64,000 bases of DNA from a virus. Position numbers and translations under genes: made by a program. The notes beneath the pieces were generated by a model. The model searched no databases. It worked only from the letters and a program-made list of their open reading frames with translations, and was not told the DNA's origin. Numbering within the stretch: position 1 is the stretch's first letter; each line of letters starts with the position of its first letter. Below are positions 1 through 64,000 of this stretch, one piece after another. The stretch covers positions 27,089 to 91,088 of IMG/VR virus record IMGVR_UViG_3300032164_000003; one strand, written 5' to 3'.

Positions 1-351
1 GGACCATGTACGGCCTTCCTTGTCTTCCTCGTCCTCCAGCTTGATCATTACAACTGCTTTCAAGCACTTTTCCAGGTCAATCTCTTCCTTCGTTACATCC
101 AAGCCGCAGGCGCGCGCCCACTTGTATAGCTTAGATAGCTCGGAGAACTTAGCAGAGGTTAATCCTGTAACCCTTACCTTGCCCTCTAGGGGCTTGTCTT
201 CGTTGGTGGCATTCTTTACCAGGAAGGTCCACTGATAGAAGGTGCCATCATCGAACTTACCGCCGGATTTCTCCTCAATGTTTGCTACCACAGCCTTGTA
301 CTTTCCTTCATCCACGTGCACGTTCTGCGTCTTCTTGATCTTCATTGCCAT
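1..351 (-). CDS. Small phage protein of unknown function, 3' end outside window
   Basis: The frame opens at ATG 351, nine bases after a GGAG (364-361), and continues for 117 codons to the left edge without a stop, so the C-terminus is missing. The visible part is charged and soluble, beginning MAMKIKKTQNVHVDEG, with a central stretch FYQWTFLVKN and a TGLTSAKFSELSKLYKW segment. Its layout (short beta-rich start, then a lysine/tryptophan-rich helix) resembles small phage proteins often found beside recombination genes, possibly DNA binding, but I cannot name a family. It is the last visible member of the leftward operon containing recA; the stop codon of the preceding gene overlaps its ribosome binding site. 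Confidence 0.75.
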   Translation of the reverse strand, partial: MAMKIKKTQNVHVDEGKYKAVVANIEEKSGGKFDDGTFYQWTFLVKNATNEDKPLEGKVRVTGLTSAKFSELSKLYKWARACGLDVTKEEIDLEKCLKAVVMIKLEDEEDKEGRTWS

Positions 352-363
352 GTTACTGTTCTC

Positions 364-945
364 CTATCTGTGGGTTACTTGTTCAAGAGACAATGCTTTT
401 ACTTGTTTACCTAGCGTAGTCAGTACCGATGTCAAATCCTTTTTCTTGGTTTCTATCATAAGCATGAAGCTCTGCGATTCGTCCAACTTGTCTTGGAATT
501 TTCTTAGTGTCCGTCTCTCCTTCCCAACTGCATTCTTTACTGCCGCAGTTGCTTTCATGTTCGTCATTTCTGCAATATCTTCCCTTCCCAGCAATCTGTA
601 TTCTTTGTCCTCTATGTAGCCATCCATAAGATTTACTAGCCGCTTCCATCTGGAATGATTGTCTATCGCGTTTACCTCTATAGCGGTAACCCGTGATGAC
701 CATGATTGCGCAATTGCATAAAGCTTGTTTATTGACGATAGATCCTTGAAATCTGGGCTGTGCGGAAGCTCTACAAGATATCCCTGTATCTCGTCTTTCT
801 CGGACCGGTAATTTGGGCATGCTGACTTAGCAATCTTATACTCTTCCTTGATCAAGGATACCTTGTCCTTTTCGTTCATGTCCTCTGGATCGTCGCTAAG
901 AGTGGCATCCATGGGCTTTTTCTTTACAACCATTTTACTACTCAT
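364..945 (-). CDS. Hypothetical protein, 193 aa
   Basis: Not recognised. It is a soluble, highly charged, largely helical protein. The N-terminus is lysine-rich (MSSKMVVKKKP) and followed by an acidic patch; the last third has alternating charged residues that could form a coiled coil. ATG 945 is preceded by GAAGG with a six-base spacer. Its start overlaps the stop of the 97-aa gene upstream by eight bases, so it is translationally linked to the recA operon. A DNA-metabolism accessory role is only inferred from position. Confidence 0.7.
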   Translation of the reverse strand: MSSKMVVKKKPMDATLSDDPEDMNEKDKVSLIKEEYKIAKSACPNYRSEKDEIQGYLVELPHSPDFKDLSSINKLYAIAQSWSSRVTAIEVNAIDNHSRWKRLVNLMDGYIEDKEYRLLGREDIAEMTNMKATAAVKNAVGKERRTLRKFQDKLDESQSFMLMIETKKKDLTSVLTTLGKQVKALSLEQVTHR

Positions 946-1231
946 CTAGCACCTTCTCTGCATCTCGCTCATTTTGCTGGCTTTGTACGGCATGTTTTAT
1001 TCCTAAAAGTATTTCCTTAATAACCGCATCAAGTTTTATTGCCCGTCGAATGTCTGTTTGCGTGGCAAGATACGCAGCCTTCGCTAAATTCTTATCGATC
1101 AGATCTGCATCCTCTTTCTTTATAGCGCCGTCTGTATCTTCTGCATATTGTGTTCCGAAACTTACCGAGGCTATATCACCGTTTGGAAACTTATGAGAAA
1201 AGGTTGCATCGAAATGTTTCTCAATCTTCAC
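938..1231 (-). CDS. Hypothetical protein, 97 aa, GTG start
   Basis: Not recognised. A short acidic protein (MKIEKHFDATFSHKFPNGD) with a beta-type N-terminal half followed by a helical, alanine-rich C-terminal half. The frame opens at GTG 1231 after an AAAGGGC stretch and overlaps the end of recA by eleven bases, a coupling that makes a real gene likely. Similar small proteins commonly sit in phage recombination operons, but nothing in the sequence assigns a reaction. Confidence 0.65.
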   Translation of the reverse strand: MKIEKHFDATFSHKFPNGDIASVSFGTQYAEDTDGAIKKEDADLIDKNLAKAAYLATQTDIRRAIKLDAVIKEILLGIKHAVQSQQNERDAEKVLDE

Positions 1232-3287
1232 TGGTTGCCCTTTCTATCTTTATATCGGCAATGATAGACTCGTAGGTGTCTCGGTTTTCTTTCAGCACTG
1301 TTATAGCCCCAACCTTGCCCTTACCTAGCAAGTCACCCTTGTAATAATACTTCGTTCCTCGGAGTTCTACGATATCTTTTTCTTCGGCCATAGCAAGTAG
1401 TTCTGCTTCTTTACTAAAGCCGCTGCCAAATATAAGGTCTGTTTGGATCACCTTGAATGGGGGAGCAAGTTTATTCTTTACGATCTTTACCTGAACGCGG
1501 TTTCCCACAATCTTTTCCTTTAGTTTCAGGCTTCCTATACGCCGAATGTCCACGCGAACACTGGCGTAGAACTTTAGCGCGTTGCCGCCGGATGTCGTTT
1601 CTGGATTGCCAAACATTACTCCAATTTTGTGCCGTACTTGATTAATAAAGATGGCCAGCGTCCCAGTCCGCGCGACAGGTGTACTTATTTTACGCATGCC
1701 TTGGCCCATCAACCTGGCCTGTGCGCCCATCTGGGCATCACCCATGTTTCCGTCAATCTCAGACTGTGGAGTGAGCGCGGACACAGAGTCAATGACCGCG
1801 ACGTCGAACTTACCAGAAGAAACAGCCATCTCAAAGATTTCTAGGGCCTGTTCCCCAGAGTCCGGCTGACTGATAACAAGCTTTGCCGGGTCTACCCCAA
1901 TCTTCATGGCAAGATTCATATCTAATGCATGTTCTGCATCGATAAAGATAGCTTGTCCACCTGCTCTCTGCGCCTCCGCGATGCAATGGAGAGCTAGCGT
2001 AGTATTATGTGTGACTATAAAATCGTCTGTAATGTAAAGGTGGTCAGGATCGTCTATTAATATGCAGCTGGCTTCTTTTTTTCCAACTGGAATTATGTCT
2101 GTTATCCACCTATTTAAGTAGTCACACTTTGCAGTACTTCTGTTATTAAGAAGTACATTTTTCTTCCTGGACAAGCGGAAGGGCATTAGATTATGGGGAA
2201 GCATGATTATAATACGATACGCTCGCTTACCCGAAACACACGCCCCGGCTTTTATGTAATGTGTTTTCTTTGTGGCTACATTTACTTTACCGCCTAAACT
2301 GCGTACGATATGTGTTACACCATCTTTTAACCATGGGCTGGTAGTAATGTACTCTAGCGATTGATGCGCCTTGCAAATGTGCCCATCAGTGTCAAGGAGC
2401 CCCTGTAATACTGCAAGGCGATCTTCTACTGAGGAGTACAAATAACAATCTGGTATAAACTTAACTGGGGATGTATGATTGTGTAAGTTTAATTCCTCTA
2501 GTATATTTCTTAGTGGTGCCTTTTCGTGCGATCTTGTTTTTTTTGATATACTGTAATCATACTTAGACACCTGGGTTACTTTTTGATTAGTGCTCATTGC
2601 ATAATCTACTATGGCGTCCACAATTTCTGCATCTGTGGTGCTCATTCTGATTGTAGCATTTCTAAAACAACCATCACCAAGTAGCAAGCCAAGTATATAT
2701 GGATCTAATGGCAACTCCTTTTTCGGAAAATTTATAGGTGACACCATTGGAATATAGTATTTAAATCTGTCGGTTAACTTAAAATCGATCATTAGTTCGG
2801 TAAGCGGTAGAACGCGCCACAAATCATTTTCTTTATCATCCCAAGTTTGAACGGCCCACAGGTGATCTCTACAGCATTCTGTGCTGCTTCCATCAGAGAA
2901 AACAACTTTGAAAATTTCTTTTTCTCCCTGCGGAAATACACCAAGTACTACTGATGGCTTTCCGCTAGAAGAAAATACGATGCTTCCTGGAAACAGGTCC
3001 CTTATAGTTTTCCACCCACGCGGAGTTAGCACCTTGGAATCTAGCGGTTGCGCTTTTCCACCCCCCTCAGGTCCGTATATTTCTACGATCCTGCCTCGCG
3101 GGAACCCGCCGATTCCTAGGGCCTCGTCAACCCAAAACGAACCGGTAGATATTACATCCACTCTCTCTGTGGACATATCATCCATTTTACGAACGCATGC
3201 TTTACCATGCTTCTTTTGAATCTCGTACAGGATTTCATCGATGGACTTATCTGTGAGATCTGCCTTTGGTACTCTCTTTTTTGCCAC
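1221..3287 (-). CDS. recA: RecA-type recombinase interrupted by a P-loop intein
   Basis: The host protein is a complete RecA of about 338 residues after removal of a 350-residue intein. Residues 72-78 are GPEGGGK, the first part of the Walker A loop; the loop resumes with TTLALH at residue 429. Further RecA signatures are AIFIDAEHALD, the Walker B stretch DVAVIDSVSALTP, and the L2/DNA-binding segment FGNPETTSGGNALKFY. RecA forms an ATP-dependent filament on single-stranded DNA and drives strand exchange. I chose GTG 3287, preceded by AAAAAAGGAG, rather than ATG 3341, because the longer frame would overlap the polymerase gene and has no good ribosome binding site. Splicing must happen before ATP can be bound, because the intein splits the P-loop. 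Confidence 0.95.
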   Translation of the reverse strand: MAKKRVPKADLTDKSIDEILYEIQKKHGKACVRKMDDMSTERVDVISTGSFWVDEALGIGGFPRGRIVEIYGPEGGGKAQPLDSKVLTPRGWKTIRDLFPGSIVFSSSGKPSVVLGVFPQGEKEIFKVVFSDGSSTECCRDHLWAVQTWDDKENDLWRVLPLTELMIDFKLTDRFKYYIPMVSPINFPKKELPLDPYILGLLLGDGCFRNATIRMSTTDAEIVDAIVDYAMSTNQKVTQVSKYDYSISKKTRSHEKAPLRNILEELNLHNHTSPVKFIPDCYLYSSVEDRLAVLQGLLDTDGHICKAHQSLEYITTSPWLKDGVTHIVRSLGGKVNVATKKTHYIKAGACVSGKRAYRIIIMLPHNLMPFRLSRKKNVLLNNRSTAKCDYLNRWITDIIPVGKKEASCILIDDPDHLYITDDFIVTHNTTLALHCIAEAQRAGGQAIFIDAEHALDMNLAMKIGVDPAKLVISQPDSGEQALEIFEMAVSSGKFDVAVIDSVSALTPQSEIDGNMGDAQMGAQARLMGQGMRKISTPVARTGTLAIFINQVRHKIGVMFGNPETTSGGNALKFYASVRVDIRRIGSLKLKEKIVGNRVQVKIVKNKLAPPFKVIQTDLIFGSGFSKEAELLAMAEEKDIVELRGTKYYYKGDLLGKGKVGAITVLKENRDTYESIIADIKIERATSED
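2004..3053 (-). mobile_element. Class 3-type intein with LAGLIDADG endonuclease in RecA
   Basis: 350-residue in-frame insertion (residues 79-428 of RecA) between the K and T of the P-loop. It begins with Ala (AQPLDSKVL) and not Cys or Ser, and ends VTHN before extein Thr. It shows the three residues that define class 3 inteins: Trp in block B (DHLW, intein position 66), Cys in block F (ASCILID, position 330) and Thr just before the terminal His-Asn (position 348). Two endonuclease motifs, LGLLLGDG and LQGLLDTDG, mark a dodecapeptide (LAGLIDADG) homing endonuclease, so the element is probably mobile. In the known class 3 mechanism the block F Cys replaces the missing N-terminal nucleophile. 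Confidence 0.92.
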
Positions 3288-3300
3288 GGTGCGCTCCTTT

Positions 3301-6300
3301 TTATAATTCAACGACTTCCAAAGTTCCCAGTGTGGTTCCAATCTCGAAGTCCAGTTTCATCTTGCACAAAAACCCAGGAAAAGCAGTCGCGACAACTTTA
3401 TTCATAACATTGATCAAAGATTCTTCCTGTCCCTTTTTTACTTGAATCACATTAGCGTCGTGAATGGTTGTCATAGGATAACAAGTTATACCTTCTTTCT
3501 TTGCTAACCGAAGGGTCATTACCATGTAGTGATTATTCATATCAGAGGCGAGCCCTTGGATTGGACTATTCCGAGCTTGGCGCTCTGCTTCTGCCTGCAC
3601 CATCTTGTCATAACTGTCGATCTCTGGTAGCCTTCTAATACGACCCATCCATGTTTTAACTGTCTTGTATTCATGCGCCTGCTGCACTTGCTTATCCAAC
3701 CAAATTGAGGCGTCAGGATACTTTTGGAAGAATAGATCGCGCACTGCTTCTGCCTCGTCCTCAGTTATCCCGTATTGTTTAGCAATGGCCTTTACACCAC
3801 GCCCATACATTAATCCAAACACGCAATCGAGTGTATAAAAACCATTGGCTACCATAACCTTATCACCTGTTGTAACAAAGTCGTACACAGGCAATTTACC
3901 AATATGTTTTATCGCAGTTATTTTAACAGAATAAATATTATTTTTTACCAATGTGTCTATTGTACTGTTAATCCCAAAACAATACTTCCTTAGAAAAGAA
4001 TGTGTTAATTTCTTTCTGATTTTAATTCCATACCGTACATCACAATTAGTATGGTGTGTCCGATAAAATTGGTTAACATTATGCAAAAACTTCCTTCCAC
4101 GATTCTGTCTAGGGTATGCCCATCCTTTTGGTACATGCACACCAACCGTGTCCACCAACAGTGCCAATTCGTCAGTATTGGTGATTTGTATATTGTAAAA
4201 TACGCGTCCATGGTTTGGGTGTTCAATAGCTATTTTGGGATATATGCCAAACCCACGTAACAATAAACACAGGGCGTCACATGTGTCTCGGCAAACAGTT
4301 CCAGCGCATGCCCTGTCCCATTTAAACGTGCCGTCCCCCAAAAAGTATCCTTGTAAAAAGGCTTTTTGAACATCCGTTGGAGACATAATAATCTTGTCTG
4401 GAAATGTTTTAAATCCTTTCTTATTTCCTGGAGTCATTCCAAGGTACTTCAAAAATTCAACAAACTCTAAGGAGGTTACAGCCCAAGTAACAAGGCCATT
4501 ACGTTTGTCAATATATCGCTTAACTCTGGCACCAAATATTTTTTTGCTCAAAACATCAATCATGTTCACAAATTTGCCCTTTTGACACCACCGTACATAA
4601 ACATGTCTAGTCCTGGTATTTATAGAGCCCTCTGCCAAAATAAAACCCAACAGGTACCCTAATTCCGGAGTTAGTACCCAGCGCCTAAAGATAGGCTTGA
4701 AAGATGTTCTTCTGTCGCCTACAAAACTCCAAGTAATGTACTTCTTTTGTTTGTTCCGTGGTGTGCAAGATAATATGTAGTCCCCATTGGATAGTTCAGA
4801 TAATTTCTTAGTGATCACATTACCATGTACATCGATTACATAAAATGGGTGATTGGCTGTACATTTTATGCTGCCACATTCAGTGTCCACCAAATAAACA
4901 TTGTCTAGTTTAGTAACTGTTTTCAGAACAGTTTGGCGACGATTAAGATGATCTAAAACAATATCGCCCTTGTTAATACTGTTTATCTGTCTTAGACCGA
5001 CACTTGTAGGTATCCAGGTATCCCCCGAAACACAATTTTTCGCGGCGGTGCGTTGTTCCTTTGTGACAGCATCCTCCGTTGTGCCAAATATCTCTGCAGC
5101 AATCTTGCGATGGATGTCCAAGCCTGCTTCAATATCTGCGATCATCTGTGCATCTTCAGAATAGTGCGCCCAGCACCGGAACTCTGCTTGGGCAAGGTCT
5201 GACTTTACTATGGTCATCCCCGGATCTGCCAAGAAGCATTCTTTCAAATCAGCTGCGTTTCTAGGGATGTTTTGGAAGTTGGGGTTTTGACTAGCGATAC
5301 GACCAGTTACAGTGCGGTGCTGCATATACCCGGGGTGCACGCGTCCATCAAACTTTGACTTACTGTAAATAGACTTAATGTAAGTTGAAAGGAACTTGGT
5401 CAATTGCCGGTATTCTATAATCTGCTTTGCCAGATTTACATTATCTTCGCTAGCAAGGAGCTTTAATGTTTCTTCGTTAGTGCTATAGTCCCCTTTTCCA
5501 GTTTTATTTTCTGTTTCAAGCCCCATCATGTCAAAGAATATCTCTCGTAATTGCTTAGTAGACCCCGGGTTGAAGACCCAGTCATCTTCTTTTATTCTAA
5601 TCTTAGTGTAATCTGAAGCACAGGGAAAGCGCCCGCGCAATGTTTTAGATTGTTCCCACTTCGCCTCTAACATCTTGGAGGCGCGCATGTAGCGGATCTT
5701 CTGGTATTTACCTACTTCTTTATTCTCCATTATCGCAGCTAGGGCATTCCGAACCTTTGCAGTATATTTTTTACCAAGCTTCTTTAGCTTTTTGCGATCA
5801 ACGAGTATGCCGTGATACTCCATCTTTAGCAGAACCCATAATGTAGGGATCGTGTATGTGTTATAGAAATCTAGAAGGTTTTGCCGGAGCAATTCTTTTC
5901 TGAATTTTATAAACAAGCGGAACGTTGCGTCTCCGTCGCACTGGGCGTACGAGGAAAGTATAGAATAAGGAATGCGACTATATGTATAGTCATCCTTATT
6001 TATTTTATTCTTCTTCATGTCCTCTTTTTTGAAGTCTTCTAAATCTACCCAATACTCTCCCATGTCTAGATAGCGTAGAGTTAGCGTATCCAGTGACTTG
6101 TCTCGAAGATTTTCATTGAGTAAAGCAATCGCAGGTAGACAGTCAAAGATCGGATTCTTTACTCTTATCCCATTCGCGAGCAAAACCTGTATATCAAACT
6201 TAAGGTTATGTCCTACCTTGAGCTTCCCTTTAGCAGCAAGTATTCTTTGCAAACGATCCAGTTGTTGTGGTGTAAGTCTGTCCCAGCGGATAGTTACACC

Positions 6301-7035
6301 GAGCCCAATCGTCCAAGAAAATGATATAAGTAGTATTTTTGCGTCGTGTGGATTTAGTGATGTTGTCTCTAAGTCGAAAGCGAATTCATCGGCTCGTTCT
6401 AGAGCACGCAATACCGCATTTATTTGCTCCGGTGTCTTTGCATCGATATGTCTTGTCTGTACCTTGTCTTTCGCTCCCTTAACTTCCCCGTGCGCAGTCG
6501 ATTCTCTCTTTATTATTTCCAGACCCTTTTTAAGATCTGCCTCGGCAGAAGGATTTCTTAGAACATACGCAGGATGTACAACTGGCACTACCTTGACGTT
6601 GAATTCCTTACTGAATAGAACATTGTTCTGTATCTTAGTTATTCCTGTGCGTTTAAGGACTGCGTCAAGAGCTATATTCCCAATAACTCCAATTACATTT
6701 GGTTTGATCTTATTTATTTCAGCTATCAGATATTCTCGGCAAAGTGCTATTTCTAGCTTTGCTGGTTTCTGATTTTCATCCGGAGTCGCACACTTTATGG
6801 CGTTAGTTATATAAACTTGATCGCGATCTATGCCGACCTCTGCGAATAAGTCGGTAAGAACCTCACCGGACGCCCCAATGAATGGGATTCCTTTCCGATC
6901 TTCTTCCTGCCCCGGCGCTTCTCCTATAAACATTATCTTAGCGTCGGTCGGCCCAACACCGCGCAGTTTAGGAGAACAAATGTCAGCTGATTTGCGGGTG
7001 CACTTCTCAGAACAACCATGACGTGGATCTGCCAT
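3301..7035 (-). CDS. Uracil-DNA glycosylase-like / 3'-5' exonuclease / family A DNA polymerase fusion with intein
   Basis: Three domains. Residues 1-180 resemble family 4-type uracil-DNA glycosylase, with GEAPGQEED (38-46), PFIG, HPAYVLR (154-160) and cysteines at 8, 12, 20, 82 and 99 that could hold an iron-sulphur cluster. Residues 217-385 are a DnaQ-like exonuclease: DLE (221-223), GHNLKFD (275-281) and YAQCD (363-367). The polymerase domain follows: TGRIASQNPNFQNIP, motif A SDLAQAEFR with Asp613, motif B RTAAK (Lys666) continuing as VFGLMYG after an intein, and motif C IHDA (Asp1193). Family members usually have HDE in motif C; here the Glu is Ala. Similar glycosylase-polymerase fusions are known in SPO1-like phages. 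This is the likely replicative polymerase. ATG 7035 lacks a clear ribosome binding site but has TATAAT just upstream. Confidence 0.95.
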   Translation of the reverse strand: MADPRHGCSEKCTRKSADICSPKLRGVGPTDAKIMFIGEAPGQEEDRKGIPFIGASGEVLTDLFAEVGIDRDQVYITNAIKCATPDENQKPAKLEIALCREYLIAEINKIKPNVIGVIGNIALDAVLKRTGITKIQNNVLFSKEFNVKVVPVVHPAYVLRNPSAEADLKKGLEIIKRESTAHGEVKGAKDKVQTRHIDAKTPEQINAVLRALERADEFAFDLETTSLNPHDAKILLISFSWTIGLGVTIRWDRLTPQQLDRLQRILAAKGKLKVGHNLKFDIQVLLANGIRVKNPIFDCLPAIALLNENLRDKSLDTLTLRYLDMGEYWVDLEDFKKEDMKKNKINKDDYTYSRIPYSILSSYAQCDGDATFRLFIKFRKELLRQNLLDFYNTYTIPTLWVLLKMEYHGILVDRKKLKKLGKKYTAKVRNALAAIMENKEVGKYQKIRYMRASKMLEAKWEQSKTLRGRFPCASDYTKIRIKEDDWVFNPGSTKQLREIFFDMMGLETENKTGKGDYSTNEETLKLLASEDNVNLAKQIIEYRQLTKFLSTYIKSIYSKSKFDGRVHPGYMQHRTVTGRIASQNPNFQNIPRNAADLKECFLADPGMTIVKSDLAQAEFRCWAHYSEDAQMIADIEAGLDIHRKIAAEIFGTTEDAVTKEQRTAAKNCVSGDTWIPTSVGLRQINSINKGDIVLDHLNRRQTVLKTVTKLDNVYLVDTECGSIKCTANHPFYVIDVHGNVITKKLSELSNGDYILSCTPRNKQKKYITWSFVGDRRTSFKPIFRRWVLTPELGYLLGFILAEGSINTRTRHVYVRWCQKGKFVNMIDVLSKKIFGARVKRYIDKRNGLVTWAVTSLEFVEFLKYLGMTPGNKKGFKTFPDKIIMSPTDVQKAFLQGYFLGDGTFKWDRACAGTVCRDTCDALCLLLRGFGIYPKIAIEHPNHGRVFYNIQITNTDELALLVDTVGVHVPKGWAYPRQNRGRKFLHNVNQFYRTHHTNCDVRYGIKIRKKLTHSFLRKYCFGINSTIDTLVKNNIYSVKITAIKHIGKLPVYDFVTTGDKVMVANGFYTLDCVFGLMYGRGVKAIAKQYGITEDEAEAVRDLFFQKYPDASIWLDKQVQQAHEYKTVKTWMGRIRRLPEIDSYDKMVQAEAERQARNSPIQGLASDMNNHYMVMTLRLAKKEGITCYPMTTIHDANVIQVKKGQEESLINVMNKVVATAFPGFLCKMKLDFEIGTTLGTLEVVEL
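3826..5034 (-). mobile_element. Class 1 intein with LAGLIDADG endonuclease in DNA polymerase motif B
   Basis: 403-residue insertion (residues 668-1070) between RTAAKN and CVFGLMYG of motif B, the dNTP-binding helix. It starts with Cys (CVSGDTWIPT), has a block B TANH and the endonuclease motifs LGFILAEGS and LQGYFLGDGTF. The C-terminal block reads VMVANGFYTLD before extein Cys1071. Standard inteins end in His-Asn; here both positions differ (Leu-Asp). Terminal Asp is rare and the missing penultimate His would be expected to slow the last cleavage step, so splicing may be slow, conditional or assisted by other residues. Boundaries were set by aligning the flanks to bacterial polymerase I motif B. 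Confidence 0.9.
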
Positions 7036-7041
7036 GGTTGT

Positions 7042-7048
7042 ATTATAC
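7042..7048 (-). promoter_or_regulatory. TATAAT box immediately upstream of the polymerase gene
   Basis: Read on the minus strand this is GTATAAT, a perfect -10 hexamer ending six bases before ATG 7035. A transcript starting seven bases downstream would begin at the ATG itself, giving a leaderless message, which fits the absence of a ribosome binding site. No -35 hexamer is visible. The gap between this gene and the sigma-like gene upstream is only 76 bases. Confidence 0.4.
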
Positions 7049-7111
7049 TTGAAGGCTTGGAAGTTTTTGGGAGCTTATAGAACTATTAGCGGAAGGATCA
7101 GCTTGCGGGTC

Positions 7112-8830
7112 CTACTTGTGCTTGATCGTGTACACGCCGCGCTTCGGGACCTTCAAGCCGATGTCCTCGCGCTTGAGATTGGACAGCATGACGGACACGT
7201 AGTTCTTTACCTTGTCCACGGACTTGTTGGCAGTTAGGCCACCTTTGATGATTGCCTTGGCCAACTCGTCTCGGGTATGCTCACCCTTGCCCAACAGGGT
7301 AAGAACCAATTCCTTAGCTGTGCCAGTGCGCGGGTTACGCTGTTTCTTAACATCGCGCACCTTATTGGTGGTTCCCTTTGGCCGACCGAGCTTGCGGTGC
7401 ATTTTTACCTTTTTGGTCTTCTTGATCTTCTTGATCATCTTCTTTGTCTTCTTTCTACCGCTCTTTCGCGGTTTCTCATTATCTTCCTCTTCTTCAGCAT
7501 CTTCCTCTTCTTCAGCATCTTCCTCTTCTTCAGCATCTTCCTCTTCTTCAGCATCTTCCTCTTCTTCAGCATCTTCCTCTTCTTCAGCTTCTTCAGCATC
7601 TTCCTCTTCCTTGGCTTCCTTAGCTGGCTTCTTTGCAGGGGCTACTGCGGCCTCATCTTCGTCGTCTGCATCGTCGTCCGTCTCTTCCTCTTCGTCCTCT
7701 TCCTCTTCGTCCTCTTCCTCTTCCGCCTCTTCCGCCTCTTCCTCTTCCTCTTCCTCGTCTTCAGCCACTTCTTCTTTCTCGGGCGCAGCCTTGCTCGTCG
7801 CTGCCTCTACTGGATCTTCCTCGTCCTTTTTGTTCTTCTCTTCCATCGCTTCCTCCACTGGCTTGACCTTGTAATTGGGTGGCACATCTAGTTCGTCATC
7901 GGTGGCAAGGATCTTGATCGTGACCTTCTTGGGAGATTTTGAAACGATCTGTATTTTCTTGCCGTGTGGTGTTACATATTGCTTCTTCAAAATCCCATCT
8001 TCGATACTGATGAATCCGTCGTCTGGCATGCTCTGCTCCTTTTCGTTTTCGGTTATCACATCAGAAAATTCTATCCTAAGTTTACTTTCTATCGGGTCGC
8101 CTTTCTTAGTATAAACTCCATCTGTCCTTATCTCATTATACCCCAAGTTTACATCCTTATCGGTTTTTTCTTCTTGGACTTCGAGTAATGGTGTCAAGAC
8201 AGCAGAGAATGTTTTCTTTATGTTCTTTATGCTGGCCCCAGAAATCAGCGACCACAGTTCAAGGCAAAGCCTGTGTTTCTCAGAAAGTTCAAGATGTTTA
8301 GCATATTCCATGATTTCCGGGATAGTGAGTTTTTGTGGCATTTGTTCCTCGCATATCTTGTCAATAACTGCGCGTTGTTTATCTGTAAGTGATTCGCTAA
8401 GGCAAACTAAATCTAACGGATCGCTTTTAGGCATCCGAGACAAACCGCTAAGATTTCCCTCAGGATCTTCAACAAGTATTCCATCGAGGGATTCCGCCAT
8501 AAAGTTTAGTTTACTCTTATGCGAATTCCTTTTCTTATGGTTATTGGTCAAAACATTATTGACCTTCATCCTCAGGAAATCTATAAAAGGTTTTCCCTGG
8601 TAACGTGGGCCATACCGTTGTAAACCTTGCCACAGGTGCAAATAAATGTCACCTATGGCATTTTCCTTATCATATTTGTCGGAACGATGCGCCGACTTGT
8701 GGACGTATCCCTCTACCATCGAGAAGAACTCGGTGGCATACTTATGGTCCAAATCCCAGGTTCCATCAGCCTTTTGTTTGGACGCCATGGCGTCCACGAT
8801 GCGCTGAAGCCGCTCGGGGTCTAGAGACAT
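7112..8830 (-). CDS. Sigma-70-like factor with acidic repeat tract, AT-hook-like motif and C-terminal winged helix
   Basis: Residues about 30-110 resemble sigma-70 region 2: KENAIGDIYLHLWQGLQRY followed by FIDFLRMKVNN and a basic NNHKKRN stretch. A region 4-like segment may lie near 145-185 (SESLTDKQRAVIDKICEEQ, then TIPEIMEYAKHLELSEK). The middle (about 350-460) is an extreme Glu/Asp tract including exact EEEEDA repeats. Then come a lysine-rich patch, an AT-hook-like GRPKGTT and a C-terminal winged-helix-like domain (ELVLTLLGKGEHTRDELA ... VPKRGVYTIKH). The plausible role is transcription: directing host RNA polymerase to phage promoters, with the acidic tract acting as a DNA mimic or interaction surface. 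ATG 8830 follows GGAGGAAACTT. The domain assignment is by eye, so another DNA-binding regulator remains possible. Confidence 0.7.
   Translation of the reverse strand: MSLDPERLQRIVDAMASKQKADGTWDLDHKYATEFFSMVEGYVHKSAHRSDKYDKENAIGDIYLHLWQGLQRYGPRYQGKPFIDFLRMKVNNVLTNNHKKRNSHKSKLNFMAESLDGILVEDPEGNLSGLSRMPKSDPLDLVCLSESLTDKQRAVIDKICEEQMPQKLTIPEIMEYAKHLELSEKHRLCLELWSLISGASIKNIKKTFSAVLTPLLEVQEEKTDKDVNLGYNEIRTDGVYTKKGDPIESKLRIEFSDVITENEKEQSMPDDGFISIEDGILKKQYVTPHGKKIQIVSKSPKKVTIKILATDDELDVPPNYKVKPVEEAMEEKNKKDEEDPVEAATSKAAPEKEEVAEDEEEEEEEAEEAEEEEDEEEEDEEEETDDDADDEDEAAVAPAKKPAKEAKEEEDAEEAEEEEDAEEEEDAEEEEDAEEEEDAEEEEDAEEEEDNEKPRKSGRKKTKKMIKKIKKTKKVKMHRKLGRPKGTTNKVRDVKKQRNPRTGTAKELVLTLLGKGEHTRDELAKAIIKGGLTANKSVDKVKNYVSVMLSNLKREDIGLKVPKRGVYTIKHK
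7481..7588 (-). repeat. Six perfect 18-bp tandem repeats
   Basis: The plus-strand unit ATCTTCCTCTTCTTCAGC is repeated six times without a mismatch and encodes six copies of the hexapeptide EEEEDA (in rotation) in the sigma-like protein. The length is a multiple of three, so copy-number changes would keep the frame. Confidence 0.97.
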
Positions 8831-8863
8831 AAGTTTCCTCCGGGGAAGTTTGGCAAGGCTCGT

Positions 8864-8891
8864 ATGGTAAGCGTGATACCAGGAAAGTCAA
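8864..8891 (-). promoter_or_regulatory. Sigma-70-like promoter for the sigma-like gene
   Basis: On the minus strand TTGACT (8891-8886), 16 bases, then TACCAT (8869-8864), lying 34 bases upstream of ATG 8830. The -35 is five of six and the -10 four of six against the consensus. It sits in the 85-base gap after the CHC2 gene, so it could give the sigma-like gene and the polymerase downstream their own host-read promoter. Confidence 0.45.
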
Positions 8892-8915
8892 GCTATTTTT
8901 TCAATGCTCACTAAC

Positions 8916-9374
8916 TTATTGATTTTCAACGAGTTTAGAAATCTTACGCATACCACGATGAACAAAGGTTGCCACTTCTAGTAATGTGGCCTCTGGTCGA
9001 TCTGCTAAGGACTTAACGTCAATAAATAATGAATCGAACATGTCGTACAGTTTGAATTTTACCTTCTGTGTGCAATCTATCAATATTAAGCTAAGCTCTG
9101 TTTCGGCGCGGGACTTTAGGGTATCAACCTTCTCAGTAACATGATCCTTAGTCTCCGTAAAGATATCTACTATGGTGCGAAAGTCTATATCATAGAGATC
9201 CTGTATATCTTTAGCCTTTCCGTGGGCACCGCAACCAAAGCAGTGAAAGCTGCCGTCTGGGTAAACAACGAACGAGGCGTCCAATTCTTTATGAAACGGA
9301 CAAATAGATTTCCACCTATCACCGGTTTTCTTAAGTTCAATTCCGATTTCCTTGTAAAATGATTCAATGTTCAA
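8916..9374 (-). CDS. Stand-alone CHC2 zinc-finger (primase zinc-binding domain) protein
   Basis: Residues 24-60 carry the DnaG-type CHC2 zinc site: CPFH, a SFVVYPDG loop and CFGCGAHGKAKDI. In DnaG this domain reads template and supports primer start. The protein is only 152 residues, and no TOPRIM catalytic core follows; the rest is helical without recognised motifs. Either this is one half of a split primase whose catalytic part lies outside the window, or an accessory protein. Start is TTG 9374, sharing TTGA with the stop of the helicase gene and preceded by GAAGG with a ten-base spacer. The operon order is SF2 helicase, unknown, loader, helicase, then this gene. Confidence 0.85.
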   Translation of the reverse strand: MNIESFYKEIGIELKKTGDRWKSICPFHKELDASFVVYPDGSFHCFGCGAHGKAKDIQDLYDIDFRTIVDIFTETKDHVTEKVDTLKSRAETELSLILIDCTQKVKFKLYDMFDSLFIDVKSLADRPEATLLEVATFVHRGMRKISKLVENQ

Positions 9375-10774
9375 GAATCTTTACCTTCGTTATATGCCGG
9401 AGAGCGCTTTTCTTTGTTAACAATCAGATTGTTTTTAATTAGGTTATCCCCCACATATGTTCTATCCCATAACGCTAATAGTGGTATTTCATCGCCCTGT
9501 CGTCCGTATCTTACTTTGTCCAGGATGCCCCACAATCTGTTGTGCGTTTTATCTTTGCTGTCCTGTTTTAATCTTATGACGATGTCACAATGCACGGCCA
9601 TAAAGTTACTCAGCCCGATTTTGTGGACACCGTGCTCTACATCAATTTTCTTTCTACGCGCCTCAATGTCCTCCTTAGAGGCATCCCTACTTTCCTGCGT
9701 AGCAGTAAGAAGTGCCACGTGCTCGTATTTAGCAATTTCATGGTATTCCTGGAATAAACAATCGTATTTTTCGGATCTCCCAGAATACCGAGCCACCGGC
9801 TCCATAATGTTGGCGTAATCTATAATTACAAGGTCTGGCGGGACACCATAAGCAGCTTTGTAAAGTTCTATCTCTTCCAGAATTAAGGAAGATTTGGCAC
9901 CCATTGAAACATCTACAATCCATATGTTTAGCTTGTCCTTCAATTGCTTTCTTAGTGTTTCAGCATATATCTTTTTCTCTTCTTTGCTCAACTTTCCAAA
10001 CATGATCTTGTTACTATCAAGTTTGGACATCCTACTATCGAAGCGTATGGCAAGTGAATTGAATGCCATCTCCAGCGTGATATACATAACTCTATAACCG
10101 GCTAATGCTGCATTGTAGGCGATATTTACTGCCGTGGTTGTTTTTCCACCACTAGTCTTAGAATAGATTAGTGTCAAAAAAGACTTCTTCATTCCGCCTA
10201 GGCGGGAATCAAATGAATCTATGCCAAACGGGACTATGTCTCCCATGTCTCCCATTTCTACCTTCTTAAAATCCTCTATGCGGTCGTTAATCTTTTCGTG
10301 TAGCATCCCGCGACTGATTGCTTCTCCAGATGATGCAGACTTTAGCAATTCCGCCATTATCTCCTGACGCATTTCTACAAATTCTGACTCCCCCTGCTCA
10401 AACTTGGTCTTTATTGTATCTGCGAGATCTGCCAACGCCCTTCCTATTCTGAGATTGTCTGCACGCTGAAATTCGAAATTTGCATCGGCTATTCTTACTT
10501 TTGGTAGTTGAGAAAGCTCTTCAAAAACCTTGATTAGGCTTTCTGTTTCCTCCACGTCATTGCTATACATATTTTCCGCGTATGTCTTTAGTGTGGACAT
10601 GCTCGGAGGAGACTTGTACTTGCGCACATACTTTTTTATAAGCTCCGCTGCCTGTCGTCTTGAAGAATGTGCAAATGTGTCGAGCGGTATGTTAATCGCT
10701 TTCATGTGTGTTGGAGACTTCATAAGAAGTGCCAGCAACCGACGCTCGTTATTTTTAGAACTAAGAATCGGCAT
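9371..10774 (-). CDS. DnaB-like replicative helicase
   Basis: 467 residues from ATG 10774. An N-terminal helical domain (about 1-150) precedes a RecA-fold ATPase. It has the DnaB-type start GIDSFDSRLGGMKKS, Walker A YSKTSGGKTT, a YITLEMA segment (H1a-like), Walker B DLVIIDYANIM and a C-terminal arginine-containing KVRYGRQGDEIP. It would unwind DNA 5'-3' at the fork. The longer frame from GTG 10801 overlaps the loader gene further and lacks a spaced ribosome binding site; ATG 10774 has GGGAAG nine bases upstream. It lies directly downstream of the DnaC-like loader, with a 14-base overlap. Confidence 0.9.
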   Translation of the reverse strand: MPILSSKNNERRLLALLMKSPTHMKAINIPLDTFAHSSRRQAAELIKKYVRKYKSPPSMSTLKTYAENMYSNDVEETESLIKVFEELSQLPKVRIADANFEFQRADNLRIGRALADLADTIKTKFEQGESEFVEMRQEIMAELLKSASSGEAISRGMLHEKINDRIEDFKKVEMGDMGDIVPFGIDSFDSRLGGMKKSFLTLIYSKTSGGKTTTAVNIAYNAALAGYRVMYITLEMAFNSLAIRFDSRMSKLDSNKIMFGKLSKEEKKIYAETLRKQLKDKLNIWIVDVSMGAKSSLILEEIELYKAAYGVPPDLVIIDYANIMEPVARYSGRSEKYDCLFQEYHEIAKYEHVALLTATQESRDASKEDIEARRKKIDVEHGVHKIGLSNFMAVHCDIVIRLKQDSKDKTHNRLWGILDKVRYGRQGDEIPLLALWDRTYVGDNLIKNNLIVNKEKRSPAYNEGKDS

Positions 10775-11510
10775 TACGCATGTCTTCCCGCCCGGAGGCA
10801 CCCTTTATGGTTATGAACATAAGCGATTTGAACCGATCTTGTATCCAAACTGGTAGTGTTGGAATTGTCTCCTCGAATGTTTCGTTGGAACTTATCATTA
10901 ATGACAGCCCAGCATTATACACGTCAGACAAAAATTGATAAAATAACTTTCCTGCCATTGACCCGTGTCGATCAGTCTGTTTCTCTCCCAAATCGCGCTT
11001 GTCAATTTCTTCTATTGCGAGGAGATGCACATTCTTAATTATATTCTTTACCGTGGCACGCGCTTCTGGATCTCTCTCCATGGTTGACTGAAACAAGAGT
11101 GATATAAGATGCGACGCAGTGTCATAGTACACACTATACTTTTTATTAAGCGCCATGCGCATTATGTAACATATCATGGAACTTTTCGCAGTGCCAGGAG
11201 GGCCAGCGAACCATATTCCGCGTCCGCGATTCAAATTGAAATCTATATTCCTAATGTATTTGTTTATGTGGGATATGGAAATTTTGTTTGTCACAAGAAA
11301 TTGCTCATTAAGTTTTTTCATATTCCATCTGCGGTATGTAAGTGGGATATTGGCTTCTATGAGCGCTATTTCTTTTTCAATTCGTTGTACACACGCACAA
11401 TCTTCAATGAGAATACCGTCCGGTTTTTCTACTTCCTTGTAACCAATCCCATTGCAGACGGTGCACGCAGATCGAATTTTATGAAGTCTATCCAGATCGC
11501 GCTGATACAA
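10761..11510 (-). CDS. DnaC/IstB-like AAA+ helicase loader
   Basis: 249 residues. The N-terminus has a Cys pattern CTVCNGIGYKE ... CAC that could bind zinc. The AAA+ core shows Walker A GPPGTAKSS (about 104-112), Walker B-like LLAIEEIDK, and a sensor region SLMISSNETFEE. DnaC-type proteins use ATP to place the DnaB ring on single-stranded DNA. The gene starts at TTG 11510, four bases after AGGTG, and overlaps the DnaB-like gene, matching the usual loader-helicase pairing. Confidence 0.88.
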   Translation of the reverse strand: MYQRDLDRLHKIRSACTVCNGIGYKEVEKPDGILIEDCACVQRIEKEIALIEANIPLTYRRWNMKKLNEQFLVTNKISISHINKYIRNIDFNLNRGRGIWFAGPPGTAKSSMICYIMRMALNKKYSVYYDTASHLISLLFQSTMERDPEARATVKNIIKNVHLLAIEEIDKRDLGEKQTDRHGSMAGKLFYQFLSDVYNAGLSLMISSNETFEETIPTLPVWIQDRFKSLMFITIKGASGREDMRNADS

Positions 11511-11517
11511 GTGGCAC

Positions 11518-12057
11518 CTAGGCGGTGAATTTGTTCACGTATTGATCGAATTTTTCTTGCTCTTGGAGCAGATCATGATCTAGATTATGGAAATCATCTG
11601 TAGATACAAACTTGTTCACGTTCGCCATGATGTGATTATACAAGCGGGAACTACAAATATGCGATATTTTTGGGAGATTAATTTTGTTGAAGTAGCGACC
11701 GAATGCTAAGTCTATGAATTGTTTGTAATCCTTCTTTGGTATCTGCCCGCCGAGACGGAATTCATCAATCTTTTGGTATGTCAACACAATATTTCCAATT
11801 TGCCGATACTCGTGACCATAGCGTTCTACATACTTAGTACAGAAGTAATGGTAGAAGTCGAATGGCTTCCATAATTCGACATCCTTCAAGTGTGACCATC
11901 CACTAGTTTTTTGTATGTGATCCTTCAGGCGCTTGTTCTGGTGACGAAGGCGCTGCAAATGAAGAATGATGTGGCGCTCTATCGGATCGTCACTTACCGT
12001 TGCGTCGCGTACCATTAATTCTTCTAAACTTAGGTCTTTTAGATTTCGGTTTGCCAC
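11518..12057 (-). CDS. Unknown protein between SF2 helicase and helicase loader
   Basis: Not recognised. 179 residues, soluble, helical and rich in aromatic and basic residues (for example DFYHYFCTKYVERYGHEY). It starts at GTG 12057 with an excellent GGAGG six to seven bases upstream, inside the end of the SF2 helicase gene (19-base overlap). Its place among replication genes suggests a replisome accessory such as a loader cofactor or single-strand-binding partner, but no motif supports a specific function. Confidence 0.75.
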   Translation of the reverse strand: MANRNLKDLSLEELMVRDATVSDDPIERHIILHLQRLRHQNKRLKDHIQKTSGWSHLKDVELWKPFDFYHYFCTKYVERYGHEYRQIGNIVLTYQKIDEFRLGGQIPKKDYKQFIDLAFGRYFNKINLPKISHICSSRLYNHIMANVNKFVSTDDFHNLDHDLLQEQEKFDQYVNKFTA

Positions 12058-13514
12058 CGGGAACCCTCCATCTGATAGAAGTCTGCTGACACTTTTCGAA
12101 TCTTTATTTTTGAACCCTGTATGGTTTTGTACAGACTGAACCGTTGTTTGCTGTGCTTACTTAGGTATTTTCCACGGTCAAAGAAGTCTATCACGATTCC
12201 GTATTTTTTTCCTTCAGCGGCAGTAAGAGAACGCATCTTTTGGATGGTCGTCACTTTTGATTTTAAACCCTCTGCATTTATCACGGCGTTCAATTGGGGT
12301 ATGTTTAGGCCTTCTTTTCCTACGGTCGCAATTATACAATGAATGTCTTTTCTTTGCAACGCTTCGTACAACTCACCCCGTTCTTTACTGTCAATACTTC
12401 CATTTACAAAAACACTTCCAGGAATCATTGCTCTAAGAATAGGTCCGTGCGGCAGCTTGCGAATCATAATGAAAGATGTCTTTCCAGACTTATGCAGACT
12501 TTCTACAATGTCTGCGATAAACTGATTTCTGCAAAGGTTTTCCACCACGTTGCTATCGTAAATATCTTGATAATTTCCTAGTCCAGTTGAGTACCATCGA
12601 TATGGCATTTGGTACATGATGATCATAGGGCGTGCGAGGCGCTTGTGATTAATAAGTGTTTTGTATTTTACGGTGAGCACGATTGAACCCAGAGCAGCCT
12701 CTAGTTCCAGCATCCGCGCGTGCTGTGGTTTTGGAGTACCAGACAACCCAATGACGTATCCAGCGGAGTCCATGGTGGCGAGAAGGTTCTTGTTTTTCGG
12801 AGAGAGCGAATGGTGGCATTCATCGAAAATGAAAACCCGCGCGCTCCGGATCATTTTGTTAATAGCTTCATTTCTTGCACGTGTGTCAGCGCCTATTCTA
12901 ACTTTACCTTTTGTTACCGTAAGTGCTCTGGTTATAGCTTGATAACTGGTTACTACAATATCCCCGTGTTCATACTCTCCTTCGGAGAATGAACCAATCT
13001 GGCGCTGAAGATGAAACTCCAAATCCTTTTTAGTTTGGTTGACTAGATCTTTACCATAGGTAATTAACCACACTGGAAAATGCCCGATGTTCTTTATTAT
13101 GCTAGCAGCTATGGCGGTTTTCCCTGCGCGGACAGGTGCCTGGATGACTGCACGCCGATACTTTATGGCTCTCTGCACAGCAAGCTTCTGAAATGATTCT
13201 AGCTGCAGGCCATGGATATCTGGTGTACCACGGGGTTTGTAATCATGTGAATAGACTATTTCTACAGTATGTCCACACTTCTTTTCCAGTATATATTTTA
13301 TTCTGTACAAGCAGCCAGTTGGTGCTGTCTGATCTTTCAAAAGAAGGCGTTTCTTACCGTCCCACCCATACTCTTTATGCTGCTTTGTGAATTGGTAGTT
13401 GAATACAACGAATGTCAGTTTCTCTCTTAACAGTGCGAAGTCCACATCCGAAAGTCCCGGAGTAATCTTCAAGCGCACTGGACCGACTTCTATGCAGACA
13501 TTCATCAGGATCAT
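12039..13514 (-). CDS. SF2 DNA helicase, UvsW-like
   Basis: 491 residues with ordered SF2 motifs: LQLESFQKLAVQRAI (Q/0 region), Walker A APVRAGKTAIA, GDIVVTSYQ (Ib), FDECHHS (DEAD box type DECH), IGLSGTP (III), SFIMIRK (IV), IATVGKEGLNIP (V) and QKMRSLT (VI). An N-terminal domain of about 100 residues precedes the core, as in T4 UvsW, which unwinds branched intermediates and links replication with recombination. Start choice is uncertain: ATG 13514 lies inside a TATAAT box and ATG 13505 has no Shine-Dalgarno sequence. Confidence 0.88.
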   Translation of the reverse strand: MILMNVCIEVGPVRLKITPGLSDVDFALLREKLTFVVFNYQFTKQHKEYGWDGKKRLLLKDQTAPTGCLYRIKYILEKKCGHTVEIVYSHDYKPRGTPDIHGLQLESFQKLAVQRAIKYRRAVIQAPVRAGKTAIAASIIKNIGHFPVWLITYGKDLVNQTKKDLEFHLQRQIGSFSEGEYEHGDIVVTSYQAITRALTVTKGKVRIGADTRARNEAINKMIRSARVFIFDECHHSLSPKNKNLLATMDSAGYVIGLSGTPKPQHARMLELEAALGSIVLTVKYKTLINHKRLARPMIIMYQMPYRWYSTGLGNYQDIYDSNVVENLCRNQFIADIVESLHKSGKTSFIMIRKLPHGPILRAMIPGSVFVNGSIDSKERGELYEALQRKDIHCIIATVGKEGLNIPQLNAVINAEGLKSKVTTIQKMRSLTAAEGKKYGIVIDFFDRGKYLSKHSKQRFSLYKTIQGSKIKIRKVSADFYQMEGSRWQTEI

Positions 13515-13519
13515 TATAC
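13513..13519 (-). promoter_or_regulatory. TATAAT box overlapping the start of the SF2 helicase gene
   Basis: GTATAAT on the minus strand, preceded by TTGAA. A transcript starting seven bases after the hexamer would begin one base before ATG 13505, which argues for that start and a leaderless message. The arrangement mirrors the box in front of the polymerase gene. No clear -35. Confidence 0.3.
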
Positions 13520-13520
13520 T

Positions 13521-14285
13521 TCAAGAAACAGGATACTTCTTCCTTATTATTTTCATATTATATTTACGTAATGATTCTGTTCCTATATTTAGTTCGGAGA
13601 ATGTGGCACGATGGACATGGTGAATGAACGTCCCAAGACTAAGCAAGATATTGTATCCATACGAGCGCATGCGTAGACAAAATTCGTCATCGTCCCCTAG
13701 CCCTATGCTCAACTCCTCACAAAGAGGCCCGATCTCAGTAAACAGTGCGCGGCGCATGGCGACGCAGAAGAATGAAAGGGACATCTTCTCCAGCTGTACA
13801 TATTTATCCTTTAATTTGGACAGACTATGTATAAAATCCTGCTTGTTTGCATGCCCGGTAGGCAGTTCCACACCAAGATTCTGCTGTATGCCGTAGGGCG
13901 TTTGCCAGGCAGAATTAAAGGTGACTGGACCCACTGCACCGACTCCCGGATAATGCATCAATGGTTTTATTAGTGTAATGTCCCAACCCCTAGTTACGCG
14001 CGTGTCATTGTTTAGCAAAATTACATAATCGCCAGTGGCCTCTTTAATCCCTTGATTGGTCGCCCGAATGAATCCCAAATTTTCTTTATTTAGGATCACC
14101 TTGCAATTTGATAACCGCGATGCCTGTCTCCTTATAATTTCTATTTCGTGCGTTTGCGATCCGTTGTCAACCCAGATTACCTCTGTAGGCAAACCAGTAT
14201 TTAGTCGGATGGATTCGAAGCACTGGACGGTATAGCCAGACTGGTTCAACACTGGAATAACAATGCTTACAGACGGATTACCCAT
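13521..14285 (-). CDS. Family 2 glycosyltransferase
   Basis: 254 residues, GT-A fold. It starts with SVSIVIPVLNQSGYT (nucleotide-binding strand) and VIWVDNGSQ, then ENLGFIRATNQGI and the metal/nucleotide motif LLNNDTRV, and a late LGDDDEFCLRMRSYGY. Members move a sugar from a nucleotide donor, here probably onto a growing glycan; substrate unknown. It is a close paralogue of the gene just upstream (shared EVIWVDNGS and LLNNDT blocks and a DDDE(F/Y)C segment), so the pair arose by duplication. The start codon overlaps the end of its paralogue by eight bases. Confidence 0.9.
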   Translation of the reverse strand: MGNPSVSIVIPVLNQSGYTVQCFESIRLNTGLPTEVIWVDNGSQTHEIEIIRRQASRLSNCKVILNKENLGFIRATNQGIKEATGDYVILLNNDTRVTRGWDITLIKPLMHYPGVGAVGPVTFNSAWQTPYGIQQNLGVELPTGHANKQDFIHSLSKLKDKYVQLEKMSLSFFCVAMRRALFTEIGPLCEELSIGLGDDDEFCLRMRSYGYNILLSLGTFIHHVHRATFSELNIGTESLRKYNMKIIRKKYPVS

Positions 14286-15105
14286 TAGGCCTTAGCTCTT
14301 TATCTATCTTGTTCTTCTTTTCCTTTAATAACCGGATGTTAGTTCTCCGTATATTGTCTACAGGGAGTTTGAGGGCGTTGAATGTAGTTCGGTGCCAGTG
14401 ATATACGAAAGTTCCTAAACTAATGAGTAACTTATATCCGTGCGCTCGCAATCTATAGCAATATTCATCATCATCGCACAACCCCATGCCGAAATCTTCA
14501 TCCAGTATGCCTATCTTATTTATAGTTGCTTTTGCTAGGGCGACACAAAAGAAGGACAGTGGGTTACCGTGTGTCTCCACATATTTTTCTTTGAACTTGG
14601 CGGTGAGTGCAGACCCGTACTGTGCAATTAGATTAGATATATTCCTGGTGATTGTGGGCGGATTGAACGCCGGAAGTCCGAGATGCCAGCGCCGGTTGAG
14701 ATGATTTGCAGCTTGCCAGGCTAACGCGCTTTGTGTTATCGGGCCAACGGCACCTATTATTGGATCTTTTAATGGGGCGACCAGCTTATTTACCCAACCT
14801 GCAGTTACTTCTGTGTCATTATTCAACAGAATTATATATTTTGCGCTTGGGGAAGCTGCACGAATGCCAATATTAGTTGCCTTTACAAATCCAACATTAG
14901 CTTGTAGGCGTATGGAATTTAGGCGTTCTCCAAACCTGGCAGAATGTTTTTTTATCGCCGCGTACATTCCGGGAATGGACCCATTGTCAACCCAGATTAC
15001 TTCATATGGAAGGTCTGTGTTAGCCAAAATGCTAGAAAAGCAGCGTGTCGTTTTTTCTTGTTCATTCCATGTAGGAATAATTATACTTACAATTGGGACA
15101 GTCAT
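14278..15105 (-). CDS. Family 2 glycosyltransferase, paralogue of the next gene
   Basis: 275 residues. IVSIIIPTWNEQEKTTRCF, YEVIWVDNGSI, ANVGFVKATNIGI, YIILLNNDTEVT and LCDDDEYCYRLRAHGYK are the ordered GT2 motifs. It differs from its downstream paralogue mainly in the acceptor-side region (about 120-180), consistent with the two adding different sugars. ATG 15105 lies two bases after the stop of the preceding glycosyltransferase gene. Confidence 0.9.
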   Translation of the reverse strand: MTVPIVSIIIPTWNEQEKTTRCFSSILANTDLPYEVIWVDNGSIPGMYAAIKKHSARFGERLNSIRLQANVGFVKATNIGIRAASPSAKYIILLNNDTEVTAGWVNKLVAPLKDPIIGAVGPITQSALAWQAANHLNRRWHLGLPAFNPPTITRNISNLIAQYGSALTAKFKEKYVETHGNPLSFFCVALAKATINKIGILDEDFGMGLCDDDEYCYRLRAHGYKLLISLGTFVYHWHRTTFNALKLPVDNIRRTNIRLLKEKKNKIDKELRPNG

Positions 15106-15107
15106 AA

Positions 15108-15860
15108 TTATCTCACGGATTGTGCCTTGTGCATTTCTGCATTTTTCAGCATTCTGTATTTAGGATCATCGACATTTCCACGATGGTACACTAGATCACT
15201 AGTATTAAAATACCCGATCCAATACCCGTGATCTGCCGCTCGGCAACTCATGGGGTAGTCCACCCCGTAAACTATGCCTCCAGGATGCCCACCGATGTCC
15301 AGGAACTCTTTTCTGGGAGAGAGCCGGCATACCCCGTTCATCATCCACATTCTAGGATTGTAGCAGAGCAGTGCACGTTCTGAGTTTCCTAATGGGACTA
15401 TCTTACCCATGGCGTTCTGGTACATGCCTATTCCTGAGCGCGTTGCAAATGTTCCACTTCCACCCGTAGAATTTTGTCCACTCCAACCCATGTCCCATCC
15501 CAGGAACAGCAACTTTTTTTCGTTCAGTTTTTCGTATGCTTCTACCAGGCGTCGTCCAAAGTTATTGGGAACATCTATGTCGTCGTCCACTTTCAGTATA
15601 TACTTTCCGCGAGCATCTGTGGCCATAGTGTTGAAGGCTTCCATACCTATATTATTAGTGGCCCCATATACTTTATAGACTCTACAGTCAGCGTTTCCAT
15701 AAGAATAAATCCAATCGTATGATCCGTCAATGGATCCGTTGTCCCATAGGAGCACTTCGAATGGTATATTGCCTACCTTATCTACAATCTTTGGTATATA
15801 GTTACTGGATAGAATAACCCTATTGTAAGTTAAGATCAGAATAGAAATTGTAATACTCAT
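15108..15860 (-). CDS. Family 2 glycosyltransferase
   Basis: 250 residues, with SILILTYNRVILS, FEVLLWDNGSIDGS, TNNIGMEAFNTMA and the metal-binding LKVDDDIDVP. A glycine/serine-rich loop (GWSGQNSTGGSGTF) and a late GVDYPMSCRAADHGYWIGY complete a typical inverting GT2 layout. It begins at ATG 15860, which shares ATGA with the ancestral stop of the broken gene upstream. No membrane segment is present, so it acts in the cytoplasm. Confidence 0.88.
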   Translation of the reverse strand: MSITISILILTYNRVILSSNYIPKIVDKVGNIPFEVLLWDNGSIDGSYDWIYSYGNADCRVYKVYGATNNIGMEAFNTMATDARGKYILKVDDDIDVPNNFGRRLVEAYEKLNEKKLLFLGWDMGWSGQNSTGGSGTFATRSGIGMYQNAMGKIVPLGNSERALLCYNPRMWMMNGVCRLSPRKEFLDIGGHPGGIVYGVDYPMSCRAADHGYWIGYFNTSDLVYHRGNVDDPKYRMLKNAEMHKAQSVR

Positions 15861-16232
15861 AAATCTGGTGCCTGGGGAATCTCGTACGTAATAATTTCAA
15901 CTGTCGGATTTGGAACATCAAATACGATCAGGCGCTGATCATATCCTCTCGCTGCCTCTTCTGCTCCTTCGTCAATGACTGTGCGCCGATTCAAACAGTT
16001 AAGATGCCCCTTTGTTCTTTTGTACATTACGATGCCCCTTTGTTCTTTTGTACATTACGATGCCATCTGGAACCGGTCGCTTTATTCTGCGGTGTGGTTT
16101 CTTTTCCTGCAGAGTAGGTTTTTTCTTTGGCTCTTTATGCGCCAGCCCATTAACAGTGGCACGCGGCCCAAGCGGACCTTTTCCAATTGCTGTCCGTCCT
16201 ATATTTTCTTGTCTAGTACGCATAATAAACAT
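15857..16232 (-). pseudogene. Small gene frameshifted by a 28-bp tandem duplication
   Basis: The frame from ATG 16232 now encodes 77 residues and stops at 15999 just after the second copy of a perfect 28-bp repeat (16003-16058). If one copy is removed on paper, the frame stays open for 115 codons to TGA at 15859-15857, which overlaps the ATG of the next glycosyltransferase as ATGA, the junction used throughout this cluster. The restored tail would end VEIITYEIPQAPDL. The N-terminal part is very basic (KEPKKKPTLQEKKPHRRIKR) and unrecognised. This could be a recent loss, an on/off slippage switch, or an assembly error. Confidence 0.8.
16003..16058. repeat. Two perfect 28-bp tandem repeats
   Basis: Unit GATGCCCCTTTGTTCTTTTG plus TACATTAC, at 16003-16030 and 16031-16058, identical in both copies. 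Because 28 is not a multiple of three, the second copy shifts the reading frame of the gene it lies in. Confidence 0.98.
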
Positions 16233-16728
16233 TTTGTAAAGTGTATGCTGCTCCGATTAGCGCTTCTTTGCAGACGGTCGAATAATGTTTATTAAACATA
16301 CCTAGAAAACTTTCAGTGTTAAACAACGGGGCTATTCCTTGCGGTAGCTTACCGCCGGTAGCTGCCAATATAGCAACCACGTCCAGGTATGAAAAAACTA
16401 TTGATGAGCATGCCATCACAATGTTATTAATAAATGCAGGAACATCAAATATGTATTCAAAGATGCCAAGGCAGACACACATGGTGTCCTCTCTTGGAGT
16501 TACAATTTTTGGAAAATCCACGTTGAAATCTACAACTGTCACTCCTGGGAATGCCATGTATGAGTCATGTGGAAAATATACTTTATCGCTTTTCCACAAC
16601 TGCATGCCCATGTGCCCGGGTCCGCATCCGAGATCGTACACGTTTTTCTGCGGTAATTTTTTCACTAAGGTAGCGGCAATTCCCATTCTTTCGTCTATAA
16701 GGACAGTTGGACTTTTGTAGATGTTCAT
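16213..16728 (-). CDS. SAM-dependent methyltransferase-like protein
   Basis: 171 residues. NVYDLGCGPGHMG (about 29-41) is a class I methyltransferase motif I; VTVVDFNVDFPKI could be the acidic motif II and CVCLGIFEYIFDVPAF a motif IV region. The target is unknown; in a glycan cluster, methylation of a sugar or lipid carrier is plausible. ATG 16728 shares ATGA with the gene upstream. It is short for this family, so the substrate-binding part is minimal. Confidence 0.65.
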   Translation of the reverse strand: MNIYKSPTVLIDERMGIAATLVKKLPQKNVYDLGCGPGHMGMQLWKSDKVYFPHDSYMAFPGVTVVDFNVDFPKIVTPREDTMCVCLGIFEYIFDVPAFINNIVMACSSIVFSYLDVVAILAATGGKLPQGIAPLFNTESFLGMFNKHYSTVCKEALIGAAYTLQNVYYAY

Positions 16729-17372
16729 TTTATCCCTCGGAATTGATTTTCCAGTTCAATAACCTTCCCAAGCACAGTATTTAAGGATGCGTCAGAATAG
16801 TGACACCACATCAGTTTGCTTTGAAACGGATCTGACATCTGAACCATTGGCCAATGGCAAAGAGTACGCAGCGCCTGATTGTCATACGCAATTACTCTGT
16901 TCTTATCTGCTACATCCGCTAACTTTGTATTGTCATATATGACAAGTATTCTAAGTGTGTTGGATCCCCACATCGCAATTACTTTTTTCTCCATCGCAAG
17001 CATGCTTTTAGAAAATTCGTCGATGGACAAGCGTTCTACCGGTTTAGCTATCTTCTTTAGCTGCACCGCTCCCTCGTGCGGTCCAATTGCATATCGAATA
17101 CCGTCCTCAAACACGAAGTTGGGATGGTACGATTCATTGAATGGCGAAAATAAAAATGTATCTATTTTCTTTGGGATTTTGAACACGCGCACGTACCCAC
17201 TTGGCCACATATCAGTGTGCATAGCAGGTATCCGTGCGCCCGGCTCTGCTTTCTTCATAAACATATCCATAGTCATTGCATGCGCAGTATATGTCTCTGG
17301 AAAGTAAACGGTCATGCAATTAGCCATACTAAACCGTTTCACATACTCTATGTCCACTTCTTGGTGATGCAT
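16725..17372 (-). CDS. Hypothetical protein in glycan cluster, 215 aa
   Basis: Not recognised. A soluble protein rich in His, Met and aromatic residues, with a central segment FSPFNESYHPNFVFEDGIRY and a later LRILVIYDNTKLADV that looks like a Rossmann-type strand and helix. ATG 17372 follows AGGA. It sits between a radical SAM enzyme and a methyltransferase-like gene, with a four-base overlap to the latter, so it may act with them on the same substrate; this is inference from order only. Confidence 0.65.
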   Translation of the reverse strand: MHHQEVDIEYVKRFSMANCMTVYFPETYTAHAMTMDMFMKKAEPGARIPAMHTDMWPSGYVRVFKIPKKIDTFLFSPFNESYHPNFVFEDGIRYAIGPHEGAVQLKKIAKPVERLSIDEFSKSMLAMEKKVIAMWGSNTLRILVIYDNTKLADVADKNRVIAYDNQALRTLCHWPMVQMSDPFQSKLMWCHYSDASLNTVLGKVIELENQFRGIK

Positions 17373-17379
17373 GCTAATC

Positions 17380-18405
17380 CTAAGGAAGATTTACCGTCGG
17401 ACCAAACCTACAGTAGTATGCGTCGTCTTGACGGGCTCCTGGGATATAGTTCCATGGGTTGAGTCCGTACCACAATCCCCAGAACGGTGTGCCGCAATAA
17501 TTGGCCGGGCACGCGGTTGGGCTGGATCTAAAATTGAAATTGCCACCAACAAAGTCCCCAATATGGTGTGTGTTCAATCCAAAGCACGGAAAGATGCTTC
17601 CAGAAATGTCCATATATGCATAGCTACATCCGGCATCACAGGGCATACCCTTAAAGAATCCCGCCCCGGCACAGTACAACTGCTGACATGTTCTTCTATA
17701 CTTTGTAACGCTTGCCAGAATTTCTCGTTCTTTTTGTGTGTATGCTTGTGGGTATGCGCCGTTTGAATTCGCTACGCTCTTTGGAGATCCGTGTATAAAC
17801 ACCCATGGAAGTATTGGGGCGTTTTCCGGAAGCAATGTTTGTAACCATTTCATTTTGTCAGGAAACGCAGTTATCTCTGCTGGTTGTACTACGGTTTTAA
17901 GTATTGTAGTAAATCCACGCGCTGCTGCCTCATGAAAATTGTTCATGTATATACTGCGGGCATACTCATCTGTGTCCAAGCGCCACCCATGATAGGTAGC
18001 CATAATCTGCCCAACGTGTGCCGGGTCAACCTGATTTACCCACTCAGTGAATCGGCCAGTGGTTAGATTAGTGTGTAATTCTAAAACGAATCCCCGTTTT
18101 CCAAGCTCCTTATACAATTCAGGAAGCTGTTTTACCATTGTCGGCTCACCACCGCTAATGGTTAGATATACATTTTTCTTGGCGGCGATTCTAAGTTGTT
18201 CCATTCGCGCAACGACCTTGTCAACACCACCCAACATATTTATCAATGTGGGTACTGGCGTCTTAGACTTCCAGCCTACGCAATAAGGGCAGTTCATTGT
18301 GCACTGATGCGTAATTATCCAGGCGAGGTTGAGCCAATCTAGTCGTTTCCTGGATGGAAAGTCTCCTAGCTCCATTTCGCCGTTTGGCAATGTGTATATA
18401 TTCAA
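17380..18405 (-). CDS. Radical SAM enzyme, SPASM-like C-terminus
   Basis: 341 residues. CTMNCPYC (CxxxCxxC, about 35-42) binds the iron-sulphur cluster that cleaves S-adenosylmethionine; SGGEPTM is the usual GGE motif contacting SAM. The C-terminal part has many cysteines (CQQLYC, CDAGC, FPCFG and further C residues) resembling a SPASM/twitch auxiliary-cluster domain. Such enzymes modify sugars, peptides or RNA; in this cluster a sugar or carrier modification is likely. Start is TTG 18405, after AGAGG, sharing TTGA with the gene upstream. Confidence 0.85.
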   Translation of the reverse strand: MNIYTLPNGEMELGDFPSRKRLDWLNLAWIITHQCTMNCPYCVGWKSKTPVPTLINMLGGVDKVVARMEQLRIAAKKNVYLTISGGEPTMVKQLPELYKELGKRGFVLELHTNLTTGRFTEWVNQVDPAHVGQIMATYHGWRLDTDEYARSIYMNNFHEAAARGFTTILKTVVQPAEITAFPDKMKWLQTLLPENAPILPWVFIHGSPKSVANSNGAYPQAYTQKEREILASVTKYRRTCQQLYCAGAGFFKGMPCDAGCSYAYMDISGSIFPCFGLNTHHIGDFVGGNFNFRSSPTACPANYCGTPFWGLWYGLNPWNYIPGARQDDAYYCRFGPTVNLP

Positions 18406-19283
18406 GTTATCCTCTTTATTGTTTTATCACACCAGTACATGAATGCACTTTTTGTTGCGTCTACAATGCTCCTATATGTGCTCGGATTCTGCAGGGTCAT
18501 AGGAGCAGTTTTACCAAGCGGATTTATAATAATACCAAAAAGATCTAAAAGTGAAAATCTAGAATCTGCCGGATCCCCGAAAAAGTACACTGGTTTGTCT
18601 TGAGATAATGCCGGGAGAACACTATGCAATCTTCCAGTATATACTGCCCGTGTTCCTGCGTACACATTCATAACCTCATCCGGATTATCATAATAAATTG
18701 CATCTGCATGCAGTCCGATAGCCATTGGAAGTTCGAAGTGGCGTTCTTGAATAGACGCCACTATCTTTCCAGGAATCTTAGACAAAAATGAAAGCTGCCA
18801 TGGGACATTCGTTCGGGCGAAGCCCACAATGTTATAAGGAATAGTACTGCTCCATTTTCTCTTAGGCAAATATGCAGTAGGACAACCGACCAAGATAGCG
18901 GATATTCCCAAGTTGCGACAAGCAGCCAGGGTAGCCGGATCGCGCACCCCGATTGGTGGTGTGATGTGTTTAAGAATTTCTTTGTTTATAGGGTATGTTG
19001 GTCCCCAGAAGGACGCGGCGGTACAGAATTTTGGAACCTTTATCTTAGAAAGCGCTGCAGTAGCCTCTCCCTGACCTTGTCCGGTAGCTAAAATTGTAGA
19101 TCCTGGAAGCAGCACAAAGTCACATTTATTTAGTTCTACAATCTCCTGCGCGGAAGGGTACGAAAACATAGAAACAGCTACTGATGGGGCAGGAAGATTT
19201 GCCAACGTCTTTACCGCATACTCGATTAGTCGATTTCCAAGATTAGAATTCGGAGTATCTATAGTAAGTATTCCGTATTTCAT
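18402..19283 (-). CDS. Polysaccharide pyruvyl transferase-like protein
   Basis: 293 residues with a two-Rossmann layout. The start GILTIDTPNSNLGNRLIEYA, a central LLPGSTIL, PIGVRDPATLAACRNLGI and a late YTGRLHSVLPALSQDKPVYF match the polysaccharide pyruvyl transferase family, where the late RLH motif is diagnostic. The family adds pyruvate ketals to sugars from phosphoenolpyruvate, though some members do other transfers. It lies in a run of four-base overlaps between a GT2 gene and the radical SAM gene. Confidence 0.7.
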   Translation of the reverse strand: MKYGILTIDTPNSNLGNRLIEYAVKTLANLPAPSVAVSMFSYPSAQEIVELNKCDFVLLPGSTILATGQGQGEATAALSKIKVPKFCTAASFWGPTYPINKEILKHITPPIGVRDPATLAACRNLGISAILVGCPTAYLPKRKWSSTIPYNIVGFARTNVPWQLSFLSKIPGKIVASIQERHFELPMAIGLHADAIYYDNPDEVMNVYAGTRAVYTGRLHSVLPALSQDKPVYFFGDPADSRFSLLDLFGIIINPLGKTAPMTLQNPSTYRSIVDATKSAFMYWCDKTIKRIT

Positions 19284-20011
19284 TTTCCATCTCTGAAGTT
19301 GAAGAAGCGTGTTCTGTTTTCTACAAGCAGTCTTTCATAAACATCCTTTTTTCCAATCTTTTCCATCAGTGCGCTATACGGGGGATGCCATATATGAATA
19401 GGATGAATGTTAGTATTACGTGCGCCTACGCCACTTCTAGTTAATCGAACGAATAAATCGTTGTCTTCCCCACCCCATCCTTTGTAAGCTTCGTTGTACC
19501 CCCCGTGTGCAGAGAACCACTGCTTCATTACACCCATGTGGCTAAAACCGTCTGGGCGTGTATCATGTATTCCTTGACCGTTTATGCTAGCTAGTACGTC
19601 ATTGTAATTGCCTGTTTGGCGCACCCCTTCTAAGCTGTCATAAACCAAATTGAACGTGAATGCTCGACTATTAATAAATTTTATATTCTCTTGTACATAG
19701 TTTGGTGGTATCACACAATCTGCATCGACGAAAAGTATAACGTCACCAGGAGCATTCTTTATTCCGACATTCAGTGCACAGCTTCTGCTCCAAATCGGTC
19801 CCTCTCCACGTAAATATGTTAATCCATTATTTTGTGCAACATCTTTTATACTTTTTACGTATGCCGACTCACTACCATAATCAACCAGTACATTTTTGCA
19901 GTGTATGTTCTGTTTGCTTACAGATTCTGCAGACAGAACTAGGTTTCCTAGATAGACCTCAAACGCTGGTTCGGAAACACGGATTGGAATTATGATTGTT
20001 GGTATTGTCAT
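19280..20011 (-). CDS. Family 2 glycosyltransferase with galactosyltransferase-type C-terminus
   Basis: 243 residues. It opens TIIIPIRVSEPAFEV, has a RSCALNVGIKNAPGD helix, the metal site ILFVDADCVIP, and a late YKGWGGEDNDLFVRL. The GWGGED motif is typical of GT2/GT7-C chains that extend polysaccharides. ATG 20011 shares ATGA with the preceding gene. Confidence 0.88.
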   Translation of the reverse strand: MTIPTIIIPIRVSEPAFEVYLGNLVLSAESVSKQNIHCKNVLVDYGSESAYVKSIKDVAQNNGLTYLRGEGPIWSRSCALNVGIKNAPGDVILFVDADCVIPPNYVQENIKFINSRAFTFNLVYDSLEGVRQTGNYNDVLASINGQGIHDTRPDGFSHMGVMKQWFSAHGGYNEAYKGWGGEDNDLFVRLTRSGVGARNTNIHPIHIWHPPYSALMEKIGKKDVYERLLVENRTRFFNFRDGK

Positions 20012-21024
20012 TTAAGTCCTATGGACGAGAGCACATCTAATAGGTAATCGACACGATGTGCATATGTGTGTTGCGCCAGTATTTTCTTCCTAGCATTCTC
20101 GCCTATCTTGTTGCGAGCGTCTGGATTTTTTAGATAGTAACTAGCCTTGTTTTTGAAATCAGTAATGTCAGAATAATATACTAGGTCTTCTCCATCTGTG
20201 AAGAACTTATCTATTTCTGGCTGATTATCTAGTAATAGAAATCCACCGACCCCCATTACCATAAACACACGGTCATTTAGGTATCCAGGAGATCGTACTA
20301 TATGGTTAGAAAAGTTTATCCTAGACTTCTCGAACAGTGTATGCACGGTGCTCCAATTGTCCCAAGATCCTTTGTAATGTTGTGTCAGCCTAGGATCTCC
20401 ACTAAGTACTTTCCCGCCAGCGGCTACCCACATCTTATCGCCATATAGCTGTACATTAATTCCAGAATTTATTAATGACCATATCATGTCCGTTCTTTTA
20501 AGTGGAGAAATTACATACGGAGATCCTGCGAATATACAGTCTATTTTATCCGCTTCCTCCACAGGAGAAACTTTTCTGTCTACATTGTCCCATGCTGGCC
20601 ACCACAAATGTGCATAAGAAAATCCTAAAGATTTGTAGACTGCCATGCTTGCCATGTCACAGGTTAATGCGATCTGATACCCACGATGCATATAGTGACT
20701 GGAGAACTGTTGCACAAAAAATGGATCGTCTTGGCTCCAGTATATGGTCGTACCTACTTTTGCCCGGATCCACTCTGTAGTCTCTGGAAGGATGTATTTA
20801 TCGAAAAAGTATCCCTTGCAGCAAATGTACACATCTGGTTTTTCTTCTTCTATCTGTCTTCTTAGTATCACATCATATTGTTTCATACTCACATTTGGAT
20901 TGGCAAAATACGAGTAACAAACGTAGTCATTTATATTTCGATCAGCACCAACTACAGTGTGCCCACGCTCTTGCAGGCGGTGAATTATTCCGGGATATGC
21001 ACCAGAGTTTATGAAGAATTTCAT
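20008..21024 (-). CDS. CgeB-like GT-B glycosyltransferase
   Basis: 338 residues. It opens MKFFINSGAYPGIIHRLQERGH, a GT-B type N-terminal Rossmann strand, and has a DVYICCKGYF segment. The C-terminal half matches the CgeB/Glyco_trans_1_2 pattern: INFSNHIVRSPGYLNDRVF, MGVGGFLLLDNQPEIDKFF and DLVYYSDITDF, where surface or spore-coat glycosyltransferases bind the donor. ATG 21024 was preferred to 21039 because GGGGAG lies nine bases upstream and it shares its A with the TAA of the previous gene. Confidence 0.8.
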   Translation of the reverse strand: MKFFINSGAYPGIIHRLQERGHTVVGADRNINDYVCYSYFANPNVSMKQYDVILRRQIEEEKPDVYICCKGYFFDKYILPETTEWIRAKVGTTIYWSQDDPFFVQQFSSHYMHRGYQIALTCDMASMAVYKSLGFSYAHLWWPAWDNVDRKVSPVEEADKIDCIFAGSPYVISPLKRTDMIWSLINSGINVQLYGDKMWVAAGGKVLSGDPRLTQHYKGSWDNWSTVHTLFEKSRINFSNHIVRSPGYLNDRVFMVMGVGGFLLLDNQPEIDKFFTDGEDLVYYSDITDFKNKASYYLKNPDARNKIGENARKKILAQHTYAHRVDYLLDVLSSIGLK

Positions 21025-21746
21025 TACAATTCTCCCCAAGCGGTATCTTCGTTTACGATTATTTTTCCGGCTCGCTGGTTCGCACAGAATAATGCGCTGT
21101 TTTGTACATGGCCAGTTAAGTCAATATCATGTGGCATGTGCACCATACTTGTAAAATTATCAATGAAGGTAATCCCATATCCAAGTAATGACAGTCTATA
21201 AACAAAATCACAGTCTTCATAGCCCCAGCCAATAAACTGCTCATCGAAGCCGTGCATATATAGTGCATGTTCGGTGTGGCACCCTAAACAGCAACCCTCT
21301 CCTAAGAATTTATTATTCTTTTTAGCTATTTCCAAAACCGCATTGTAGGATTTGTACAGACTTGCTCTTGGTATATTTTTTGGGATTTCCGGGAGAAAGT
21401 ATGTGTTGCATTTTGCTAGAACACGCGAAGTTCCAATTGTATCCCTAACGGTCTTGAAAAAATCGGTGGCAAACAATTGGTCCGCATCCGTAAAGACCAC
21501 ATACTTGGTTGTTACATGGCGCAGTCCGATATTAAGCGCACGCGCCTTGTGAAATCTACCTGTATTTCTTCCCACATGTACAACCTTCAACCATTCCGGA
21601 CCGCACATTGTTACTGGTGGATAACTTCCGAAGTCCACGATTATGCACTTTGGGATATCAGAGTTTACAGATATAGAGTTTACACAGCACGCTATGTTTT
21701 CATTTCTGTTCTTAACCGCAATTACTGCTGTAAGATCTGTCAGCAT
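21024..21746 (-). CDS. Family 2 glycosyltransferase with galactosyltransferase-type C-terminus
   Basis: 240 residues: LTAVIAVKNRNENIACCV, KARALNIGLRHVTTKYV, the metal site VVFTDADQL and FIGWGYEDCDFVYRL near residue 185. It shares the GWG-ED C-terminal layout with the gene at 19280-20011 but is otherwise distant, so the two likely act at different positions of the glycan. It lies two bases after the GT4-like gene. Confidence 0.88.
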   Translation of the reverse strand: MLTDLTAVIAVKNRNENIACCVNSISVNSDIPKCIIVDFGSYPPVTMCGPEWLKVVHVGRNTGRFHKARALNIGLRHVTTKYVVFTDADQLFATDFFKTVRDTIGTSRVLAKCNTYFLPEIPKNIPRASLYKSYNAVLEIAKKNNKFLGEGCCLGCHTEHALYMHGFDEQFIGWGYEDCDFVYRLSLLGYGITFIDNFTSMVHMPHDIDLTGHVQNSALFCANQRAGKIIVNEDTAWGEL

Positions 21747-21748
21747 TA

Positions 21749-22750
21749 TTACTTTAATATTCTATTGAGTTCTTCTAAGAATCTTTTTGTTGCATTTGCC
21801 CAAGAAAATGTTTTTACAAGCGCCCTCCCGTTTTCGGATAATGTCTTGTGCAACACTACATCAGAAATTATTCTATGCGCGGCGGCAGCTACATCATTAG
21901 AATTATCTTTAGAGATTAGGCATGTCTTGCCATCTCTCATGTACTCGTCCAAACCCATGCTTGGAATATACACTACTGGGGTTCCACATGCAAGGCTTTC
22001 TAGCGTTGGAAGTCCCCAGCCCTCGCTTAATGATGTAGATAACCATACAGTGCACATAGCATATATAGTAGGAATTGTTAGCTGTTGCGGATTTGTGTAA
22101 ATCTGATACTTTATACCCCGTTTGGAAAACTCTCCTATTGAATTAATGTTAGTAGAGGAGATCATTATTGGAACCACATTTATATTATATGTTTCCTTCA
22201 GCAGAATTACGGCCTCGACAAATCTGTTGAAGTTCTTCATGGGGCTTTTGTGAAAAAGACCGCCGACTAAAATAGTGTGGGGATCTCTAGTAACCAGGCT
22301 CGGAGAGAAGATGCCGTCTATTCCAGGATGGATAATCGTGATGTCCTTGTGCCCATACTTTAGTGCTACATCTGCTAGCCACTTGGATGTTGCAATGACT
22401 GCGGTATATGGGAACTTCAGATTCCTTTCCTCTGTGGGCATGTGCTGTGTTCCAAAACCTTGAAGAAGTAGTATTTGTTTTTTATTATGCAGTTCCGGGA
22501 ATATCCTGCCATCTGCAAAGTTCACTATACACGCCGCAGAAGCTAACCAGGGATGTGTTGGGCTACTTGCTTGAGCGAAGGGAGTTTGCTGTGCCGCGCC
22601 ATCAATTAGCCAGGGCATATTTGCATCTGTGATACGGCGTACTGCTATTACCGCATCAACGCCCTGTTTGCGCAGGGCATGTGCAAACCTAAATATTACC
22701 TTAACTCCACCAGACACGCTGGTGTGTGGGCACATAAATACTAGTTTCAT
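21749..22750 (-). CDS. GT4-type glycosyltransferase
   Basis: 333 residues from ATG 22750, a GT-B retaining enzyme. The N-terminal domain opens LVFMCPHTSVSGGVKVIF; the C-terminal domain carries TILVGGLFHKSPMKNF and the hallmark LSEGWGLPTLESLACGTPVV, whose Glu residues hold the nucleotide sugar. The start shares ATGA with the end of the upstream GT2 gene; the ATG at 22765 would add five residues inside that gene. Confidence 0.9.
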   Translation of the reverse strand: MKLVFMCPHTSVSGGVKVIFRFAHALRKQGVDAVIAVRRITDANMPWLIDGAAQQTPFAQASSPTHPWLASAACIVNFADGRIFPELHNKKQILLLQGFGTQHMPTEERNLKFPYTAVIATSKWLADVALKYGHKDITIIHPGIDGIFSPSLVTRDPHTILVGGLFHKSPMKNFNRFVEAVILLKETYNINVVPIMISSTNINSIGEFSKRGIKYQIYTNPQQLTIPTIYAMCTVWLSTSLSEGWGLPTLESLACGTPVVYIPSMGLDEYMRDGKTCLISKDNSNDVAAAAHRIISDVVLHKTLSENGRALVKTFSWANATKRFLEELNRILK

Positions 22751-23388
22751 CTTTTTACAATGCACCCGCGCTCTCTCCAGTAGAGCTTTCGTGCGATAAG
22801 GCGTTCCGCTTTTATATTGACGCCACTCTTCTTAGAACTGGCTTCTCCTATGTGATAGACAAACGCGTCCTTGCGCCAAAGGAACTTGTATCCCAGCTGT
22901 CTTCCGCGATCTTCTAGATCTGTATCTTGGCCATATAGATAGTAGCGCTCATCGAAGCCGCCTAGTTTTCTCCAAAGTTCCCTTTCAAACAATAAACAAA
23001 ATCCACTTAGTGGATCTACTACTTCGGCGCACTGCCCAAAACACTTTTCGGCTTGTTCCCAGGTTCTGATCGTCCTTGACGGTCCAAAATGACAGTTGGT
23101 AGATGGACCTACAAATCCGCATTTAGGATACGCGGCGAGCGTCTCTATCATTCTGGAGAGCCAGTGCGGATATACTAATGTATCATTATTCAACAAACAA
23201 ATATATTTATTGTCGCAATCTTTTATCAGCCTATTCCAGATCTCTGTAAGTGTATGTCCGCTTTTAAAATTATCGAGGAAGGTTATGGTAGCAGGAATGT
23301 CGGTGTTTTTCTTAACACTCTCTATGCATGCTGCTTCTTCTTTTGGTAAATTGTATCCTATTATGATAATGTTTATCTTGTCATTCAC
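22747..23388 (-). CDS. Family 2 glycosyltransferase, rhamnosyl-type
   Basis: 213 residues, near the minimal size for the fold. Motifs are INIIIIGYNLPKEEA, YICLLNNDTLVYPHW, FVGPSTNCHFGPS and YLYGQDTDLEDRGRQLGYKF. The GQDTDLxxR pattern and LNNDT site are common in rhamnosyl-type GT2 enzymes. Start is GTG 23388, after GGAG with a seven-base spacer, overlapping the RuvC-like gene by eight bases. Confidence 0.87.
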   Translation of the reverse strand: MNDKINIIIIGYNLPKEEAACIESVKKNTDIPATITFLDNFKSGHTLTEIWNRLIKDCDNKYICLLNNDTLVYPHWLSRMIETLAAYPKCGFVGPSTNCHFGPSRTIRTWEQAEKCFGQCAEVVDPLSGFCLLFERELWRKLGGFDERYYLYGQDTDLEDRGRQLGYKFLWRKDAFVYHIGEASSKKSGVNIKAERLIARKLYWRERGCIVKR

Positions 23389-23947
23389 TTCTTTTCTCCA
23401 GCGTGCACTTGTTCCCTATCTTCTTTAATATGTCCGCGATTTGCTTTGATGCTTTCTCCCCATTTAGATACAGAAGCAATGCTATGCCCATTTTTGCTAA
23501 GCAAAACGCGTCAACTTGATTATTGTCTGTGAGTGTATCTGACCCTAAGCCAAACTTACGAAAGGTTTGTTCTAGCATTATCTCTTTTGGGGCATTTCCC
23601 TTACCTGTAATAAACTTCTTCAGCGACGTAGGGGGAACCTCGTAGTATCCGTTCCATTTTCGTGCAAGGAGTAACCGTAGGACTCCACCTAGCTCTCCTA
23701 GATCGAATACGCGCCCCTTTCCGGCAAATGCGTACCCCTCTATAAATAGGGCCGGTTGTTCTCCTGCAGAAAATTCTGTTACGCGGGCATTTACCTTTCT
23801 AGAAATCCAGTCTATGCGCCGTATACCACGAAGCCCATCTGGGGGATTTAGCGTACATGTGTGTAGGAGCTTTCCGGAAAGCCGCGAAAGTGCGCACATC
23901 CCAGTGCCGACGAGGCTAGGATCAATCCCGATAACTATCTGGGACAT
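23381..23947 (-). CDS. RuvC-like Holliday junction resolvase
   Basis: 188 residues with an RNase H fold. IGIDPSLVGTG provides the first catalytic Asp, ALFIEGYAF the Glu, and NNQVDAFCLAKMG the final Asp. The segment PPTSLKKFITGKGNAPKEIM matches the RuvC helix-turn region before the last acidic residues. It would cut four-way junctions before packaging. It lies in the glycan island rather than with the other recombination genes. ATG 23947 follows GGAGTAAAAG. Confidence 0.88.
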   Translation of the reverse strand: MSQIVIGIDPSLVGTGMCALSRLSGKLLHTCTLNPPDGLRGIRRIDWISRKVNARVTEFSAGEQPALFIEGYAFAGKGRVFDLGELGGVLRLLLARKWNGYYEVPPTSLKKFITGKGNAPKEIMLEQTFRKFGLGSDTLTDNNQVDAFCLAKMGIALLLYLNGEKASKQIADILKKIGNKCTLEKRSE

Positions 23948-24539
23948 CTTTTACTCCAAACACGGGCTTGTAGTGTGGGTCTGATACCAACGGTGGTGTA
24001 CTCAGTGCCTCATTTATAAGATCCTTGAACAGTTCCTCATTAGTAATTGCTAGAAAGGCACTACCAAGTATATGACGTAGTAATGCGAACAGCCTTGCAT
24101 TAGTTATGTCGCCATTCTCGTTTGTATTGTCGCAGAACGAATATGAAGACGGGTCTTTAGCACCCAAACTGAGATCGGCAATGGAGACATCGATCACAAT
24201 GCCGTCAAGCGGATAGTATATTTTATTTCCTTCATCCACACGGCAGGCCTCCTTCAAGCCAACACACCGGTAACACACACCCTGAACCGTGCTCTCGGTT
24301 GCAACTACAGACATACGTAATGCGCGTGATGTTTTCCTGTCCACAAATAATCCGCCACGCTGCTCTGTTCTGTAGCCATCCTCATTAGTGGCGTGCAGAA
24401 TAGGAAGCTCGTGGAATTGATCCACACCATCCCAGAGCACTGTATTCGCAAAAAGTAACGTATTGAGATAATCGATGATGTACTTTTTCGTTATCTTTTC
24501 TATGTGATAATTTACTGCCGTTTGCGGTTTTTCGTTCAT
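23922..24539 (-). CDS. Hypothetical protein, 205 aa
   Basis: Not recognised. A soluble protein with a CYRCVGLKEACRV segment that could bind a metal, followed by IVIDVSIADLSLG and a helical C-terminus. ATG 24539 (GGAG seven bases upstream, ATGA shared with the preceding gene) was chosen over 24599. It overlaps the RuvC-like gene by 26 bases, a tight link that may mean a joint role. Confidence 0.65.
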   Translation of the reverse strand: MNEKPQTAVNYHIEKITKKYIIDYLNTLLFANTVLWDGVDQFHELPILHATNEDGYRTEQRGGLFVDRKTSRALRMSVVATESTVQGVCYRCVGLKEACRVDEGNKIYYPLDGIVIDVSIADLSLGAKDPSSYSFCDNTNENGDITNARLFALLRHILGSAFLAITNEELFKDLINEALSTPPLVSDPHYKPVFGVKDVPDSYRD

Positions 24540-24877
24540 TTTGCGTCTCCGCATTTTAACAAGTACGCTTCTACCGGATCTTTGATCTGGCTTGCCCATA
24601 CTTCCTTCATCTTTATGGATGTATCCTTAACTGTGGCCTCTAATTTCTCTATAGCATTGATCAGTGTCCGTATGCTTCCGTCCAGCGTTTTAGCTGTTTC
24701 CTCGCTTCGTAGCATGTGCCGAACATACCCGCGAACTACATCGCCAATCTCATAATAAAAGTACTTCGAAATCCATTGTTCTCCATCTTTCGTTCGTACA
24801 CGAAGGACAAAGGATTCATTGGCAGCGACAAGCTGCGTGCTCTTATCCAAATTACATAGAACATATCCGTCAGTCAT
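24536..24877 (-). CDS. Hypothetical protein, 113 aa
   Basis: Not recognised. The N-terminal half is beta-rich (TDGYVLCNLDKSTQLVA, WISKYFYYEIGDVVRG) and the C-terminal half a long helix with possible coiled-coil spacing (SIRTLINAIEKLEATVKD). Spaced three bases from the 143-aa gene and overlapping the next by four. A complex with one of these neighbours is plausible. Confidence 0.65.
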   Translation of the reverse strand: MTDGYVLCNLDKSTQLVAANESFVLRVRTKDGEQWISKYFYYEIGDVVRGYVRHMLRSEETAKTLDGSIRTLINAIEKLEATVKDTSIKMKEVWASQIKDPVEAYLLKCGDAK

Positions 24878-24880
24878 CGC

Positions 24881-25312
24881 TTATTTCCTCGGTAGAAGGT
24901 GCGAAACATTACCTGGAATATCTCCTGGTGTTGCTAATGTTATTCCACTTAGTGCAGCACGATACTTTGCAACTGCATCGGTATAACTTTGGAACAACCT
25001 TTGATTTTTTATGCAACTTTCGTTATTGGTTTCATCAGCAATAACTTCTCCAAGTACCTCTACAGAAGTGGGGAAAAGTGCTAATGTTTCCTGTTGGGTA
25101 TCTCCAAAATATGGAGATCCTATGCTCATTGCCACACGCCGACCATCGCCAACCGGTTGAACAAATATCGCCCGCACATCATGCATGACAAGTGCGGTTT
25201 CTCCATCACGCCATGTTGCATATTCGGCCGTTGTAGCTACGCCAAGCCACACGTTTGGCATTGAATCAGGTACCACAAGTAAAAATATCTTAGGGCCAAC
25301 TAGATTACTCAT
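24881..25312 (-). CDS. Hypothetical protein, 143 aa
   Basis: Not recognised. Mostly beta in its first 95 residues (KIFLLVVPDSMPNVW, ALVMHDVRAIFVQPVG) then a short helical tail. No catalytic motif, membrane segment or signal peptide seen. ATG 25312 has GGAGG upstream within the end of the glycosyltransferase gene. With the two genes downstream it forms a small group of unknowns between glycosyltransferases and the RuvC-like gene. Confidence 0.65.
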   Translation of the reverse strand: MSNLVGPKIFLLVVPDSMPNVWLGVATTAEYATWRDGETALVMHDVRAIFVQPVGDGRRVAMSIGSPYFGDTQQETLALFPTSVEVLGEVIADETNNESCIKNQRLFQSYTDAVAKYRAALSGITLATPGDIPGNVSHLLPRK

Positions 25313-26327
25313 CTTTCCTCCCTAGGACGTCGGTTATAGCCGCGTCCCATAGTTTGTAATTTGTAGAAATACTAAAGTTTTCTTTAACTACGCGCTTGGC
25401 ATTTTCCAAAATGCGCTTGTGCATGTCTTGATCTGCAAGTACCATACGAACCTTTTCATACCACTCGCTGTTGTCAGAGACTAAGATCCCAGTTACCCCG
25501 TCCTCGATGGTGTCCTTATACGGTCCAAAGTTCGATGCAACGGTCACGGCATCATGAACTGTATATTCAAGAAACTTAAGGTTAGATTTGCTTTTGTTAA
25601 ACACGTTGGCGCAGAGCGGAGCCAAGCCAACGTAGGTTCCCACCTGTGAGAACATCTGATAGAAGGCTTCGAAGGGCACCAATTGTAATGTCTCAGCACC
25701 AGGAATATTGAATGCCGGTTCTCGCGTCTTGCCATCATAGCCACACCAGAGTTTAAATATGATATCTTGGTCCTTTGCCAACTGTTCGAATCCAGCACGG
25801 GCAACCATAAGATCTCGTTCATGTGTCGTTGAGCCCTGCCAACAGACTACAGGCTTTACTGTATTTCTGTTACATGGATAGATAATCTCAGAGTCTACAG
25901 AATTTGGAAGCACATATATGTTCTCACAATAATTTCGGTATATACCGCGTAATTCTTCTGTTGTGACAAATATTGCATCAACATTGGACACGAAGTACTT
26001 TATTCCGTCTTGAACCTTCTTGACATTGAGTGTTTTTGCGGCAGGATTCCATTCAGGTATATTGAATAAGTCATCATCAATTTCATATATAAGCTTTGCG
26101 CCCTTCTTTTTCATCTCAAGCGCGGGTGCCAGTACTTCAAGCTTGTACTGGCGTTGTAGAATGACTACATCATATTTACCAATTTGATCCTTTGAAATAG
26201 ATCCAGAAACACTGATCTCAAACTTCTCCTGATTATTCCTAGCAATATAGACAAGCGGGGAATGGATCCTATAAAACCAACACGCGGCACGGTCACCGCG
26301 ATACGCAATTAGTTTAGTCTTACTCAT
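25305..26327 (-). CDS. GT4-type glycosyltransferase
   Basis: 340 residues from ATG 26327. LIAYRGDRAACWFYRIHSP opens the N-terminal domain; YDVVILQRQY and LIYEIDDDLFNIP are typical of GT-B enzymes of this group. The donor-site region reads VGLAPLCANVFNKSKSNLKF then LEYTVHDAVTVASNFGPY and DGVTGILV. The first residue was set by GGAAGAG four bases upstream. It overlaps the GT9-like gene by eight bases. Confidence 0.85.
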   Translation of the reverse strand: MSKTKLIAYRGDRAACWFYRIHSPLVYIARNNQEKFEISVSGSISKDQIGKYDVVILQRQYKLEVLAPALEMKKKGAKLIYEIDDDLFNIPEWNPAAKTLNVKKVQDGIKYFVSNVDAIFVTTEELRGIYRNYCENIYVLPNSVDSEIIYPCNRNTVKPVVCWQGSTTHERDLMVARAGFEQLAKDQDIIFKLWCGYDGKTREPAFNIPGAETLQLVPFEAFYQMFSQVGTYVGLAPLCANVFNKSKSNLKFLEYTVHDAVTVASNFGPYKDTIEDGVTGILVSDNSEWYEKVRMVLADQDMHKRILENAKRVVKENFSISTNYKLWDAAITDVLGRKDE

Positions 26328-27474
26328 TGTACTCTTCCTTAGTGGAGGCAAACGAGGGCTGTGGATCACTGGCCAAATTAGGATCTCCTGCCATCACGAT
26401 TCCAGGAACTAGTGATGTAGCAGTGCTATACTTTTGATCGCTTGGCGGTGGTGCACGCCGCGCTGCCTCTAATTCTGGATTTCCTTTGTTCTCTTGCTTT
26501 CTCTTTCTGTTGTCTTCAAGAGCTTCAAGTAAGCTCTTTTCAAGATCTCCCGCTGGCATCTTTGCGCATACCTGATTTGGACATTCCCACAGGAGGGATT
26601 GCCGCGTCTTTGGATTTTTGTAGCCCGGGGCCATATCAAGTAATGCGCCAACGGGCCGGTTACACGGCCACAAATTACATCCTCCACTGTACGACACATT
26701 ATAGTTATTGGCATATCCAAAGAACTTAGGATCAGTATTTTGAAACACAACAATGCCCCGAGTGCCAAGCCCGTTTGAACAGTGCGCAAATAGACTTTCT
26801 ATAAATATGTACGTGTCTACAAGCGGGATCAGAGCGATTGTTTCGCGCATCTGCATGCCAAGTGCATCAATGGTGCCTGGTACCTTCGGTTCTCCTTCGA
26901 GTCCAATATGAATAAACAGTGCTTTGTCCTTTAGCTTTTCTACAACTGTAGACACCATCTGTATGTTCAGATCTTTTAAATTGTTAGTCTTATTGAAGTT
27001 TCCATCTGACGGGATCGCCCCCGTACAGTGCAATAGCACCAATGGTTTATTCAGTATGCGGTACTGATCCAAAAATGTATGCGCTGCGCGGCGCTCATAC
27101 TCTGTACTTGTATAGTCCAAAGGTAATCCATCGTACTCAGCGCCGTACACCCGACAGATGAACTCTGGTAGAGTTTTGCATCCCGTAGCAGGTTCGTCCA
27201 TTATTGCATCATAAACAAAATGCTTTTTGAAAAACCTAATATTGTAATTTAGAACGTGTTCCGAATAAAAATCCTTGGGATCCTTCAACGGAATAAGTTT
27301 ATCTATGTTAGCATTGTTTTCCAAAAGCTGTGCGTATGTGCTAGTTACTACAATTTCATCGTCAGGATATTTTTTTCTAAAATAGCGAATCATGGGGGTA
27401 TGAGACAATACATCGCCTGCGCCGCCTTGGCAGAACAAAATTATGCGCGATTTCTTTTCAAACTTCGTAGCCAT
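26320..27474 (-). CDS. GT9 (heptosyltransferase)-like protein
   Basis: 384 residues, first gene of the leftward glycan operon. IILFCQGGAGDVLSHTPMIR resembles the GxGDxL start of family 9 (ADP-heptose:LPS heptosyltransferase) enzymes; LVLLHCTGAIPSDG and ALFIHIGLEGEP match the C-terminal donor-binding part, and HCSNGLGTRGIVVF the late glycine-rich site. The last 65 residues are charged and proline-rich, probably disordered, and not part of the family. ATG 27474 follows GGAGGCTCCG. Heptose specificity cannot be inferred. Confidence 0.75.
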   Translation of the reverse strand: MATKFEKKSRIILFCQGGAGDVLSHTPMIRYFRKKYPDDEIVVTSTYAQLLENNANIDKLIPLKDPKDFYSEHVLNYNIRFFKKHFVYDAIMDEPATGCKTLPEFICRVYGAEYDGLPLDYTSTEYERRAAHTFLDQYRILNKPLVLLHCTGAIPSDGNFNKTNNLKDLNIQMVSTVVEKLKDKALFIHIGLEGEPKVPGTIDALGMQMRETIALIPLVDTYIFIESLFAHCSNGLGTRGIVVFQNTDPKFFGYANNYNVSYSGGCNLWPCNRPVGALLDMAPGYKNPKTRQSLLWECPNQVCAKMPAGDLEKSLLEALEDNRKRKQENKGNPELEAARRAPPPSDQKYSTATSLVPGIVMAGDPNLASDPQPSFASTKEEYNE

Positions 27475-27504
27475 CGGAGCCTCCTATCAAATATGCCTGT
27501 CACT

Positions 27505-27511
27505 ATTATAC
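27505..27511 (-). promoter_or_regulatory. TATAAT box for the leftward glycan operon
   Basis: GTATAAT on the minus strand in the context TTTGTATAATAGT, 30 bases before ATG 27474 and upstream of its GGAGG. The same 13 bases occur in front of the gene at 38373. No -35 hexamer at 16-18 bases. Confidence 0.5.
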
Positions 27512-27715
27512 AAAGATATTCGACATTTTCGTATAGAATTTTTCTATAACACCTTCGATACCAAATGAAAAATGAAATTTGTACGCACTATAAAATTATA
27601 AATTTATAGAAAACGTGCTATCAACCTTATTGTAGGCGATACCACTAGTACTAGTAACCTAGCTATATGCACCTGGGCACATATACTAGGCATAGCACAA
27701 GTCCTATATCCTTTA

Positions 27716-27840
27716 GGGCTAATATTACACCTGGGGCCTAATATTAGGCCTTAAGGACTAGGCTATAGGCTATAGGCTATAGGCTATAGGCCTTGGGGCT
27801 AATATTACACCTAAGTCCTAATATTAGGCTTAAGGGTTAA
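27716..27840. repeat. Direct repeats, 7-bp tandem repeats and palindromes
   Basis: GGGCTAATATTACACCT occurs at 27716-27732 and 27796-27812, exactly 80 bases apart. Each copy is followed by a palindrome: GGCCTAATATTAGGCC (27735-27750) and CCTAATATTAGG (27817-27828). Between them lie four perfect tandem copies of GGCTATA (27761-27788). Related CTATAGG words recur at 27919-27932. Confidence 0.95.
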
Positions 27841-27854
27841 ATTACCATTATATA

Positions 27855-27914
27855 AGGACTAGTAGATAGATCTCCGCCCTCAGAGCCGGGCGTAGATCCT
27901 TATATCTAAGTCCT
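27855..27914. repeat. Long imperfect hairpin
   Basis: AGGACT, TAGATA and GATCTCCGCCC on the left pair with GGGCGTAGATC, TATCTA and AGTCCT on the right, around an eight-base loop, with short bulges and one mismatch. Transcribed rightward it would form a stable leader structure upstream of the gene at 28104; as DNA it could be an origin or protein-binding structure. There is no T-run, so it is not a typical terminator. Confidence 0.75.
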
Positions 27915-28103
27915 AGTCCTATAGGCTATAGGGCACAATTGAAATATAAACTAAGGAGTCGTGGAACCCGACCTGATTCCGGGGGTGTTGATTAAACAGA
28001 TGGCAGGCCTTGACGCACTGCGTCATACAAAACGCACATATTTTCTTTCAGAACACGGGGAAGGGAGTATGATATCTGGTGTCGCTGACGATAGGAGAAA
28101 TCA

Positions 28104-28817
28104 ATGGCGAAAAAGAATGGTGGTAAAAATACTAAGTCCGTTCCAACACAGTATGACCCGGCTGAAGACGTCGAGAAATTAGCCAAAACGCTTATCCCGA
28201 AAAATCACTCGCATTTGGTTACCTGCAAGATCGCGTATCTTTACAAAAATAAAGCTATAAAATTGAAGGGCCGTGATGTTGCAGCGACGGCTGAGAAGGT
28301 ACCCCAGAAGCACCGTACATTGTCTGGCTATCACTTTTTGATTACTGTGGCGTACCCCACATGGAAGGAGCTTGACGATAAAATTCGGCTTGCTGTTTTG
28401 GACCATGAGCTAGAGCACTGCTTCGTCGAGGATGATGAAAAGACCGGTGAGCCGAAGTATTCGATCCTTCCCCACGATGTTGAAGAGTTTAGTTCCATAA
28501 TCCTTCGCCATGGGTTGTACACTGTGGACCTAATTCGGTTGGGCACAGTTGTGCAGGATGCCATGGAAAACATGCCCAAGGATGTAATTGTAAAAAAGCT
28601 TGGGGACACGACGACCAAGCCAGCCGCAGCTGACGAAGAAGATCCGGTTGACAAAGCTATGGATCGTTCACATAATGAAAAGCGGAAGGACAAACCAAAC
28701 GGATCGCTAAAAGTAAAGAAGACAAAGCCGTCGAGAGATGACACAAATTACACTGAAGATGAGGACGGCGGAGACGAGAACGAAGGATCGGATTTTATTG
28801 CTGACGAAGATATTTAA
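28104..28817 (+). CDS. Putative phage metallopeptidase
   Basis: 237 residues. LAVLDHELEHC (about 96-106) contains HELEH, a zinc-type HExxH, followed by LPHDVEEFSSIILRHGLY, the pattern of putative phage metallopeptidases in which a second His and an acidic residue complete the site. An N-terminal lysine-rich stretch and an acidic, probably disordered tail (TEDEDGGDENEGSDF) flank the core. ATG 28104 follows TAGGAGAAATCA. It is the first rightward gene after the divergent region; targets are unknown, though proteases of this kind may act early on host proteins. Confidence 0.75.
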   Translation: MAKKNGGKNTKSVPTQYDPAEDVEKLAKTLIPKNHSHLVTCKIAYLYKNKAIKLKGRDVAATAEKVPQKHRTLSGYHFLITVAYPTWKELDDKIRLAVLDHELEHCFVEDDEKTGEPKYSILPHDVEEFSSIILRHGLYTVDLIRLGTVVQDAMENMPKDVIVKKLGDTTTKPAAADEEDPVDKAMDRSHNEKRKDKPNGSLKVKKTKPSRDDTNYTEDEDGGDENEGSDFIADEDI

Positions 28818-28829
28818 TGGGGACCTAAT

Positions 28830-29672
28830 ATGCTGCTAAATCGCTCCATTTTTGTCGGGGATAACCTCGTTGTGTTAAATCGGCTACCGACAGAATCTGT
28901 AGATTTAATTTATATCGATCCTCCTTTCAATACACACAAAATGCGTACGTACACACGGTTAAGAACGGATAAAGATCCGTCTGGAGATCGCACCGGCTTT
29001 GGTGGAAAGCGCTATCGTTCTTCTGCGCGTGGTACACAGCAGTACGCAGATAGCTTCGAAGATTACATTTCTTTTCTTGAACCCCGCTTGAACCGCGCAT
29101 ACAATCTGTTAACGCCTACAGGATCTTTATTTTTCCATATAGACTACCGGGAGTCGCATTACTGTAAGATCCTGTTGGACAAGATTTTTGGGCGTGACTG
29201 TTTTCAGAACGAGATCATCTGGGCCTACGATTACGGTGGAAGGTCCAAAACTAAGTGGCCGTGCAAACACGACACGATCTTTTGGTACACCAAACACCCC
29301 ACTAAGTTTACATTTAACTATTCGGAGATCGACCGTATTCCATACATGGCTCCCGGCTTGGTTGGCCCAGAAAAGGCCAAGCGTGGAAAGACGATTACAG
29401 ACACGTGGTGGCACACCATCGTGCCGACCAATGGCCGCGAGCGCACCGGCTATCCTACACAGAAGCCAATTGGAATTTTGAAGCGTATTATTTCTGTTCA
29501 CTCAAATCCCGGAGATATGGTTCTAGACTTCTTTGCTGGCGCTGGAACTACCGGAGAGGCGGCAGCGGTCCTGGGGCGAGCCTTTGTCCTCGTAGATAAT
29601 AATCTTACAGCGATAAGAGTAATGCAGAAGCGCCTCCAGAAATATTCTGTTCGATTAATTAAGATTCAGTAG
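28830..29672 (+). CDS. DNA methyltransferase (N6-adenine or N4-cytosine), beta-type order
   Basis: 280 residues. The catalytic motif IV DLIYIDPPFN (about 26-35) comes first and the SAM-binding motif VLDFFAGAGTTGEA late, the order of beta-class amino-methyltransferases. SLFFHIDYRESHY lies between them, and TGYPTQKPIGILKRII precedes motif I as usual. DPPF suggests adenine-N6 or cytosine-N4 methylation. No paired endonuclease is present, so a solitary role such as protection from host restriction is likely. Twelve bases separate it from the metallopeptidase gene. Confidence 0.92.
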   Translation: MLLNRSIFVGDNLVVLNRLPTESVDLIYIDPPFNTHKMRTYTRLRTDKDPSGDRTGFGGKRYRSSARGTQQYADSFEDYISFLEPRLNRAYNLLTPTGSLFFHIDYRESHYCKILLDKIFGRDCFQNEIIWAYDYGGRSKTKWPCKHDTIFWYTKHPTKFTFNYSEIDRIPYMAPGLVGPEKAKRGKTITDTWWHTIVPTNGRERTGYPTQKPIGILKRIISVHSNPGDMVLDFFAGAGTTGEAAAVLGRAFVLVDNNLTAIRVMQKRLQKYSVRLIKIQ

Positions 29673-29702
29673 TTTAAACTACCAGCTTTGTGGTTGTAGA
29701 AT
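29669..29702 (+). promoter_or_regulatory. Palindrome and weak promoter-like pair before membrane protein gene
   Basis: GTAGTTTAAACTAC (29669-29682) is a perfect 14-base palindrome that includes the TAG stop of the methyltransferase gene. Within it AGTTTAA is followed after 19 bases by TAGAAT (29697-29702), a weaker version of the AGTTAA/TATAAT pair seen before other right-arm genes. The next start codon is 37 bases on. Confidence 0.3.
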
Positions 29703-29738
29703 GTCCCAGCGTGTAAGTACTAACCTGGAGGCCATTCT

Positions 29739-30233
29739 ATGACTAAAGTGTTCGATCTGTTCGGTGGAAAAAAGTACTTCTTGGCGCTGTTCTTCTACGC
29801 CGCAGTTACTGTCGGCTTCTTCCTGCGCTGGGTTCCTGATGCGACGTGGCTAAACGCATTGGAATGGTGCCTGGCTATCTATCTCGGTGCAAACGCAATC
29901 AAGGGCATTCCCGATGCACTCGCCCGAGACGGGGTTGTAGAAAACGGAGACAATAAATTCTTCGATTGGTTTGGCGGACGCAAGATGTTTTTGGCCATTG
30001 TGTTTGTTCTGACGATCTGCGCTGCGTTCTTTATCCCAGCCGATCCTAAATTCTTGACTGTGGATCAGTGGATCGGTGGCTTGGAATGGTGCCTAGCAAT
30101 CTATCTTGGTGCTAACGTGGTGAGCGCTGTTCCAGAATTTCTCACTCGGAAGACCACACCAGAGGGTACTGCGGTTCCTACCGTTCCGGTGATCCCGTCC
30201 GTACAGCCAACTACACCGCCAACCATCGCCTAG
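29739..30233 (+). CDS. Internally duplicated membrane protein
   Basis: 164 residues made of two copies of a unit of about 70 residues. Each has a (D/W)xFGG(K/R)(K/M) start, a hydrophobic span and the identical 12-residue block LEWCLAIYLGAN within a second hydrophobic span, giving about four membrane segments. The C-terminus is Pro/Thr-rich. Size and topology would allow a holin-like function, but no family is recognised. ATG 29739 follows GGAGG. It ends tail-to-tail with the minus-strand gene, overlapping by four bases. Confidence 0.8.
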   Translation: MTKVFDLFGGKKYFLALFFYAAVTVGFFLRWVPDATWLNALEWCLAIYLGANAIKGIPDALARDGVVENGDNKFFDWFGGRKMFLAIVFVLTICAAFFIPADPKFLTVDQWIGGLEWCLAIYLGANVVSAVPEFLTRKTTPEGTAVPTVPVIPSVQPTTPPTIA

Positions 30234-30460
30234 TGCTCCGTACGCCCACCCAACAACGCTGAGAGTCTATTTGACAGTTCCTCATTCTCCTTCCTTAGCC
30301 GGGTGATCTCTTCCCGAAGTTCCTTGACCTTCCAGGCTAACTGCGCGACAGATTCGGTCACATCTTTTCCTAGGAGCAGGCGGGCATTTTCATCCTGAAG
30401 CTTAGCGGTAGCTTTCTTCAAGTCTTCCAATGCTTCCAATGAGTCTTTTTGAGATGCCAT
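30230..30460 (-). CDS. Small coiled-coil protein on the opposite strand
   Basis: 76 residues from ATG 30460, which has AAGGAGG five bases upstream; the ATG at 30475 is less well placed. Almost the whole protein is a heptad-type helix (VKELREEITRLRKENEELSN) resembling a leucine-zipper oligomer. It is the only minus-strand gene in the right arm and faces the duplicated membrane protein tail to tail. A regulator or structural cofactor is possible; function unknown. Confidence 0.7.
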   Translation of the reverse strand: MASQKDSLEALEDLKKATAKLQDENARLLLGKDVTESVAQLAWKVKELREEITRLRKENEELSNRLSALLGGRTEH

Positions 30461-30475
30461 GTTTTCCTCCTTCAT

Positions 30476-30490
30476 ACTTACATTGTAAGT
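30476..30490. promoter_or_regulatory. Palindrome upstream of the coiled-coil gene, operator-like
   Basis: ACTTACATTGTAAGT, six-base arms around a three-base centre, lies 16 bases upstream of ATG 30460 just before its ribosome binding site. Position and symmetry fit a binding site for a dimeric regulator, possibly the coiled-coil protein itself. Confidence 0.3.
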
Positions 30491-30542
30491 CTTTCTGGCA
30501 AGTTGTAAAGAAGAAATTTTCCCAACAGAAGTTAATGACGTA

Positions 30543-30575
30543 AGTTAACATACTTTCAATAACTTGGGTTATACA
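30543..30575 (+). promoter_or_regulatory. AGTTAA-N21-TATACA promoter-like pair
   Basis: AGTTAA at 30543-30548, 21 bases, TATACA at 30570-30575, then 26 bases to ATG 30602. A second AAGTTAA lies just upstream at 30530. It is one of four such pairs with the same spacing in the right arm. Confidence 0.5.
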
Positions 30576-30601
30576 TAGGTAGGCAAACAAAGGAAATAAC
30601 C

Positions 30602-31135
30602 ATGTCAAATAAATTTAGGGTCGAAGCACAGGAAAGTGGTGGAGGCGGTGTCCTTCCCGGTGGTGGCATGTCGGAAGAGGAAATTCAGCAGCTTGAGCAG
30701 TCCGCGCCGCCTGCTGCTGCTCCGGGCAACACATTGGAAGTTCTCTGGGCTGACTATCAACGAAGGGGCCAAGCGCTTACTGTAGAACTTACACTAGCAG
30801 ATTCACAAAATAGATTGTACTCTGTTTCCGTGGCTCCTGACGGACAACAAATTCTTGTGTACCCAATTCAGCAAATCATGCGACCAGATTATAACTCTGG
30901 AGAGATGATTCCACCCGCGCAGTCCGGGGAACCGAATTGGGATGCTGTAACACAAAAGTATTTCCCAGGTGGTTTTACAGAACTTCCATCCCAATTTCCT
31001 GAACCAGATGAGCGTACTATGGCATCGTCACGGAAGTCCCCCAATGACTTTTGGATGCGCGTGTTGGCCAATGTTCTTCGTGGCTACTCTCGTAGAACTG
31101 AGATACTACGGAAACTAAATCCGTATTTGCGATAG
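30602..31135 (+). CDS. Hypothetical protein, 177 aa
   Basis: Not recognised. A glycine- and proline-rich flexible N-terminus (SGGGGVLPGGGMSEEE, then APPAAAPG) leads into a beta-type middle (LTVELTLADSQNRLYSVSV, QILVYPIQQIM) and a basic C-terminal helix. ATG 30602 follows AAGGAAATAACC and the gene has its own promoter-like pair. It may be a minor virion protein; nothing shows this directly. Confidence 0.7.
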   Translation: MSNKFRVEAQESGGGGVLPGGGMSEEEIQQLEQSAPPAAAPGNTLEVLWADYQRRGQALTVELTLADSQNRLYSVSVAPDGQQILVYPIQQIMRPDYNSGEMIPPAQSGEPNWDAVTQKYFPGGFTELPSQFPEPDERTMASSRKSPNDFWMRVLANVLRGYSRRTEILRKLNPYLR

Positions 31136-31165
31136 TGAATTAACCACTAACGAAACGAGCACGAA

Positions 31166-31513
31166 ATGGAAACGCTGAAGAAGATCTGGCAATGGGTCAC
31201 TACGCATCTCAAATTGGTTAGTTTGTTCGCGGTAATTATTCTCCTTACAATATTCATTTTGTGGTGGGGCCGCAAGAATAGTAAGATCAGATCGCTGGAA
31301 AATCAACTTGCAATATTGACAGCTAAGGTAAAGATAGAGAAGCTTGCTATGCAGTATGACGCCAAGGTCGCGGAATTGAAAACGCTCAAAGAAAAAGATG
31401 ACAAGCTTAGTGCTGACATAGCAAGTATAGAAACTTCTCTCACCACTAGACTACGCCAAGATATGACCGCAGAAGAGATCGCCGCCAAGTTTAGAGAGAT
31501 CGGTATACGGTAG
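31166..31513 (+). CDS. Membrane-anchored coiled-coil protein
   Basis: 115 residues: a short N-terminal tail, one transmembrane helix (LVSLFAVIILLTIFILWW, about 17-34), then a long helix with heptad spacing (KIRSLENQLAILTAKVKIEK onward). This is the topology of an inner-membrane spanin or of a tail/assembly membrane factor. Together with the next gene, which also combines a coiled coil and membrane segment, it could form a lysis pair; no endolysin is seen nearby. Confidence 0.7.
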   Translation: METLKKIWQWVTTHLKLVSLFAVIILLTIFILWWGRKNSKIRSLENQLAILTAKVKIEKLAMQYDAKVAELKTLKEKDDKLSADIASIETSLTTRLRQDMTAEEIAAKFREIGIR

Positions 31514-31521
31514 AGGCTACC

Positions 31522-31929
31522 ATGCTAAAGATCATATCATTATTATTGGTAGGCTTCTGCGTTCCGGTCGCTTCAATGGCTGCGGACCTAGATGTTCGGG
31601 CGCATGACATTGACGGAACGGCTTTTGTTTGTTTCACACAGAACGATGCGCGGGATCTTCTGCAACTGACATTAGACTTTCCAAAGCTAACGCTTGAACT
31701 TTCTAAGTATAAAGAGCTTGCGGATGTAAAAGATAAAGAGATACTTACGTTAAAGGACATGAACTTAAATCTAAATCAACAGAACAGTGTATATGTAGAT
31801 GAGAATGTGCGGCTGCACGAAGAGAACGAATCCATGAACAAGTGGTACCGCAGTCCATATCTCTGGTTCTGTGTGGGACTTTTTGTCGGCGCTGGTATAA
31901 GTATTGGTATCGCCCTGGCTGTAAAGTAG
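31522..31929 (+). CDS. Exported coiled-coil protein with C-terminal membrane anchor
   Basis: 135 residues. It starts with a signal peptide (LLLVGFCVPVASMA, likely cleaved before ADLD), has a coiled-coil middle (YKELADVKDKEILTLKDMNL) and ends with a transmembrane helix (LWFCVGLFVGAGISIGIALAV) and AVK tail. The bulk would lie outside the inner membrane. No lipobox is present, so it is not a classical outer-membrane spanin. Eight bases from the preceding gene; they are probably partners. Confidence 0.7.
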   Translation: MLKIISLLLVGFCVPVASMAADLDVRAHDIDGTAFVCFTQNDARDLLQLTLDFPKLTLELSKYKELADVKDKEILTLKDMNLNLNQQNSVYVDENVRLHEENESMNKWYRSPYLWFCVGLFVGAGISIGIALAVK

Positions 31930-31936
31930 GTGCCAC

Positions 31937-32683
31937 GTGAAAGGTATAATTTTAGCTGGTGGCACCGGCTCTCGCATGCTTCCTGTAACTAAGGTAACCA
32001 ATAAGCACTTGCTGCCAGTAGGCAAGAAGCCAATGATTTTCCACGCTATCGAAAAATTGGTACGCGCGAAAATCACAGACATTCTTGTAATTACTGGAAC
32101 AGATCATATGGGCGATATGATCGCGTGCCTTGGGTCTGGGAATAGTTTTGGTTGCCAACTAACATACCGTGTACAGGATACAGCCGGCGGCATTGCACAG
32201 GCATTAGGCCTAGCGCGCGATTTCTGTAGCGGTCAGGACATGTGCGTTCTTTTAGGGGATAATATATTTGAGGATAGCCTGACCCCGTGGATCGAAGAAT
32301 ACAATAAACAAGGGCGTGGAGCACACGTTGTACTTAAAGAGGTCAGCGATCCCAGTCGCTACGGTGTTGCTGTTGTAGCTAATAATAAGCTTGTTGAGAT
32401 TGTAGAGAAACCTACACTAGATATGATAACAGGTATAATTTCATCTTACTCTCATATCTATGCAGTTACTGGGATATATTTTTACGACAAAAATGTGTTC
32501 GATATAATTGCTTCATTGAAGCCGTCCGGCCGGGATGAACTTGAAATAACAGATGTAAATAATGCTTACAACGCACTGGGTGTACTTACGTATTCGGTAG
32601 CCCCTGGGTGGTGGTCGGATGCAGGAACTTTTCCTTCATGGTTTTTGGCCAATCAACTCGTAATGAAGAATGACACATGGTAG
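31937..32683 (+). CDS. Sugar-1-phosphate nucleotidyltransferase (RmlA/RfbA-like)
   Basis: 248 residues. IILAGGTGSRMLPVTKVTNK is the nucleotide-binding signature and HLLPVGKKPMIFHAI follows as in glucose-1-phosphate thymidylyltransferases. Also visible are VQDTAGGIAQALGLA, CVLLGDNIFED (metal site), YGVAVV and VEIVEKP. It makes an NDP-sugar, most likely dTDP-glucose, which the glycosyltransferases of the left arm could use. It lacks the C-terminal extension of RmlA but matches the short form. Start is GTG 31937, after AGGTG. It is far from the glycan island and on the opposite strand. Confidence 0.88.
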   Translation: MKGIILAGGTGSRMLPVTKVTNKHLLPVGKKPMIFHAIEKLVRAKITDILVITGTDHMGDMIACLGSGNSFGCQLTYRVQDTAGGIAQALGLARDFCSGQDMCVLLGDNIFEDSLTPWIEEYNKQGRGAHVVLKEVSDPSRYGVAVVANNKLVEIVEKPTLDMITGIISSYSHIYAVTGIYFYDKNVFDIIASLKPSGRDELEITDVNNAYNALGVLTYSVAPGWWSDAGTFPSWFLANQLVMKNDTW

Positions 32684-33276
32684 TTCTATATAAAAAGAGA
32701 ACCAATAAGAGTCCGCAGACGGTCCGCAATAAGATCAAAGATTGTAGGCAAGAAGGACGTTGTCCCGCTTGCGGAGAAGGCCTCAAACTTACTGAGGCGG
32801 GAAAAGATCGAGATACATTTGCCTGTCAGAAATGTAAAGCTACAGTAACATTTACCAAGTCTCCATTTGAGCAGCCGTCGCAGAGAAAGCATGAAAAGCG
32901 GATGGGCGCGATCACGCTACGTGACAAATCTACGCGATCAACATACAAAGAAAGCCCGAGTGAGTTTGGTCTTTCGTCTACAGCAGATGTGGCGGCACTG
33001 TCCAAAATACGTGAATGCATGACCGATCATAGTCTTATCAATTTTGATTATACTGATAGCAACAAGATTACTACGGCCCGAACGGTAGAGCCATATAAGC
33101 TTACAAAAAGGAATGGTGATATAATACTTTATGGTTACGATGTAGAAGGAAACGGAATTCGCGTATTCAAAATTTCCAGAATCGCAGCACTGGAGAAACA
33201 ATCATATTCGTTCAAGCCACGATGGGAAATAGAAGATAAGCTAATCCGGAAGGACGATAATGCCGAAGTATCTTGA
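32677..33276 (+). CDS. Zinc-ribbon and WYL-domain protein
   Basis: 199 residues. N-terminal CPACGEGLKL ... CQKC is a zinc ribbon. The C-terminal part (about 118-175) has the WYL-domain pattern: LINFDYTDSNKI, ARTVEPYKLTKRNGDIILYG and GIRVFKISRIAALE. WYL domains are thought to sense nucleic acids or nucleotides and regulate transcription or enzymes. The gene overlaps both the nucleotidyltransferase (7 bases) and terL (17 bases). Its place just before terL could suit a packaging regulator; it does not resemble a small terminase. Confidence 0.75.
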   Translation: MVVLYKKRTNKSPQTVRNKIKDCRQEGRCPACGEGLKLTEAGKDRDTFACQKCKATVTFTKSPFEQPSQRKHEKRMGAITLRDKSTRSTYKESPSEFGLSSTADVAALSKIRECMTDHSLINFDYTDSNKITTARTVEPYKLTKRNGDIILYGYDVEGNGIRVFKISRIAALEKQSYSFKPRWEIEDKLIRKDDNAEVS

Positions 33277-35197
33277 AAATCCGGATGGTTCAAGTAGGCG
33301 TGATATATTCGAGGGGATCTCTAGTCTGCTTGCCGGAAAAGTGCATGTACAACCGAAGAGTAAGGGACGTGTTCAACTTGAATTAGCGTCCAGTCCATTA
33401 ATATTTATAGAATCCCCGCGCTTTCTTGATGGCCCAACCTTACACTACCCGCAGTACGCAGTAGTCCGTGATTTCTTCGAATTGCTTTGCCCACACTGTA
33501 ATGATATAGATGAGCTACACGAAAAAACTACAATGGATCGTGCAGGAGAGATCTTACTGGATTACGGGATCTGTGCAAAGTGTGGCTTCAATAAATATGA
33601 AAATCCGGAAGCGTTCAATCACTACAATGAAATGGTTGGCGTGGTAGGCATGCGTGGTGGTAAGTCTGTGCTCGTAGCGTGTATGTCTGCTGCAATTCTA
33701 CACGAACTTATATGCGTAGAAAACCTGCAAGATAAACTTGGGTTGGTAAAGAGCCAGGAAATAGACGGGGCATTCGTAGCTGCGTCTGGAGAGCAGGCTA
33801 GTGAAACAATCTACGGCCACTTTCGTGGCTTTTATGACAACAGCCCATGGTTTCAAGACTACAGAAAAAAGCTTATGGATCTGGAGATCACTGATCCTGA
33901 TTTACGGAGGGGAGATCTATATTGGGAGACAGAGAAATCTATATTATTCAAAGAAAAGCGGATACGGATAAAATCACTTACCTCTAACTCTGGTTCTATC
34001 GCAGGAAAAACTAGAATATTTGCTGTTATCGACGAGATTTCTCGCATGGACGCGGGGGAGAGTCGGCGCAGTGCAACTGAAGTTTATCGCGTCTTGAAAC
34101 GATCTCTTATTACTATCAAATCTTCCGTTGAGCGGCGTCGCCAGAATGGGGACTATCAGATACCAGACGCGCGTATGTTTTGTATCTCATCTCCAATCTT
34201 TGAAGATGACAAGGCGATGCAGCTTTTGAAGATCGCTGAAAAGAATCACAAGATGTTTTCTTTTCACCGCACTACATGGGAATTCAACCCAGACATTACT
34301 AAAGAGGATCTGGCAGAAGAGTTCGCAACGGATCCAATTGGTGCGGAGCGCGATTACGCGGCAAATCCTCCCGGTGCGGAGAATCCATTTGTTACAAATC
34401 CAACAATTATTGAAATATGTGTAGACAAAAATAGAGTCAATACTGTCTCCACACGCGAAGACTTCTTCGAGGAGGAACTTGAGGGTTACAAGTTTAAGTA
34501 TGTTAAGCCAATCATCTTGAACGTGGCCTACAAAAATCTGTTCGATTACGTTATCCACTGCGATCCGGGCCACAAGGGAGATAGCTTCGGACTTGCTATT
34601 GGGCACAGGGAGGGAGAGAAGGTACTGATTGATGGAGCTATTGAGTGCCGCCCCATACCAAAAAATAATAGGCAGGGATTAGATCCAAGAGAGGTATATT
34701 TTCCTGCCATGACAGATCTTATTTTAGATCTTTCCAAGAAACTTTCTATACGTTATGTTTCTTATGACCGCTGGAATTCTACAGAACAGATACAGCGTCT
34801 TAGGAAAGGTAAGATCCTGGCGTTTCAAAAAAACATTAATCGGGAAGATCATATGCGCTTTTTGAGTACCATGGTGAATAGGAGCATCGGATTTCCAAAT
34901 CGCGAAAATGAATTTTTGGATCCTTCAATTGCGCGGAGTATGCCCTGCTCCAAAGCACTCTGGGAACTCAAGAAGTTAAACGACAATGGACAAAAGGTGG
35001 ACCACCCCGTTGGTGGGTCATCTGATATGGTTCAGTGCTATGTTGGTGTTCATCGATTATTGCTACATGCGGAAGAAGTGATAACGCCGCAGGAAATGCA
35101 AAAGGCACAGCGTAATAGAATGGGCAGATACAATAGCGGAAACGTTGGTCAAGTTATTAGGCTTCCCCAAAAGGGCAGCCGTCTGCAACGTCGGTAG
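33260..35197 (+). CDS. terL: Terminase large subunit
   Basis: 645 residues. The ATPase has a Walker A GMRGGKSV (about 131-138) and Walker B FAVIDEISRM (Asp-Glu), followed by a coupling-type CISSPIF. The nuclease domain begins VIHCDPGHKGDSFGLAIG, with the usual first Asp, and has YVSYDRWNS (second acidic residue) and GGSSDMVQ near the end (third). An insertion before Walker A carries CPHC and CAKC, a probable zinc site not present in all terminases. It packages DNA through the portal and cuts it. ATG 33260 follows GGAAGGACGATA. Confidence 0.95.
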   Translation: MPKYLENPDGSSRRDIFEGISSLLAGKVHVQPKSKGRVQLELASSPLIFIESPRFLDGPTLHYPQYAVVRDFFELLCPHCNDIDELHEKTTMDRAGEILLDYGICAKCGFNKYENPEAFNHYNEMVGVVGMRGGKSVLVACMSAAILHELICVENLQDKLGLVKSQEIDGAFVAASGEQASETIYGHFRGFYDNSPWFQDYRKKLMDLEITDPDLRRGDLYWETEKSILFKEKRIRIKSLTSNSGSIAGKTRIFAVIDEISRMDAGESRRSATEVYRVLKRSLITIKSSVERRRQNGDYQIPDARMFCISSPIFEDDKAMQLLKIAEKNHKMFSFHRTTWEFNPDITKEDLAEEFATDPIGAERDYAANPPGAENPFVTNPTIIEICVDKNRVNTVSTREDFFEEELEGYKFKYVKPIILNVAYKNLFDYVIHCDPGHKGDSFGLAIGHREGEKVLIDGAIECRPIPKNNRQGLDPREVYFPAMTDLILDLSKKLSIRYVSYDRWNSTEQIQRLRKGKILAFQKNINREDHMRFLSTMVNRSIGFPNRENEFLDPSIARSMPCSKALWELKKLNDNGQKVDHPVGGSSDMVQCYVGVHRLLLHAEEVITPQEMQKAQRNRMGRYNSGNVGQVIRLPQKGSRLQRR

Positions 35198-35238
35198 CGG
35201 GAGTAAACGTCATTAGGCGAACGCACATGCTAGACGTT

Positions 35239-35271
35239 AGTTAAATTATATTCGTGTTGTAGTTGTAAGAT
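35239..35271 (+). promoter_or_regulatory. AGTTAA-N21-TAAGAT promoter-like pair
   Basis: AGTTAA at 35239-35244, 21 bases, TAAGAT at 35266-35271, in the 99-base gap after terL and 25 bases before ATG 35297. The preceding GACGTTAGTTAA closely matches GACGTAAGTTAA at the 30.5-kb site. Confidence 0.45.
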
Positions 35272-35296
35272 CACACTTGCAGAAAGGAGTTATTTT

Positions 35297-35908
35297 ATGT
35301 ATAAAGTTCAAAATATTACATCAGGTAACCTGAGTTTGGATCTTGAGAATGGTGGAGCTATCACTTTACAATCTGGCCGCGCATTTGATCTTGAAGGATC
35401 GTGTTCTAGGGAATGGCTTGAGGCAGATATTACCTTGAAAAGGCTAATTATTGCTGGGCATATAAAGCTGTTGCACGATTCTACAGAGGGTCTACCAGCA
35501 CAACCTACCCATGAAGTTGTAGCTATTCGCGCAGTACAGCCACCGGCTGTGATTCAAATTGTTACTGCCCCAGCGGAACTTCCACGGCAGCCTATTATTA
35601 TAGATATCGGTGGAAAACCGGATCCGACTCCGGAAAGGTGCACGCCGGTAGAGGAAAAGGTAGAAGTTATTACTGTAAAAGAATCTCCGGTTGTTACTAC
35701 TATCAATTCTGCCATAGACATCGTCCCGGTCAACTCGTCTGTTTTCGGATCTCGGACGAACACAGACGTACCAGTGGCAGACGTACCAGACGTACCAGAC
35801 GTACCAGTGGCAGACGTACCAGCCACGGAAGACGAAGAACCAGCCATCAAAATTATTGATCCCGTAGAAAAGATCCTTGGCAAGAAAAAGAAGAACAGAA
35901 ATAAGTAA
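35297..35908 (+). CDS. Hypothetical protein with DVP repeats, 203 aa
   Basis: The first 60 residues form a small beta-type domain (NITSGNLSLDLENGGAITL) like short phage virion proteins of unknown role. The middle is proline-rich, and residues about 155-175 repeat DVP and DVPVA motifs, encoded by exact 9-bp DNA repeats. The tail is lysine-rich (GKKKKNRNK). ATG 35297 follows AAAGGAG. Location between terL and portal suggests a head or packaging accessory, but no family is recognised. Confidence 0.7.
   Translation: MYKVQNITSGNLSLDLENGGAITLQSGRAFDLEGSCSREWLEADITLKRLIIAGHIKLLHDSTEGLPAQPTHEVVAIRAVQPPAVIQIVTAPAELPRQPIIIDIGGKPDPTPERCTPVEEKVEVITVKESPVVTTINSAIDIVPVNSSVFGSRTNTDVPVADVPDVPDVPVADVPATEDEEPAIKIIDPVEKILGKKKKNRNK
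35765..35821 (+). repeat. Five copies of 9-bp GACGTACCA
   Basis: Copies at 35765, 35780, 35789, 35798 and 35813; GTGGCA separates the first two and the last two. All stay in frame, encoding DVP with VA between. Copy-number change would alter only linker length. Confidence 0.95.
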
Positions 35909-35923
35909 TTTTGGAGTGATACC

Positions 35924-37177
35924 ATGGCAACGTTCGAAGAACTGAAAGCAAAATTCGCGGCTATTGCTGCCGCACGCGGATTCATTCTTGAATCAGATTA
36001 TAATGGAATCTGCCACGGGATCACTGATCAAGCACTCCTGAACCATGTGGCCCATTGGATTCTTAGCCAAGGTATTCCGCTAAAGAAGTGTGTTGGGCCA
36101 CAGTATAAACAGGAACTTATGCGGCGGGTAAAGAATCCGCATGTTCGTGATGTTGTTGATACCAAAGATCGGACACATAACAATCCGGATAAGCTTCAGG
36201 AATCAAAGAAGACATCTATTGAAGCACCAACGGATACAAAGCAGGCCACATTGAATTTGAACGATAAAATTGAGGACAACAAAGATAAAGATTTCAAAGA
36301 GCCGTTCCTTCCTCCCTGGAAGAAGCGCACGATAATGCTAAAGAAGGGCATGCGTGTGGAAGCATCTACATCTCCGGTCGCAGCTAGTTTGAAGTTGTAT
36401 GCATTTATGCAGGAAAATCCGGAGGTATTTGATCTTCTTGTTGCAACCTTTGGTTTGGACGCGGCCACCTGGGACATTATGTACAATGCCGACGGCGTGC
36501 GGCAATATATTAACACATCGGTTGTTCCATATCTACCAGATCGCGCATACTTGGACCCAAACACGTTCCCACAACTTTCTGGTATAAATCTTGGAAATCA
36601 GCAGGCGGCAGAACAAGCACTGTCCACTATTGATGATGTAGATACGCTAAACAATATTGTTATGTCTTTGGAGCGCAGAGAATATTTCGAAGATCCAGCC
36701 GGTGCGACAGAGGAAACCTGGGACAAGATGCCATCAGGCACCCGAGAGATTGAGTTTGATGCCGCAAAGAAGGCAGTCCGGCAGGCTAAACTAGCAAGGG
36801 ACCTTCCACATGTGGATTTTAGCAATCCTACAGCGTCTTTTGTTGTGGATATTGCGGATACTCCTGCCAAAAAGGCGGCAGGCCTAGAGACATTTGAGGC
36901 ACTCGCAGCTGATCATGGGCTTTATTTTCCATTCGGGGATCCAAACTTAGTAACATTCCATATGGGATCTGTAAAGTTCCCAATTGATATTGTGTTTTTG
37001 ATGCCCACGCCGCACGGGATGGAGATTAACAAGATCGTTGAGGATGTAAAGCCGGGAGCGCTAGATGTATGGACGGCTAATAATGTGGTTGCCGTGCTCG
37101 AAGTAATTGGTGGTGCATGCAAGAAACATGGGCTGCGGGTCGGTTCCAACTGCACCTACGCGGCTGAAAAGGAATAA
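35924..37177 (+). CDS. Phage protein with C-terminal DUF192 domain
   Basis: 417 residues. The first 300 are unrecognised: a helical start (EELKAKFAAIAAARGF), a charged linker and a middle with LKLYAFMQENPEVFDLLVAT. The C-terminal part (about 303-410) matches DUF192: FVVDIADTPAKKAAGLETF, LYFPFGDPNLVTFHMGSV, FPIDIVFLMPTPHGMEI and VLEVIGGACKKHGLRVGS. DUF192 proteins are usually short, often secreted, and of unclear function. Here the domain is part of a larger protein in a head operon. No signal peptide. Sixteen bases from the previous gene. Confidence 0.78.
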   Translation: MATFEELKAKFAAIAAARGFILESDYNGICHGITDQALLNHVAHWILSQGIPLKKCVGPQYKQELMRRVKNPHVRDVVDTKDRTHNNPDKLQESKKTSIEAPTDTKQATLNLNDKIEDNKDKDFKEPFLPPWKKRTIMLKKGMRVEASTSPVAASLKLYAFMQENPEVFDLLVATFGLDAATWDIMYNADGVRQYINTSVVPYLPDRAYLDPNTFPQLSGINLGNQQAAEQALSTIDDVDTLNNIVMSLERREYFEDPAGATEETWDKMPSGTREIEFDAAKKAVRQAKLARDLPHVDFSNPTASFVVDIADTPAKKAAGLETFEALAADHGLYFPFGDPNLVTFHMGSVKFPIDIVFLMPTPHGMEINKIVEDVKPGALDVWTANNVVAVLEVIGGACKKHGLRVGSNCTYAAEKE

Positions 37178-37180
37178 GCT

Positions 37181-38335
37181 ATGAGATTCAATACCAAGGC
37201 CGAAGGCGATGCCCTGGCTAAGAAGATCGCTGCACATGTTTGCAGTCGCCGCGCAGACAAGAACATTATAGTCGCGGATAAGCCAGAGTCCGACACTAAG
37301 GATGAGGCCAAGCAAAGCGCGATTAGTTATTGGATGATGGGCTGGACGTGGGATGAAATTGAAACCATCTTGGAAGATTCAGAATATAACAAGGCCGTGG
37401 TGTCTTATGCCATGAAAGAGGCCAAGGAATATGCCAAGAAAGTTTTGAACGATGGTCCATTTGCAGTTCTGACAAGCGGGCAAGGTATAAGATTGATAAA
37501 TGGCGAAGTTGGCGCGCTGGAAGAGAAGCACGCCGATCATGTAACTGTTGCTCTGCCTGGTCAAGGCCGTGTAAAGATTATGGCAAACCAGATCGATACT
37601 GCAGCAACAAATAAGCTTAGCAAGGCATTCGAACTTCGAAAAGAATCCGCGACCATGATTGAAGGTCTTCCGGAGCTAAAGCAGGTAGCACTGAAGACGG
37701 CATCAGCGAATGTGGTGCAAAGTCATCTGGACTCTGCATTATCGAAGACGGTTAACACATTACTTTCTACTATTGCTGCCGTCTCCCAGGACATGGACGA
37801 GGTCATTCATGGATACGCTGCAGTACAAACAGCACTAGATTCAAACAAGGAGCAGTTTAAGCTAAATTCAGAGTGCAAATTGCCCTTCGCACAATACGTT
37901 GCTGCGATCATTCATCAAGAGGGAGAGAATTATAAGTTTATTGGTGGACTATTAAACCAGCTAAACAGACATGTGGCCATGCTCCACGATTCTCTGGCCG
38001 AATTTCCAGATGCCGAAAAAGATCTACAGAGTTATCTGTCAGCATATATTAGAAGCTCCGTGTTCCCAATCGTAAATAATATTTCTGCACACTTGACGGA
38101 CAGTCTTCAGAACAAGATCGCGGCCACAGAACATATCAGTACACCAAACGCAGCCGCTGTAGACTGGGCACGTATGGTATGGGAGAATACTAAGGTGTTC
38201 GAAGGAACATTAGAAGAAGAAATCGCTCCAGCTGTAGAATTGGCAGGTAGGGAGATCGCAGGATACTTGTTCAAGTCACAAAAGAGCAACCGGGCTGCAA
38301 AAATTGCTAGTGTTATACAGAATGGAAATCGCTAG
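37181..38335 (+). CDS. Hypothetical protein, 384 aa
   Basis: Not recognised. Helical and soluble, with an N-terminal segment ISYWMMGWTWDEIETILED that looks like a helix-turn-helix-type fold, a short beta region (GPFAVLTSGQGIRLINGEVG) and a long helical C-terminal half rich in Ala, Gln and His. It starts three bases after the DUF192 gene, so the two are co-translated. A head-core or portal-associated role is possible by position only. Confidence 0.7.
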   Translation: MRFNTKAEGDALAKKIAAHVCSRRADKNIIVADKPESDTKDEAKQSAISYWMMGWTWDEIETILEDSEYNKAVVSYAMKEAKEYAKKVLNDGPFAVLTSGQGIRLINGEVGALEEKHADHVTVALPGQGRVKIMANQIDTAATNKLSKAFELRKESATMIEGLPELKQVALKTASANVVQSHLDSALSKTVNTLLSTIAAVSQDMDEVIHGYAAVQTALDSNKEQFKLNSECKLPFAQYVAAIIHQEGENYKFIGGLLNQLNRHVAMLHDSLAEFPDAEKDLQSYLSAYIRSSVFPIVNNISAHLTDSLQNKIAATEHISTPNAAAVDWARMVWENTKVFEGTLEEEIAPAVELAGREIAGYLFKSQKSNRAAKIASVIQNGNR

Positions 38336-38344
38336 ATTCAAATC

Positions 38345-38356
38345 CTTTTGTATAAT
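38345..38356 (+). promoter_or_regulatory. TATAAT box before two small genes upstream of portal
   Basis: TTTTGTATAATAGT shares 13 bases with the box before the glycan operon on the other strand. The hexamer is 38351-38356, 16 bases before ATG 38373 and upstream of its GAGGTG. No -35 hexamer. Confidence 0.45.
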
Positions 38357-38372
38357 AGTAGTGAGGTGTTAA

Positions 38373-38624
38373 ATGTTTTTGTACTATGATAGGGTTTCTA
38401 AAATGTTCACCCTGGACCGTGGCGATGAAGGTGTAGTGTTTCTCGGTCCGATAACCAATACGATGGTAAATCTTAAAAGACAGTACGGTCTTACAGATTC
38501 CCAAGCACGCGAAGCAGTTCTCCAAGCAGTGTTCAATATGGGAGACTCTGTAAATATAGATACTGTAAAAAAGATTGCCTCCGAACAAAGCAAATTTTTT
38601 ATAAGAAATGTCCAACCAGCGTAA
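38373..38624 (+). CDS. Small hypothetical protein, 83 aa
   Basis: Not recognised. A short beta hairpin (FLYYDRVSKMFTLDRGDEG) leads to a helical segment (LTDSQAREAVLQAVFNMGD). GAGGTG lies four bases before the ATG. It overlaps the Cys-rich gene by 17 bases. The promoter-like box directly upstream makes it the first gene of a portal-containing unit. Confidence 0.65.
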   Translation: MFLYYDRVSKMFTLDRGDEGVVFLGPITNTMVNLKRQYGLTDSQAREAVLQAVFNMGDSVNIDTVKKIASEQSKFFIRNVQPA

Positions 38625-38811
38625 CGAAAATACTGTTGTAATGTACAGTGTAGTGAAAGACCCACCGTGCGGACTATCCGCTTATGTGCAATTCGTAAGC
38701 AACCTGTGCCCATTCTCTGGGGAGGCATCCTGTACGGAGTGTGTGTCTACTGAATTTGACGAAACGTGCATCCGTTGTTTAATAGGTGCAAAAAGATTTG
38801 GACGAACTTAA
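38608..38811 (+). CDS. Small cysteine-rich protein, 67 aa
   Basis: Not recognised by family. Seven cysteines, five of them in CPFSGEASCTECVSTEFDE plus TCIRC, give a likely small zinc-binding domain. The stop is immediately followed by the portal ATG at 38812. No other motif; regulation of portal assembly or nucleic-acid binding are both guesses. Confidence 0.65.
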   Translation: MSNQRNENTVVMYSVVKDPPCGLSAYVQFVSNLCPFSGEASCTECVSTEFDETCIRCLIGAKRFGRT

Positions 38812-40680
38812 ATGGCCACTAAAAAGAAAGCAACGGGGAAAAAGTCTAATCAGAAGGCCGCGCGTCCTCTGCTACATAGCCCGAATGCTCTTTACACGCG
38901 CGCTGCCGGACTCATGCGCAGGACAGCGACCACTCTTAGTGGGGGTCAAATGTCCGGGGCCAGTTCAATGGGCTCCGCCCAATCGGTCGCACAGTCTCCT
39001 CTTTATTACGACTACAGGTGGTCAACACCAGATAAATTCTACTTCCCGAGAAACCGTGTAATTGCCAATGCAATTTGGCGTGAGGTATACAAAAGAGATC
39101 CAGCAGTTGCTATTGCTACAGACATGTACGCAGAGCTACCCTGGTCCCAATTCGATTTGACCGGCGTAGATGATAAGTATGTACTCCGCATTTATGAAGA
39201 TATGTTTAATCGGTTGAACATTGTTCCGAAGCTTGGTCCCTTTACGCGGGATTTCTTCGTTACAGGAGAACTCATACTCCATAATATTTTCAACAATACA
39301 CGGGGTATTTGGGAACGGATCATTCCGCATAATCCGGATTACGTTAGGATAGACGGGGTTGGTTTGGCTATAGATCAGCCGCTTATGTCATTGCTTCCAA
39401 CACCCGAGATCAAGCGGCTGATCAATTCTCCAGATCCGCGTGTGCGAAAGTTGCAGAAGCTTATTCCAAAAGAGATTATAAACTCGTTTAGGGCTAACCG
39501 TGACGTTCCACTAGATGCGCTTAACACTACGTATCTCCCCAGATTGAATTCCTCTAATGAAGTCCGGGGCACTTCAATATACACTAGATTGTTCCGCGTT
39601 ATTATGTATGAGGATTTTATTGTAAATGCTAGCTTGGCAGTCGCCCAGCGCAACGCTGCGCCATTGAGAATATTCAAGCTAGGTGATCCAGCTACCGGAT
39701 GGTTGCCAGATCAAGAAGACGAAGCCGCATTTGCCGAGATGTTGTCCATGGCAGAGGCTGATCCGCTCGCTGCTATTATTATGCATCACAATGTCAGCTG
39801 CGAGTTGGTCGGTGTATCTGATAAGGTTCTTCTCATTTCCAAGGAATGGGATTATATAGAGCGGGTCAAGCTGCTTGCCTTAGGTGTCTCGAAGGCGTTC
39901 CTGGTGGGAGAAACCAGTTTTGCTAGTTCAATAGCCGGCTTGCAGACGTTGATGGAGCGTTTACAATCCTTGCGCTTGCGGTTTGAGCATGACTGGTTAA
40001 TAAAGAAGATCTGTGAGCCTATTGCTGAAATACAGGAATTTTACCGTCGGCCACAGCATGAACTAGATCACAGAATTCGAATCAAGAAGCCGATGGACGA
40101 AGTAGAATTGATCGTGCCTAAAATCAAATGGCATAAGAATCTAGAGTCTACCCAGGATGTAGCGATTCTTAACATTTGGCGAGATTTAAAAGAGCGCGGG
40201 ATCCTGTCTGAACATACTTATGGGATGGGTGCTGGTATTGACATCGATACAGAGCGCAAGAATATCGCTGAAGAAAAGAAGTATAAGGAAGAGCACCCCG
40301 AGATTTACGGTATTCCACAACAGGCCCCTGCCGCTCCTGGGGCTCCTGGTGGCAAGCCGCCACAAAAGCCGCCTGCTGGCTTTGGGGTTCCTCCACCAGC
40401 GCCGCCTATGGCATCTGCATCGAAGTACGGTCGGAATAATCCGTATGTTGCGCGTGATCGCAGACGCAAGGTGGTCGAGGCTTTTGAAGAACGTATGGAA
40501 GAACTTTCTAGTAGGACTAAGGACGAAAAGATACAACGGGTTGGTGTGGAAGACGCTGTAGAGGCACTGGAAGAAGTAATCGAAGATGTTGACATTCACA
40601 CGGATCCTCCTTCAAGCCTTATTGGGGCGGAAGAGGCTGCTATTCCTAGTGCAAATCTCCTGACCGGCTTGGATAAATAA
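38812..40680 (+). CDS. Portal protein
   Basis: 622 residues. The order after terL, the length and the central sequence fit a phage portal: a basic disordered N-terminus, a wing/stem region starting YYDYRWSTPDKFYFPRN, DPAVAIATDMYAELPW, GELILHNIFNNTRGIWERII (typical portal strand), and the helix-rich region VSKAFLVGETSFASSIAGLQ followed by LQSLRLRFEHDWLIKKI. The C-terminus is Pro/Gly-rich, then acidic. The portal ring is the DNA gate and connects head to neck. Exact family not named; context is strong. Confidence 0.88.
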   Translation: MATKKKATGKKSNQKAARPLLHSPNALYTRAAGLMRRTATTLSGGQMSGASSMGSAQSVAQSPLYYDYRWSTPDKFYFPRNRVIANAIWREVYKRDPAVAIATDMYAELPWSQFDLTGVDDKYVLRIYEDMFNRLNIVPKLGPFTRDFFVTGELILHNIFNNTRGIWERIIPHNPDYVRIDGVGLAIDQPLMSLLPTPEIKRLINSPDPRVRKLQKLIPKEIINSFRANRDVPLDALNTTYLPRLNSSNEVRGTSIYTRLFRVIMYEDFIVNASLAVAQRNAAPLRIFKLGDPATGWLPDQEDEAAFAEMLSMAEADPLAAIIMHHNVSCELVGVSDKVLLISKEWDYIERVKLLALGVSKAFLVGETSFASSIAGLQTLMERLQSLRLRFEHDWLIKKICEPIAEIQEFYRRPQHELDHRIRIKKPMDEVELIVPKIKWHKNLESTQDVAILNIWRDLKERGILSEHTYGMGAGIDIDTERKNIAEEKKYKEEHPEIYGIPQQAPAAPGAPGGKPPQKPPAGFGVPPPAPPMASASKYGRNNPYVARDRRRKVVEAFEERMEELSSRTKDEKIQRVGVEDAVEALEEVIEDVDIHTDPPSSLIGAEEAAIPSANLLTGLDK

Positions 40681-40690
40681 GGAAAATCTA

Positions 40691-41350
40691 ATGGACTATC
40701 GGAATGTGTACAATTCCTTTGTTATAGATATGTTATGCCTGCACTTTCCTACGGTGAAAATAAAGTATAAAGACGAAAGCTTGTTTATGAAGATCCTGGG
40801 AAAGCTCTTGTTCTTCGTGCCTACTTTTATGACAAACTACACTACTACGATTGGAAAAACAATATATTTCCCGGACAAAAAGTATGTTGATGCTGATTAT
40901 TACCGTGCCCTGACAGTGATAACGCACGAATTTATTCATGTATGGGACGAGGATTCTAAGAAGAGCTTGTTCAACCTTAGTTTTCTGTCTCCTCAAATAT
41001 TCGCTGTGTTTAGTCTGCTTTCCGTCTTTTCATTTGTAAGTCCATTTTTCTTACTTTCCTTGCTTAGCCTACTATTCCTTGCCCCTTTTCCTTCTCCTTG
41101 GCGCACGGAATGGGAGTCTACTGCCTATATTATGGGAATGCTTTTAAGTAGTATTGATCAGGGCGCGCGGTATAATGCTAGAGAGCACGCAGAAGAACTT
41201 TCAGGTTATTTCACAGGTAGTGCGTATTATTACATGTGCCCAGATAAGGATAAAGTAGTAGGTACACTTTTGTATAAATACGAAACGTTACCGCAAACGC
41301 ACGCTGGAATACGCGAGGTACATCAATGGCTCATAGCGCAGCATCGCTGA
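40691..41350 (+). CDS. Membrane protein with HExxH metallopeptidase-type motif
   Basis: 219 residues. VITHEFIHVWDED (about 77-89) contains HEFIH, a zinc-protease motif; an EWESTAY after the membrane region could supply the third ligand. Residues about 98-138 are strongly hydrophobic (LLSVFSFVSPFFLLSLLSLL), probably two membrane spans. Similar small HExxH proteins occur in several large phages. It lies between portal and nuclease with a 25-base overlap to the latter; role in virion maturation or host membrane change is not established. Confidence 0.65.
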   Translation: MDYRNVYNSFVIDMLCLHFPTVKIKYKDESLFMKILGKLLFFVPTFMTNYTTTIGKTIYFPDKKYVDADYYRALTVITHEFIHVWDEDSKKSLFNLSFLSPQIFAVFSLLSVFSFVSPFFLLSLLSLLFLAPFPSPWRTEWESTAYIMGMLLSSIDQGARYNAREHAEELSGYFTGSAYYYMCPDKDKVVGTLLYKYETLPQTHAGIREVHQWLIAQHR

Positions 41351-42114
41351 CGCTCTCCCCAACGAAGGTTGATGTATTCTTCGGATGTAGGCGCTTGTTT
41401 CGATATCGATTTATTGCCCCGCCGTTTACTCCTCCAGAGAATAGGTACTTCTTGATAGGTAATGTGGCGCATCGTGCTCTCGAAACATTACACAAAGAAC
41501 ATTTGGTAACCCCTATCAGTAATTGGAAGAAGGCTATGGGGCAACATTTTCGCGATGCCGCCAAGTCACATAATGTTGATAAGAAGATAGCAACGGGGGT
41601 CATTACTAAGAGCGATCTGTTTTCCATCAAAGATATGATGCGAAAGTATTTAGTACATCTCGATGGGTTGGATGCTATTCCCAAGGTACATAAGGTAGAA
41701 GCATTAAAGAAAATCAATATAGGGGGAGTTGTCGTTTGGCTAAAGGCAGACCGGATAGATATGATCAAAGATCACATGTACAGGGTTGTGGATTACAAGT
41801 CCGGGCGGCCTGCAAACAGAAAAGATGAACAAGCTTCCGTACAGATACCGTCTTATGGTATACTTGTTCGGCAGCTTATTGACAAGGCTGCGGCGATTGA
41901 GGGATCGTATGTTTATTTGAAGTTTCTTGATACTAAGAATGGTGTGCATAATTATAAGATAACGGATGAGTGGATGGATCAGGCTACGGAACAGTATGTT
42001 AAGGTGGACAAAGCACTGAAAAATGGGTGTGATTTTAAGCAGAACTTCAAATACAAATATTGTTTTACCTGTGACTTTAAGCGGCACTGTCTCAATGACA
42101 AAGACAATGATTAA
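41326..42114 (+). CDS. Cas4/RecB-like PD-(D/E)XK nuclease with probable Fe-S cluster
   Basis: 262 residues. LSPTKVDVFFGCRRLFRYRF gives the first Cys; IGNVAHRALE is the usual His motif; WLKADRIDM and YRVVDYKSG supply the catalytic Asp and D-x-K; QIPSYGILVRQL is the QxxxY motif. The end has CFTCDFKRHC, three cysteines that with the first would hold an iron-sulphur cluster as in Cas4 and AddB. These enzymes trim DNA ends. A place among head genes suggests a packaging or end-processing role. It overlaps the preceding gene by 25 bases. Confidence 0.88.
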   Translation: MAHSAASLTLSPTKVDVFFGCRRLFRYRFIAPPFTPPENRYFLIGNVAHRALETLHKEHLVTPISNWKKAMGQHFRDAAKSHNVDKKIATGVITKSDLFSIKDMMRKYLVHLDGLDAIPKVHKVEALKKINIGGVVVWLKADRIDMIKDHMYRVVDYKSGRPANRKDEQASVQIPSYGILVRQLIDKAAAIEGSYVYLKFLDTKNGVHNYKITDEWMDQATEQYVKVDKALKNGCDFKQNFKYKYCFTCDFKRHCLNDKDND

Positions 42115-42125
42115 GGGAGAAAGAA

Positions 42126-42317
42126 ATGACCTTTAGAAAAAATGGAGATAACATTCCTGTACATCGTGTGCTCTGCAAATGCGGCCATGAACTGCGAGGA
42201 GCGTTCGACAAATGCCCCAATTGCGGCAAGACGGTGCTTCCGGAAGGGTTGCAACCTGTGCAGGAACCGCCCGCCGAAAAAGATCCTGTAGAAGATAATC
42301 AAAAGTTAAATAAGTAG
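42126..42317 (+). CDS. Small zinc-ribbon protein, 63 aa
   Basis: VLCKCGHELRGAFDKCPNCGK holds a CxC and CPxCG pair, a compact zinc ribbon. The C-terminal third is acidic and proline-rich, probably disordered. ATG 42126 follows GGGAGAAAGAA. It follows the Cas4-like nuclease by 11 bases and could be its partner or a nucleic-acid-binding accessory. The last codons contain the AGTTAA element of the next promoter-like pair. Confidence 0.7.
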   Translation: MTFRKNGDNIPVHRVLCKCGHELRGAFDKCPNCGKTVLPEGLQPVQEPPAEKDPVEDNQKLNK

Positions 42318-42336
42318 CTTATTTACAAGCTATAAT
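42304..42336 (+). promoter_or_regulatory. AGTTAA-N21-TATAAT promoter-like pair before protease gene
   Basis: AGTTAA at 42304-42309, 21 bases, and a perfect TATAAT at 42331-42336, 47 bases before ATG 42384. It is the best match of the set. Confidence 0.55.
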
Positions 42337-42341
42337 CTCTT

Positions 42342-42374
42342 CCGTGACAGGGGTTCGATCACCCCGCGACACGG
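42342..42374 (+). promoter_or_regulatory. Leader hairpin before the prohead protease gene
   Basis: CCGTG and CACGG close an outer stem around GGGG-TTCGATCA-CCCC. The structure ends just before the GGGAGAGAACA ribosome binding site and would form at the 5' end of a transcript from the TATAAT box. It resembles a tRNA T-arm only in its loop. It may tune translation or message stability. Confidence 0.4.
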
Positions 42375-42383
42375 GAGAGAACA

Positions 42384-43265
42384 ATGCCGTTTTACAAGAC
42401 TGCCGCTGCTCCAATCCTTAGTGTTTATCAATCGTCAGGAAAATTTACAAAGCGGGCACAGCAATCCGCCGAGGTAACTGAGGGGGAAGATGAAGCCGTA
42501 AAGAAGGCAATCAATATCCTATCCAAGGATGTTTTGAAAGCCGTTGCACGTGTTTATAACATCTCGGACGACATTAACGACTATATCTTTCCGGTTCCCC
42601 GTGCAGTAACTGCTGACATTCCTAACAACAACGGTGACAATTTCCAGCATGACGAGCTTACCCGGTTTTCCCCAGGGCACCGCTGCATGGTATACCAAAC
42701 GTTCCATAATGATCCCCTACATGTAGAGCACTGCGCTGATAATCCAAAGACAGCGCGCGGTTATCTTCCCGATGTTCACTATTTGACGGGCAATCCAGAA
42801 GATAAGTTTGTCATTACCATTGTTGCTATGGACGCAAGCAAGGATCCACCACTCGCAGAAGGTTTGTTAAGTGGCGAGATCGACTCTTTCTCCATGGGAT
42901 GTATCTGTGATCAGGTTAGGTGCAGCAAGTGTGGGCACACCGCCAACTCGGACAAGGAGCTATGTGAGTGTCTGCGCTGGTACAAGATGTCAAAGATAGA
43001 CGGAAAGCTTGTTTATGAGGATTGCCTAGGTGTAGAATACCAAGAACTTTCTGTTGTTGGAAATCCCGCAGATCCAAAAGCACGTACACAAGCACTGCTA
43101 AAGTATGCATCTCGTCAGGCTACAGCAAATAACATGCGCGCATCATTTAATGTTCTTTCTACGATGTTAGATCCTGAAGATCAGCGAGAAGTTGCCAGAT
43201 TCTTTAGCTTGAATGCTGGGAAACTTCCTTCTTCGATGCTCCGGTTGGCCGATAAGTTGTTCTAA
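42384..43265 (+). CDS. Probable prohead maturation protease
   Basis: 293 residues. HCMV-type (S78-like) phage proteases share a GEIDSFSMGC segment near the active Ser and an E(L/S)SVVGNPAD segment; both appear here (about 164-175 and 227-236), plus HRCMVYQTFHNDP with possible catalytic His. An inserted CSKCGHTANSDKELCEC looks like a zinc finger, known in proteases of this group in large phages. Located directly before the scaffold-like gene and MCP, the usual place. It would cleave the scaffold and capsid proteins during head maturation. Catalytic residues not proven. Confidence 0.7.
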   Translation: MPFYKTAAAPILSVYQSSGKFTKRAQQSAEVTEGEDEAVKKAINILSKDVLKAVARVYNISDDINDYIFPVPRAVTADIPNNNGDNFQHDELTRFSPGHRCMVYQTFHNDPLHVEHCADNPKTARGYLPDVHYLTGNPEDKFVITIVAMDASKDPPLAEGLLSGEIDSFSMGCICDQVRCSKCGHTANSDKELCECLRWYKMSKIDGKLVYEDCLGVEYQELSVVGNPADPKARTQALLKYASRQATANNMRASFNVLSTMLDPEDQREVARFFSLNAGKLPSSMLRLADKLF

Positions 43266-43324
43266 GTCAAATATATAGCCTTTATATTGAAGGATTGAAT
43301 AATTTTATAGGTTAACCTAACAGA

Positions 43325-43358
43325 AGTTAAATAATTTTGCTTTCTACTTTCATAATAA
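43325..43358 (+). promoter_or_regulatory. AGTTAA-N21/22-ATAATAA promoter-like pair before scaffold gene
   Basis: AGTTAA at 43325-43330, then 21-22 bases to ATAATA/TAATAA (43352-43358), 20 bases before ATG 43379. The context AACAGAAGTTAA also occurs at 30522-30533. The 113-base gap it lies in has no gene. Confidence 0.4.
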
Positions 43359-43378
43359 CTAAATAAGGAGTTCGATTG

Positions 43379-45127
43379 ATGGATCAATTAAGAACACGGA
43401 TTGCGCGCAAAGCTCAGCAGCTAATACAGCGGGCGCAAGTAACTCCTCCAGGTGCACCACCCCCGGGTGCTCCTGCGCCAACGCCTGCTCCCGGTGTTCC
43501 ACCGATGGCTCCGAAACCACCGGCTGCCGGACCAGCTGCTCCAAAGCCTGCAATGCCCCCGGGGCTTCCTCCAGGTATGCCGCGTCCGAAGGAAGACATT
43601 GAAAAGGATGTAGAGGGCGATATTCGTCGGCGCAAGGAACAGGAAAAGAAGATTGAAGACCTTAGTGAGAAGGTAAACACGATTGGTGATCAGGTAGAAG
43701 GGCTTACGAAGTCTATAAACAATCTTGTGAATGTGATGCAGAAGCAGGTTGGTGGCCCGACTAATTTTGATAACAAGTATGACGAGTTAAAGGACGAAAA
43801 GGAAGAGGGCGATGAGCCATCTTCTTCAGAGTTTGGAATGGGTAAAAGTGACGAAAGTCTCGTAAGAGCTAAGGAGGAATCCCTGATGCCTAACGCCGGA
43901 AATCTGAGAACTGCCCGTGAGAAGCGGCTCACTGGAGAAGAACTACAGTTCCATGAGAAGAACCCGCCGAACAAGAAGTATACACAGCAAGTTGTTGGCC
44001 CCCCGTCAGTGAAGACTACGAAGGATGAGCCGAAGGATTGGGACGAGTACTACAACAAGCTTACTGCAGCCAATCTAGCATTGGATCGTAACGCTGTCGG
44101 CACGGAATGGTCCGTAGTTGACAAGACAAACAACGAAGTGTTCTTCAAGATTCACCCGACTGCCGAGACTGCAGACAATTTCCCGACGAAGGAATTTGCC
44201 GAGCAGATCATTCGGGACATCAAACAACTTGGGCTAAAGTCCGCTATGGAAAAGTACGGTGCAGAACCGTTCTCTTCTGGTATTTTCAAGCGGAAGGATA
44301 AGGGCGAGCCCGAGAAGCCAGTCGGTGGCGACAAGAAGCCATTCTCTTCAGATCTTTTGAAGCCAAAGGATGGCCCGAAGGTCGGCCCGAAGGTCGGCCC
44401 GAAGGTTGGTCCTACATCTTCTCCGAAGCCGTTCCCGAAGGCCGGTCCGAAGATGATGACCAAGGGTCCGAAGCCGGTATCGTCTGGCCCTACTGGTGGC
44501 GCTCCAGGGTCTGATGTTCCAAAGTCTTCTGGGATGCCCGCAGTAAAGGCAGCTGATGAAACTGAAGTCCCAGTGGTTGAAGCTGCGCCTGCTGAAGTCG
44601 TACAGGAAGTCGCCCCCGCACAGGCTCCCGTAGCAACCCCAGAGAAGATTGCTTCCCTGGAAGATGTGACTCGTCGGTTCATGCGCGCATTCCGCCTTGC
44701 TCTTTCTGCCCAGCAGAAGAACTTGGTGGAGAGCCCGCTGAAGGCAGCGTGGTATGAGACGTTGAAGGGCATGGACGTAGATAATCCAGAGGCCATTATC
44801 GAAGCAACTTTCAATCGTGCTGCAGCAGAGCACTTTGAAATTGCACTCGCGAAGACCGCTGAATATCTGAAGATGGGCGACGAAGCGTTTGTACAGGTTG
44901 AGTCCGAGATTGGTGAGCTTGATATCCTCACCCCGAGGACTGCTTCGGAACAAGACGAAGAAGAGATCATTAGTCGGTCTGCCAAGCTACGCGCTCGTGC
45001 ACTCCGCAATTCTCTGCCACTGAGCACCTCGACCAATGTCAATCCGGAAGAGGACAAGGTTCAGCGGTTGGCGTCTGCTCTGCCTAAGCCGAAGTTGATT
45101 GGTGCTGGAAAGTACCTGAGAAAGTAA
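43379..45127 (+). CDS. Probable scaffold / head core protein
   Basis: 582 residues. N-terminal 70 residues are Pro/Ala-rich (PPGAPPPGAPAPTPAPG), followed by a charged coiled coil (QEKKIEDLSEKVNTIGDQVE), low-complexity charged sequence, GPKV repeats, and a more ordered C-terminal region (about 430-530, EDVTRRFMRAFRLALSAQQK). Low complexity, coiled coil and position between protease and MCP fit a scaffold that is cleaved during maturation. ATG 43379 has GGAG eight bases upstream; the TTG three bases earlier is too close. A structural neck role is possible but less likely. Confidence 0.65.
   Translation: MDQLRTRIARKAQQLIQRAQVTPPGAPPPGAPAPTPAPGVPPMAPKPPAAGPAAPKPAMPPGLPPGMPRPKEDIEKDVEGDIRRRKEQEKKIEDLSEKVNTIGDQVEGLTKSINNLVNVMQKQVGGPTNFDNKYDELKDEKEEGDEPSSSEFGMGKSDESLVRAKEESLMPNAGNLRTAREKRLTGEELQFHEKNPPNKKYTQQVVGPPSVKTTKDEPKDWDEYYNKLTAANLALDRNAVGTEWSVVDKTNNEVFFKIHPTAETADNFPTKEFAEQIIRDIKQLGLKSAMEKYGAEPFSSGIFKRKDKGEPEKPVGGDKKPFSSDLLKPKDGPKVGPKVGPKVGPTSSPKPFPKAGPKMMTKGPKPVSSGPTGGAPGSDVPKSSGMPAVKAADETEVPVVEAAPAEVVQEVAPAQAPVATPEKIASLEDVTRRFMRAFRLALSAQQKNLVESPLKAAWYETLKGMDVDNPEAIIEATFNRAAAEHFEIALAKTAEYLKMGDEAFVQVESEIGELDILTPRTASEQDEEEIISRSAKLRARALRNSLPLSTSTNVNPEEDKVQRLASALPKPKLIGAGKYLRK
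44372..44407 (+). repeat. Three 12-bp repeats encoding GPKV
   Basis: Unit GGCCCGAAGGTC, two exact copies and a third with one change at its end. Encodes GPKVGPKVGPKV in the scaffold-like protein. Further diverged GPK words follow. Confidence 0.9.
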
Positions 45128-45140
45128 CTTTGTTTTCAAA
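45122..45140 (+). repeat. Copy 1 of a shared untranslated element
   Basis: AAGTAACTTTGTTTTCAAA at the end of the scaffold-like gene matches AAGTAACTTTGATTTCTAAA at 45927-45946 in the leader of the capsid gene. Both lie upstream of well-spaced ribosome binding sites, so a shared processing or stability signal is possible. Confidence 0.5.
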
Positions 45141-45181
45141 AAGAAATAGATAGAAAAAGACTAAGAAAAGGGAGAAGAGCT

Positions 45182-45898
45182 ATGCTAGACAAGAAGAGAG
45201 GTTACGCACCTGACCGGCCGTTCTATGATGTGGACACTAATGTCCAGATCCATGCAGGAATGGTCGCATTTTTGGCGCAGAATGGTAACGTTGTGGTTGC
45301 CACTACTGCAGCTAGCGGAAACGTTCCGATTGGCACGTTCTGGAAGGATCGGGCATCTACCTTCATTCGTAGTTCCATCGAGCAGCACGCGTTTAGCGTT
45401 GCAGGTATTGTAACGCTGAACCATGGCAACGTGCTAAATACTGTAGACGTAAAGGTAACTAACTTCGCCGGCACGGTGGTCTATACACAGGGTGCAGACT
45501 ACGGCGTAAACACTAACAACGGTGTTATTACGCGCTTGGGCGGGTTGATTCCTGCGCTGTCCACCGTCATGGTGTGGTACAAGTACTCAGTACAGAATGC
45601 ACAAGTGTACTGGGACAATGTAAGCACCAAGTGGACTGCTGTTGGTTATAACTATGACCGGCAGCCAGACGACACGCTGGGCAGTGGGAAGATTACCATT
45701 GCCGAGGCCTATGCTAAGCTGTACACCGATCAGTATGACGTAACCCTGACTTACGCCATCAATGATCCACTGTATAGTGATGCGAACAGCATGTGGACCA
45801 ACACACCGGGCTTCTGCACTGTGTGCGGTCGTGTAATTAAGGTTCCAACTGCTACCGATCCATTCTTGGGCGTGCAGCAGATTCCAGTGGCTCTCTAA
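45182..45898 (+). CDS. Probable capsid accessory (decoration-like) protein
   Basis: 238 residues. Largely beta: FLAQNGNVVVATTAASGNV, then IVTLNHGNVLNTVDVKV and VYTQGADYGVNTNNGVITRL, with a late GFCTVCGRVI. It sits directly before MCP with good spacing and a GGGAG ribosome binding site. Decoration and vertex proteins often lie there. No family recognised, so a minor head protein is the safe reading. Confidence 0.6.
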   Translation: MLDKKRGYAPDRPFYDVDTNVQIHAGMVAFLAQNGNVVVATTAASGNVPIGTFWKDRASTFIRSSIEQHAFSVAGIVTLNHGNVLNTVDVKVTNFAGTVVYTQGADYGVNTNNGVITRLGGLIPALSTVMVWYKYSVQNAQVYWDNVSTKWTAVGYNYDRQPDDTLGSGKITIAEAYAKLYTDQYDVTLTYAINDPLYSDANSMWTNTPGFCTVCGRVIKVPTATDPFLGVQQIPVAL

Positions 45899-45899
45899 G

Positions 45900-45925
45900 G
45901 TAGCGTAGCCGGGAGCTTTCGCTAC
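45900..45925 (+). terminator. Weak hairpin between decoration-like gene and MCP
   Basis: GTAGCG and CGCTAC form a six-base-pair stem around a 14-base loop. There is no T-run, so it is a possible RNA stability or attenuation element upstream of MCP more than a terminator. Confidence 0.3.
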
Positions 45926-45926
45926 G

Positions 45927-45946
45927 AAGTAACTTTGATTTCTAAA
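45927..45946 (+). repeat. Copy 2 of a shared untranslated element
   Basis: AAGTAACTTTGATTTCTAAA in the leader of the major capsid gene, ending at the AGGAGG ribosome binding site. It is the partner of the element at 45122. Confidence 0.5.
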
Positions 45947-45959
45947 GGAGGAAGTGAAA

Positions 45960-47087
45960 ATGAAATTCAACCCGTACAACAAAAAGGCTTCCGGTGCTAC
46001 GGTAGACAGAAAGACCGGAGAACCATTCAACCCGATTAACGTCGGGAAGACCGCTACTGGCTCGATTGAGCGCTCTGCCAGCGAACGCATGTTCAATGAC
46101 AAGGGTGAGTTCAATGCCAATAGCAAATCAGAAATTCTTGATCAGATCAAGAATTTGCTCGACGGCATGAGCAACGGAACCTATGATGTGGCTCGCACTG
46201 CATCATATGCTGGCGAAGGCGTGAGCGCACAGGAGAGCGATTCGATTCTGCGCGAAGCTTTCTCTGATCCATCCAGCGAAGGTTTCCGGCAGGTTGGCCA
46301 GGGCCTCTTGAACCCGATTAAAGAGGTCATCGACTACGAAGGTCTGGCCCGAAAAGTGTTTGCGCCACGCACAGTTAAGGCCGGTGAGATCGTTCGCTAC
46401 GATAAGGATGTTTACGTCCAGGGTTGGGTTATCGCAGAGGACGGAACCACTCCGCAGTCCACGGTTGAAGGCCGCTATATTTATCCTCCGGAGTTCGAGG
46501 TAACTGCTTACCCGAGCATCGAGATCAAGGATAAGTATCGGGCGCAGTATGACATCCTTGCTCGTACACAAGACCGTGCACGCATGAGCATCGAGTACCA
46601 GGAAGACCTGGCGTTGATCAATCTGTTGCAGGCTGGTGCAAACCAGTCGAACACTACCACGTTCTTCGCAACATTGAACATGGCAGCGTTCGAAGCAATC
46701 AGATACCAGATCGAACGGCACAGGCTGATTTGTGACAAGTTCATCATTCACCGTCAAGAAGTGTCCGACATGGTAAATACCCTGCGTACACAGGTTGATC
46801 CTGTAACGCAGAGGGAATTGGTCATGGCCGGGTACATTGGTACCTTGCTTAATGCTATGATCATTACCACTGCCGGTACCCAGACCTTCGAGATCTTGCA
46901 GCCGGGACAGGTTGTAGCAGTAACGGCTCCTGAGTATCTCGGTGGTATGCCGATCCGCGTTGAGTTGTTCAGCGAACCGGTTAACGAGTTCATGATGGGC
47001 AAGCCGCGTCAAGGATGGTTCTGGTACGAACTGATCAGCCAGGTGCTTGTGAACCCGGCTGGTGTTGCAATCGGCTCGAAGCTCTAG
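45960..47087 (+). CDS. Major capsid protein, HK97-type
   Basis: 375 residues from ATG 45960, with AGGAGG eight bases upstream (GTG 45954 is too close). The N-terminal 100 residues are polar and helical, perhaps removed on maturation. The rest follows the HK97 fold: ARKVFAPRTVKAGEIVRYDK (E-loop-type strand), FEVTAYPSIEIKDKYRAQYD (spine), the helix EDLALINLLQAGANQ, and a late beta region GTLLNAMIITTAGTQTFEIL and AVTAPEYLGGMPIRVELF. Resembles SPO1/T5-group MCPs. A strong hairpin follows the gene, consistent with high expression. Confidence 0.9.
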   Translation: MKFNPYNKKASGATVDRKTGEPFNPINVGKTATGSIERSASERMFNDKGEFNANSKSEILDQIKNLLDGMSNGTYDVARTASYAGEGVSAQESDSILREAFSDPSSEGFRQVGQGLLNPIKEVIDYEGLARKVFAPRTVKAGEIVRYDKDVYVQGWVIAEDGTTPQSTVEGRYIYPPEFEVTAYPSIEIKDKYRAQYDILARTQDRARMSIEYQEDLALINLLQAGANQSNTTTFFATLNMAAFEAIRYQIERHRLICDKFIIHRQEVSDMVNTLRTQVDPVTQRELVMAGYIGTLLNAMIITTAGTQTFEILQPGQVVAVTAPEYLGGMPIRVELFSEPVNEFMMGKPRQGWFWYELISQVLVNPAGVAIGSKL

Positions 47088-47113
47088 TAGCTTGTTGAAC
47101 TGACGATGTAGCA

Positions 47114-47149
47114 ATCCGCCCGGGTGGCTTTGCGGCTTCCCGGGCGGAT
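47114..47149 (+). terminator. Strong hairpin after the major capsid gene
   Basis: ATCCGCCCGGG and CCCGGGCGGAT form a perfect 11-base-pair stem with a 14-base loop, 27 bases after the MCP stop. Only scattered T residues follow, so termination may be partial; it could also protect the capsid message. Confidence 0.7.
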
Positions 47150-47181
47150 CATTATCAATCCTTTATGTAGGGAGGCCGAAA

Positions 47182-47619
47182 ATGAAGTTCAACAAGACCG
47201 CAGTACAACATGAATTGGATATGGCTGCTCACGAATTGGAAAAAGCTGGGTTTACTGATTTAGCAGAGAAGGTGGATTACTATGCTAACAGACTAATTAA
47301 CGCCGCTGCTGGGGAAGTACCACTACTCCGCAGGGCACTGTCAAGAATTCTTGACGAGTCCAAGCGTAGGATCCAAACTGCTCAACCAAAGGAACCGACA
47401 ACTGCAGAGTCAAAGGCACGTACCGCCGTAGATAAAACACGGCGGGCATCAGATGACCGTAAGGAAGTCTTGAAACGTCGGCTTTTGGAGATTGCAGCAC
47501 AGCGCAAGCAGGCCGCACAGCGTCTGGAAGCCCTCAGGGCCAAAAGAGAAACGCGTACGGAAACTGCTGCTACACGGCGTGAGCGCCGCCAGGAGCGTCT
47601 GGAGCAGAACACTAAATAG
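47182..47619 (+). CDS. Basic coiled-coil protein, 145 aa
   Basis: Not recognised. Nearly all helix: a leading LDMAAHELEKAGFTDLAEKV, a linker, then a very basic C-terminal helix (TRRERRQERLEQ). Could bind DNA or act as a head-interior protein; such basic helical proteins lie next to MCP in some large phages. AGGGAGG lies about eight bases before the ATG. Followed by a clear terminator. Confidence 0.65.
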   Translation: MKFNKTAVQHELDMAAHELEKAGFTDLAEKVDYYANRLINAAAGEVPLLRRALSRILDESKRRIQTAQPKEPTTAESKARTAVDKTRRASDDRKEVLKRRLLEIAAQRKQAAQRLEALRAKRETRTETAATRRERRQERLEQNTK

Positions 47620-47647
47620 CTAATGTTCTAGGCGCTTCTTTTTCATA

Positions 47648-47680
47648 GGGGCGCACCTTCGGGTGCGCCTCATTTTTTAT
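47648..47680 (+). terminator. Rho-independent terminator
   Basis: A ten-base-pair stem (left arm 47648-47657, right arm 47662-47671) with a TTCG tetraloop followed by ATTTTTTAT. The best terminator in the window; it ends the capsid transcript. Confidence 0.92.
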
Positions 47681-47707
47681 ATAATGAAAACACATAACTC
47701 TGACAGT

Positions 47708-47739
47708 AATTAAGTTTTTTGCCCACAAACTACTAGAAT
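47708..47739 (+). promoter_or_regulatory. Weak promoter-like pair AATTAA-N20-TAGAAT
   Basis: AATTAA at 47708-47713 and TAGAAT at 47734-47739, 53 bases before ATG 47793. A relaxed version of the AGTTAA/TATAAT pair. Its place straight after a terminator makes a promoter likely. A TATAAT at 47680-47685, overlapping the terminator tail, is another candidate. Confidence 0.35.
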
Positions 47740-47792
47740 ATATGGTTGATAGCTCATGGTGAGTTATCAAGACGAAACGAAAAGGAGAAAGA

Positions 47793-48443
47793 ATGTCTAA
47801 GGAAAAGAAGGAAAAGTTGTCAGTGCCGGACACCTCACAACGCGGACGCAGATTAACATTGCAGAACTTGTTGGCAGCCGGTTCTGAAATCTGGGTACGC
47901 AATAACTCCGGTAAACTTACCGGACGAGATGCAGGTAACATTGTCGTGCAAGTCGGTGATGGCAACATGATAGACATCGTTGTAATCCCGCCTGGAAACG
48001 ACCCGGTGTGTCTTACCGATCAAGTTACACCGAAGTTATTGGCTGAGTGCATGGACTTGTTCAAGCTCGTGAAGTCCGGAGCTTTGGAAATTCTGGATCC
48101 TGTGAATGCTAATGACTACTATGACCAGAATCAAGAGCGTAAGAAGATTGTAGAGGACAAGATTAACAATCTGCTTACACAGAAGCGCGACGAGGACACC
48201 TCCGGAGCACGTCCAAAGCCGAAGTTGGCAGCACAGACAACTATCCATGTGAATCAAAAGGTCGGGGACATCTGCCTGAAGGCTAAGCACGCTGCTATTT
48301 CTGAGCAAGAAGCTTTGGAGCGTATGTTTGAGCAGGAAAGTGTGCTTACTCTAGACGATTACAACTATATAATGATGAACGGCGTGTTCAATGGTGTAAA
48401 GAGTTGGGCTAAGGAACAGGCCAAGAAGGTTATGGCACAGTAG
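47793..48443 (+). CDS. Hypothetical protein, 216 aa
   Basis: Not recognised. N-terminal half beta-like (EIWVRNNSGKLTGRDAGNIV, MIDIVVIPPGNDPVCL), C-terminal half helical with charged residues. AAAGGAG precedes ATG 47793. Own terminator-promoter surroundings on both sides suggest independent expression. Likely a head or neck protein from its position. Confidence 0.65.
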   Translation: MSKEKKEKLSVPDTSQRGRRLTLQNLLAAGSEIWVRNNSGKLTGRDAGNIVVQVGDGNMIDIVVIPPGNDPVCLTDQVTPKLLAECMDLFKLVKSGALEILDPVNANDYYDQNQERKKIVEDKINNLLTQKRDEDTSGARPKPKLAAQTTIHVNQKVGDICLKAKHAAISEQEALERMFEQESVLTLDDYNYIMMNGVFNGVKSWAKEQAKKVMAQ

Positions 48444-48455
48444 TAGGATTGTGTG

Positions 48456-48481
48456 CGGTGGGGGCCGAAAGGCCCCCACCG
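48456..48481 (+). terminator. Hairpin terminator
   Basis: CGGTGGGGGCC and GGCCCCCACCG with a GAAA loop, an 11-base-pair stem 13 bases after the stop. Followed by TATATTTGA, a short T stretch. Confidence 0.75.
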
Positions 48482-48504
48482 TATATTTGACTTAGGAGTT
48501 TACG

Positions 48505-49236
48505 ATGCCACTGCTTACCGCTCAAAAACATCAATGGACAAAGCAGCCTCCGTATAACTTCTATCACTTTCCGGATGAGCACCTTGTTGGCTGGCAGAAG
48601 TTCTGGGAAGAGATGGATGGGGATCTGGACAAAATCCTGGCCTTTGCAGAAAAGGCTAGTATAGAATGCCCGTGTGAGTGGTTCGAAAGCCTGCACCGCT
48701 TCTTGTTTGGCACCTTCGCAGGAGATGTCAAGCTGTTGAAGACCGCCGCCGAGAAGGACTTCAAGGCGTTCCTGAAGCAGACCGCAGAGAATCATCAGAA
48801 AGAACCACTGAGTAAGGAATGGTACACAGTAAAGGGCATCACACAAAATAATTTTATTGCGATGCTTGAGCGCGCAGCAGAGATTACCGATGTTCGTCAG
48901 GCCGTAGCATTTGTAAACTCTCGCATTCGTGATCTTGGATTCTTCCTTTACAGCGCTTACATTTTGTCGAAGACGAAGGGAAAAAGCGAAGTGAAGGCGC
49001 TCGCTTCTGATCTAAACAAGAAAGCTTATGTACTAGAGACTGACGCAATCGGAGAATCTCCGATCAATGGAATCACCGCTGGGCTGACAGTAACCCATGC
49101 CTTGTTCCCCGGAGACTTCTTTATGATTACAGAAGTTCTTCGTACCGCGTCGGATGAGATAGAAACACTTGTAACGCGCGATCCACGTGGCCATATTGCG
49201 TTCATAAATGATGTTTGGAACGTACAAGTAGTTTGA
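48505..49236 (+). CDS. Hypothetical protein, 243 aa
   Basis: Not recognised. A soluble mainly helical protein with many aromatic residues at its start (WTKQPPYNFYHFPDEHLVGW), a central helix ILAFAEKASIECPCEWFESL and a C-terminal beta part. TTAGGAG precedes the ATG. In head-completion position, so a connector is possible. Confidence 0.65.
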   Translation: MPLLTAQKHQWTKQPPYNFYHFPDEHLVGWQKFWEEMDGDLDKILAFAEKASIECPCEWFESLHRFLFGTFAGDVKLLKTAAEKDFKAFLKQTAENHQKEPLSKEWYTVKGITQNNFIAMLERAAEITDVRQAVAFVNSRIRDLGFFLYSAYILSKTKGKSEVKALASDLNKKAYVLETDAIGESPINGITAGLTVTHALFPGDFFMITEVLRTASDEIETLVTRDPRGHIAFINDVWNVQVV

Positions 49237-49261
49237 CGCAGTATAAACGAAAACGACCAAA

Positions 49262-49504
49262 ATGAAACAGTTCAACACTAATGACTTGAGCCTCGCCGCG
49301 TATCTTATGATGCGCGGATGTCCACTGATGGCTGCGAAGAAGCTTGGCAAAACATTCAGATTTACACTGGACATTGGCGAACGCAATGAGCAGTCCCTGA
49401 AAATAGAGTTTATAAATTCTGAATCGGCAAGATTCGACGCGGCAGTAAGAGATTTGAAGAAGATTATGTTCAGTGGAGGCGTCGTTGCCACAGTCAGTAA
49501 CTGA
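49262..49504 (+). CDS. DUF5659-like small protein, 80 aa
   Basis: MKQFNTNDLSLAAYLMMRGC followed by KTFRFTLDIG and LKIEFINSESARFDAAVRDL resembles the small DUF5659 family: a short alpha/beta protein found in many phages and bacteria. Function not known. It overlaps the next gene by 20 bases, providing its ribosome binding site. Confidence 0.6.
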   Translation: MKQFNTNDLSLAAYLMMRGCPLMAAKKLGKTFRFTLDIGERNEQSLKIEFINSESARFDAAVRDLKKIMFSGGVVATVSN

Positions 49505-50351
49505 TTTTGATGTTCTGCTCAAGGGTCAAACGGAATATCTCACCGCGTTCGTCCGAGATCCGAAAACAGACGAGTTGACCGATGTAATTGGCAACAGCAC
49601 ATTTTCTTTGATCGACATAGCCGACGATTCTGTCAAGTTCACAGAAACATTCGCTACGTCAGGTAGCGCAAATATTATACATCCATCACAGGGGGTTTAT
49701 CAATATAGTTTTAACACGGTGACATATCCTGATCAATATCTTGCTGCATTCCGCTGCGTGTTAGATGGTGAAGTTATAAATAATAATGTATTCGTAAAAA
49801 ATGAGCCAGCTGCGATGTTTGCTTATGCAGCACAGCTACGTGTACAGGTAGACAAGGCACGAAAGTCCGTGTCCGATGATATTGAGAATGTGGACAAAGC
49901 TGAATCGGAACCGTCTACTAAATTCTTCTATGGTTATTCTGACGCCCACCTAATATTTTATCTAGAACGTGGCGCGCAACTAGTTAATGTTGTTCCTCCA
50001 TACACACAATTTACACCTGTTACATTCCCGTGGTATTCTTCCGGCACGATCTTGATTGATGCTGCTACAATTGCGGCATTGGAATCACAGGGCATATTTG
50101 CAATAGACACTGATTATAGCTATCAACTGGGTGGGAACAGCCTTGTTATTGATCACTTTACTAAACTAAATACGGCTCTTACTTCATTAGTCACTAGATT
50201 TGACACAAACCTAGTACGGTTCAAGCAGCAATTTCGCTCCAAAGGCCTGGTCATGTTCCAATGGATGCCGGGTGGTGTAAGAGCCGCGAGACAACTTTCT
50301 GCGATGCCCTCAGGTTTTTGGAGCCGCATGCTAAGTAGCGCATTTGTGTAG
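49485..50351 (+). CDS. Hypothetical structural protein, 288 aa, TTG start
   Basis: The frame is open from GTG 49473, but that codon overlaps the GGAGG, so TTG 49485 (five bases downstream of it) is the better start. N-terminal region beta-rich and Ig-like (LLKGQTEYLTAFVRDPKTDE, then VYQYSFNTVTYPDQYLAAF); a C-terminal helical tail contains repeated Phe/Arg. Precedes the large fibre-like gene and could anchor it; no family recognised. Confidence 0.65.
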   Translation: MPQSVTDFDVLLKGQTEYLTAFVRDPKTDELTDVIGNSTFSLIDIADDSVKFTETFATSGSANIIHPSQGVYQYSFNTVTYPDQYLAAFRCVLDGEVINNNVFVKNEPAAMFAYAAQLRVQVDKARKSVSDDIENVDKAESEPSTKFFYGYSDAHLIFYLERGAQLVNVVPPYTQFTPVTFPWYSSGTILIDAATIAALESQGIFAIDTDYSYQLGGNSLVIDHFTKLNTALTSLVTRFDTNLVRFKQQFRSKGLVMFQWMPGGVRAARQLSAMPSGFWSRMLSSAFV

Positions 50352-50381
50352 CCTATGGAAACATAATGTAAGGTTAATTGA

Positions 50382-52577
50382 ATGGCGACCGGAATTACAC
50401 CAGGCAAACCGTGTACGGTAAATACGTACCTTGCCTATGAGGTATTGGGTAGTCAGTCCCAACAGACTGGCAACAATACTGTTGTGGTGTCCAATACCAT
50501 CCAATTGCTGCCGCAATACTACCTTTTCATAGGTACAAAGTACACTACCTATGTAGGGCGCTGCCTCGTTCTTAATCCTTCGGGAACTCCAACGACACAG
50601 CGCCGTGTAGTTATTTCCCAGGCCAATGGCACAGGTAATACCAAGATTCTGACGGTCAATAGAGACTGGGACACTAACCCCGCCCAGACTACAGATTCTC
50701 TGTATGTTTGTTACGATATGGATGATCTAGAAACTGGCGGTTCTAATACCGGCGTTGCCCTTGGTGCAAGAACTGGTACCTACGACTGGACTGGTGTTCT
50801 GAACATAGGCGATGGCACCCAATACGCTGGCCTTTATATGGGTGCCGGTGAAGGGGCTGATATTTATGACAACGGCAGTACAAACTCGCTGATTGTCAAA
50901 AATAACGCTCGGCTAGACATGGGTTACAGAAATAGCAGCGGCGCGTTCGTATCTGGTGGTATTTGCTTGTACACGCACAATACTGCTGGCGAGCCCATGG
51001 TACAGTTTCAGTCAGGTGCAAAGGGGGAGATTATAGATGCTCTGCACTGGGGCATGCTTGTATCGATGTTTCTTGAAAACGCAGCAGGCTCTGCGATAAC
51101 ATATCGAGGTACAAAGTTTCTTAGTGCAACATACGGCACAACGTTCTTTGGATCGTCGCTGTATGACTGTTCAGTTGGTGGGCGCAGCGGGGCTAGTGAG
51201 TATATTCGATTCAACGCTAATTCGACAGTTGACGGTTTAATTCTTGAAAAGACCGCTGGGATAACTGGAACGAATGACACGTCAACTGAGACGATAACTC
51301 TACGTGATGTTGTATTTGTTAACAACCTGGCATTTATAATCCTAAACTCCAATAAAACGTTCTACGTCATTAATCCTACCTGGACAGCTACTACGTATAG
51401 CAATTTTACCTGGACGACTTCAACGGCTAATTATGTTTATGATCAAAGAAGCATTGATGCTGTAGTACAGCAGGCGACGGGCACCGCAATTGCCAACGCC
51501 AATGTCCTAGTCTACGAGAACACGACCCTGGCGGACTTGGTGCTGGAGACGTACACGAATGGGAGTGGCGTGGCGGCCGGGGTGTTTACCTACAAGAAGC
51601 ACTCGACCAATTCCTCGACCGTGACCTACGGCGGGCACGCGATCCGGGTGGACTGCTGGCTGTACCTGCCCTATGCAGCGGCACAGACTTCGACCTCATA
51701 CTTCAACGGTACTGTGGTGCTGATACCCGATGCTGGAATAGTACAAACGGTCCAGGCCACCGCGCTAACCGACGGGTCGGGAATTACTTGGAACAAGGAT
51801 ACCAATGCATCTAGCATCATAGAGTACACTGCAGGCACCGGAACATTGTCAGTTGGTAACACCGTAACGCAGGCCACTTCTGGGGCGACTGGGGTTGTGA
51901 CGAAGATTGTGGACGGTGACAGCACGGCTGGGACGGTGCATTTGAAGAGCCGAAATGGAACAGCCTTTTCTGGAACCTATGGGTTGAGTGCTACTGCGTG
52001 GAGCGCAACCTACACAGCCAGCACCGAGCAGCGGTTTGCGATCTGGATCGACGGCAACAGCAAGTCGCTACAGACCATTTATGACTACCTGGCTGCGCTC
52101 ACGGCGCAGACCACCCTATCTGCCACTGGTGAACTGATTCACGAGTGGGGAAAACAGTACCAAGTGCGGGCGCTCTATAGTGGTGCGTCTGGTTTCTACA
52201 CAGAGCGATCTGGAACGCTTGGTGTGTTCATCACGAATGCTGGGTCGGGCACGGTGCAGAAATACACCGACGATGCTGGAGTTACTTGGACCCCACCGAC
52301 ATCGGGTACGTTGACAGTTACCTGCAAAAACGCGTCGGGGTTTGCCATCGAAGGGGTCCGGGTTCGCATAGAGACTACGGGAGGGGTTCTTATTTCTGAA
52401 GGATCGACAATCGGCTCTGGGGTGTTTACTGATAGCTACCTCGGAATTGATCAAGCCGTGTATGTGGTTGTTCGGCTCAAGGGCTACAAGGCCACCCGTA
52501 TCTCTGGAAATATCGCAAGCGGAAACCTGACCATTCCAGTAACGCTAATCAATGACAGAGCCGTTGATTTGCCCTAA
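50382..52577 (+). CDS. Large fibre/spike-like protein, 731 aa
   Basis: Beta-rich and rich in Thr, Ser and Asn. Residues about 130-350 look like a beta-helix with regular short strands (IGDGTQYAGLYMGAGEGAD, DVVFVNNLAFIILNSNKTF). After about residue 370 come small Ig-like or BIG modules (VQQATGTAIANANVLVYENT; TLTVTCKNASGFAIEGVRV) and a C-terminal block YVVVRLKGYK ... DRAVDLP shared with the gene at 52885. Base composition rises sharply near 51480, inside this gene. Probably a receptor-binding or head/neck fibre exposed on the particle; no catalytic motif visible. Confidence 0.75.
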   Translation: MATGITPGKPCTVNTYLAYEVLGSQSQQTGNNTVVVSNTIQLLPQYYLFIGTKYTTYVGRCLVLNPSGTPTTQRRVVISQANGTGNTKILTVNRDWDTNPAQTTDSLYVCYDMDDLETGGSNTGVALGARTGTYDWTGVLNIGDGTQYAGLYMGAGEGADIYDNGSTNSLIVKNNARLDMGYRNSSGAFVSGGICLYTHNTAGEPMVQFQSGAKGEIIDALHWGMLVSMFLENAAGSAITYRGTKFLSATYGTTFFGSSLYDCSVGGRSGASEYIRFNANSTVDGLILEKTAGITGTNDTSTETITLRDVVFVNNLAFIILNSNKTFYVINPTWTATTYSNFTWTTSTANYVYDQRSIDAVVQQATGTAIANANVLVYENTTLADLVLETYTNGSGVAAGVFTYKKHSTNSSTVTYGGHAIRVDCWLYLPYAAAQTSTSYFNGTVVLIPDAGIVQTVQATALTDGSGITWNKDTNASSIIEYTAGTGTLSVGNTVTQATSGATGVVTKIVDGDSTAGTVHLKSRNGTAFSGTYGLSATAWSATYTASTEQRFAIWIDGNSKSLQTIYDYLAALTAQTTLSATGELIHEWGKQYQVRALYSGASGFYTERSGTLGVFITNAGSGTVQKYTDDAGVTWTPPTSGTLTVTCKNASGFAIEGVRVRIETTGGVLISEGSTIGSGVFTDSYLGIDQAVYVVVRLKGYKATRISGNIASGNLTIPVTLINDRAVDLP

Positions 52578-52587
52578 AGGAGAAGCC

Positions 52588-52872
52588 ATGCCAGGTAAGA
52601 AGAAAGAGAAGGAAGCGGAGAAGCCGGTGGAGACGGTAGAGCAGAAGATGGCAGCGGAAGCCATCTGCCCGAAGTGCATGAAGCCGGTGGAGTCGCACAT
52701 GTGCCGGTTCTGTGGAGCGACCAAGGCGATCAACGACGCCAGCGGCAACGTGATCTGGATGCTCAACGGCCGGGTGGTCGCCGCCTTCCGCGACGAGAAG
52801 GACGCCTACGTGAAAATGGCCCTGCGCTCCGGAATCCCCGAGAGCGAGTGGCCTCAACGCTTTCGGAGCTAG
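52588..52872 (+). CDS. Small zinc-ribbon protein in the fibre block, 94 aa
   Basis: ATG 52588 follows AAAGGAGAAGCC; the longer frame from 52552 lies inside the preceding gene. A lysine/glutamate start (KKKEKEAEKPVETVEQ), then CPKCMKP and CRFCGATK form a zinc ribbon, followed by a short alpha/beta tail (GNVIWMLNGRVVAAFRDEKD). Lies between the two large fibre-like genes with G+C-rich codon use. May be a fibre assembly or linker protein. Confidence 0.7.
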   Translation: MPGKKKEKEAEKPVETVEQKMAAEAICPKCMKPVESHMCRFCGATKAINDASGNVIWMLNGRVVAAFRDEKDAYVKMALRSGIPESEWPQRFRS

Positions 52873-52884
52873 AGGAGAAATACC

Positions 52885-55800
52885 ATGTCCATTGCAAACG
52901 ATTGGGATGTAAACTACAGCGCGAAGGTGATCAGCCACATCGACGGTGTGCTGAGCTACAACACGGGTGACGGCACACAGCCCGCCGTGGGGCAGATGGT
53001 GCTCGGCGGGACCAGCGGAGCAGTCGGGAAGATCCTGGCCCGCACTGGCAACGCCGCATCCGGCACCCTGACCCTGACCAACGTCATCGGCCAGTGGGCT
53101 ACTGGTGAGCGTCTCTACGTCATGAGCGAGTTGATGTTCGATGGTGTGAACAACACCAACAAGGCGCTAATCGTCGTCGGAGCCACCGTCACCGGGAACT
53201 CCTCGGCCTCGACCATGCCCATCCTGTTCGTCGAGTTCAACATCGACGGGGTGGCCGGGCACGGCAAGTTCTACGGGCGCTCGATGAGCGCGGCCTTCAC
53301 AAACAACGAGGATCTGAAGATCGCCACCCTCGTTGTTGCCGTGGCCGACGGGACCGGAACCGACAACGACGCCCTCAACACGACTACGCTGGTGAACGGA
53401 ACCCTGGCTGTGCCAGGGACCGCCAGCACCAACAACAGCGTGATCATCCACTACGACGCCGGGACCATCGCCGTTCCCGAGGACGCGCACATCAAAAGCG
53501 GATCGGCCGGAGCGACTGGCTACGCCCAGCGGGTGATCGGCGCGGTGGCGACGGGTTCGATCCGGGTTGTGGACAGCGACACGTCCGGGGGCTCCTGGAC
53601 CAACGACCAGGCGCTCCGCATTCTGGATTGTGTGTACTACGATGCGCTGGTGGCCGGGAAGGTGTTCAGCGCAGGCGACGTGATCAAAGCCGCCAACGGG
53701 ACCACCCCAACCGCCGTGGGGCGCGTGCTTGCGGTCATCGACGACGGCGACAACACCGGCAAGCTGATCCTCGCGGGTTTCTCTGGCACCTGGCAGGACG
53801 ATAACGAAATCCACGTCAAGCAGAGTGACGACACCTACGTCAAGTACGGGGAAGTCGAGAACAGCACCAGCAAGTACCTCGACGTGGCCACGATCAACAT
53901 CCCTGGCGGAGTCCGGAGCGTGCAGCGGTCGGACCAGGGAGGGATCTTCCCGACCGGGAGCCTGAACATCGTGCGGAGCGGCAACGCGCTCTACACCTAC
54001 CTCGTGGATCTGTACGATGAACTGAGCGCCCTGGATGATCTGCCTCCGATGGACGGCGACGTGAAGGACCAGCTTTACACCGTGCTCAACAGCTACGTGA
54101 TCCCCGACCTGTCCTTCCGGTTCTTGGAGAAGGGCTCGTTCAAGGACACGGCCAACAACAACGTGTTCACCGGCGTCCAGACCGTGGGAGCCCTTGCCGA
54201 CGTGGGCAACCACGGGTTCTACTACTCCTCGACCAACCCGACCCCGCAGCCCGATATGTACATCGAGCAGAACGGTGCGGTGAACCGGCAGGACTGGCTG
54301 GAGGGGAACCTGGACGTGATGCTCAAGGTCAAGACCTCGACCAACCCGGCCTACATCAACCCGACCGTCGCGGCCCTGGGGCAGCTTATCAACGGTGCCG
54401 CGTTCACTGTCCACCTTCGCCCGTACCGGCGCACCTACGACAGCAACGAGGTGACCAAGATCGGTGGCATCGCCACGGTGGCCCTCGGGAACGCCAAGGA
54501 CCTGAACAACACGACCGGCCAGTACCGGAGCGCGTTCTCCACCGGAGGTGCCGGGGCCTTCACGGTTGGAGAGGAAATCACGACCTCCGGCGGGAAGCGG
54601 GGGGTCGTGACCGCCTCCGACTCCGGGGCCGCAGGCAACGTGGACTACGCGCTCAAGTCTTCGGTCAACTTCGTGGTCAGCGACGTCGTCACGGGATCGA
54701 TCAGCGCCAAGTCCGCCACGCTCGCCACCCCCTCAGACCTCGTGGCCGGGTACGGGACCAACATCCGGGCCATGACCGTGGACCGACGGTTCACGGGCGG
54801 CACCACCACCGGGACCTTCGTGATCGGGGAGGTGGTTACCCAGACCGGCACGGGGGCCACCGGCTACATTTTGGAGGACGATGCCGGGACGATCTACATG
54901 CAGGACGCCAGCGGAACCTTCAACGGGACGGGCCTACTCACGGGTGTGTCCTTGGCAACCAACACCCCGACCGCGACGGCAGACTACACCACCGTGCCCA
55001 AGGACATCGGCGGCGGGGTCGGAGACAAGAACTACACGGCAGTGGTCAGCGCCAACATTACCAACGCCAGCGCGAGGCCGGTCAGCGAGGTGTACGAGTG
55101 GTTCAAGTTCCTGACCAGAGCCGAGAGCTTGCTGCTCCAGGGCGGGCCTGGAGCCACAGCCGGGAAGTACGGACGGATCTACCGGCGGCTCGTTGATACC
55201 TTCGCAGAGGTGCGCGGCGCGAGCCCCTACGGGCTCAAGGCAGGATCCTTGCTCATCGGAGCCCAGGGCGTGTATGTCGAGAAGTACACCCTGGCCACGG
55301 CTGATCTGCGAAACATTCAGCTTGTGGACAACGACGGGAACACTTGGGATCCGCCCAACCTCCAGACGCTGGAAGTCATCAACTTGGTGACTGGCGTGCG
55401 CGTCGCTGTGTATCGCTCCACCGGGGCGGGGTCCGAGAGCATCCTGCTCACGGAGTTCATGGTTGGCGCAGTCGGCGGCGGGTACAACCAAAGCGCCGAC
55501 GCCAACATCAAGGTCGCGGCCAACACCCGCACGGTCAGCCCGCTGCCCAACGACGTTCCCGACTCCGGGGTCTTGCATGTGCTCGACCCCAACGACACGG
55601 GCAACTACCTGCGGTTCATCTACGACACCGTGGACCGCACGACCAACGTGTTCCACCTCACGCAGGGGGTGGGCCAGAACACTATCGGAGCCGTCACGGG
55701 CTCGGTGGACCTCACCGCCAGCGACAACACCCTGGTTGTCCCCATCGAGAAGGAGTCCACCGGAACCAGCGTCAGCAACACCCTCCAGGTAGTCTCTTCC

Positions 55801-55926
55801 TTCCCCCTGTACGTCGTGGTGCGCATCAAGGGCAAGAAGCCGTTCAAGACCACGGCGACGTTCAGCAGCACGGGCGCGAGCATCGGCGCGGTGCTGAACC
55901 CAGACAATGTCGTGAATCTTCCCTAA
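52885..55926 (+). CDS. Very large modular structural protein, 1013 aa
   Basis: The largest gene in the window apart from the intein-bearing polymerase gene, and clearly G+C-rich. It contains several diverged copies of a module with the pattern VGxxVxxxTSGAxGxV then GTLxL: at about 33-70 (PAVGQMVLGGTSGAVGKIL), about 570-605 (FTVGEEITTSGGKRGVVTAS) and about 640-680 (FVIGEVVTQTGTGATGYIL). The C-terminus repeats the block of the 50382 gene (YVVVRIKGKKPF ... DNVVNLP). The middle is beta-rich with DDLPPMDGDVKDQLYTVLN. Likely a fibre or neck appendage. Start ATG 52885 after GAGGAGAAATACC. Confidence 0.75.
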   Translation: MSIANDWDVNYSAKVISHIDGVLSYNTGDGTQPAVGQMVLGGTSGAVGKILARTGNAASGTLTLTNVIGQWATGERLYVMSELMFDGVNNTNKALIVVGATVTGNSSASTMPILFVEFNIDGVAGHGKFYGRSMSAAFTNNEDLKIATLVVAVADGTGTDNDALNTTTLVNGTLAVPGTASTNNSVIIHYDAGTIAVPEDAHIKSGSAGATGYAQRVIGAVATGSIRVVDSDTSGGSWTNDQALRILDCVYYDALVAGKVFSAGDVIKAANGTTPTAVGRVLAVIDDGDNTGKLILAGFSGTWQDDNEIHVKQSDDTYVKYGEVENSTSKYLDVATINIPGGVRSVQRSDQGGIFPTGSLNIVRSGNALYTYLVDLYDELSALDDLPPMDGDVKDQLYTVLNSYVIPDLSFRFLEKGSFKDTANNNVFTGVQTVGALADVGNHGFYYSSTNPTPQPDMYIEQNGAVNRQDWLEGNLDVMLKVKTSTNPAYINPTVAALGQLINGAAFTVHLRPYRRTYDSNEVTKIGGIATVALGNAKDLNNTTGQYRSAFSTGGAGAFTVGEEITTSGGKRGVVTASDSGAAGNVDYALKSSVNFVVSDVVTGSISAKSATLATPSDLVAGYGTNIRAMTVDRRFTGGTTTGTFVIGEVVTQTGTGATGYILEDDAGTIYMQDASGTFNGTGLLTGVSLATNTPTATADYTTVPKDIGGGVGDKNYTAVVSANITNASARPVSEVYEWFKFLTRAESLLLQGGPGATAGKYGRIYRRLVDTFAEVRGASPYGLKAGSLLIGAQGVYVEKYTLATADLRNIQLVDNDGNTWDPPNLQTLEVINLVTGVRVAVYRSTGAGSESILLTEFMVGAVGGGYNQSADANIKVAANTRTVSPLPNDVPDSGVLHVLDPNDTGNYLRFIYDTVDRTTNVFHLTQGVGQNTIGAVTGSVDLTASDNTLVVPIEKESTGTSVSNTLQVVSSFPLYVVVRIKGKKPFKTTATFSSTGASIGAVLNPDNVVNLP

Positions 55927-55945
55927 GCCGTAGCGAGGTGCCTGC

Positions 55946-58357
55946 TTGGCAGAACGCAGCGACATCGTAGTAGACTGGCCGCTCTCTCCGCGCATAATCA
56001 CGGTGCAGGCCCCCTCCACCGAGATCACGCAGCAGGATCTGCTCGACACCCTGCGGAAACTGGAGAGTCAGCTAACCGCCCTGGACGACGACCCTCTCAC
56101 CGACGCGGCGGGAAAAGAGAACTTGGGCGGTGGCGTTCTGGTAGGAATCTCGCAGACCCTCCAGAACGCGCAGCTTGCTTTCGAGGCACGGACAACCCCC
56201 ACGGAGGAAGGCACAGCGACCTCCGTGGGGACCATCATACTGACCGACACGGCGGCGCAGTTTGTTACTGTAGGAGTGCAACGTGGGGCATTGATCGTCA
56301 ACTTCACGGACAAGGCGGTGGCCGAGGTGCTGAGCGTGGAGAATCAGACCCACCTCACGCACCGGCCCCTGACCGGAGGCTCGGGCAACGACTGGGGCAT
56401 CGGGGACGCCTACAGAATTTATAACATCGTGCAGTGCGACGTGACCGGAGGAAACCTCGTTGCGCTGGACGAGGCGGGCGACCCCATGTCGCCAATCTTC
56501 CCGGCGGCATTCACTCAGGTGGTCAAGACATCAAGTTCGTCGGCCACGCTCCAGGAGTTGGGCGCGATCCAATACTCGTCTTACAACGGTGGCGTGACGG
56601 TGGACACCAGCAGCCCGTACTCGGGTATTGTGTTTCCAGTGGGGACACCGCAGCAGCCTGTCAACAACATGACGGACGCCATGCTCATAGCAGTAGCGCG
56701 GGGGCTCACCACAATTTTTGTCGTTGGGGATCTTACGCTCGACGCCGGGGGTGACTACTCGGAGATGGTGTTCATCGGGGAGTCCATTGGCAAGACCGCC
56801 ATTGACATCAGCCCCGCTGCCCAGGTGGAGAACTGCGAGTTCTACGAGGCGACAATCGCTGGGACGCTGGACGGAAACGCCAAGGTAAAGAACTGCCAGA
56901 TTCTGGATCTAAACTACATCAACGGGGTGGTGGAACTATGTATGCTCGGGCCAGGCGAAATCGTGCTCGGGGGGGCAGACGAGGCGAATTTCCTCGACTG
57001 CTGGAGTGGCGGGGCAAACGTCGTGGGAAGGCCGGTCATCAACTGTGGCGGTAGCGGCCAGTCGCTGTCGATGAGGAACTACAGCGGCGGGGTGATCATC
57101 AGGAACAAGACGGGGGCGGCAGACAGGATAGTAATCGACATGGCGAGCGGGGAGGTGGTGCTGGAGAGCACCGTGACGGCGGGGCTGGTGACGGTGCGCG
57201 GGGTCGGGGTCATTGACGATCAGAGCGTCGGTGCCACCGTTGACTCTGCCAACCTGCTCAACAAGGCGACCATTTCCAAAGCCGTTTTAGATGAACCGCT
57301 CCCTGGCCATCTGATCCCCGGCACGGTGGGGGAGGTGATGCGAACCGCTGCCTACGCCGGGGCGGTCTACGTGGACACCCTCGGAGGCGGTGTACCGGGA
57401 ACGAGTTTCCCTCGGGGCACCCCTACCATGCCGGTGGACAACCTGGCGGACGCCAGGACGATAGCCGATGGCGTGATGCTCCGGGAGTTCCGGATACGCG
57501 GTTCGGTGACGCTGGACCAGGACTACACGGGGTACGCCTTCTTCGGGCAGGGGGATATCAAGACAGACGTGCTCAGCCTTGCCGGGCGCTCCGTGGACAA
57601 GTCGTACTTCAACCGCCTGATGCTCCAGGGGGTGGCGACCGGGAACATCAACGCCCAGCTTTGCATCCTGACCGGAGTGAGCGGGATCGGCGGAGTCCTG
57701 GTGGACTCCGGACTGCAAGGGACCACGACACTCGGCGGCCCTGGTTGCCAGCTAATCTGCAAGAGTCTGTCCTTCATCACCGCCCCGGCCTACGTGGACA
57801 TGGTTGGCCCCGGTCGGGTGTTCGTGGCTCAGGGTTCCGGCGACGTGACCTTCAAGAACGCCATGTCCGGAGCGCCGTTCCCGACGCAGATCCAGATCGG
57901 GCTCACGCACGGCCTGGTGACGTTTGATGTCTCCTGCACGGGTGGGGCCGCGTTGGTGCGCGGCGTGATGACTCTGGTGAACAACGGGGCGATCACGGTC
58001 ACGGATTGGGCGCTGTACCTGGACCACATCTCGGACCACGTTGACACTAAGCTGACTGGAACGCACGGAAGCGGAAGTTGGGTAGACACTGGCGCACCTC
58101 CGTCCCCTGAGACTATTGCAGATGCTGTTGTTGCTAAGGACGTTGGTGGACAGACCGTAGGAACATTACTTAGCCAGATCCCTGGAATCGGCGCAAATGT
58201 CGAGCTTATTAAAGAGGTAGAATCCGGTAAGTGGGAGATTATAAACAACCAGATGATTTTTTACAGCCCAGCAGGTGTAGAAATTCTACGTTTCAATTTG
58301 TTTGGGCCTACGGGTAATCCATCTATGACGGACGTGTACAAGCGTGTGCCAGTATGA
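55946..58357 (+). CDS. Beta-helix tail spike/fibre-like protein with internal repeat, 803 aa
   Basis: Starts at TTG 55946, five bases after GAGGTG. A leading helix (TQQDLLDTLRKLESQLTAL) is followed by two related beta-helix sections: the first around 235-300 (FPVGTPQQPVNNMTDAMLIA, then VVGDLTLDAGGDYSEMVFIG), the second around 490-550 (FPRGTPTMPVDNLADARTIA, then RGSVTLDQDYTGYAFFGQG). Such arrangements occur in phage spikes and fibres. Composition drops to the window norm near 58090, inside the last 90 residues. Its role is probably host-surface binding. Confidence 0.78.
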   Translation: MAERSDIVVDWPLSPRIITVQAPSTEITQQDLLDTLRKLESQLTALDDDPLTDAAGKENLGGGVLVGISQTLQNAQLAFEARTTPTEEGTATSVGTIILTDTAAQFVTVGVQRGALIVNFTDKAVAEVLSVENQTHLTHRPLTGGSGNDWGIGDAYRIYNIVQCDVTGGNLVALDEAGDPMSPIFPAAFTQVVKTSSSSATLQELGAIQYSSYNGGVTVDTSSPYSGIVFPVGTPQQPVNNMTDAMLIAVARGLTTIFVVGDLTLDAGGDYSEMVFIGESIGKTAIDISPAAQVENCEFYEATIAGTLDGNAKVKNCQILDLNYINGVVELCMLGPGEIVLGGADEANFLDCWSGGANVVGRPVINCGGSGQSLSMRNYSGGVIIRNKTGAADRIVIDMASGEVVLESTVTAGLVTVRGVGVIDDQSVGATVDSANLLNKATISKAVLDEPLPGHLIPGTVGEVMRTAAYAGAVYVDTLGGGVPGTSFPRGTPTMPVDNLADARTIADGVMLREFRIRGSVTLDQDYTGYAFFGQGDIKTDVLSLAGRSVDKSYFNRLMLQGVATGNINAQLCILTGVSGIGGVLVDSGLQGTTTLGGPGCQLICKSLSFITAPAYVDMVGPGRVFVAQGSGDVTFKNAMSGAPFPTQIQIGLTHGLVTFDVSCTGGAALVRGVMTLVNNGAITVTDWALYLDHISDHVDTKLTGTHGSGSWVDTGAPPSPETIADAVVAKDVGGQTVGTLLSQIPGIGANVELIKEVESGKWEIINNQMIFYSPAGVEILRFNLFGPTGNPSMTDVYKRVPV

Positions 58358-58515
58358 ACCGATTAATTACTCGTGGAATGGGTGATAAACAGTTACTTAT
58401 CACACGTGGTTTGGCTGGGTTAGTAGGACCGGTATGGCGTGAGATTCTGCGGTTAAAGTCCGCTATAACAACAACACTTAGATTGGAATCTAGATGGAAG
58501 AAGCAAACAAGTTAG
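58354..58515 (+). CDS. Small basic protein, 53 aa
   Basis: Short frame between the fibre gene and the next. ATG 58354 shares ATGA with the fibre stop, and the gene overlaps the next by 22 bases. The product (MNRLITRGMGDKQLLITRGL) is basic; two RG-rich repeats ITRGMGD and ITRGLAG follow each other. Not recognised. The tight coupling supports it as real, but it is short. Confidence 0.5.
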   Translation: MNRLITRGMGDKQLLITRGLAGLVGPVWREILRLKSAITTTLRLESRWKKQTS

Positions 58516-58685
58516 AGCTAAACTCGTATATCAACAGGAGCCTCCCTTTAATTTCTGAGCCCTCCTTTACTCTATATTTCTGTGACAATAACAAATCAGG
58601 AATTAATAAAGAACTGACATTGTCATCTATTATTAGTCAGCAACTTGTTGTAGATTCAGGAATTGACTTGGAGGCACTCACATGA
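58494..58685 (+). CDS. Small hypothetical protein, 63 aa
   Basis: Not recognised. EEANKLELNSYINRSLPLIS, then SFTLYFCDNNKSG. ATG 58494 has only a weak GGAA upstream. It overlaps the previous gene by 22 bases and shares ATGA with the next (58682), so it is probably translated by coupling. Confidence 0.55.
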   Translation: MEEANKLELNSYINRSLPLISEPSFTLYFCDNNKSGINKELTLSSIISQQLVVDSGIDLEALT

Positions 58686-58990
58686 TAACACAGAAGAAAA
58701 ACTATGTAAATGATGTTGGAACAGAGATCTTGGTGGATACTGGGTCCGATCTCTCGACAGCTACCGAGCTAGCACTCTATGTAAGGAAGCCCTCTGGAAA
58801 AGCAGTCACGTGGGCAGGCACTCTTGGACCCATTAATCCACAGGGTGTGAAAGTATACATAAAGTACATTGTAGAGACAGGTGATTGGGACGAACCCGGT
58901 TGGTGGTCGCTGCAGTCATATGTAAAAATAACAGCTTGGGAAGGCCGAGGAGAAACAGTAAAATTCCAACTATTCCCGGAGTTCAAGTAA
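58682..58990 (+). CDS. BppU-like N-terminal domain protein, 102 aa
   Basis: NYVNDVGTEILVDTGSDLST then ELALYVRKPSGKAVTWAGTL matches the N-terminal domain of phage baseplate upper protein (BppU) and related fibre adaptors. Here it stands alone. Remaining sequence is beta (WWSLQSYVKITAWEGRG). In BppU this domain connects the fibre to the particle; directly after the fibre genes, an adaptor role fits. Confidence 0.65.
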   Translation: MITQKKNYVNDVGTEILVDTGSDLSTATELALYVRKPSGKAVTWAGTLGPINPQGVKVYIKYIVETGDWDEPGWWSLQSYVKITAWEGRGETVKFQLFPEFK

Positions 58991-58991
58991 G

Positions 58992-59906
58992 ATGCCTGTA
59001 TGGGGAAAACCATATAAGATAAGACGCTCCACGCGTGCACTGAGCTTTGCTGTCCGGCAAAATTATACATTGCTAGAAGTTTGCGGCGAGGAGTGCTATC
59101 TGTTGCAACGTAAGGCCCGCGCTAAGACTACTTTCCAATGGGCATCTCGTGAAGTTGATGTATTGACTACGACAACGGCCCCCAGCGCGTACACGGCGGA
59201 TCCCGAAACCGGGTATTTCAGATACCTGCTATGGAATGAGGCCACTGATTCAGCAACTACATATCCAGATATTGGAGTAATGACTGTAACTGTGCAAGCA
59301 ACGGGTGGTGTCGCAAGCGTTTGGGAGCCAGCAGTGGACAAATACTCATTTTTGCCGGACAGGAATGAGTACGCAGTTGACATTTTCCAGGATCAATTGG
59401 ATAGTACAGGTACATCAGTACCAGATGCAGTATATATAGTGTTCAATACACCGCCATTTATAATGGGGAACATCGTTCTGTTTACTTATGGAAACATTAA
59501 TCCACTAGTAAACTTCGCTGGAATGCAACCAATTAGGGATAATCAACCAGATTACCAAAATAGCTTGTTTGGGTTCGAACAATGGTTAGATCCGAACCAG
59601 AAGATTCGTAGTAGGCACACACCAAATGCCTTCTTGCTGGCCTTCCCGGGCGTTCTGTCAGACTTTACAATCACCGAGGGTGGTTTGCTGCAAGAAACGA
59701 AGGGAGACTTCTGGACGACTCCAATCAAGGCACCAATTATAACAGAGCACGATGTCGTTATTAGGAATTCTACTGGGGAGCGGTATCAAGTAACGAATTA
59801 CACGCCTATTTTTCTTGAGTCGATATTAGTAAGTCAACATATGGACTTGACAGAACTGGACCCCAGAAGTTCGATCTATAATGTACCAATCGTAACTGGG
59901 TTGTAA
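58992..59906 (+). CDS. Hypothetical structural protein, 304 aa
   Basis: Not recognised. Beta-rich, with CGEECYLLQRKARAK near the start, TADPETGYFRYLLWNEATDS, and a C-terminal VVIRNSTGERYQVTNYTPIF region like the small beta domains of head-tail connectors. One base separates it from the BppU-like gene. Expected neck or baseplate component. Confidence 0.65.
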   Translation: MPVWGKPYKIRRSTRALSFAVRQNYTLLEVCGEECYLLQRKARAKTTFQWASREVDVLTTTTAPSAYTADPETGYFRYLLWNEATDSATTYPDIGVMTVTVQATGGVASVWEPAVDKYSFLPDRNEYAVDIFQDQLDSTGTSVPDAVYIVFNTPPFIMGNIVLFTYGNINPLVNFAGMQPIRDNQPDYQNSLFGFEQWLDPNQKIRSRHTPNAFLLAFPGVLSDFTITEGGLLQETKGDFWTTPIKAPIITEHDVVIRNSTGERYQVTNYTPIFLESILVSQHMDLTELDPRSSIYNVPIVTGL

Positions 59907-59916
59907 GGAGATTGCG

Positions 59917-60552
59917 ATGGCAATCACTGTATGGTACCGTGGAATACGGTTTGTAAAGGATTTCATTGTTCAATATCTGAACTATATATTTTTGGCTAAT
60001 CAAAAGGGCAGTCTCCTTTTCACGGATGGGACTAAAGAGATAAAGTTTTCGACACTTCCGACGGCAATCAAGCGCGCCTCATGGGATCCACGTCGGATGC
60101 CCGCTGTACTTATTGGAAAAGCTGGCGGGGGAATGAAGTACATTAGCTTTTCTAAGGATAAACTAAAGAGCGATGTAATACCTTCTAGCACTGGAGAGAC
60201 GGCCACACTTTATTATACGGTTGGCGGAGACTTCGATCTCAATATTGGATTGTCTGTGCGCGCGACAACTATAGAAGAGAGAGACAATCTGGTAGATATA
60301 GTTGGCATTTATCTTGCTCATCCAGTAGCTAAAGATTACTTTATGCGGCATTACTTGGTGCTTCCAGAAGCCCCCGCTTTAGCAGGAGAATCGGACGTAC
60401 ACGAGCCCGGACTTGACCATCCAATATACGCTACGGATCTAAATTTACGTGTAATGACGCGCTGGCAAGAATATACCTCAACGGAAGAGGCGACAGTAGG
60501 CAACATCATTGCCGATTTGGAAGCCGTTGAGGAATTTGATGAAGTACCCTAA
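59917..60552 (+). CDS. Probable neck / tail completion protein, 211 aa
   Basis: Not recognised with certainty. A helix with hydrophobic face at the start (VKDFIVQYLNYIFLANQKG) leads into a beta-rich middle (LYYTVGGDFDLNIGLSVRAT), the helix EERDNLVDIVGIYLA and a C-terminal DLNLRVMTRWQEYTS. Size, fold and position just before the sheath fit a tail terminator or neck protein. ATG 59917 follows AAGGAG. Confidence 0.55.
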   Translation: MAITVWYRGIRFVKDFIVQYLNYIFLANQKGSLLFTDGTKEIKFSTLPTAIKRASWDPRRMPAVLIGKAGGGMKYISFSKDKLKSDVIPSSTGETATLYYTVGGDFDLNIGLSVRATTIEERDNLVDIVGIYLAHPVAKDYFMRHYLVLPEAPALAGESDVHEPGLDHPIYATDLNLRVMTRWQEYTSTEEATVGNIIADLEAVEEFDEVP

Positions 60553-60625
60553 AAGTGACGAGAGTTTAATTCTAAGCATGTTTTGATGCTAACCTTACTA
60601 CGGTTTGTAACAATGGAGAGATCCA

Positions 60626-61987
60626 ATGGCAATTAGAGTACCTGGAATCATAGTACGTATCGTTAATGATACGGGCATCATTGCGCCTCCCATTTTTCAA
60701 AGATATCCTGTAATAATCGGTGAAGGCGACCCATATAGGACCATCTCCGATTATAGAATTAGGAAGACGGCGGATGACTATGACGGGCTAGGCGCTATCA
60801 CAACGGTAAATGATATTGTAAGTGTAGGAGATCTTCCGGGAATCGCAAGCTATGTAGCAACTACAGATTATGAATTGTCTGGAAATACCATTCATTGGGT
60901 AGGTGTACACAAGCCGGACGACGGAGATTACTACTACGCAACGTATACAGAAACCCGCCCCGCCAGCGCATATGTTCCGATGCTATATTTCGATGAAAAC
61001 CTTATTTATGCCGACCACGGAAATCAAACAAGGACAAGTGGCGCGATAAACGATGTGTCCGTTGGCTCGTCCCTGGCGTTGTCTGCTGGAAGTGGTGGCG
61101 TAATTGTTATGCAGCTGGACCTTAGTGGTGCAGCAGATCCAGATGTGCCGACCCCAACAGAACTAGAAAACGCGTTCATCGATTCTGTTGATCTTTTGAA
61201 CCGCATCACAGACTATAAGCTGTTCCTGGTCCCAATGTCGTCTGGAACATTGCTTACAACCACGGCAGCAAACATCTTCTTCAACCATGCCGTTATCGCA
61301 AGCCAGCCTGCGCGGAAGCAGGAGCGTACAGTTGTTGCTTCCCTGGCTAAGGGCGTTGATTATCAGGGTGCAGCTACTTTCGCTATCAGCTACTTCCACG
61401 AGCGCATGGTGGTTCCGTACGTCCCGGATGCCACTGTGAACGTGGTTGGCTTTACAGCAGACTATGACATGCGGTTCTACGCTGCTGCGCTGACTGGCAA
61501 GCTTTGCTCGGTGTCCATCGGTAGGAACATTTCCGACGAGATCATTCCTAATGTCTCGTTCCCTGGAAACTTTAGCCCAGACGAGGCAGATTACTTGGTA
61601 CAGCGCGGCGTGTCTCCAGCTAAGGTAAGCGGTGCCGTGGTCAGAAACATCATGGCTATAACTACAGACACTACGAATGCGCTTACTGAAGACCTGGGCG
61701 TACAGGATGTAAAGGACTATGTAAAGAAGTACTGGAGAGAAGGCCTCTGGACAGCGTTCAAGAACGCTCCTATTACAAGAAGCCTAATCGCCCAAGTGCG
61801 CGCTGCCTCCGTTGGGATTTTGGATTACTTGGTTTCACAGGGCACCATTGCAGAATATAGAGAACTGGCTGTCGCACAGGATATTACTGAGCCTAGAAAA
61901 CTGTTGATATCTGGCAAGATTAAGCCAGCGTTCGGACTACAGTGGATGGACATAACATTTACCTTTGTTATGGCCTTCACAGGCTAG
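60626..61987 (+). CDS. Contractile tail sheath protein
   Basis: 453 residues. Order before tube, chaperone and tape measure, length, and the conserved C-terminal sheath domain support the call: YWREGLWTAFKNAPITRSL, QVRAASVGILDYLVSQG, DITEPRKLLISGKIKPAFG and a final ITFTFVMAFTG strand. N-terminal part is beta-rich (RVPGIIVRIVNDTG, YRTISDYRIRKTADDYDGLG). The sheath contracts around the tube at infection. ATG 60626 is preceded by GGAGAGATCC. Confidence 0.88.
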   Translation: MAIRVPGIIVRIVNDTGIIAPPIFQRYPVIIGEGDPYRTISDYRIRKTADDYDGLGAITTVNDIVSVGDLPGIASYVATTDYELSGNTIHWVGVHKPDDGDYYYATYTETRPASAYVPMLYFDENLIYADHGNQTRTSGAINDVSVGSSLALSAGSGGVIVMQLDLSGAADPDVPTPTELENAFIDSVDLLNRITDYKLFLVPMSSGTLLTTTAANIFFNHAVIASQPARKQERTVVASLAKGVDYQGAATFAISYFHERMVVPYVPDATVNVVGFTADYDMRFYAAALTGKLCSVSIGRNISDEIIPNVSFPGNFSPDEADYLVQRGVSPAKVSGAVVRNIMAITTDTTNALTEDLGVQDVKDYVKKYWREGLWTAFKNAPITRSLIAQVRAASVGILDYLVSQGTIAEYRELAVAQDITEPRKLLISGKIKPAFGLQWMDITFTFVMAFTG

Positions 61988-61996
61988 AGGTGAGCC

Positions 61997-62515
61997 ATGC
62001 CGTATCCCTACAATTCACTTCCGAATACAGCACACGTTGTATTTTACTCATATGCTATAACCATTGGCAGCGGTGCACAGATCGGATCGTTTGAAAAGTT
62101 CTCGTCAAGCTTCACCCGGACGGCAGAGCGTATTCGTGAGGTTTACTACAGCCGTGGCGCTCAAACCAAGGAAATAATCTGGTCAGGTACTGACATACAG
62201 GTTACCCTTGATCACGTAGAGCTTTACCAACAGTCCATTCTTCAGGCCATTGGGTTCCAGATTTACACCATTGAGGATTTGAACCAGAGCCTGGATATCC
62301 ACGAGCTTATGTTCATCCCAGCACAGCCTGGAAGTCCTACGCTGCCGCCAGAGTCGAATGAAGGTGAGATCCGGATTATTACCTACAGAGATTGTGTAGC
62401 AACGAACGCCACCAAGGAAGTAAACATTACCAGTGCCAAGATCGTTGAATCGATGACCTTTGAGTGCCGGACGGTAACTGGTGAAGGCTTGCCAATCTCT
62501 GTGAACGTTCCGTAA
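61997..62515 (+). CDS. Tail tube protein
   Basis: 172 residues, directly after the sheath. ITIGSGAQIGSFEKFSSSFT and RTAERIREVYYSRGAQ open the beta-barrel; LDIHELMFIPAQPGS and YRDCVATNATKEVNI follow, then KIVESMTFECRTVTG. Size, order and beta-barrel pattern match contractile-tail tube proteins, which line the channel for DNA passage. GAGGTGAGCC precedes the ATG. Confidence 0.82.
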   Translation: MPYPYNSLPNTAHVVFYSYAITIGSGAQIGSFEKFSSSFTRTAERIREVYYSRGAQTKEIIWSGTDIQVTLDHVELYQQSILQAIGFQIYTIEDLNQSLDIHELMFIPAQPGSPTLPPESNEGEIRIITYRDCVATNATKEVNITSAKIVESMTFECRTVTGEGLPISVNVP

Positions 62516-62556
62516 GTAGTAATTTCGAAACGTCCTAGCCGAAACGAGTTTGTAAC

Positions 62557-63093
62557 ATGACGTTGATCCCAGAAGTTCAAGAGAGCTTTCCTACTAATAC
62601 CGAGAATCCTGGCGACAAGGAAAAACAGCAACAGCGCCAGATCCAGGATGACGTAATCAATCCCGGTAATGAAAGCTACGTGTACGAGCAGTTGTTCCTT
62701 CTGGGATATGCCGAATCTCCTGGGATACTTGTTTATAAAGATGACAAGAACGAGATCATAGCTAAGTTCAGAACGCTTACTCCCAATGAAATGCGGGATG
62801 TCTATGAGGCATCTACACGATTTCAGACGTCTGTGGCCCAGGCAATTACTGAAAAACTGGAAACATTAGCTCGGGCAATTACAACTATAAACAATACGCC
62901 TCTAGTTCTGCCGCAAAAGGAGCAGCAAGAGTACTTTGAGAAGTATAATCAGAACCCGTCTCCGCTAACAATGGCCAGAATCATCTTGCATCAGAAGATA
63001 AAGGCACTGGTTGTTATCGATGCACTGTACGACAAGTATCTAGAATTCTCGGAAGGTGTGTACAAAAAATTTGAGGACGGAAAAAAAAACTAA
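62557..63093 (+). CDS. Tail assembly chaperone, short form
   Basis: 178 residues. The N-terminus is polar (QESFPTNTENPGDKEKQQQR) and the rest helical (TPNEMRDVYEASTRFQTSVA), typical of gpG-like proteins between tube and tape measure. It ends GKKN at UAA, immediately after the slippery heptamer AAAAAAC. This short form should be more abundant than the frameshifted product and acts as a chaperone for the tape measure protein during tail assembly. Confidence 0.8.
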   Translation: MTLIPEVQESFPTNTENPGDKEKQQQRQIQDDVINPGNESYVYEQLFLLGYAESPGILVYKDDKNEIIAKFRTLTPNEMRDVYEASTRFQTSVAQAITEKLETLARAITTINNTPLVLPQKEQQEYFEKYNQNPSPLTMARIILHQKIKALVVIDALYDKYLEFSEGVYKKFEDGKKN

Positions 63094-63533
63094 TTGAGAG
63101 TGATTTCTTCAAATTAGACCTTCAGTTACTTGTTTATTTCAAAATTCTTCCTACAGATCCTCGGTTTCAATCCTTAAATATCTTTCAAAAAGCCATGTTA
63201 GCATACGGAATTGGAGATGATTTCTCTTTGAAATTTAACCTCGCGAAAAATATACTAGACAAGGTGTTTTGCTACATGAATCCAGAGCTTTGGATAAAGG
63301 ACAAAGAGAGGGCCGGCGAATTACAGGATCCATACACTAAAGTAAACTTCGAGTTCAAAAAGATACAAGCATATGGGCGCGCTACTGGCATGATGCCACA
63401 AAATACCATGATTGCGGATGCACTAAAGAAGGTGTATGGAAATTCTTCCAAAGATGGGCGGCTTTCGGGTGTACCGGGTACAAAGCCGGCAGCAAAACCA
63501 CCGGTAAAGCCAGACGACGAGGTTTTAGGATAA
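62557..63533 (+). CDS. Tail assembly chaperone, frameshifted long form
   Basis: A -1 shift at 63084-63090 joins the short chaperone to the downstream frame, which is open from 63090 to TAA 63531-63533, yielding about 325 residues. The added part reads LIESDFFKLDLQLLVYFKIL and later KFNLAKNILDKVFCYMN, with a Pro/Lys-rich tail. A start at ATG 63195 would give only the last 112 residues and has no ribosome binding site. This is the gpG-gpGT arrangement known from lambda and many tailed phages. The long form is predicted to bind the tape measure protein. Confidence 0.85.
63084..63090 (+). promoter_or_regulatory. A AAA AAC programmed -1 frameshift site
   Basis: In the zero frame GGA AAA AAA AAC TAA: the last two sense codons and the preceding A form the canonical slippery heptamer, directly before the stop. 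Nine A residues in a row (63081-63089) allow wide slippage. A downstream pseudoknot was not established by eye. Confidence 0.85.
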
Positions 63534-64000
63534 ATGGCCGAGGATACGTTCAAAGGCGGGGGTATAGATTTCCAGTTCGTGGAAAATGCCAAGACCGCAG
63601 AAGCGAGCATTGGCAATATCAATTCGTATTTAAACACTGTAAATAATAGTGCCTCTGCATTCTCTGCCGCTATGGCGCAATTAGTAGATCTCTTTGGCAA
63701 GCTCCAGAAATTAACTGAGGATATGGACAGTACGGATAAAGAACGATTAAAAACAGAAAAGGGAATGGAGATCTCTGTAGAGTCTCTTTCTAAGAAGCAA
63801 AAAAAGATTGCCGAATCGTTAGCTAAACAACTTGATTTGAAAAAGCAGTTTGTTAAGGTTGGCGGACAAGAAATAACAATGGGAAAGGTTACTGAGGCGG
63901 AGGCTAAGAAAAAAGAAGTACACTTCAAAAGAATTAAGCAAGAGATTAAGGAGCAGTTGGGTAGTTTGAAGGGCCAACTTACTTCTATGGTTGGATTCAA
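63534..64000 (+). CDS. Tape measure protein, N-terminal part (runs off the window)
   Basis: ATG 63534 directly follows the stop of the long chaperone frame, and the frame stays open to the right edge (155 codons). It starts MAEDTFKGGGIDFQFVENAK and becomes a long heptad-type helix (SAFSAAMAQLVDLFGKLQK, then ESLAKQLDLKKQ), as expected for a tape measure protein that sets tail length. The remainder lies outside the window. Confidence 0.78.
   Translation, partial: MAEDTFKGGGIDFQFVENAKTAEASIGNINSYLNTVNNSASAFSAAMAQLVDLFGKLQKLTEDMDSTDKERLKTEKGMEISVESLSKKQKKIAESLAKQLDLKKQFVKVGGQEITMGKVTEAEAKKKEVHFKRIKQEIKEQLGSLKGQLTSMVGF

What the first reader, a model, noticed from the sequence alone, without database searches (positions are those of the whole stretch)
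51480..58090. Composition-shifted fibre block with borders inside genes
Sample 60-base lines: 23 of 60 G+C at 50101, 41 of 60 at 53461, 22 of 60 at 59401. The rise begins inside the gene at 50382 and the fall occurs inside the last part of the gene at 55946. Whole C-terminal and N-terminal modules thus seem to have been swapped in from a G+C-richer source, changing the host-binding parts.
Basis: seen in the sequence. Interest (0 to 1): 0.65.

Follow-up and report, generated by a model that had tools for sequence, protein, structure and literature searches.

The report
Grafted phage fibre-gene cassette
A virus of bacteria has taken over a 5.4-kb set of surface-spike genes from a much G+C-richer relative, with one join falling inside a gene just before a widely shared end piece, which shows how phages may re-equip themselves by swapping spike bodies while keeping a standard end.

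Summary
The composition block is real. The three sampled counts are exact, and the block averages 61.6% G+C against 44.7% outside. By third codon position the main GC-rich stretch is 52615-58054. Its right edge is sharp and lies inside gene 55946 (GC3 0.80 to 0.42 near codon 698). The left edge lies at the junction of genes 50382 and 52552; inside gene 50382 there is only a separate 204-base GC-rich patch (51468-51671). So one of the two claimed intragenic borders holds fully.

Genes 52552, 52885 and the start of 55946 form a conserved cassette found in dozens of uncultivated phages of 31-68% G+C. There its composition follows the host phage; the window departs by 8 standard deviations. Among 71 relatives of gene 55946 only the window and L077 are outliers, and L077 is likewise GC-rich only in the body before the same C-terminal module. 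That module (about 65 residues) caps unrelated bodies in 55 loci and is usually followed by a tiny TRG-motif gene.

Best reading: recent lateral acquisition of a spike/fibre cassette, joined ahead of a resident C-terminal unit at a hypervariable site. Host-binding is plausible but untested. Assembly error is unlikely but not excluded.

The parts
49473..50351 (+). left conserved flank: head-tail connector-like gene (native composition)
   Evidence: phrog_17327 connector E 1.5e-5; 55-72% identical in backbone relatives
50382..52577 (+). gene 1 of the block (731 aa), beta-rich structural/fibre protein; codons 1-362 of native composition
   Evidence: GC3 0.44 before codon 362; full-length relatives L030, L031/L103, L099
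51468..51671 (+). isolated GC-rich patch inside gene 1 (GC3 0.88)
   Evidence: GC3 segmentation
52302..52574 (+). C-terminal module of gene 1 (codons 641-731), shared with cassette carriers and resembling the C-terminus of gene 52885
   Evidence: 54-55% identity to L103/L099, 18-20% to L030/L032; tblastn hits in nearly all cassette loci
52552..52872 (+). small zinc-ribbon-like gene (106 aa), optional cassette member; start of the main GC-rich block
   Evidence: CxxC..CxxC motif in the sequence; sub-threshold zinc-ribbon hits; homologues in L002, L107, L093, L106, L109; GC3 0.81
52885..55926 (+). core cassette gene (1013 aa), large beta-rich structural protein with repeated 'vGe.(V/I)t..TSGAtG.V' segments, GC3 0.87
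   Evidence: GC3; 21 IMG/VR relatives; AlphaFold2 mean pLDDT 76, no PDB match at E<=0.001
55946..58357 (+). gene 4 of the block (803 aa): N-terminal domain 1-196, beta-helix-like body from about 205, low-confidence linker about 689-751, C-terminal module
   Evidence: AlphaFold2; weak Foldseek matches to pectate-lyase-like and tailspike folds
58031..58073 (+). right composition border, on the HGSGSW linker motif (codons 707-712)
   Evidence: GC3 changepoint; motif positions
58151..58354 (+). C-terminal module of gene 4 (about codons 736-803, WEIINNQMIFY...NLF..GNPS...Y.R), native composition
   Evidence: hmmsearch E 2.5e-26; 55 loci with the module; GC3 0.42
58354..58512 (+). small TRG-motif gene (52 aa, MNRLITRGMGDKQLLITRGLAG...), start overlaps the stop of gene 4
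   Evidence: sequence; TRG motif within 150 nt downstream of the module in 35 of 52 loci, 7 of 921 control windows
58682..58990 (+). right conserved flank: small gene (102 aa) present also in relatives without the block
   Evidence: 48-58% identical in L013 and L017, where it lies next to the 49473 homologue
58992..61987 (+). native tail genes 58992, 59917 and tail sheath 60626
   Evidence: sheath phrog_2839 E 1.6e-5; 54-65% (58992) and 55-71% (60626) identical in relatives

Best explanation
A tailed phage carries, at a hypervariable site between its head-tail connector gene and its tail genes, a cassette of surface-appendage (fibre or spike) genes that came recently from a phage of much higher G+C. 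The incoming DNA covers about 52615-58054: the zinc-ribbon gene, the large core gene 52885, and the N-terminal domain plus beta-helix-like body of 55946; a short tract within 50382 was also converted. The right join was made in frame in the linker just ahead of a C-terminal module (about 65 residues) that was already resident together with a small coupled gene carrying TRG motifs. I infer that the C-terminal module and its small partner act as a standard folding or docking end for such appendages, so that bodies can be exchanged ahead of it, changing what the virion binds. Shown: composition and codon discordance, module borders, site variability, modularity in relatives, linkage of module and TRG gene. 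Inferred: direction, mechanism (recombination at conserved linkers), docking or folding role, host-binding effect.
For: Sharp GC3 borders. Codon use splits at the same points: 50382 codons 1-362 and 55946 codons 698-803 match the own backbone within sampling noise, while 52885 and 55946 1-697 are 0.36-0.43 from it and 0.17-0.25 from 66%-GC phages. In 18 relatives gene G+C follows flank G+C (r 0.97); the window residual is +0.16, 8 sd. Among 71 distinct relatives of the 55946 N-terminus, gene-minus-flank G+C is 0.004 +/- 0.032 with two outliers, window and L077. In L077 GC3 goes 0.31, 0.74, 0.41 with the last change at codon 713, just before the same C-terminal module. Site variability: L014 and L017 have no block, L013 only a homing endonuclease gene, L009, L010 and L023 other fibre-like genes, L016 the same cassette genes. 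The nearest backbone relatives L009, L010, L011 and L013 (sheath 69-71%) show no 52885 homologue, the more distant L016 (62%) does, at 72% in 52885. The C-terminal module occurs on unrelated bodies, three with LamG/ConA-like lectin domains, with a TRG gene downstream in 35/52 (odds). AlphaFold2 puts the border in a low-confidence linker.
Against: No donor was found: the nearest relative of 52885 is only 72% identical and comes from a 40%-G+C phage. The left side is stepped, not one clean join, so more than one event or partial amelioration is needed. The window's C-terminal module is not closest to that of its backbone relative L009 (37% over 125 columns) but to L008 (57%), so the module itself moves. 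No structural match supports adhesin function firmly. L016 and L011 have the module or a distant version but no TRG motif nearby. L010, L011 and L023 are fragments or partly read, so absence of the cassette there is less firm than in L013, L014 and L017.
Confidence: 0.78

Rival explanations
1. Metagenome assembly chimera: reads from a GC-rich phage with a related cassette were joined into a low-GC phage contig at short shared stretches.
For: Single assembled contig; no second record carries the junction 20-mer; reads are not available here.
Against: Two independent misjoins would be needed, both leaving reading frames intact and the gene order that L016 shows at the same site. The right join lies at the same module junction as in the independent contig L077.
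Confidence: 0.09
2. Vertical descent with local compositional change: the cassette has been in this lineage since the common ancestor with L016 and drifted to high G+C through selection on codon use or expression.
For: The window and L016 copies of 52885 are sisters (support 99) at the same site, and their identity (72%) is like that of the capsid protein (74%). Native capsid genes have mildly raised GC3 of 0.575. L016's copy is also slightly above its flank (0.48 against 0.40).
Against: No relative among 18 shows such a deviation. Codon use matches GC-rich phages. The change stops abruptly within gene 55946 at a linker, while the end of the same protein stays native.
Confidence: 0.08
3. The block is a lateral acquisition, but of virion decoration or neck components without a role in host choice.
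For: Location among head and neck genes upstream of the sheath, not after the baseplate. The core gene 52885 is conserved over its whole length, unlike a receptor-binding protein.
Against: The beta-helix-like body of 55946 and lectin domains in other proteins with the same C-terminal module suggest binding to sugars.
Confidence: 0.3
4. Free-standing homing endonucleases at the edge of the fibre site drive the exchange by cutting the recipient and co-converting neighbouring genes (a mechanism within the best explanation, not against it).
For: Related LAGLIDADG endonuclease genes lie at the edge of this site in L016, L013 and L023/L113 (34-43% identical). Co-conversion of flanking DNA by such enzymes is established in T4 (PMC2988022).
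Against: The window has no such gene at the site; only inteins with endonuclease domains in polymerase and RecA.
Confidence: 0.2

Closest known systems
Modular exchange of T4-type distal tail fibre genes 37/38
   Same: Fibre genes hypervariable between conserved neighbours; intragenic joins at conserved segments; frequent shuffling (PMC3797505; PMC2993671).
   Different: Here the constant part next to the join is a C-terminal module with a small coupled gene, and the exchanged part includes whole upstream genes; no sequence homology to gp37/gp38 was found in Pfam or PHROGs.
T4 fibritin (wac) collar fibre with swapped C-terminal domains
   Same: A fibre at the neck, with domain replacement inside the gene (PMC3797505).
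   Different: In fibritin the C-terminal domain is replaced and the N-terminal part is kept, and swapping is said to be ancient; here the upstream part is the newcomer and the C-terminal end is kept.
C-terminal intramolecular chaperone of tailspikes and fibres (Pfam Peptidase_S74), from own knowledge
   Same: A C-terminal domain shared by otherwise unrelated fibre bodies.
   Different: The module here is only about 65 residues, has no Pfam match, and no self-cleavage was tested.
Tail fibre assembly genes downstream of fibre genes (Tfa, gp38 class), from own knowledge
   Same: A small gene directly after the fibre gene.
   Different: The TRG gene is about 50 aa with repeated TRG(F/L/M/Y)G motifs and no Pfam or PHROGs match.

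Membership tests
Laterally acquired (mosaic) phage tail-fibre/spike cassette | composition and codon use unlike the backbone, with sharp borders | tested here: met
Laterally acquired (mosaic) phage tail-fibre/spike cassette | site variable among relatives, flanks conserved and syntenic | tested here: met
Laterally acquired (mosaic) phage tail-fibre/spike cassette | same cassette found in unrelated phage backbones | tested here: met
Laterally acquired (mosaic) phage tail-fibre/spike cassette | gene products are fibres or spikes of the virion | tested here: inconclusive
   beta-helix-like model for 55946 and weak fold matches only; lectin domains on other proteins with the same C-terminal module
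Laterally acquired (mosaic) phage tail-fibre/spike cassette | donor lineage identified (supporting, not essential) | tested here: inconclusive
   no donor found: nearest relative 72%, not GC-rich; 66%-GC carriers only about 47-49% identical
T4 gp37/gp38 or fibritin family | sequence match to the family | tested here: not met
   no Pfam or PHROGs family for 52885 or 55946 and no family above its cut-off for 50382
Peptidase_S74 intramolecular chaperone | match to the S74 model at the C-terminus | tested here: not met
   no Pfam hit for the C-terminal module alone or for full 55946
Diversity-generating retroelement target | template/variable repeat pair and reverse transcriptase | tested here: inconclusive
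   no long near-identical repeat within 50300-58800; no reverse transcriptase among the proteins scanned, but not all window proteins were scanned
Site-specific insertion | direct repeats flanking the block | tested here: not met
   no repeat pair at the two borders

The most novel reading that the evidence does not exclude
The C-terminal module of about 65 residues and its coupled TRG-motif protein form a standard two-part docking or folding unit used by many unrelated tailed phages. Any fibre body can be joined ahead of it, and the linker before the module is a preferred exchange point, seen soon after the event in the window and in L077.
Probability: 0.3. Interest if true: 0.6.

Novelty: new variant of a known kind. 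Interest (0 to 1): 0.4.

Why it matters
Exchange of fibre parts is a well-known route for phages to change what they bind, but a join caught soon after the event, with the resident end still in native composition, is less common and shows where the join is tolerated. The cassette family has no match among 50,697 isolated-phage records and no Pfam or PHROGs model, yet was found in dozens of environmental viral contigs. The linkage of the C-terminal module with a TRG-motif gene gives two small, testable proteins and a rule for finding such appendages in metagenomes.

Tried and rejected
DNA-level search of isolated phages with the whole region and protein searches with 52885, 55946, the L003 homologue and the L046 module protein found nothing. 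A scan for other records with the junction 20-mer found none. Fold searches gave only weak or uninterpretable matches, so no fold-based function is claimed. Direct or inverted repeats bounding the block: none. No tRNA or Rfam family that might mark an insertion site. The idea that the C-terminal module is specific to this phage backbone was dropped: it occurs in very different phages and the nearest copy is not in the closest relative. The idea of one clean block from 51480 was dropped after GC3 segmentation. The Gemmatimonadota copy (L110) as a host clue was dropped: it lies among bacterial genes beside a run of N.

Full report
Setting. The window is part of a 91,088-base IMG/VR virus record. 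Terminase, portal, major capsid protein (45954), a head-tail connector (49473) and a tail sheath (60626) mark it as a contractile-tailed phage. The capsid protein is distantly like those of large phages such as Virus Rctr197k (47%) and PaBG (27%).

Observation. The block averages 61.6% G+C against 44.7% for the rest of the window. Third-position G+C gives finer borders: 48790-51467 at 0.42; 51468-51671 at 0.88; 51672-52614 at 0.57; 52615-55899 at 0.88; 55900-58054 at 0.80; 58055-61195 at 0.42. The right edge is inside gene 55946, around codon 698. The strong left edge is at the junction of genes 50382 and 52552; within 50382 there is a separate 204-base GC-rich tract. The 0.57 stretch is no different from native capsid genes (0.575).

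Codon use agrees. The first 362 codons of 50382 and the last 106 of 55946 are as close to the own backbone as random backbone samples are. Gene 52885 and the first 697 codons of 55946 are not, and resemble phages of 66% G+C.

Relatives of the backbone. Fifteen loci were found with the sheath protein. Between the connector gene and the genes 58682/58992, L014 and L017 have essentially nothing, L013 only a homing endonuclease gene beside 58682, and L020 1.2 kb with two small genes. L009 and L010 have other large genes (the L010 site is about 12.7 kb by coordinates), L023 about 15.6 kb, and L016 a homing endonuclease followed by homologues of 52885 and 55946. The site is therefore a variable slot. 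The closest backbone relatives (L009, L010, L011, L013; sheath 69-71%) show no 52885 homologue; L016 (62%) has it at 72% identity. L010 and L011 are fragments and not read in full, so only L013, L014 and L017 show absence outright.

Relatives of the cassette. Gene 52885 has relatives in 21 viral loci and 2 GTDB contigs. The order is usually: a protein ending in the same module as 50382, sometimes the zinc-ribbon gene, 52885, then a protein starting like 55946. In 18 relatives the G+C of 52885 follows that of the flanks (r 0.97, residual sd 0.02); the window is 0.16 above the line. In a larger set of 71 distinct genes with the 55946 N-terminal domain, only the window and L077 stand out (+0.14 and +0.15; the set as a whole, L077 included, averages 0.004 +/- 0.032), and 56 of 71 have 52885 sequence just upstream. 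L077 has other neighbours than the window, and its 55946 homologue is AT-rich at both ends with a GC-rich body between codons 153 and 713. This is a second instance of an internal swap ending just before the same C-terminal module.

Gene 50382. Relatives L030, L032, L099 and L103 align along it. Codons 1-350 are nearest L030 (63% against 36-39%); codons 363-640 are 53-62% to all four; codons 641-731 match only the cassette carriers L099 and L103 (54-55%) and not L030 or L032 (18-20%). So 50382 is itself a mosaic, but the composition step at 51468 is at most mildly reflected in homology.

The C-terminal module. An alignment search brought 55 loci. The module sits near or at the C-terminus of proteins with different bodies, including LamG/ConA-like lectin domains in L008, L066 and L082. 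In 35 of 52 cases a TRG(F/L/M/Y)G motif lies within 150 nt downstream, against 7 of 921 control windows (Fisher p about 3e-44, though related loci are not independent). In the window the small gene (58354-58512) overlaps the stop of 55946 by the usual ATGA. The linker motif HGxGxW is at the border in the window and precedes the C-terminal part in L009, L011 and L016.

Structure. AlphaFold2 on 55946 (18 sequences, mean pLDDT 67) gives an N-terminal domain, a confident beta-helix-like body (residues 205-445, pLDDT about 92), a low-confidence linker 689-751 and a small helix-plus-strands end. Foldseek hits are weak (best PDB E 3e-3, a GH87 glucanase; phage tailspikes among the next). Gene 52885 gives an all-beta model without a convincing match. 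Spike or fibre identity is thus likely, not shown.

Mechanism. The in-frame join at a linker next to a conserved module fits recombination between related genes or selection of illegitimate joins at domain borders; both models are in the literature (PMC3233612). Homing endonucleases at the site edge in three relatives are possible drivers, since they co-convert flanking DNA in T4 (PMC2988022). No repeat pair bounds the block.

Limits. Raw reads were not available, so chimeric assembly cannot be ruled out outright; two in-frame joins at module borders make it unlikely. The donor is unknown. The host is unknown.

Noticed in passing
window 3301-7035 (-): DNA polymerase A gene with an N-terminal uracil-DNA-glycosylase domain and 3'-5' exonuclease, its polymerase domain split by an intein with a LAGLIDADG domain.
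   Followed up: partly
window 1221-3341 (-): RecA gene with an inserted homing-endonuclease-type domain, probably an intein.
   Followed up: no
L016:1074-2468, L013:7414-8364, L113:9203-10591: Related free-standing LAGLIDADG endonuclease genes at the edge of the fibre site in three backbone relatives.
   Followed up: partly
L009:7563-8036 and L020:7377-7880: HAD/PNKP-type phosphatase genes at the same variable site in two relatives.
   Followed up: no
L110:10236-14831: Cassette genes inside a Gemmatimonadota chromosome record, next to ordinary bacterial genes and a run of N; integrated remnant or scaffolding error.
   Followed up: partly
window 45954-48789: Mild rise of GC3 (0.575) over capsid-region genes against about 0.42 in the genes on either side of the block.
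   Followed up: no
L077:489-2885: Second GC-shifted body in a 55946 relative, flanked by AT-rich ends.
   Followed up: yes
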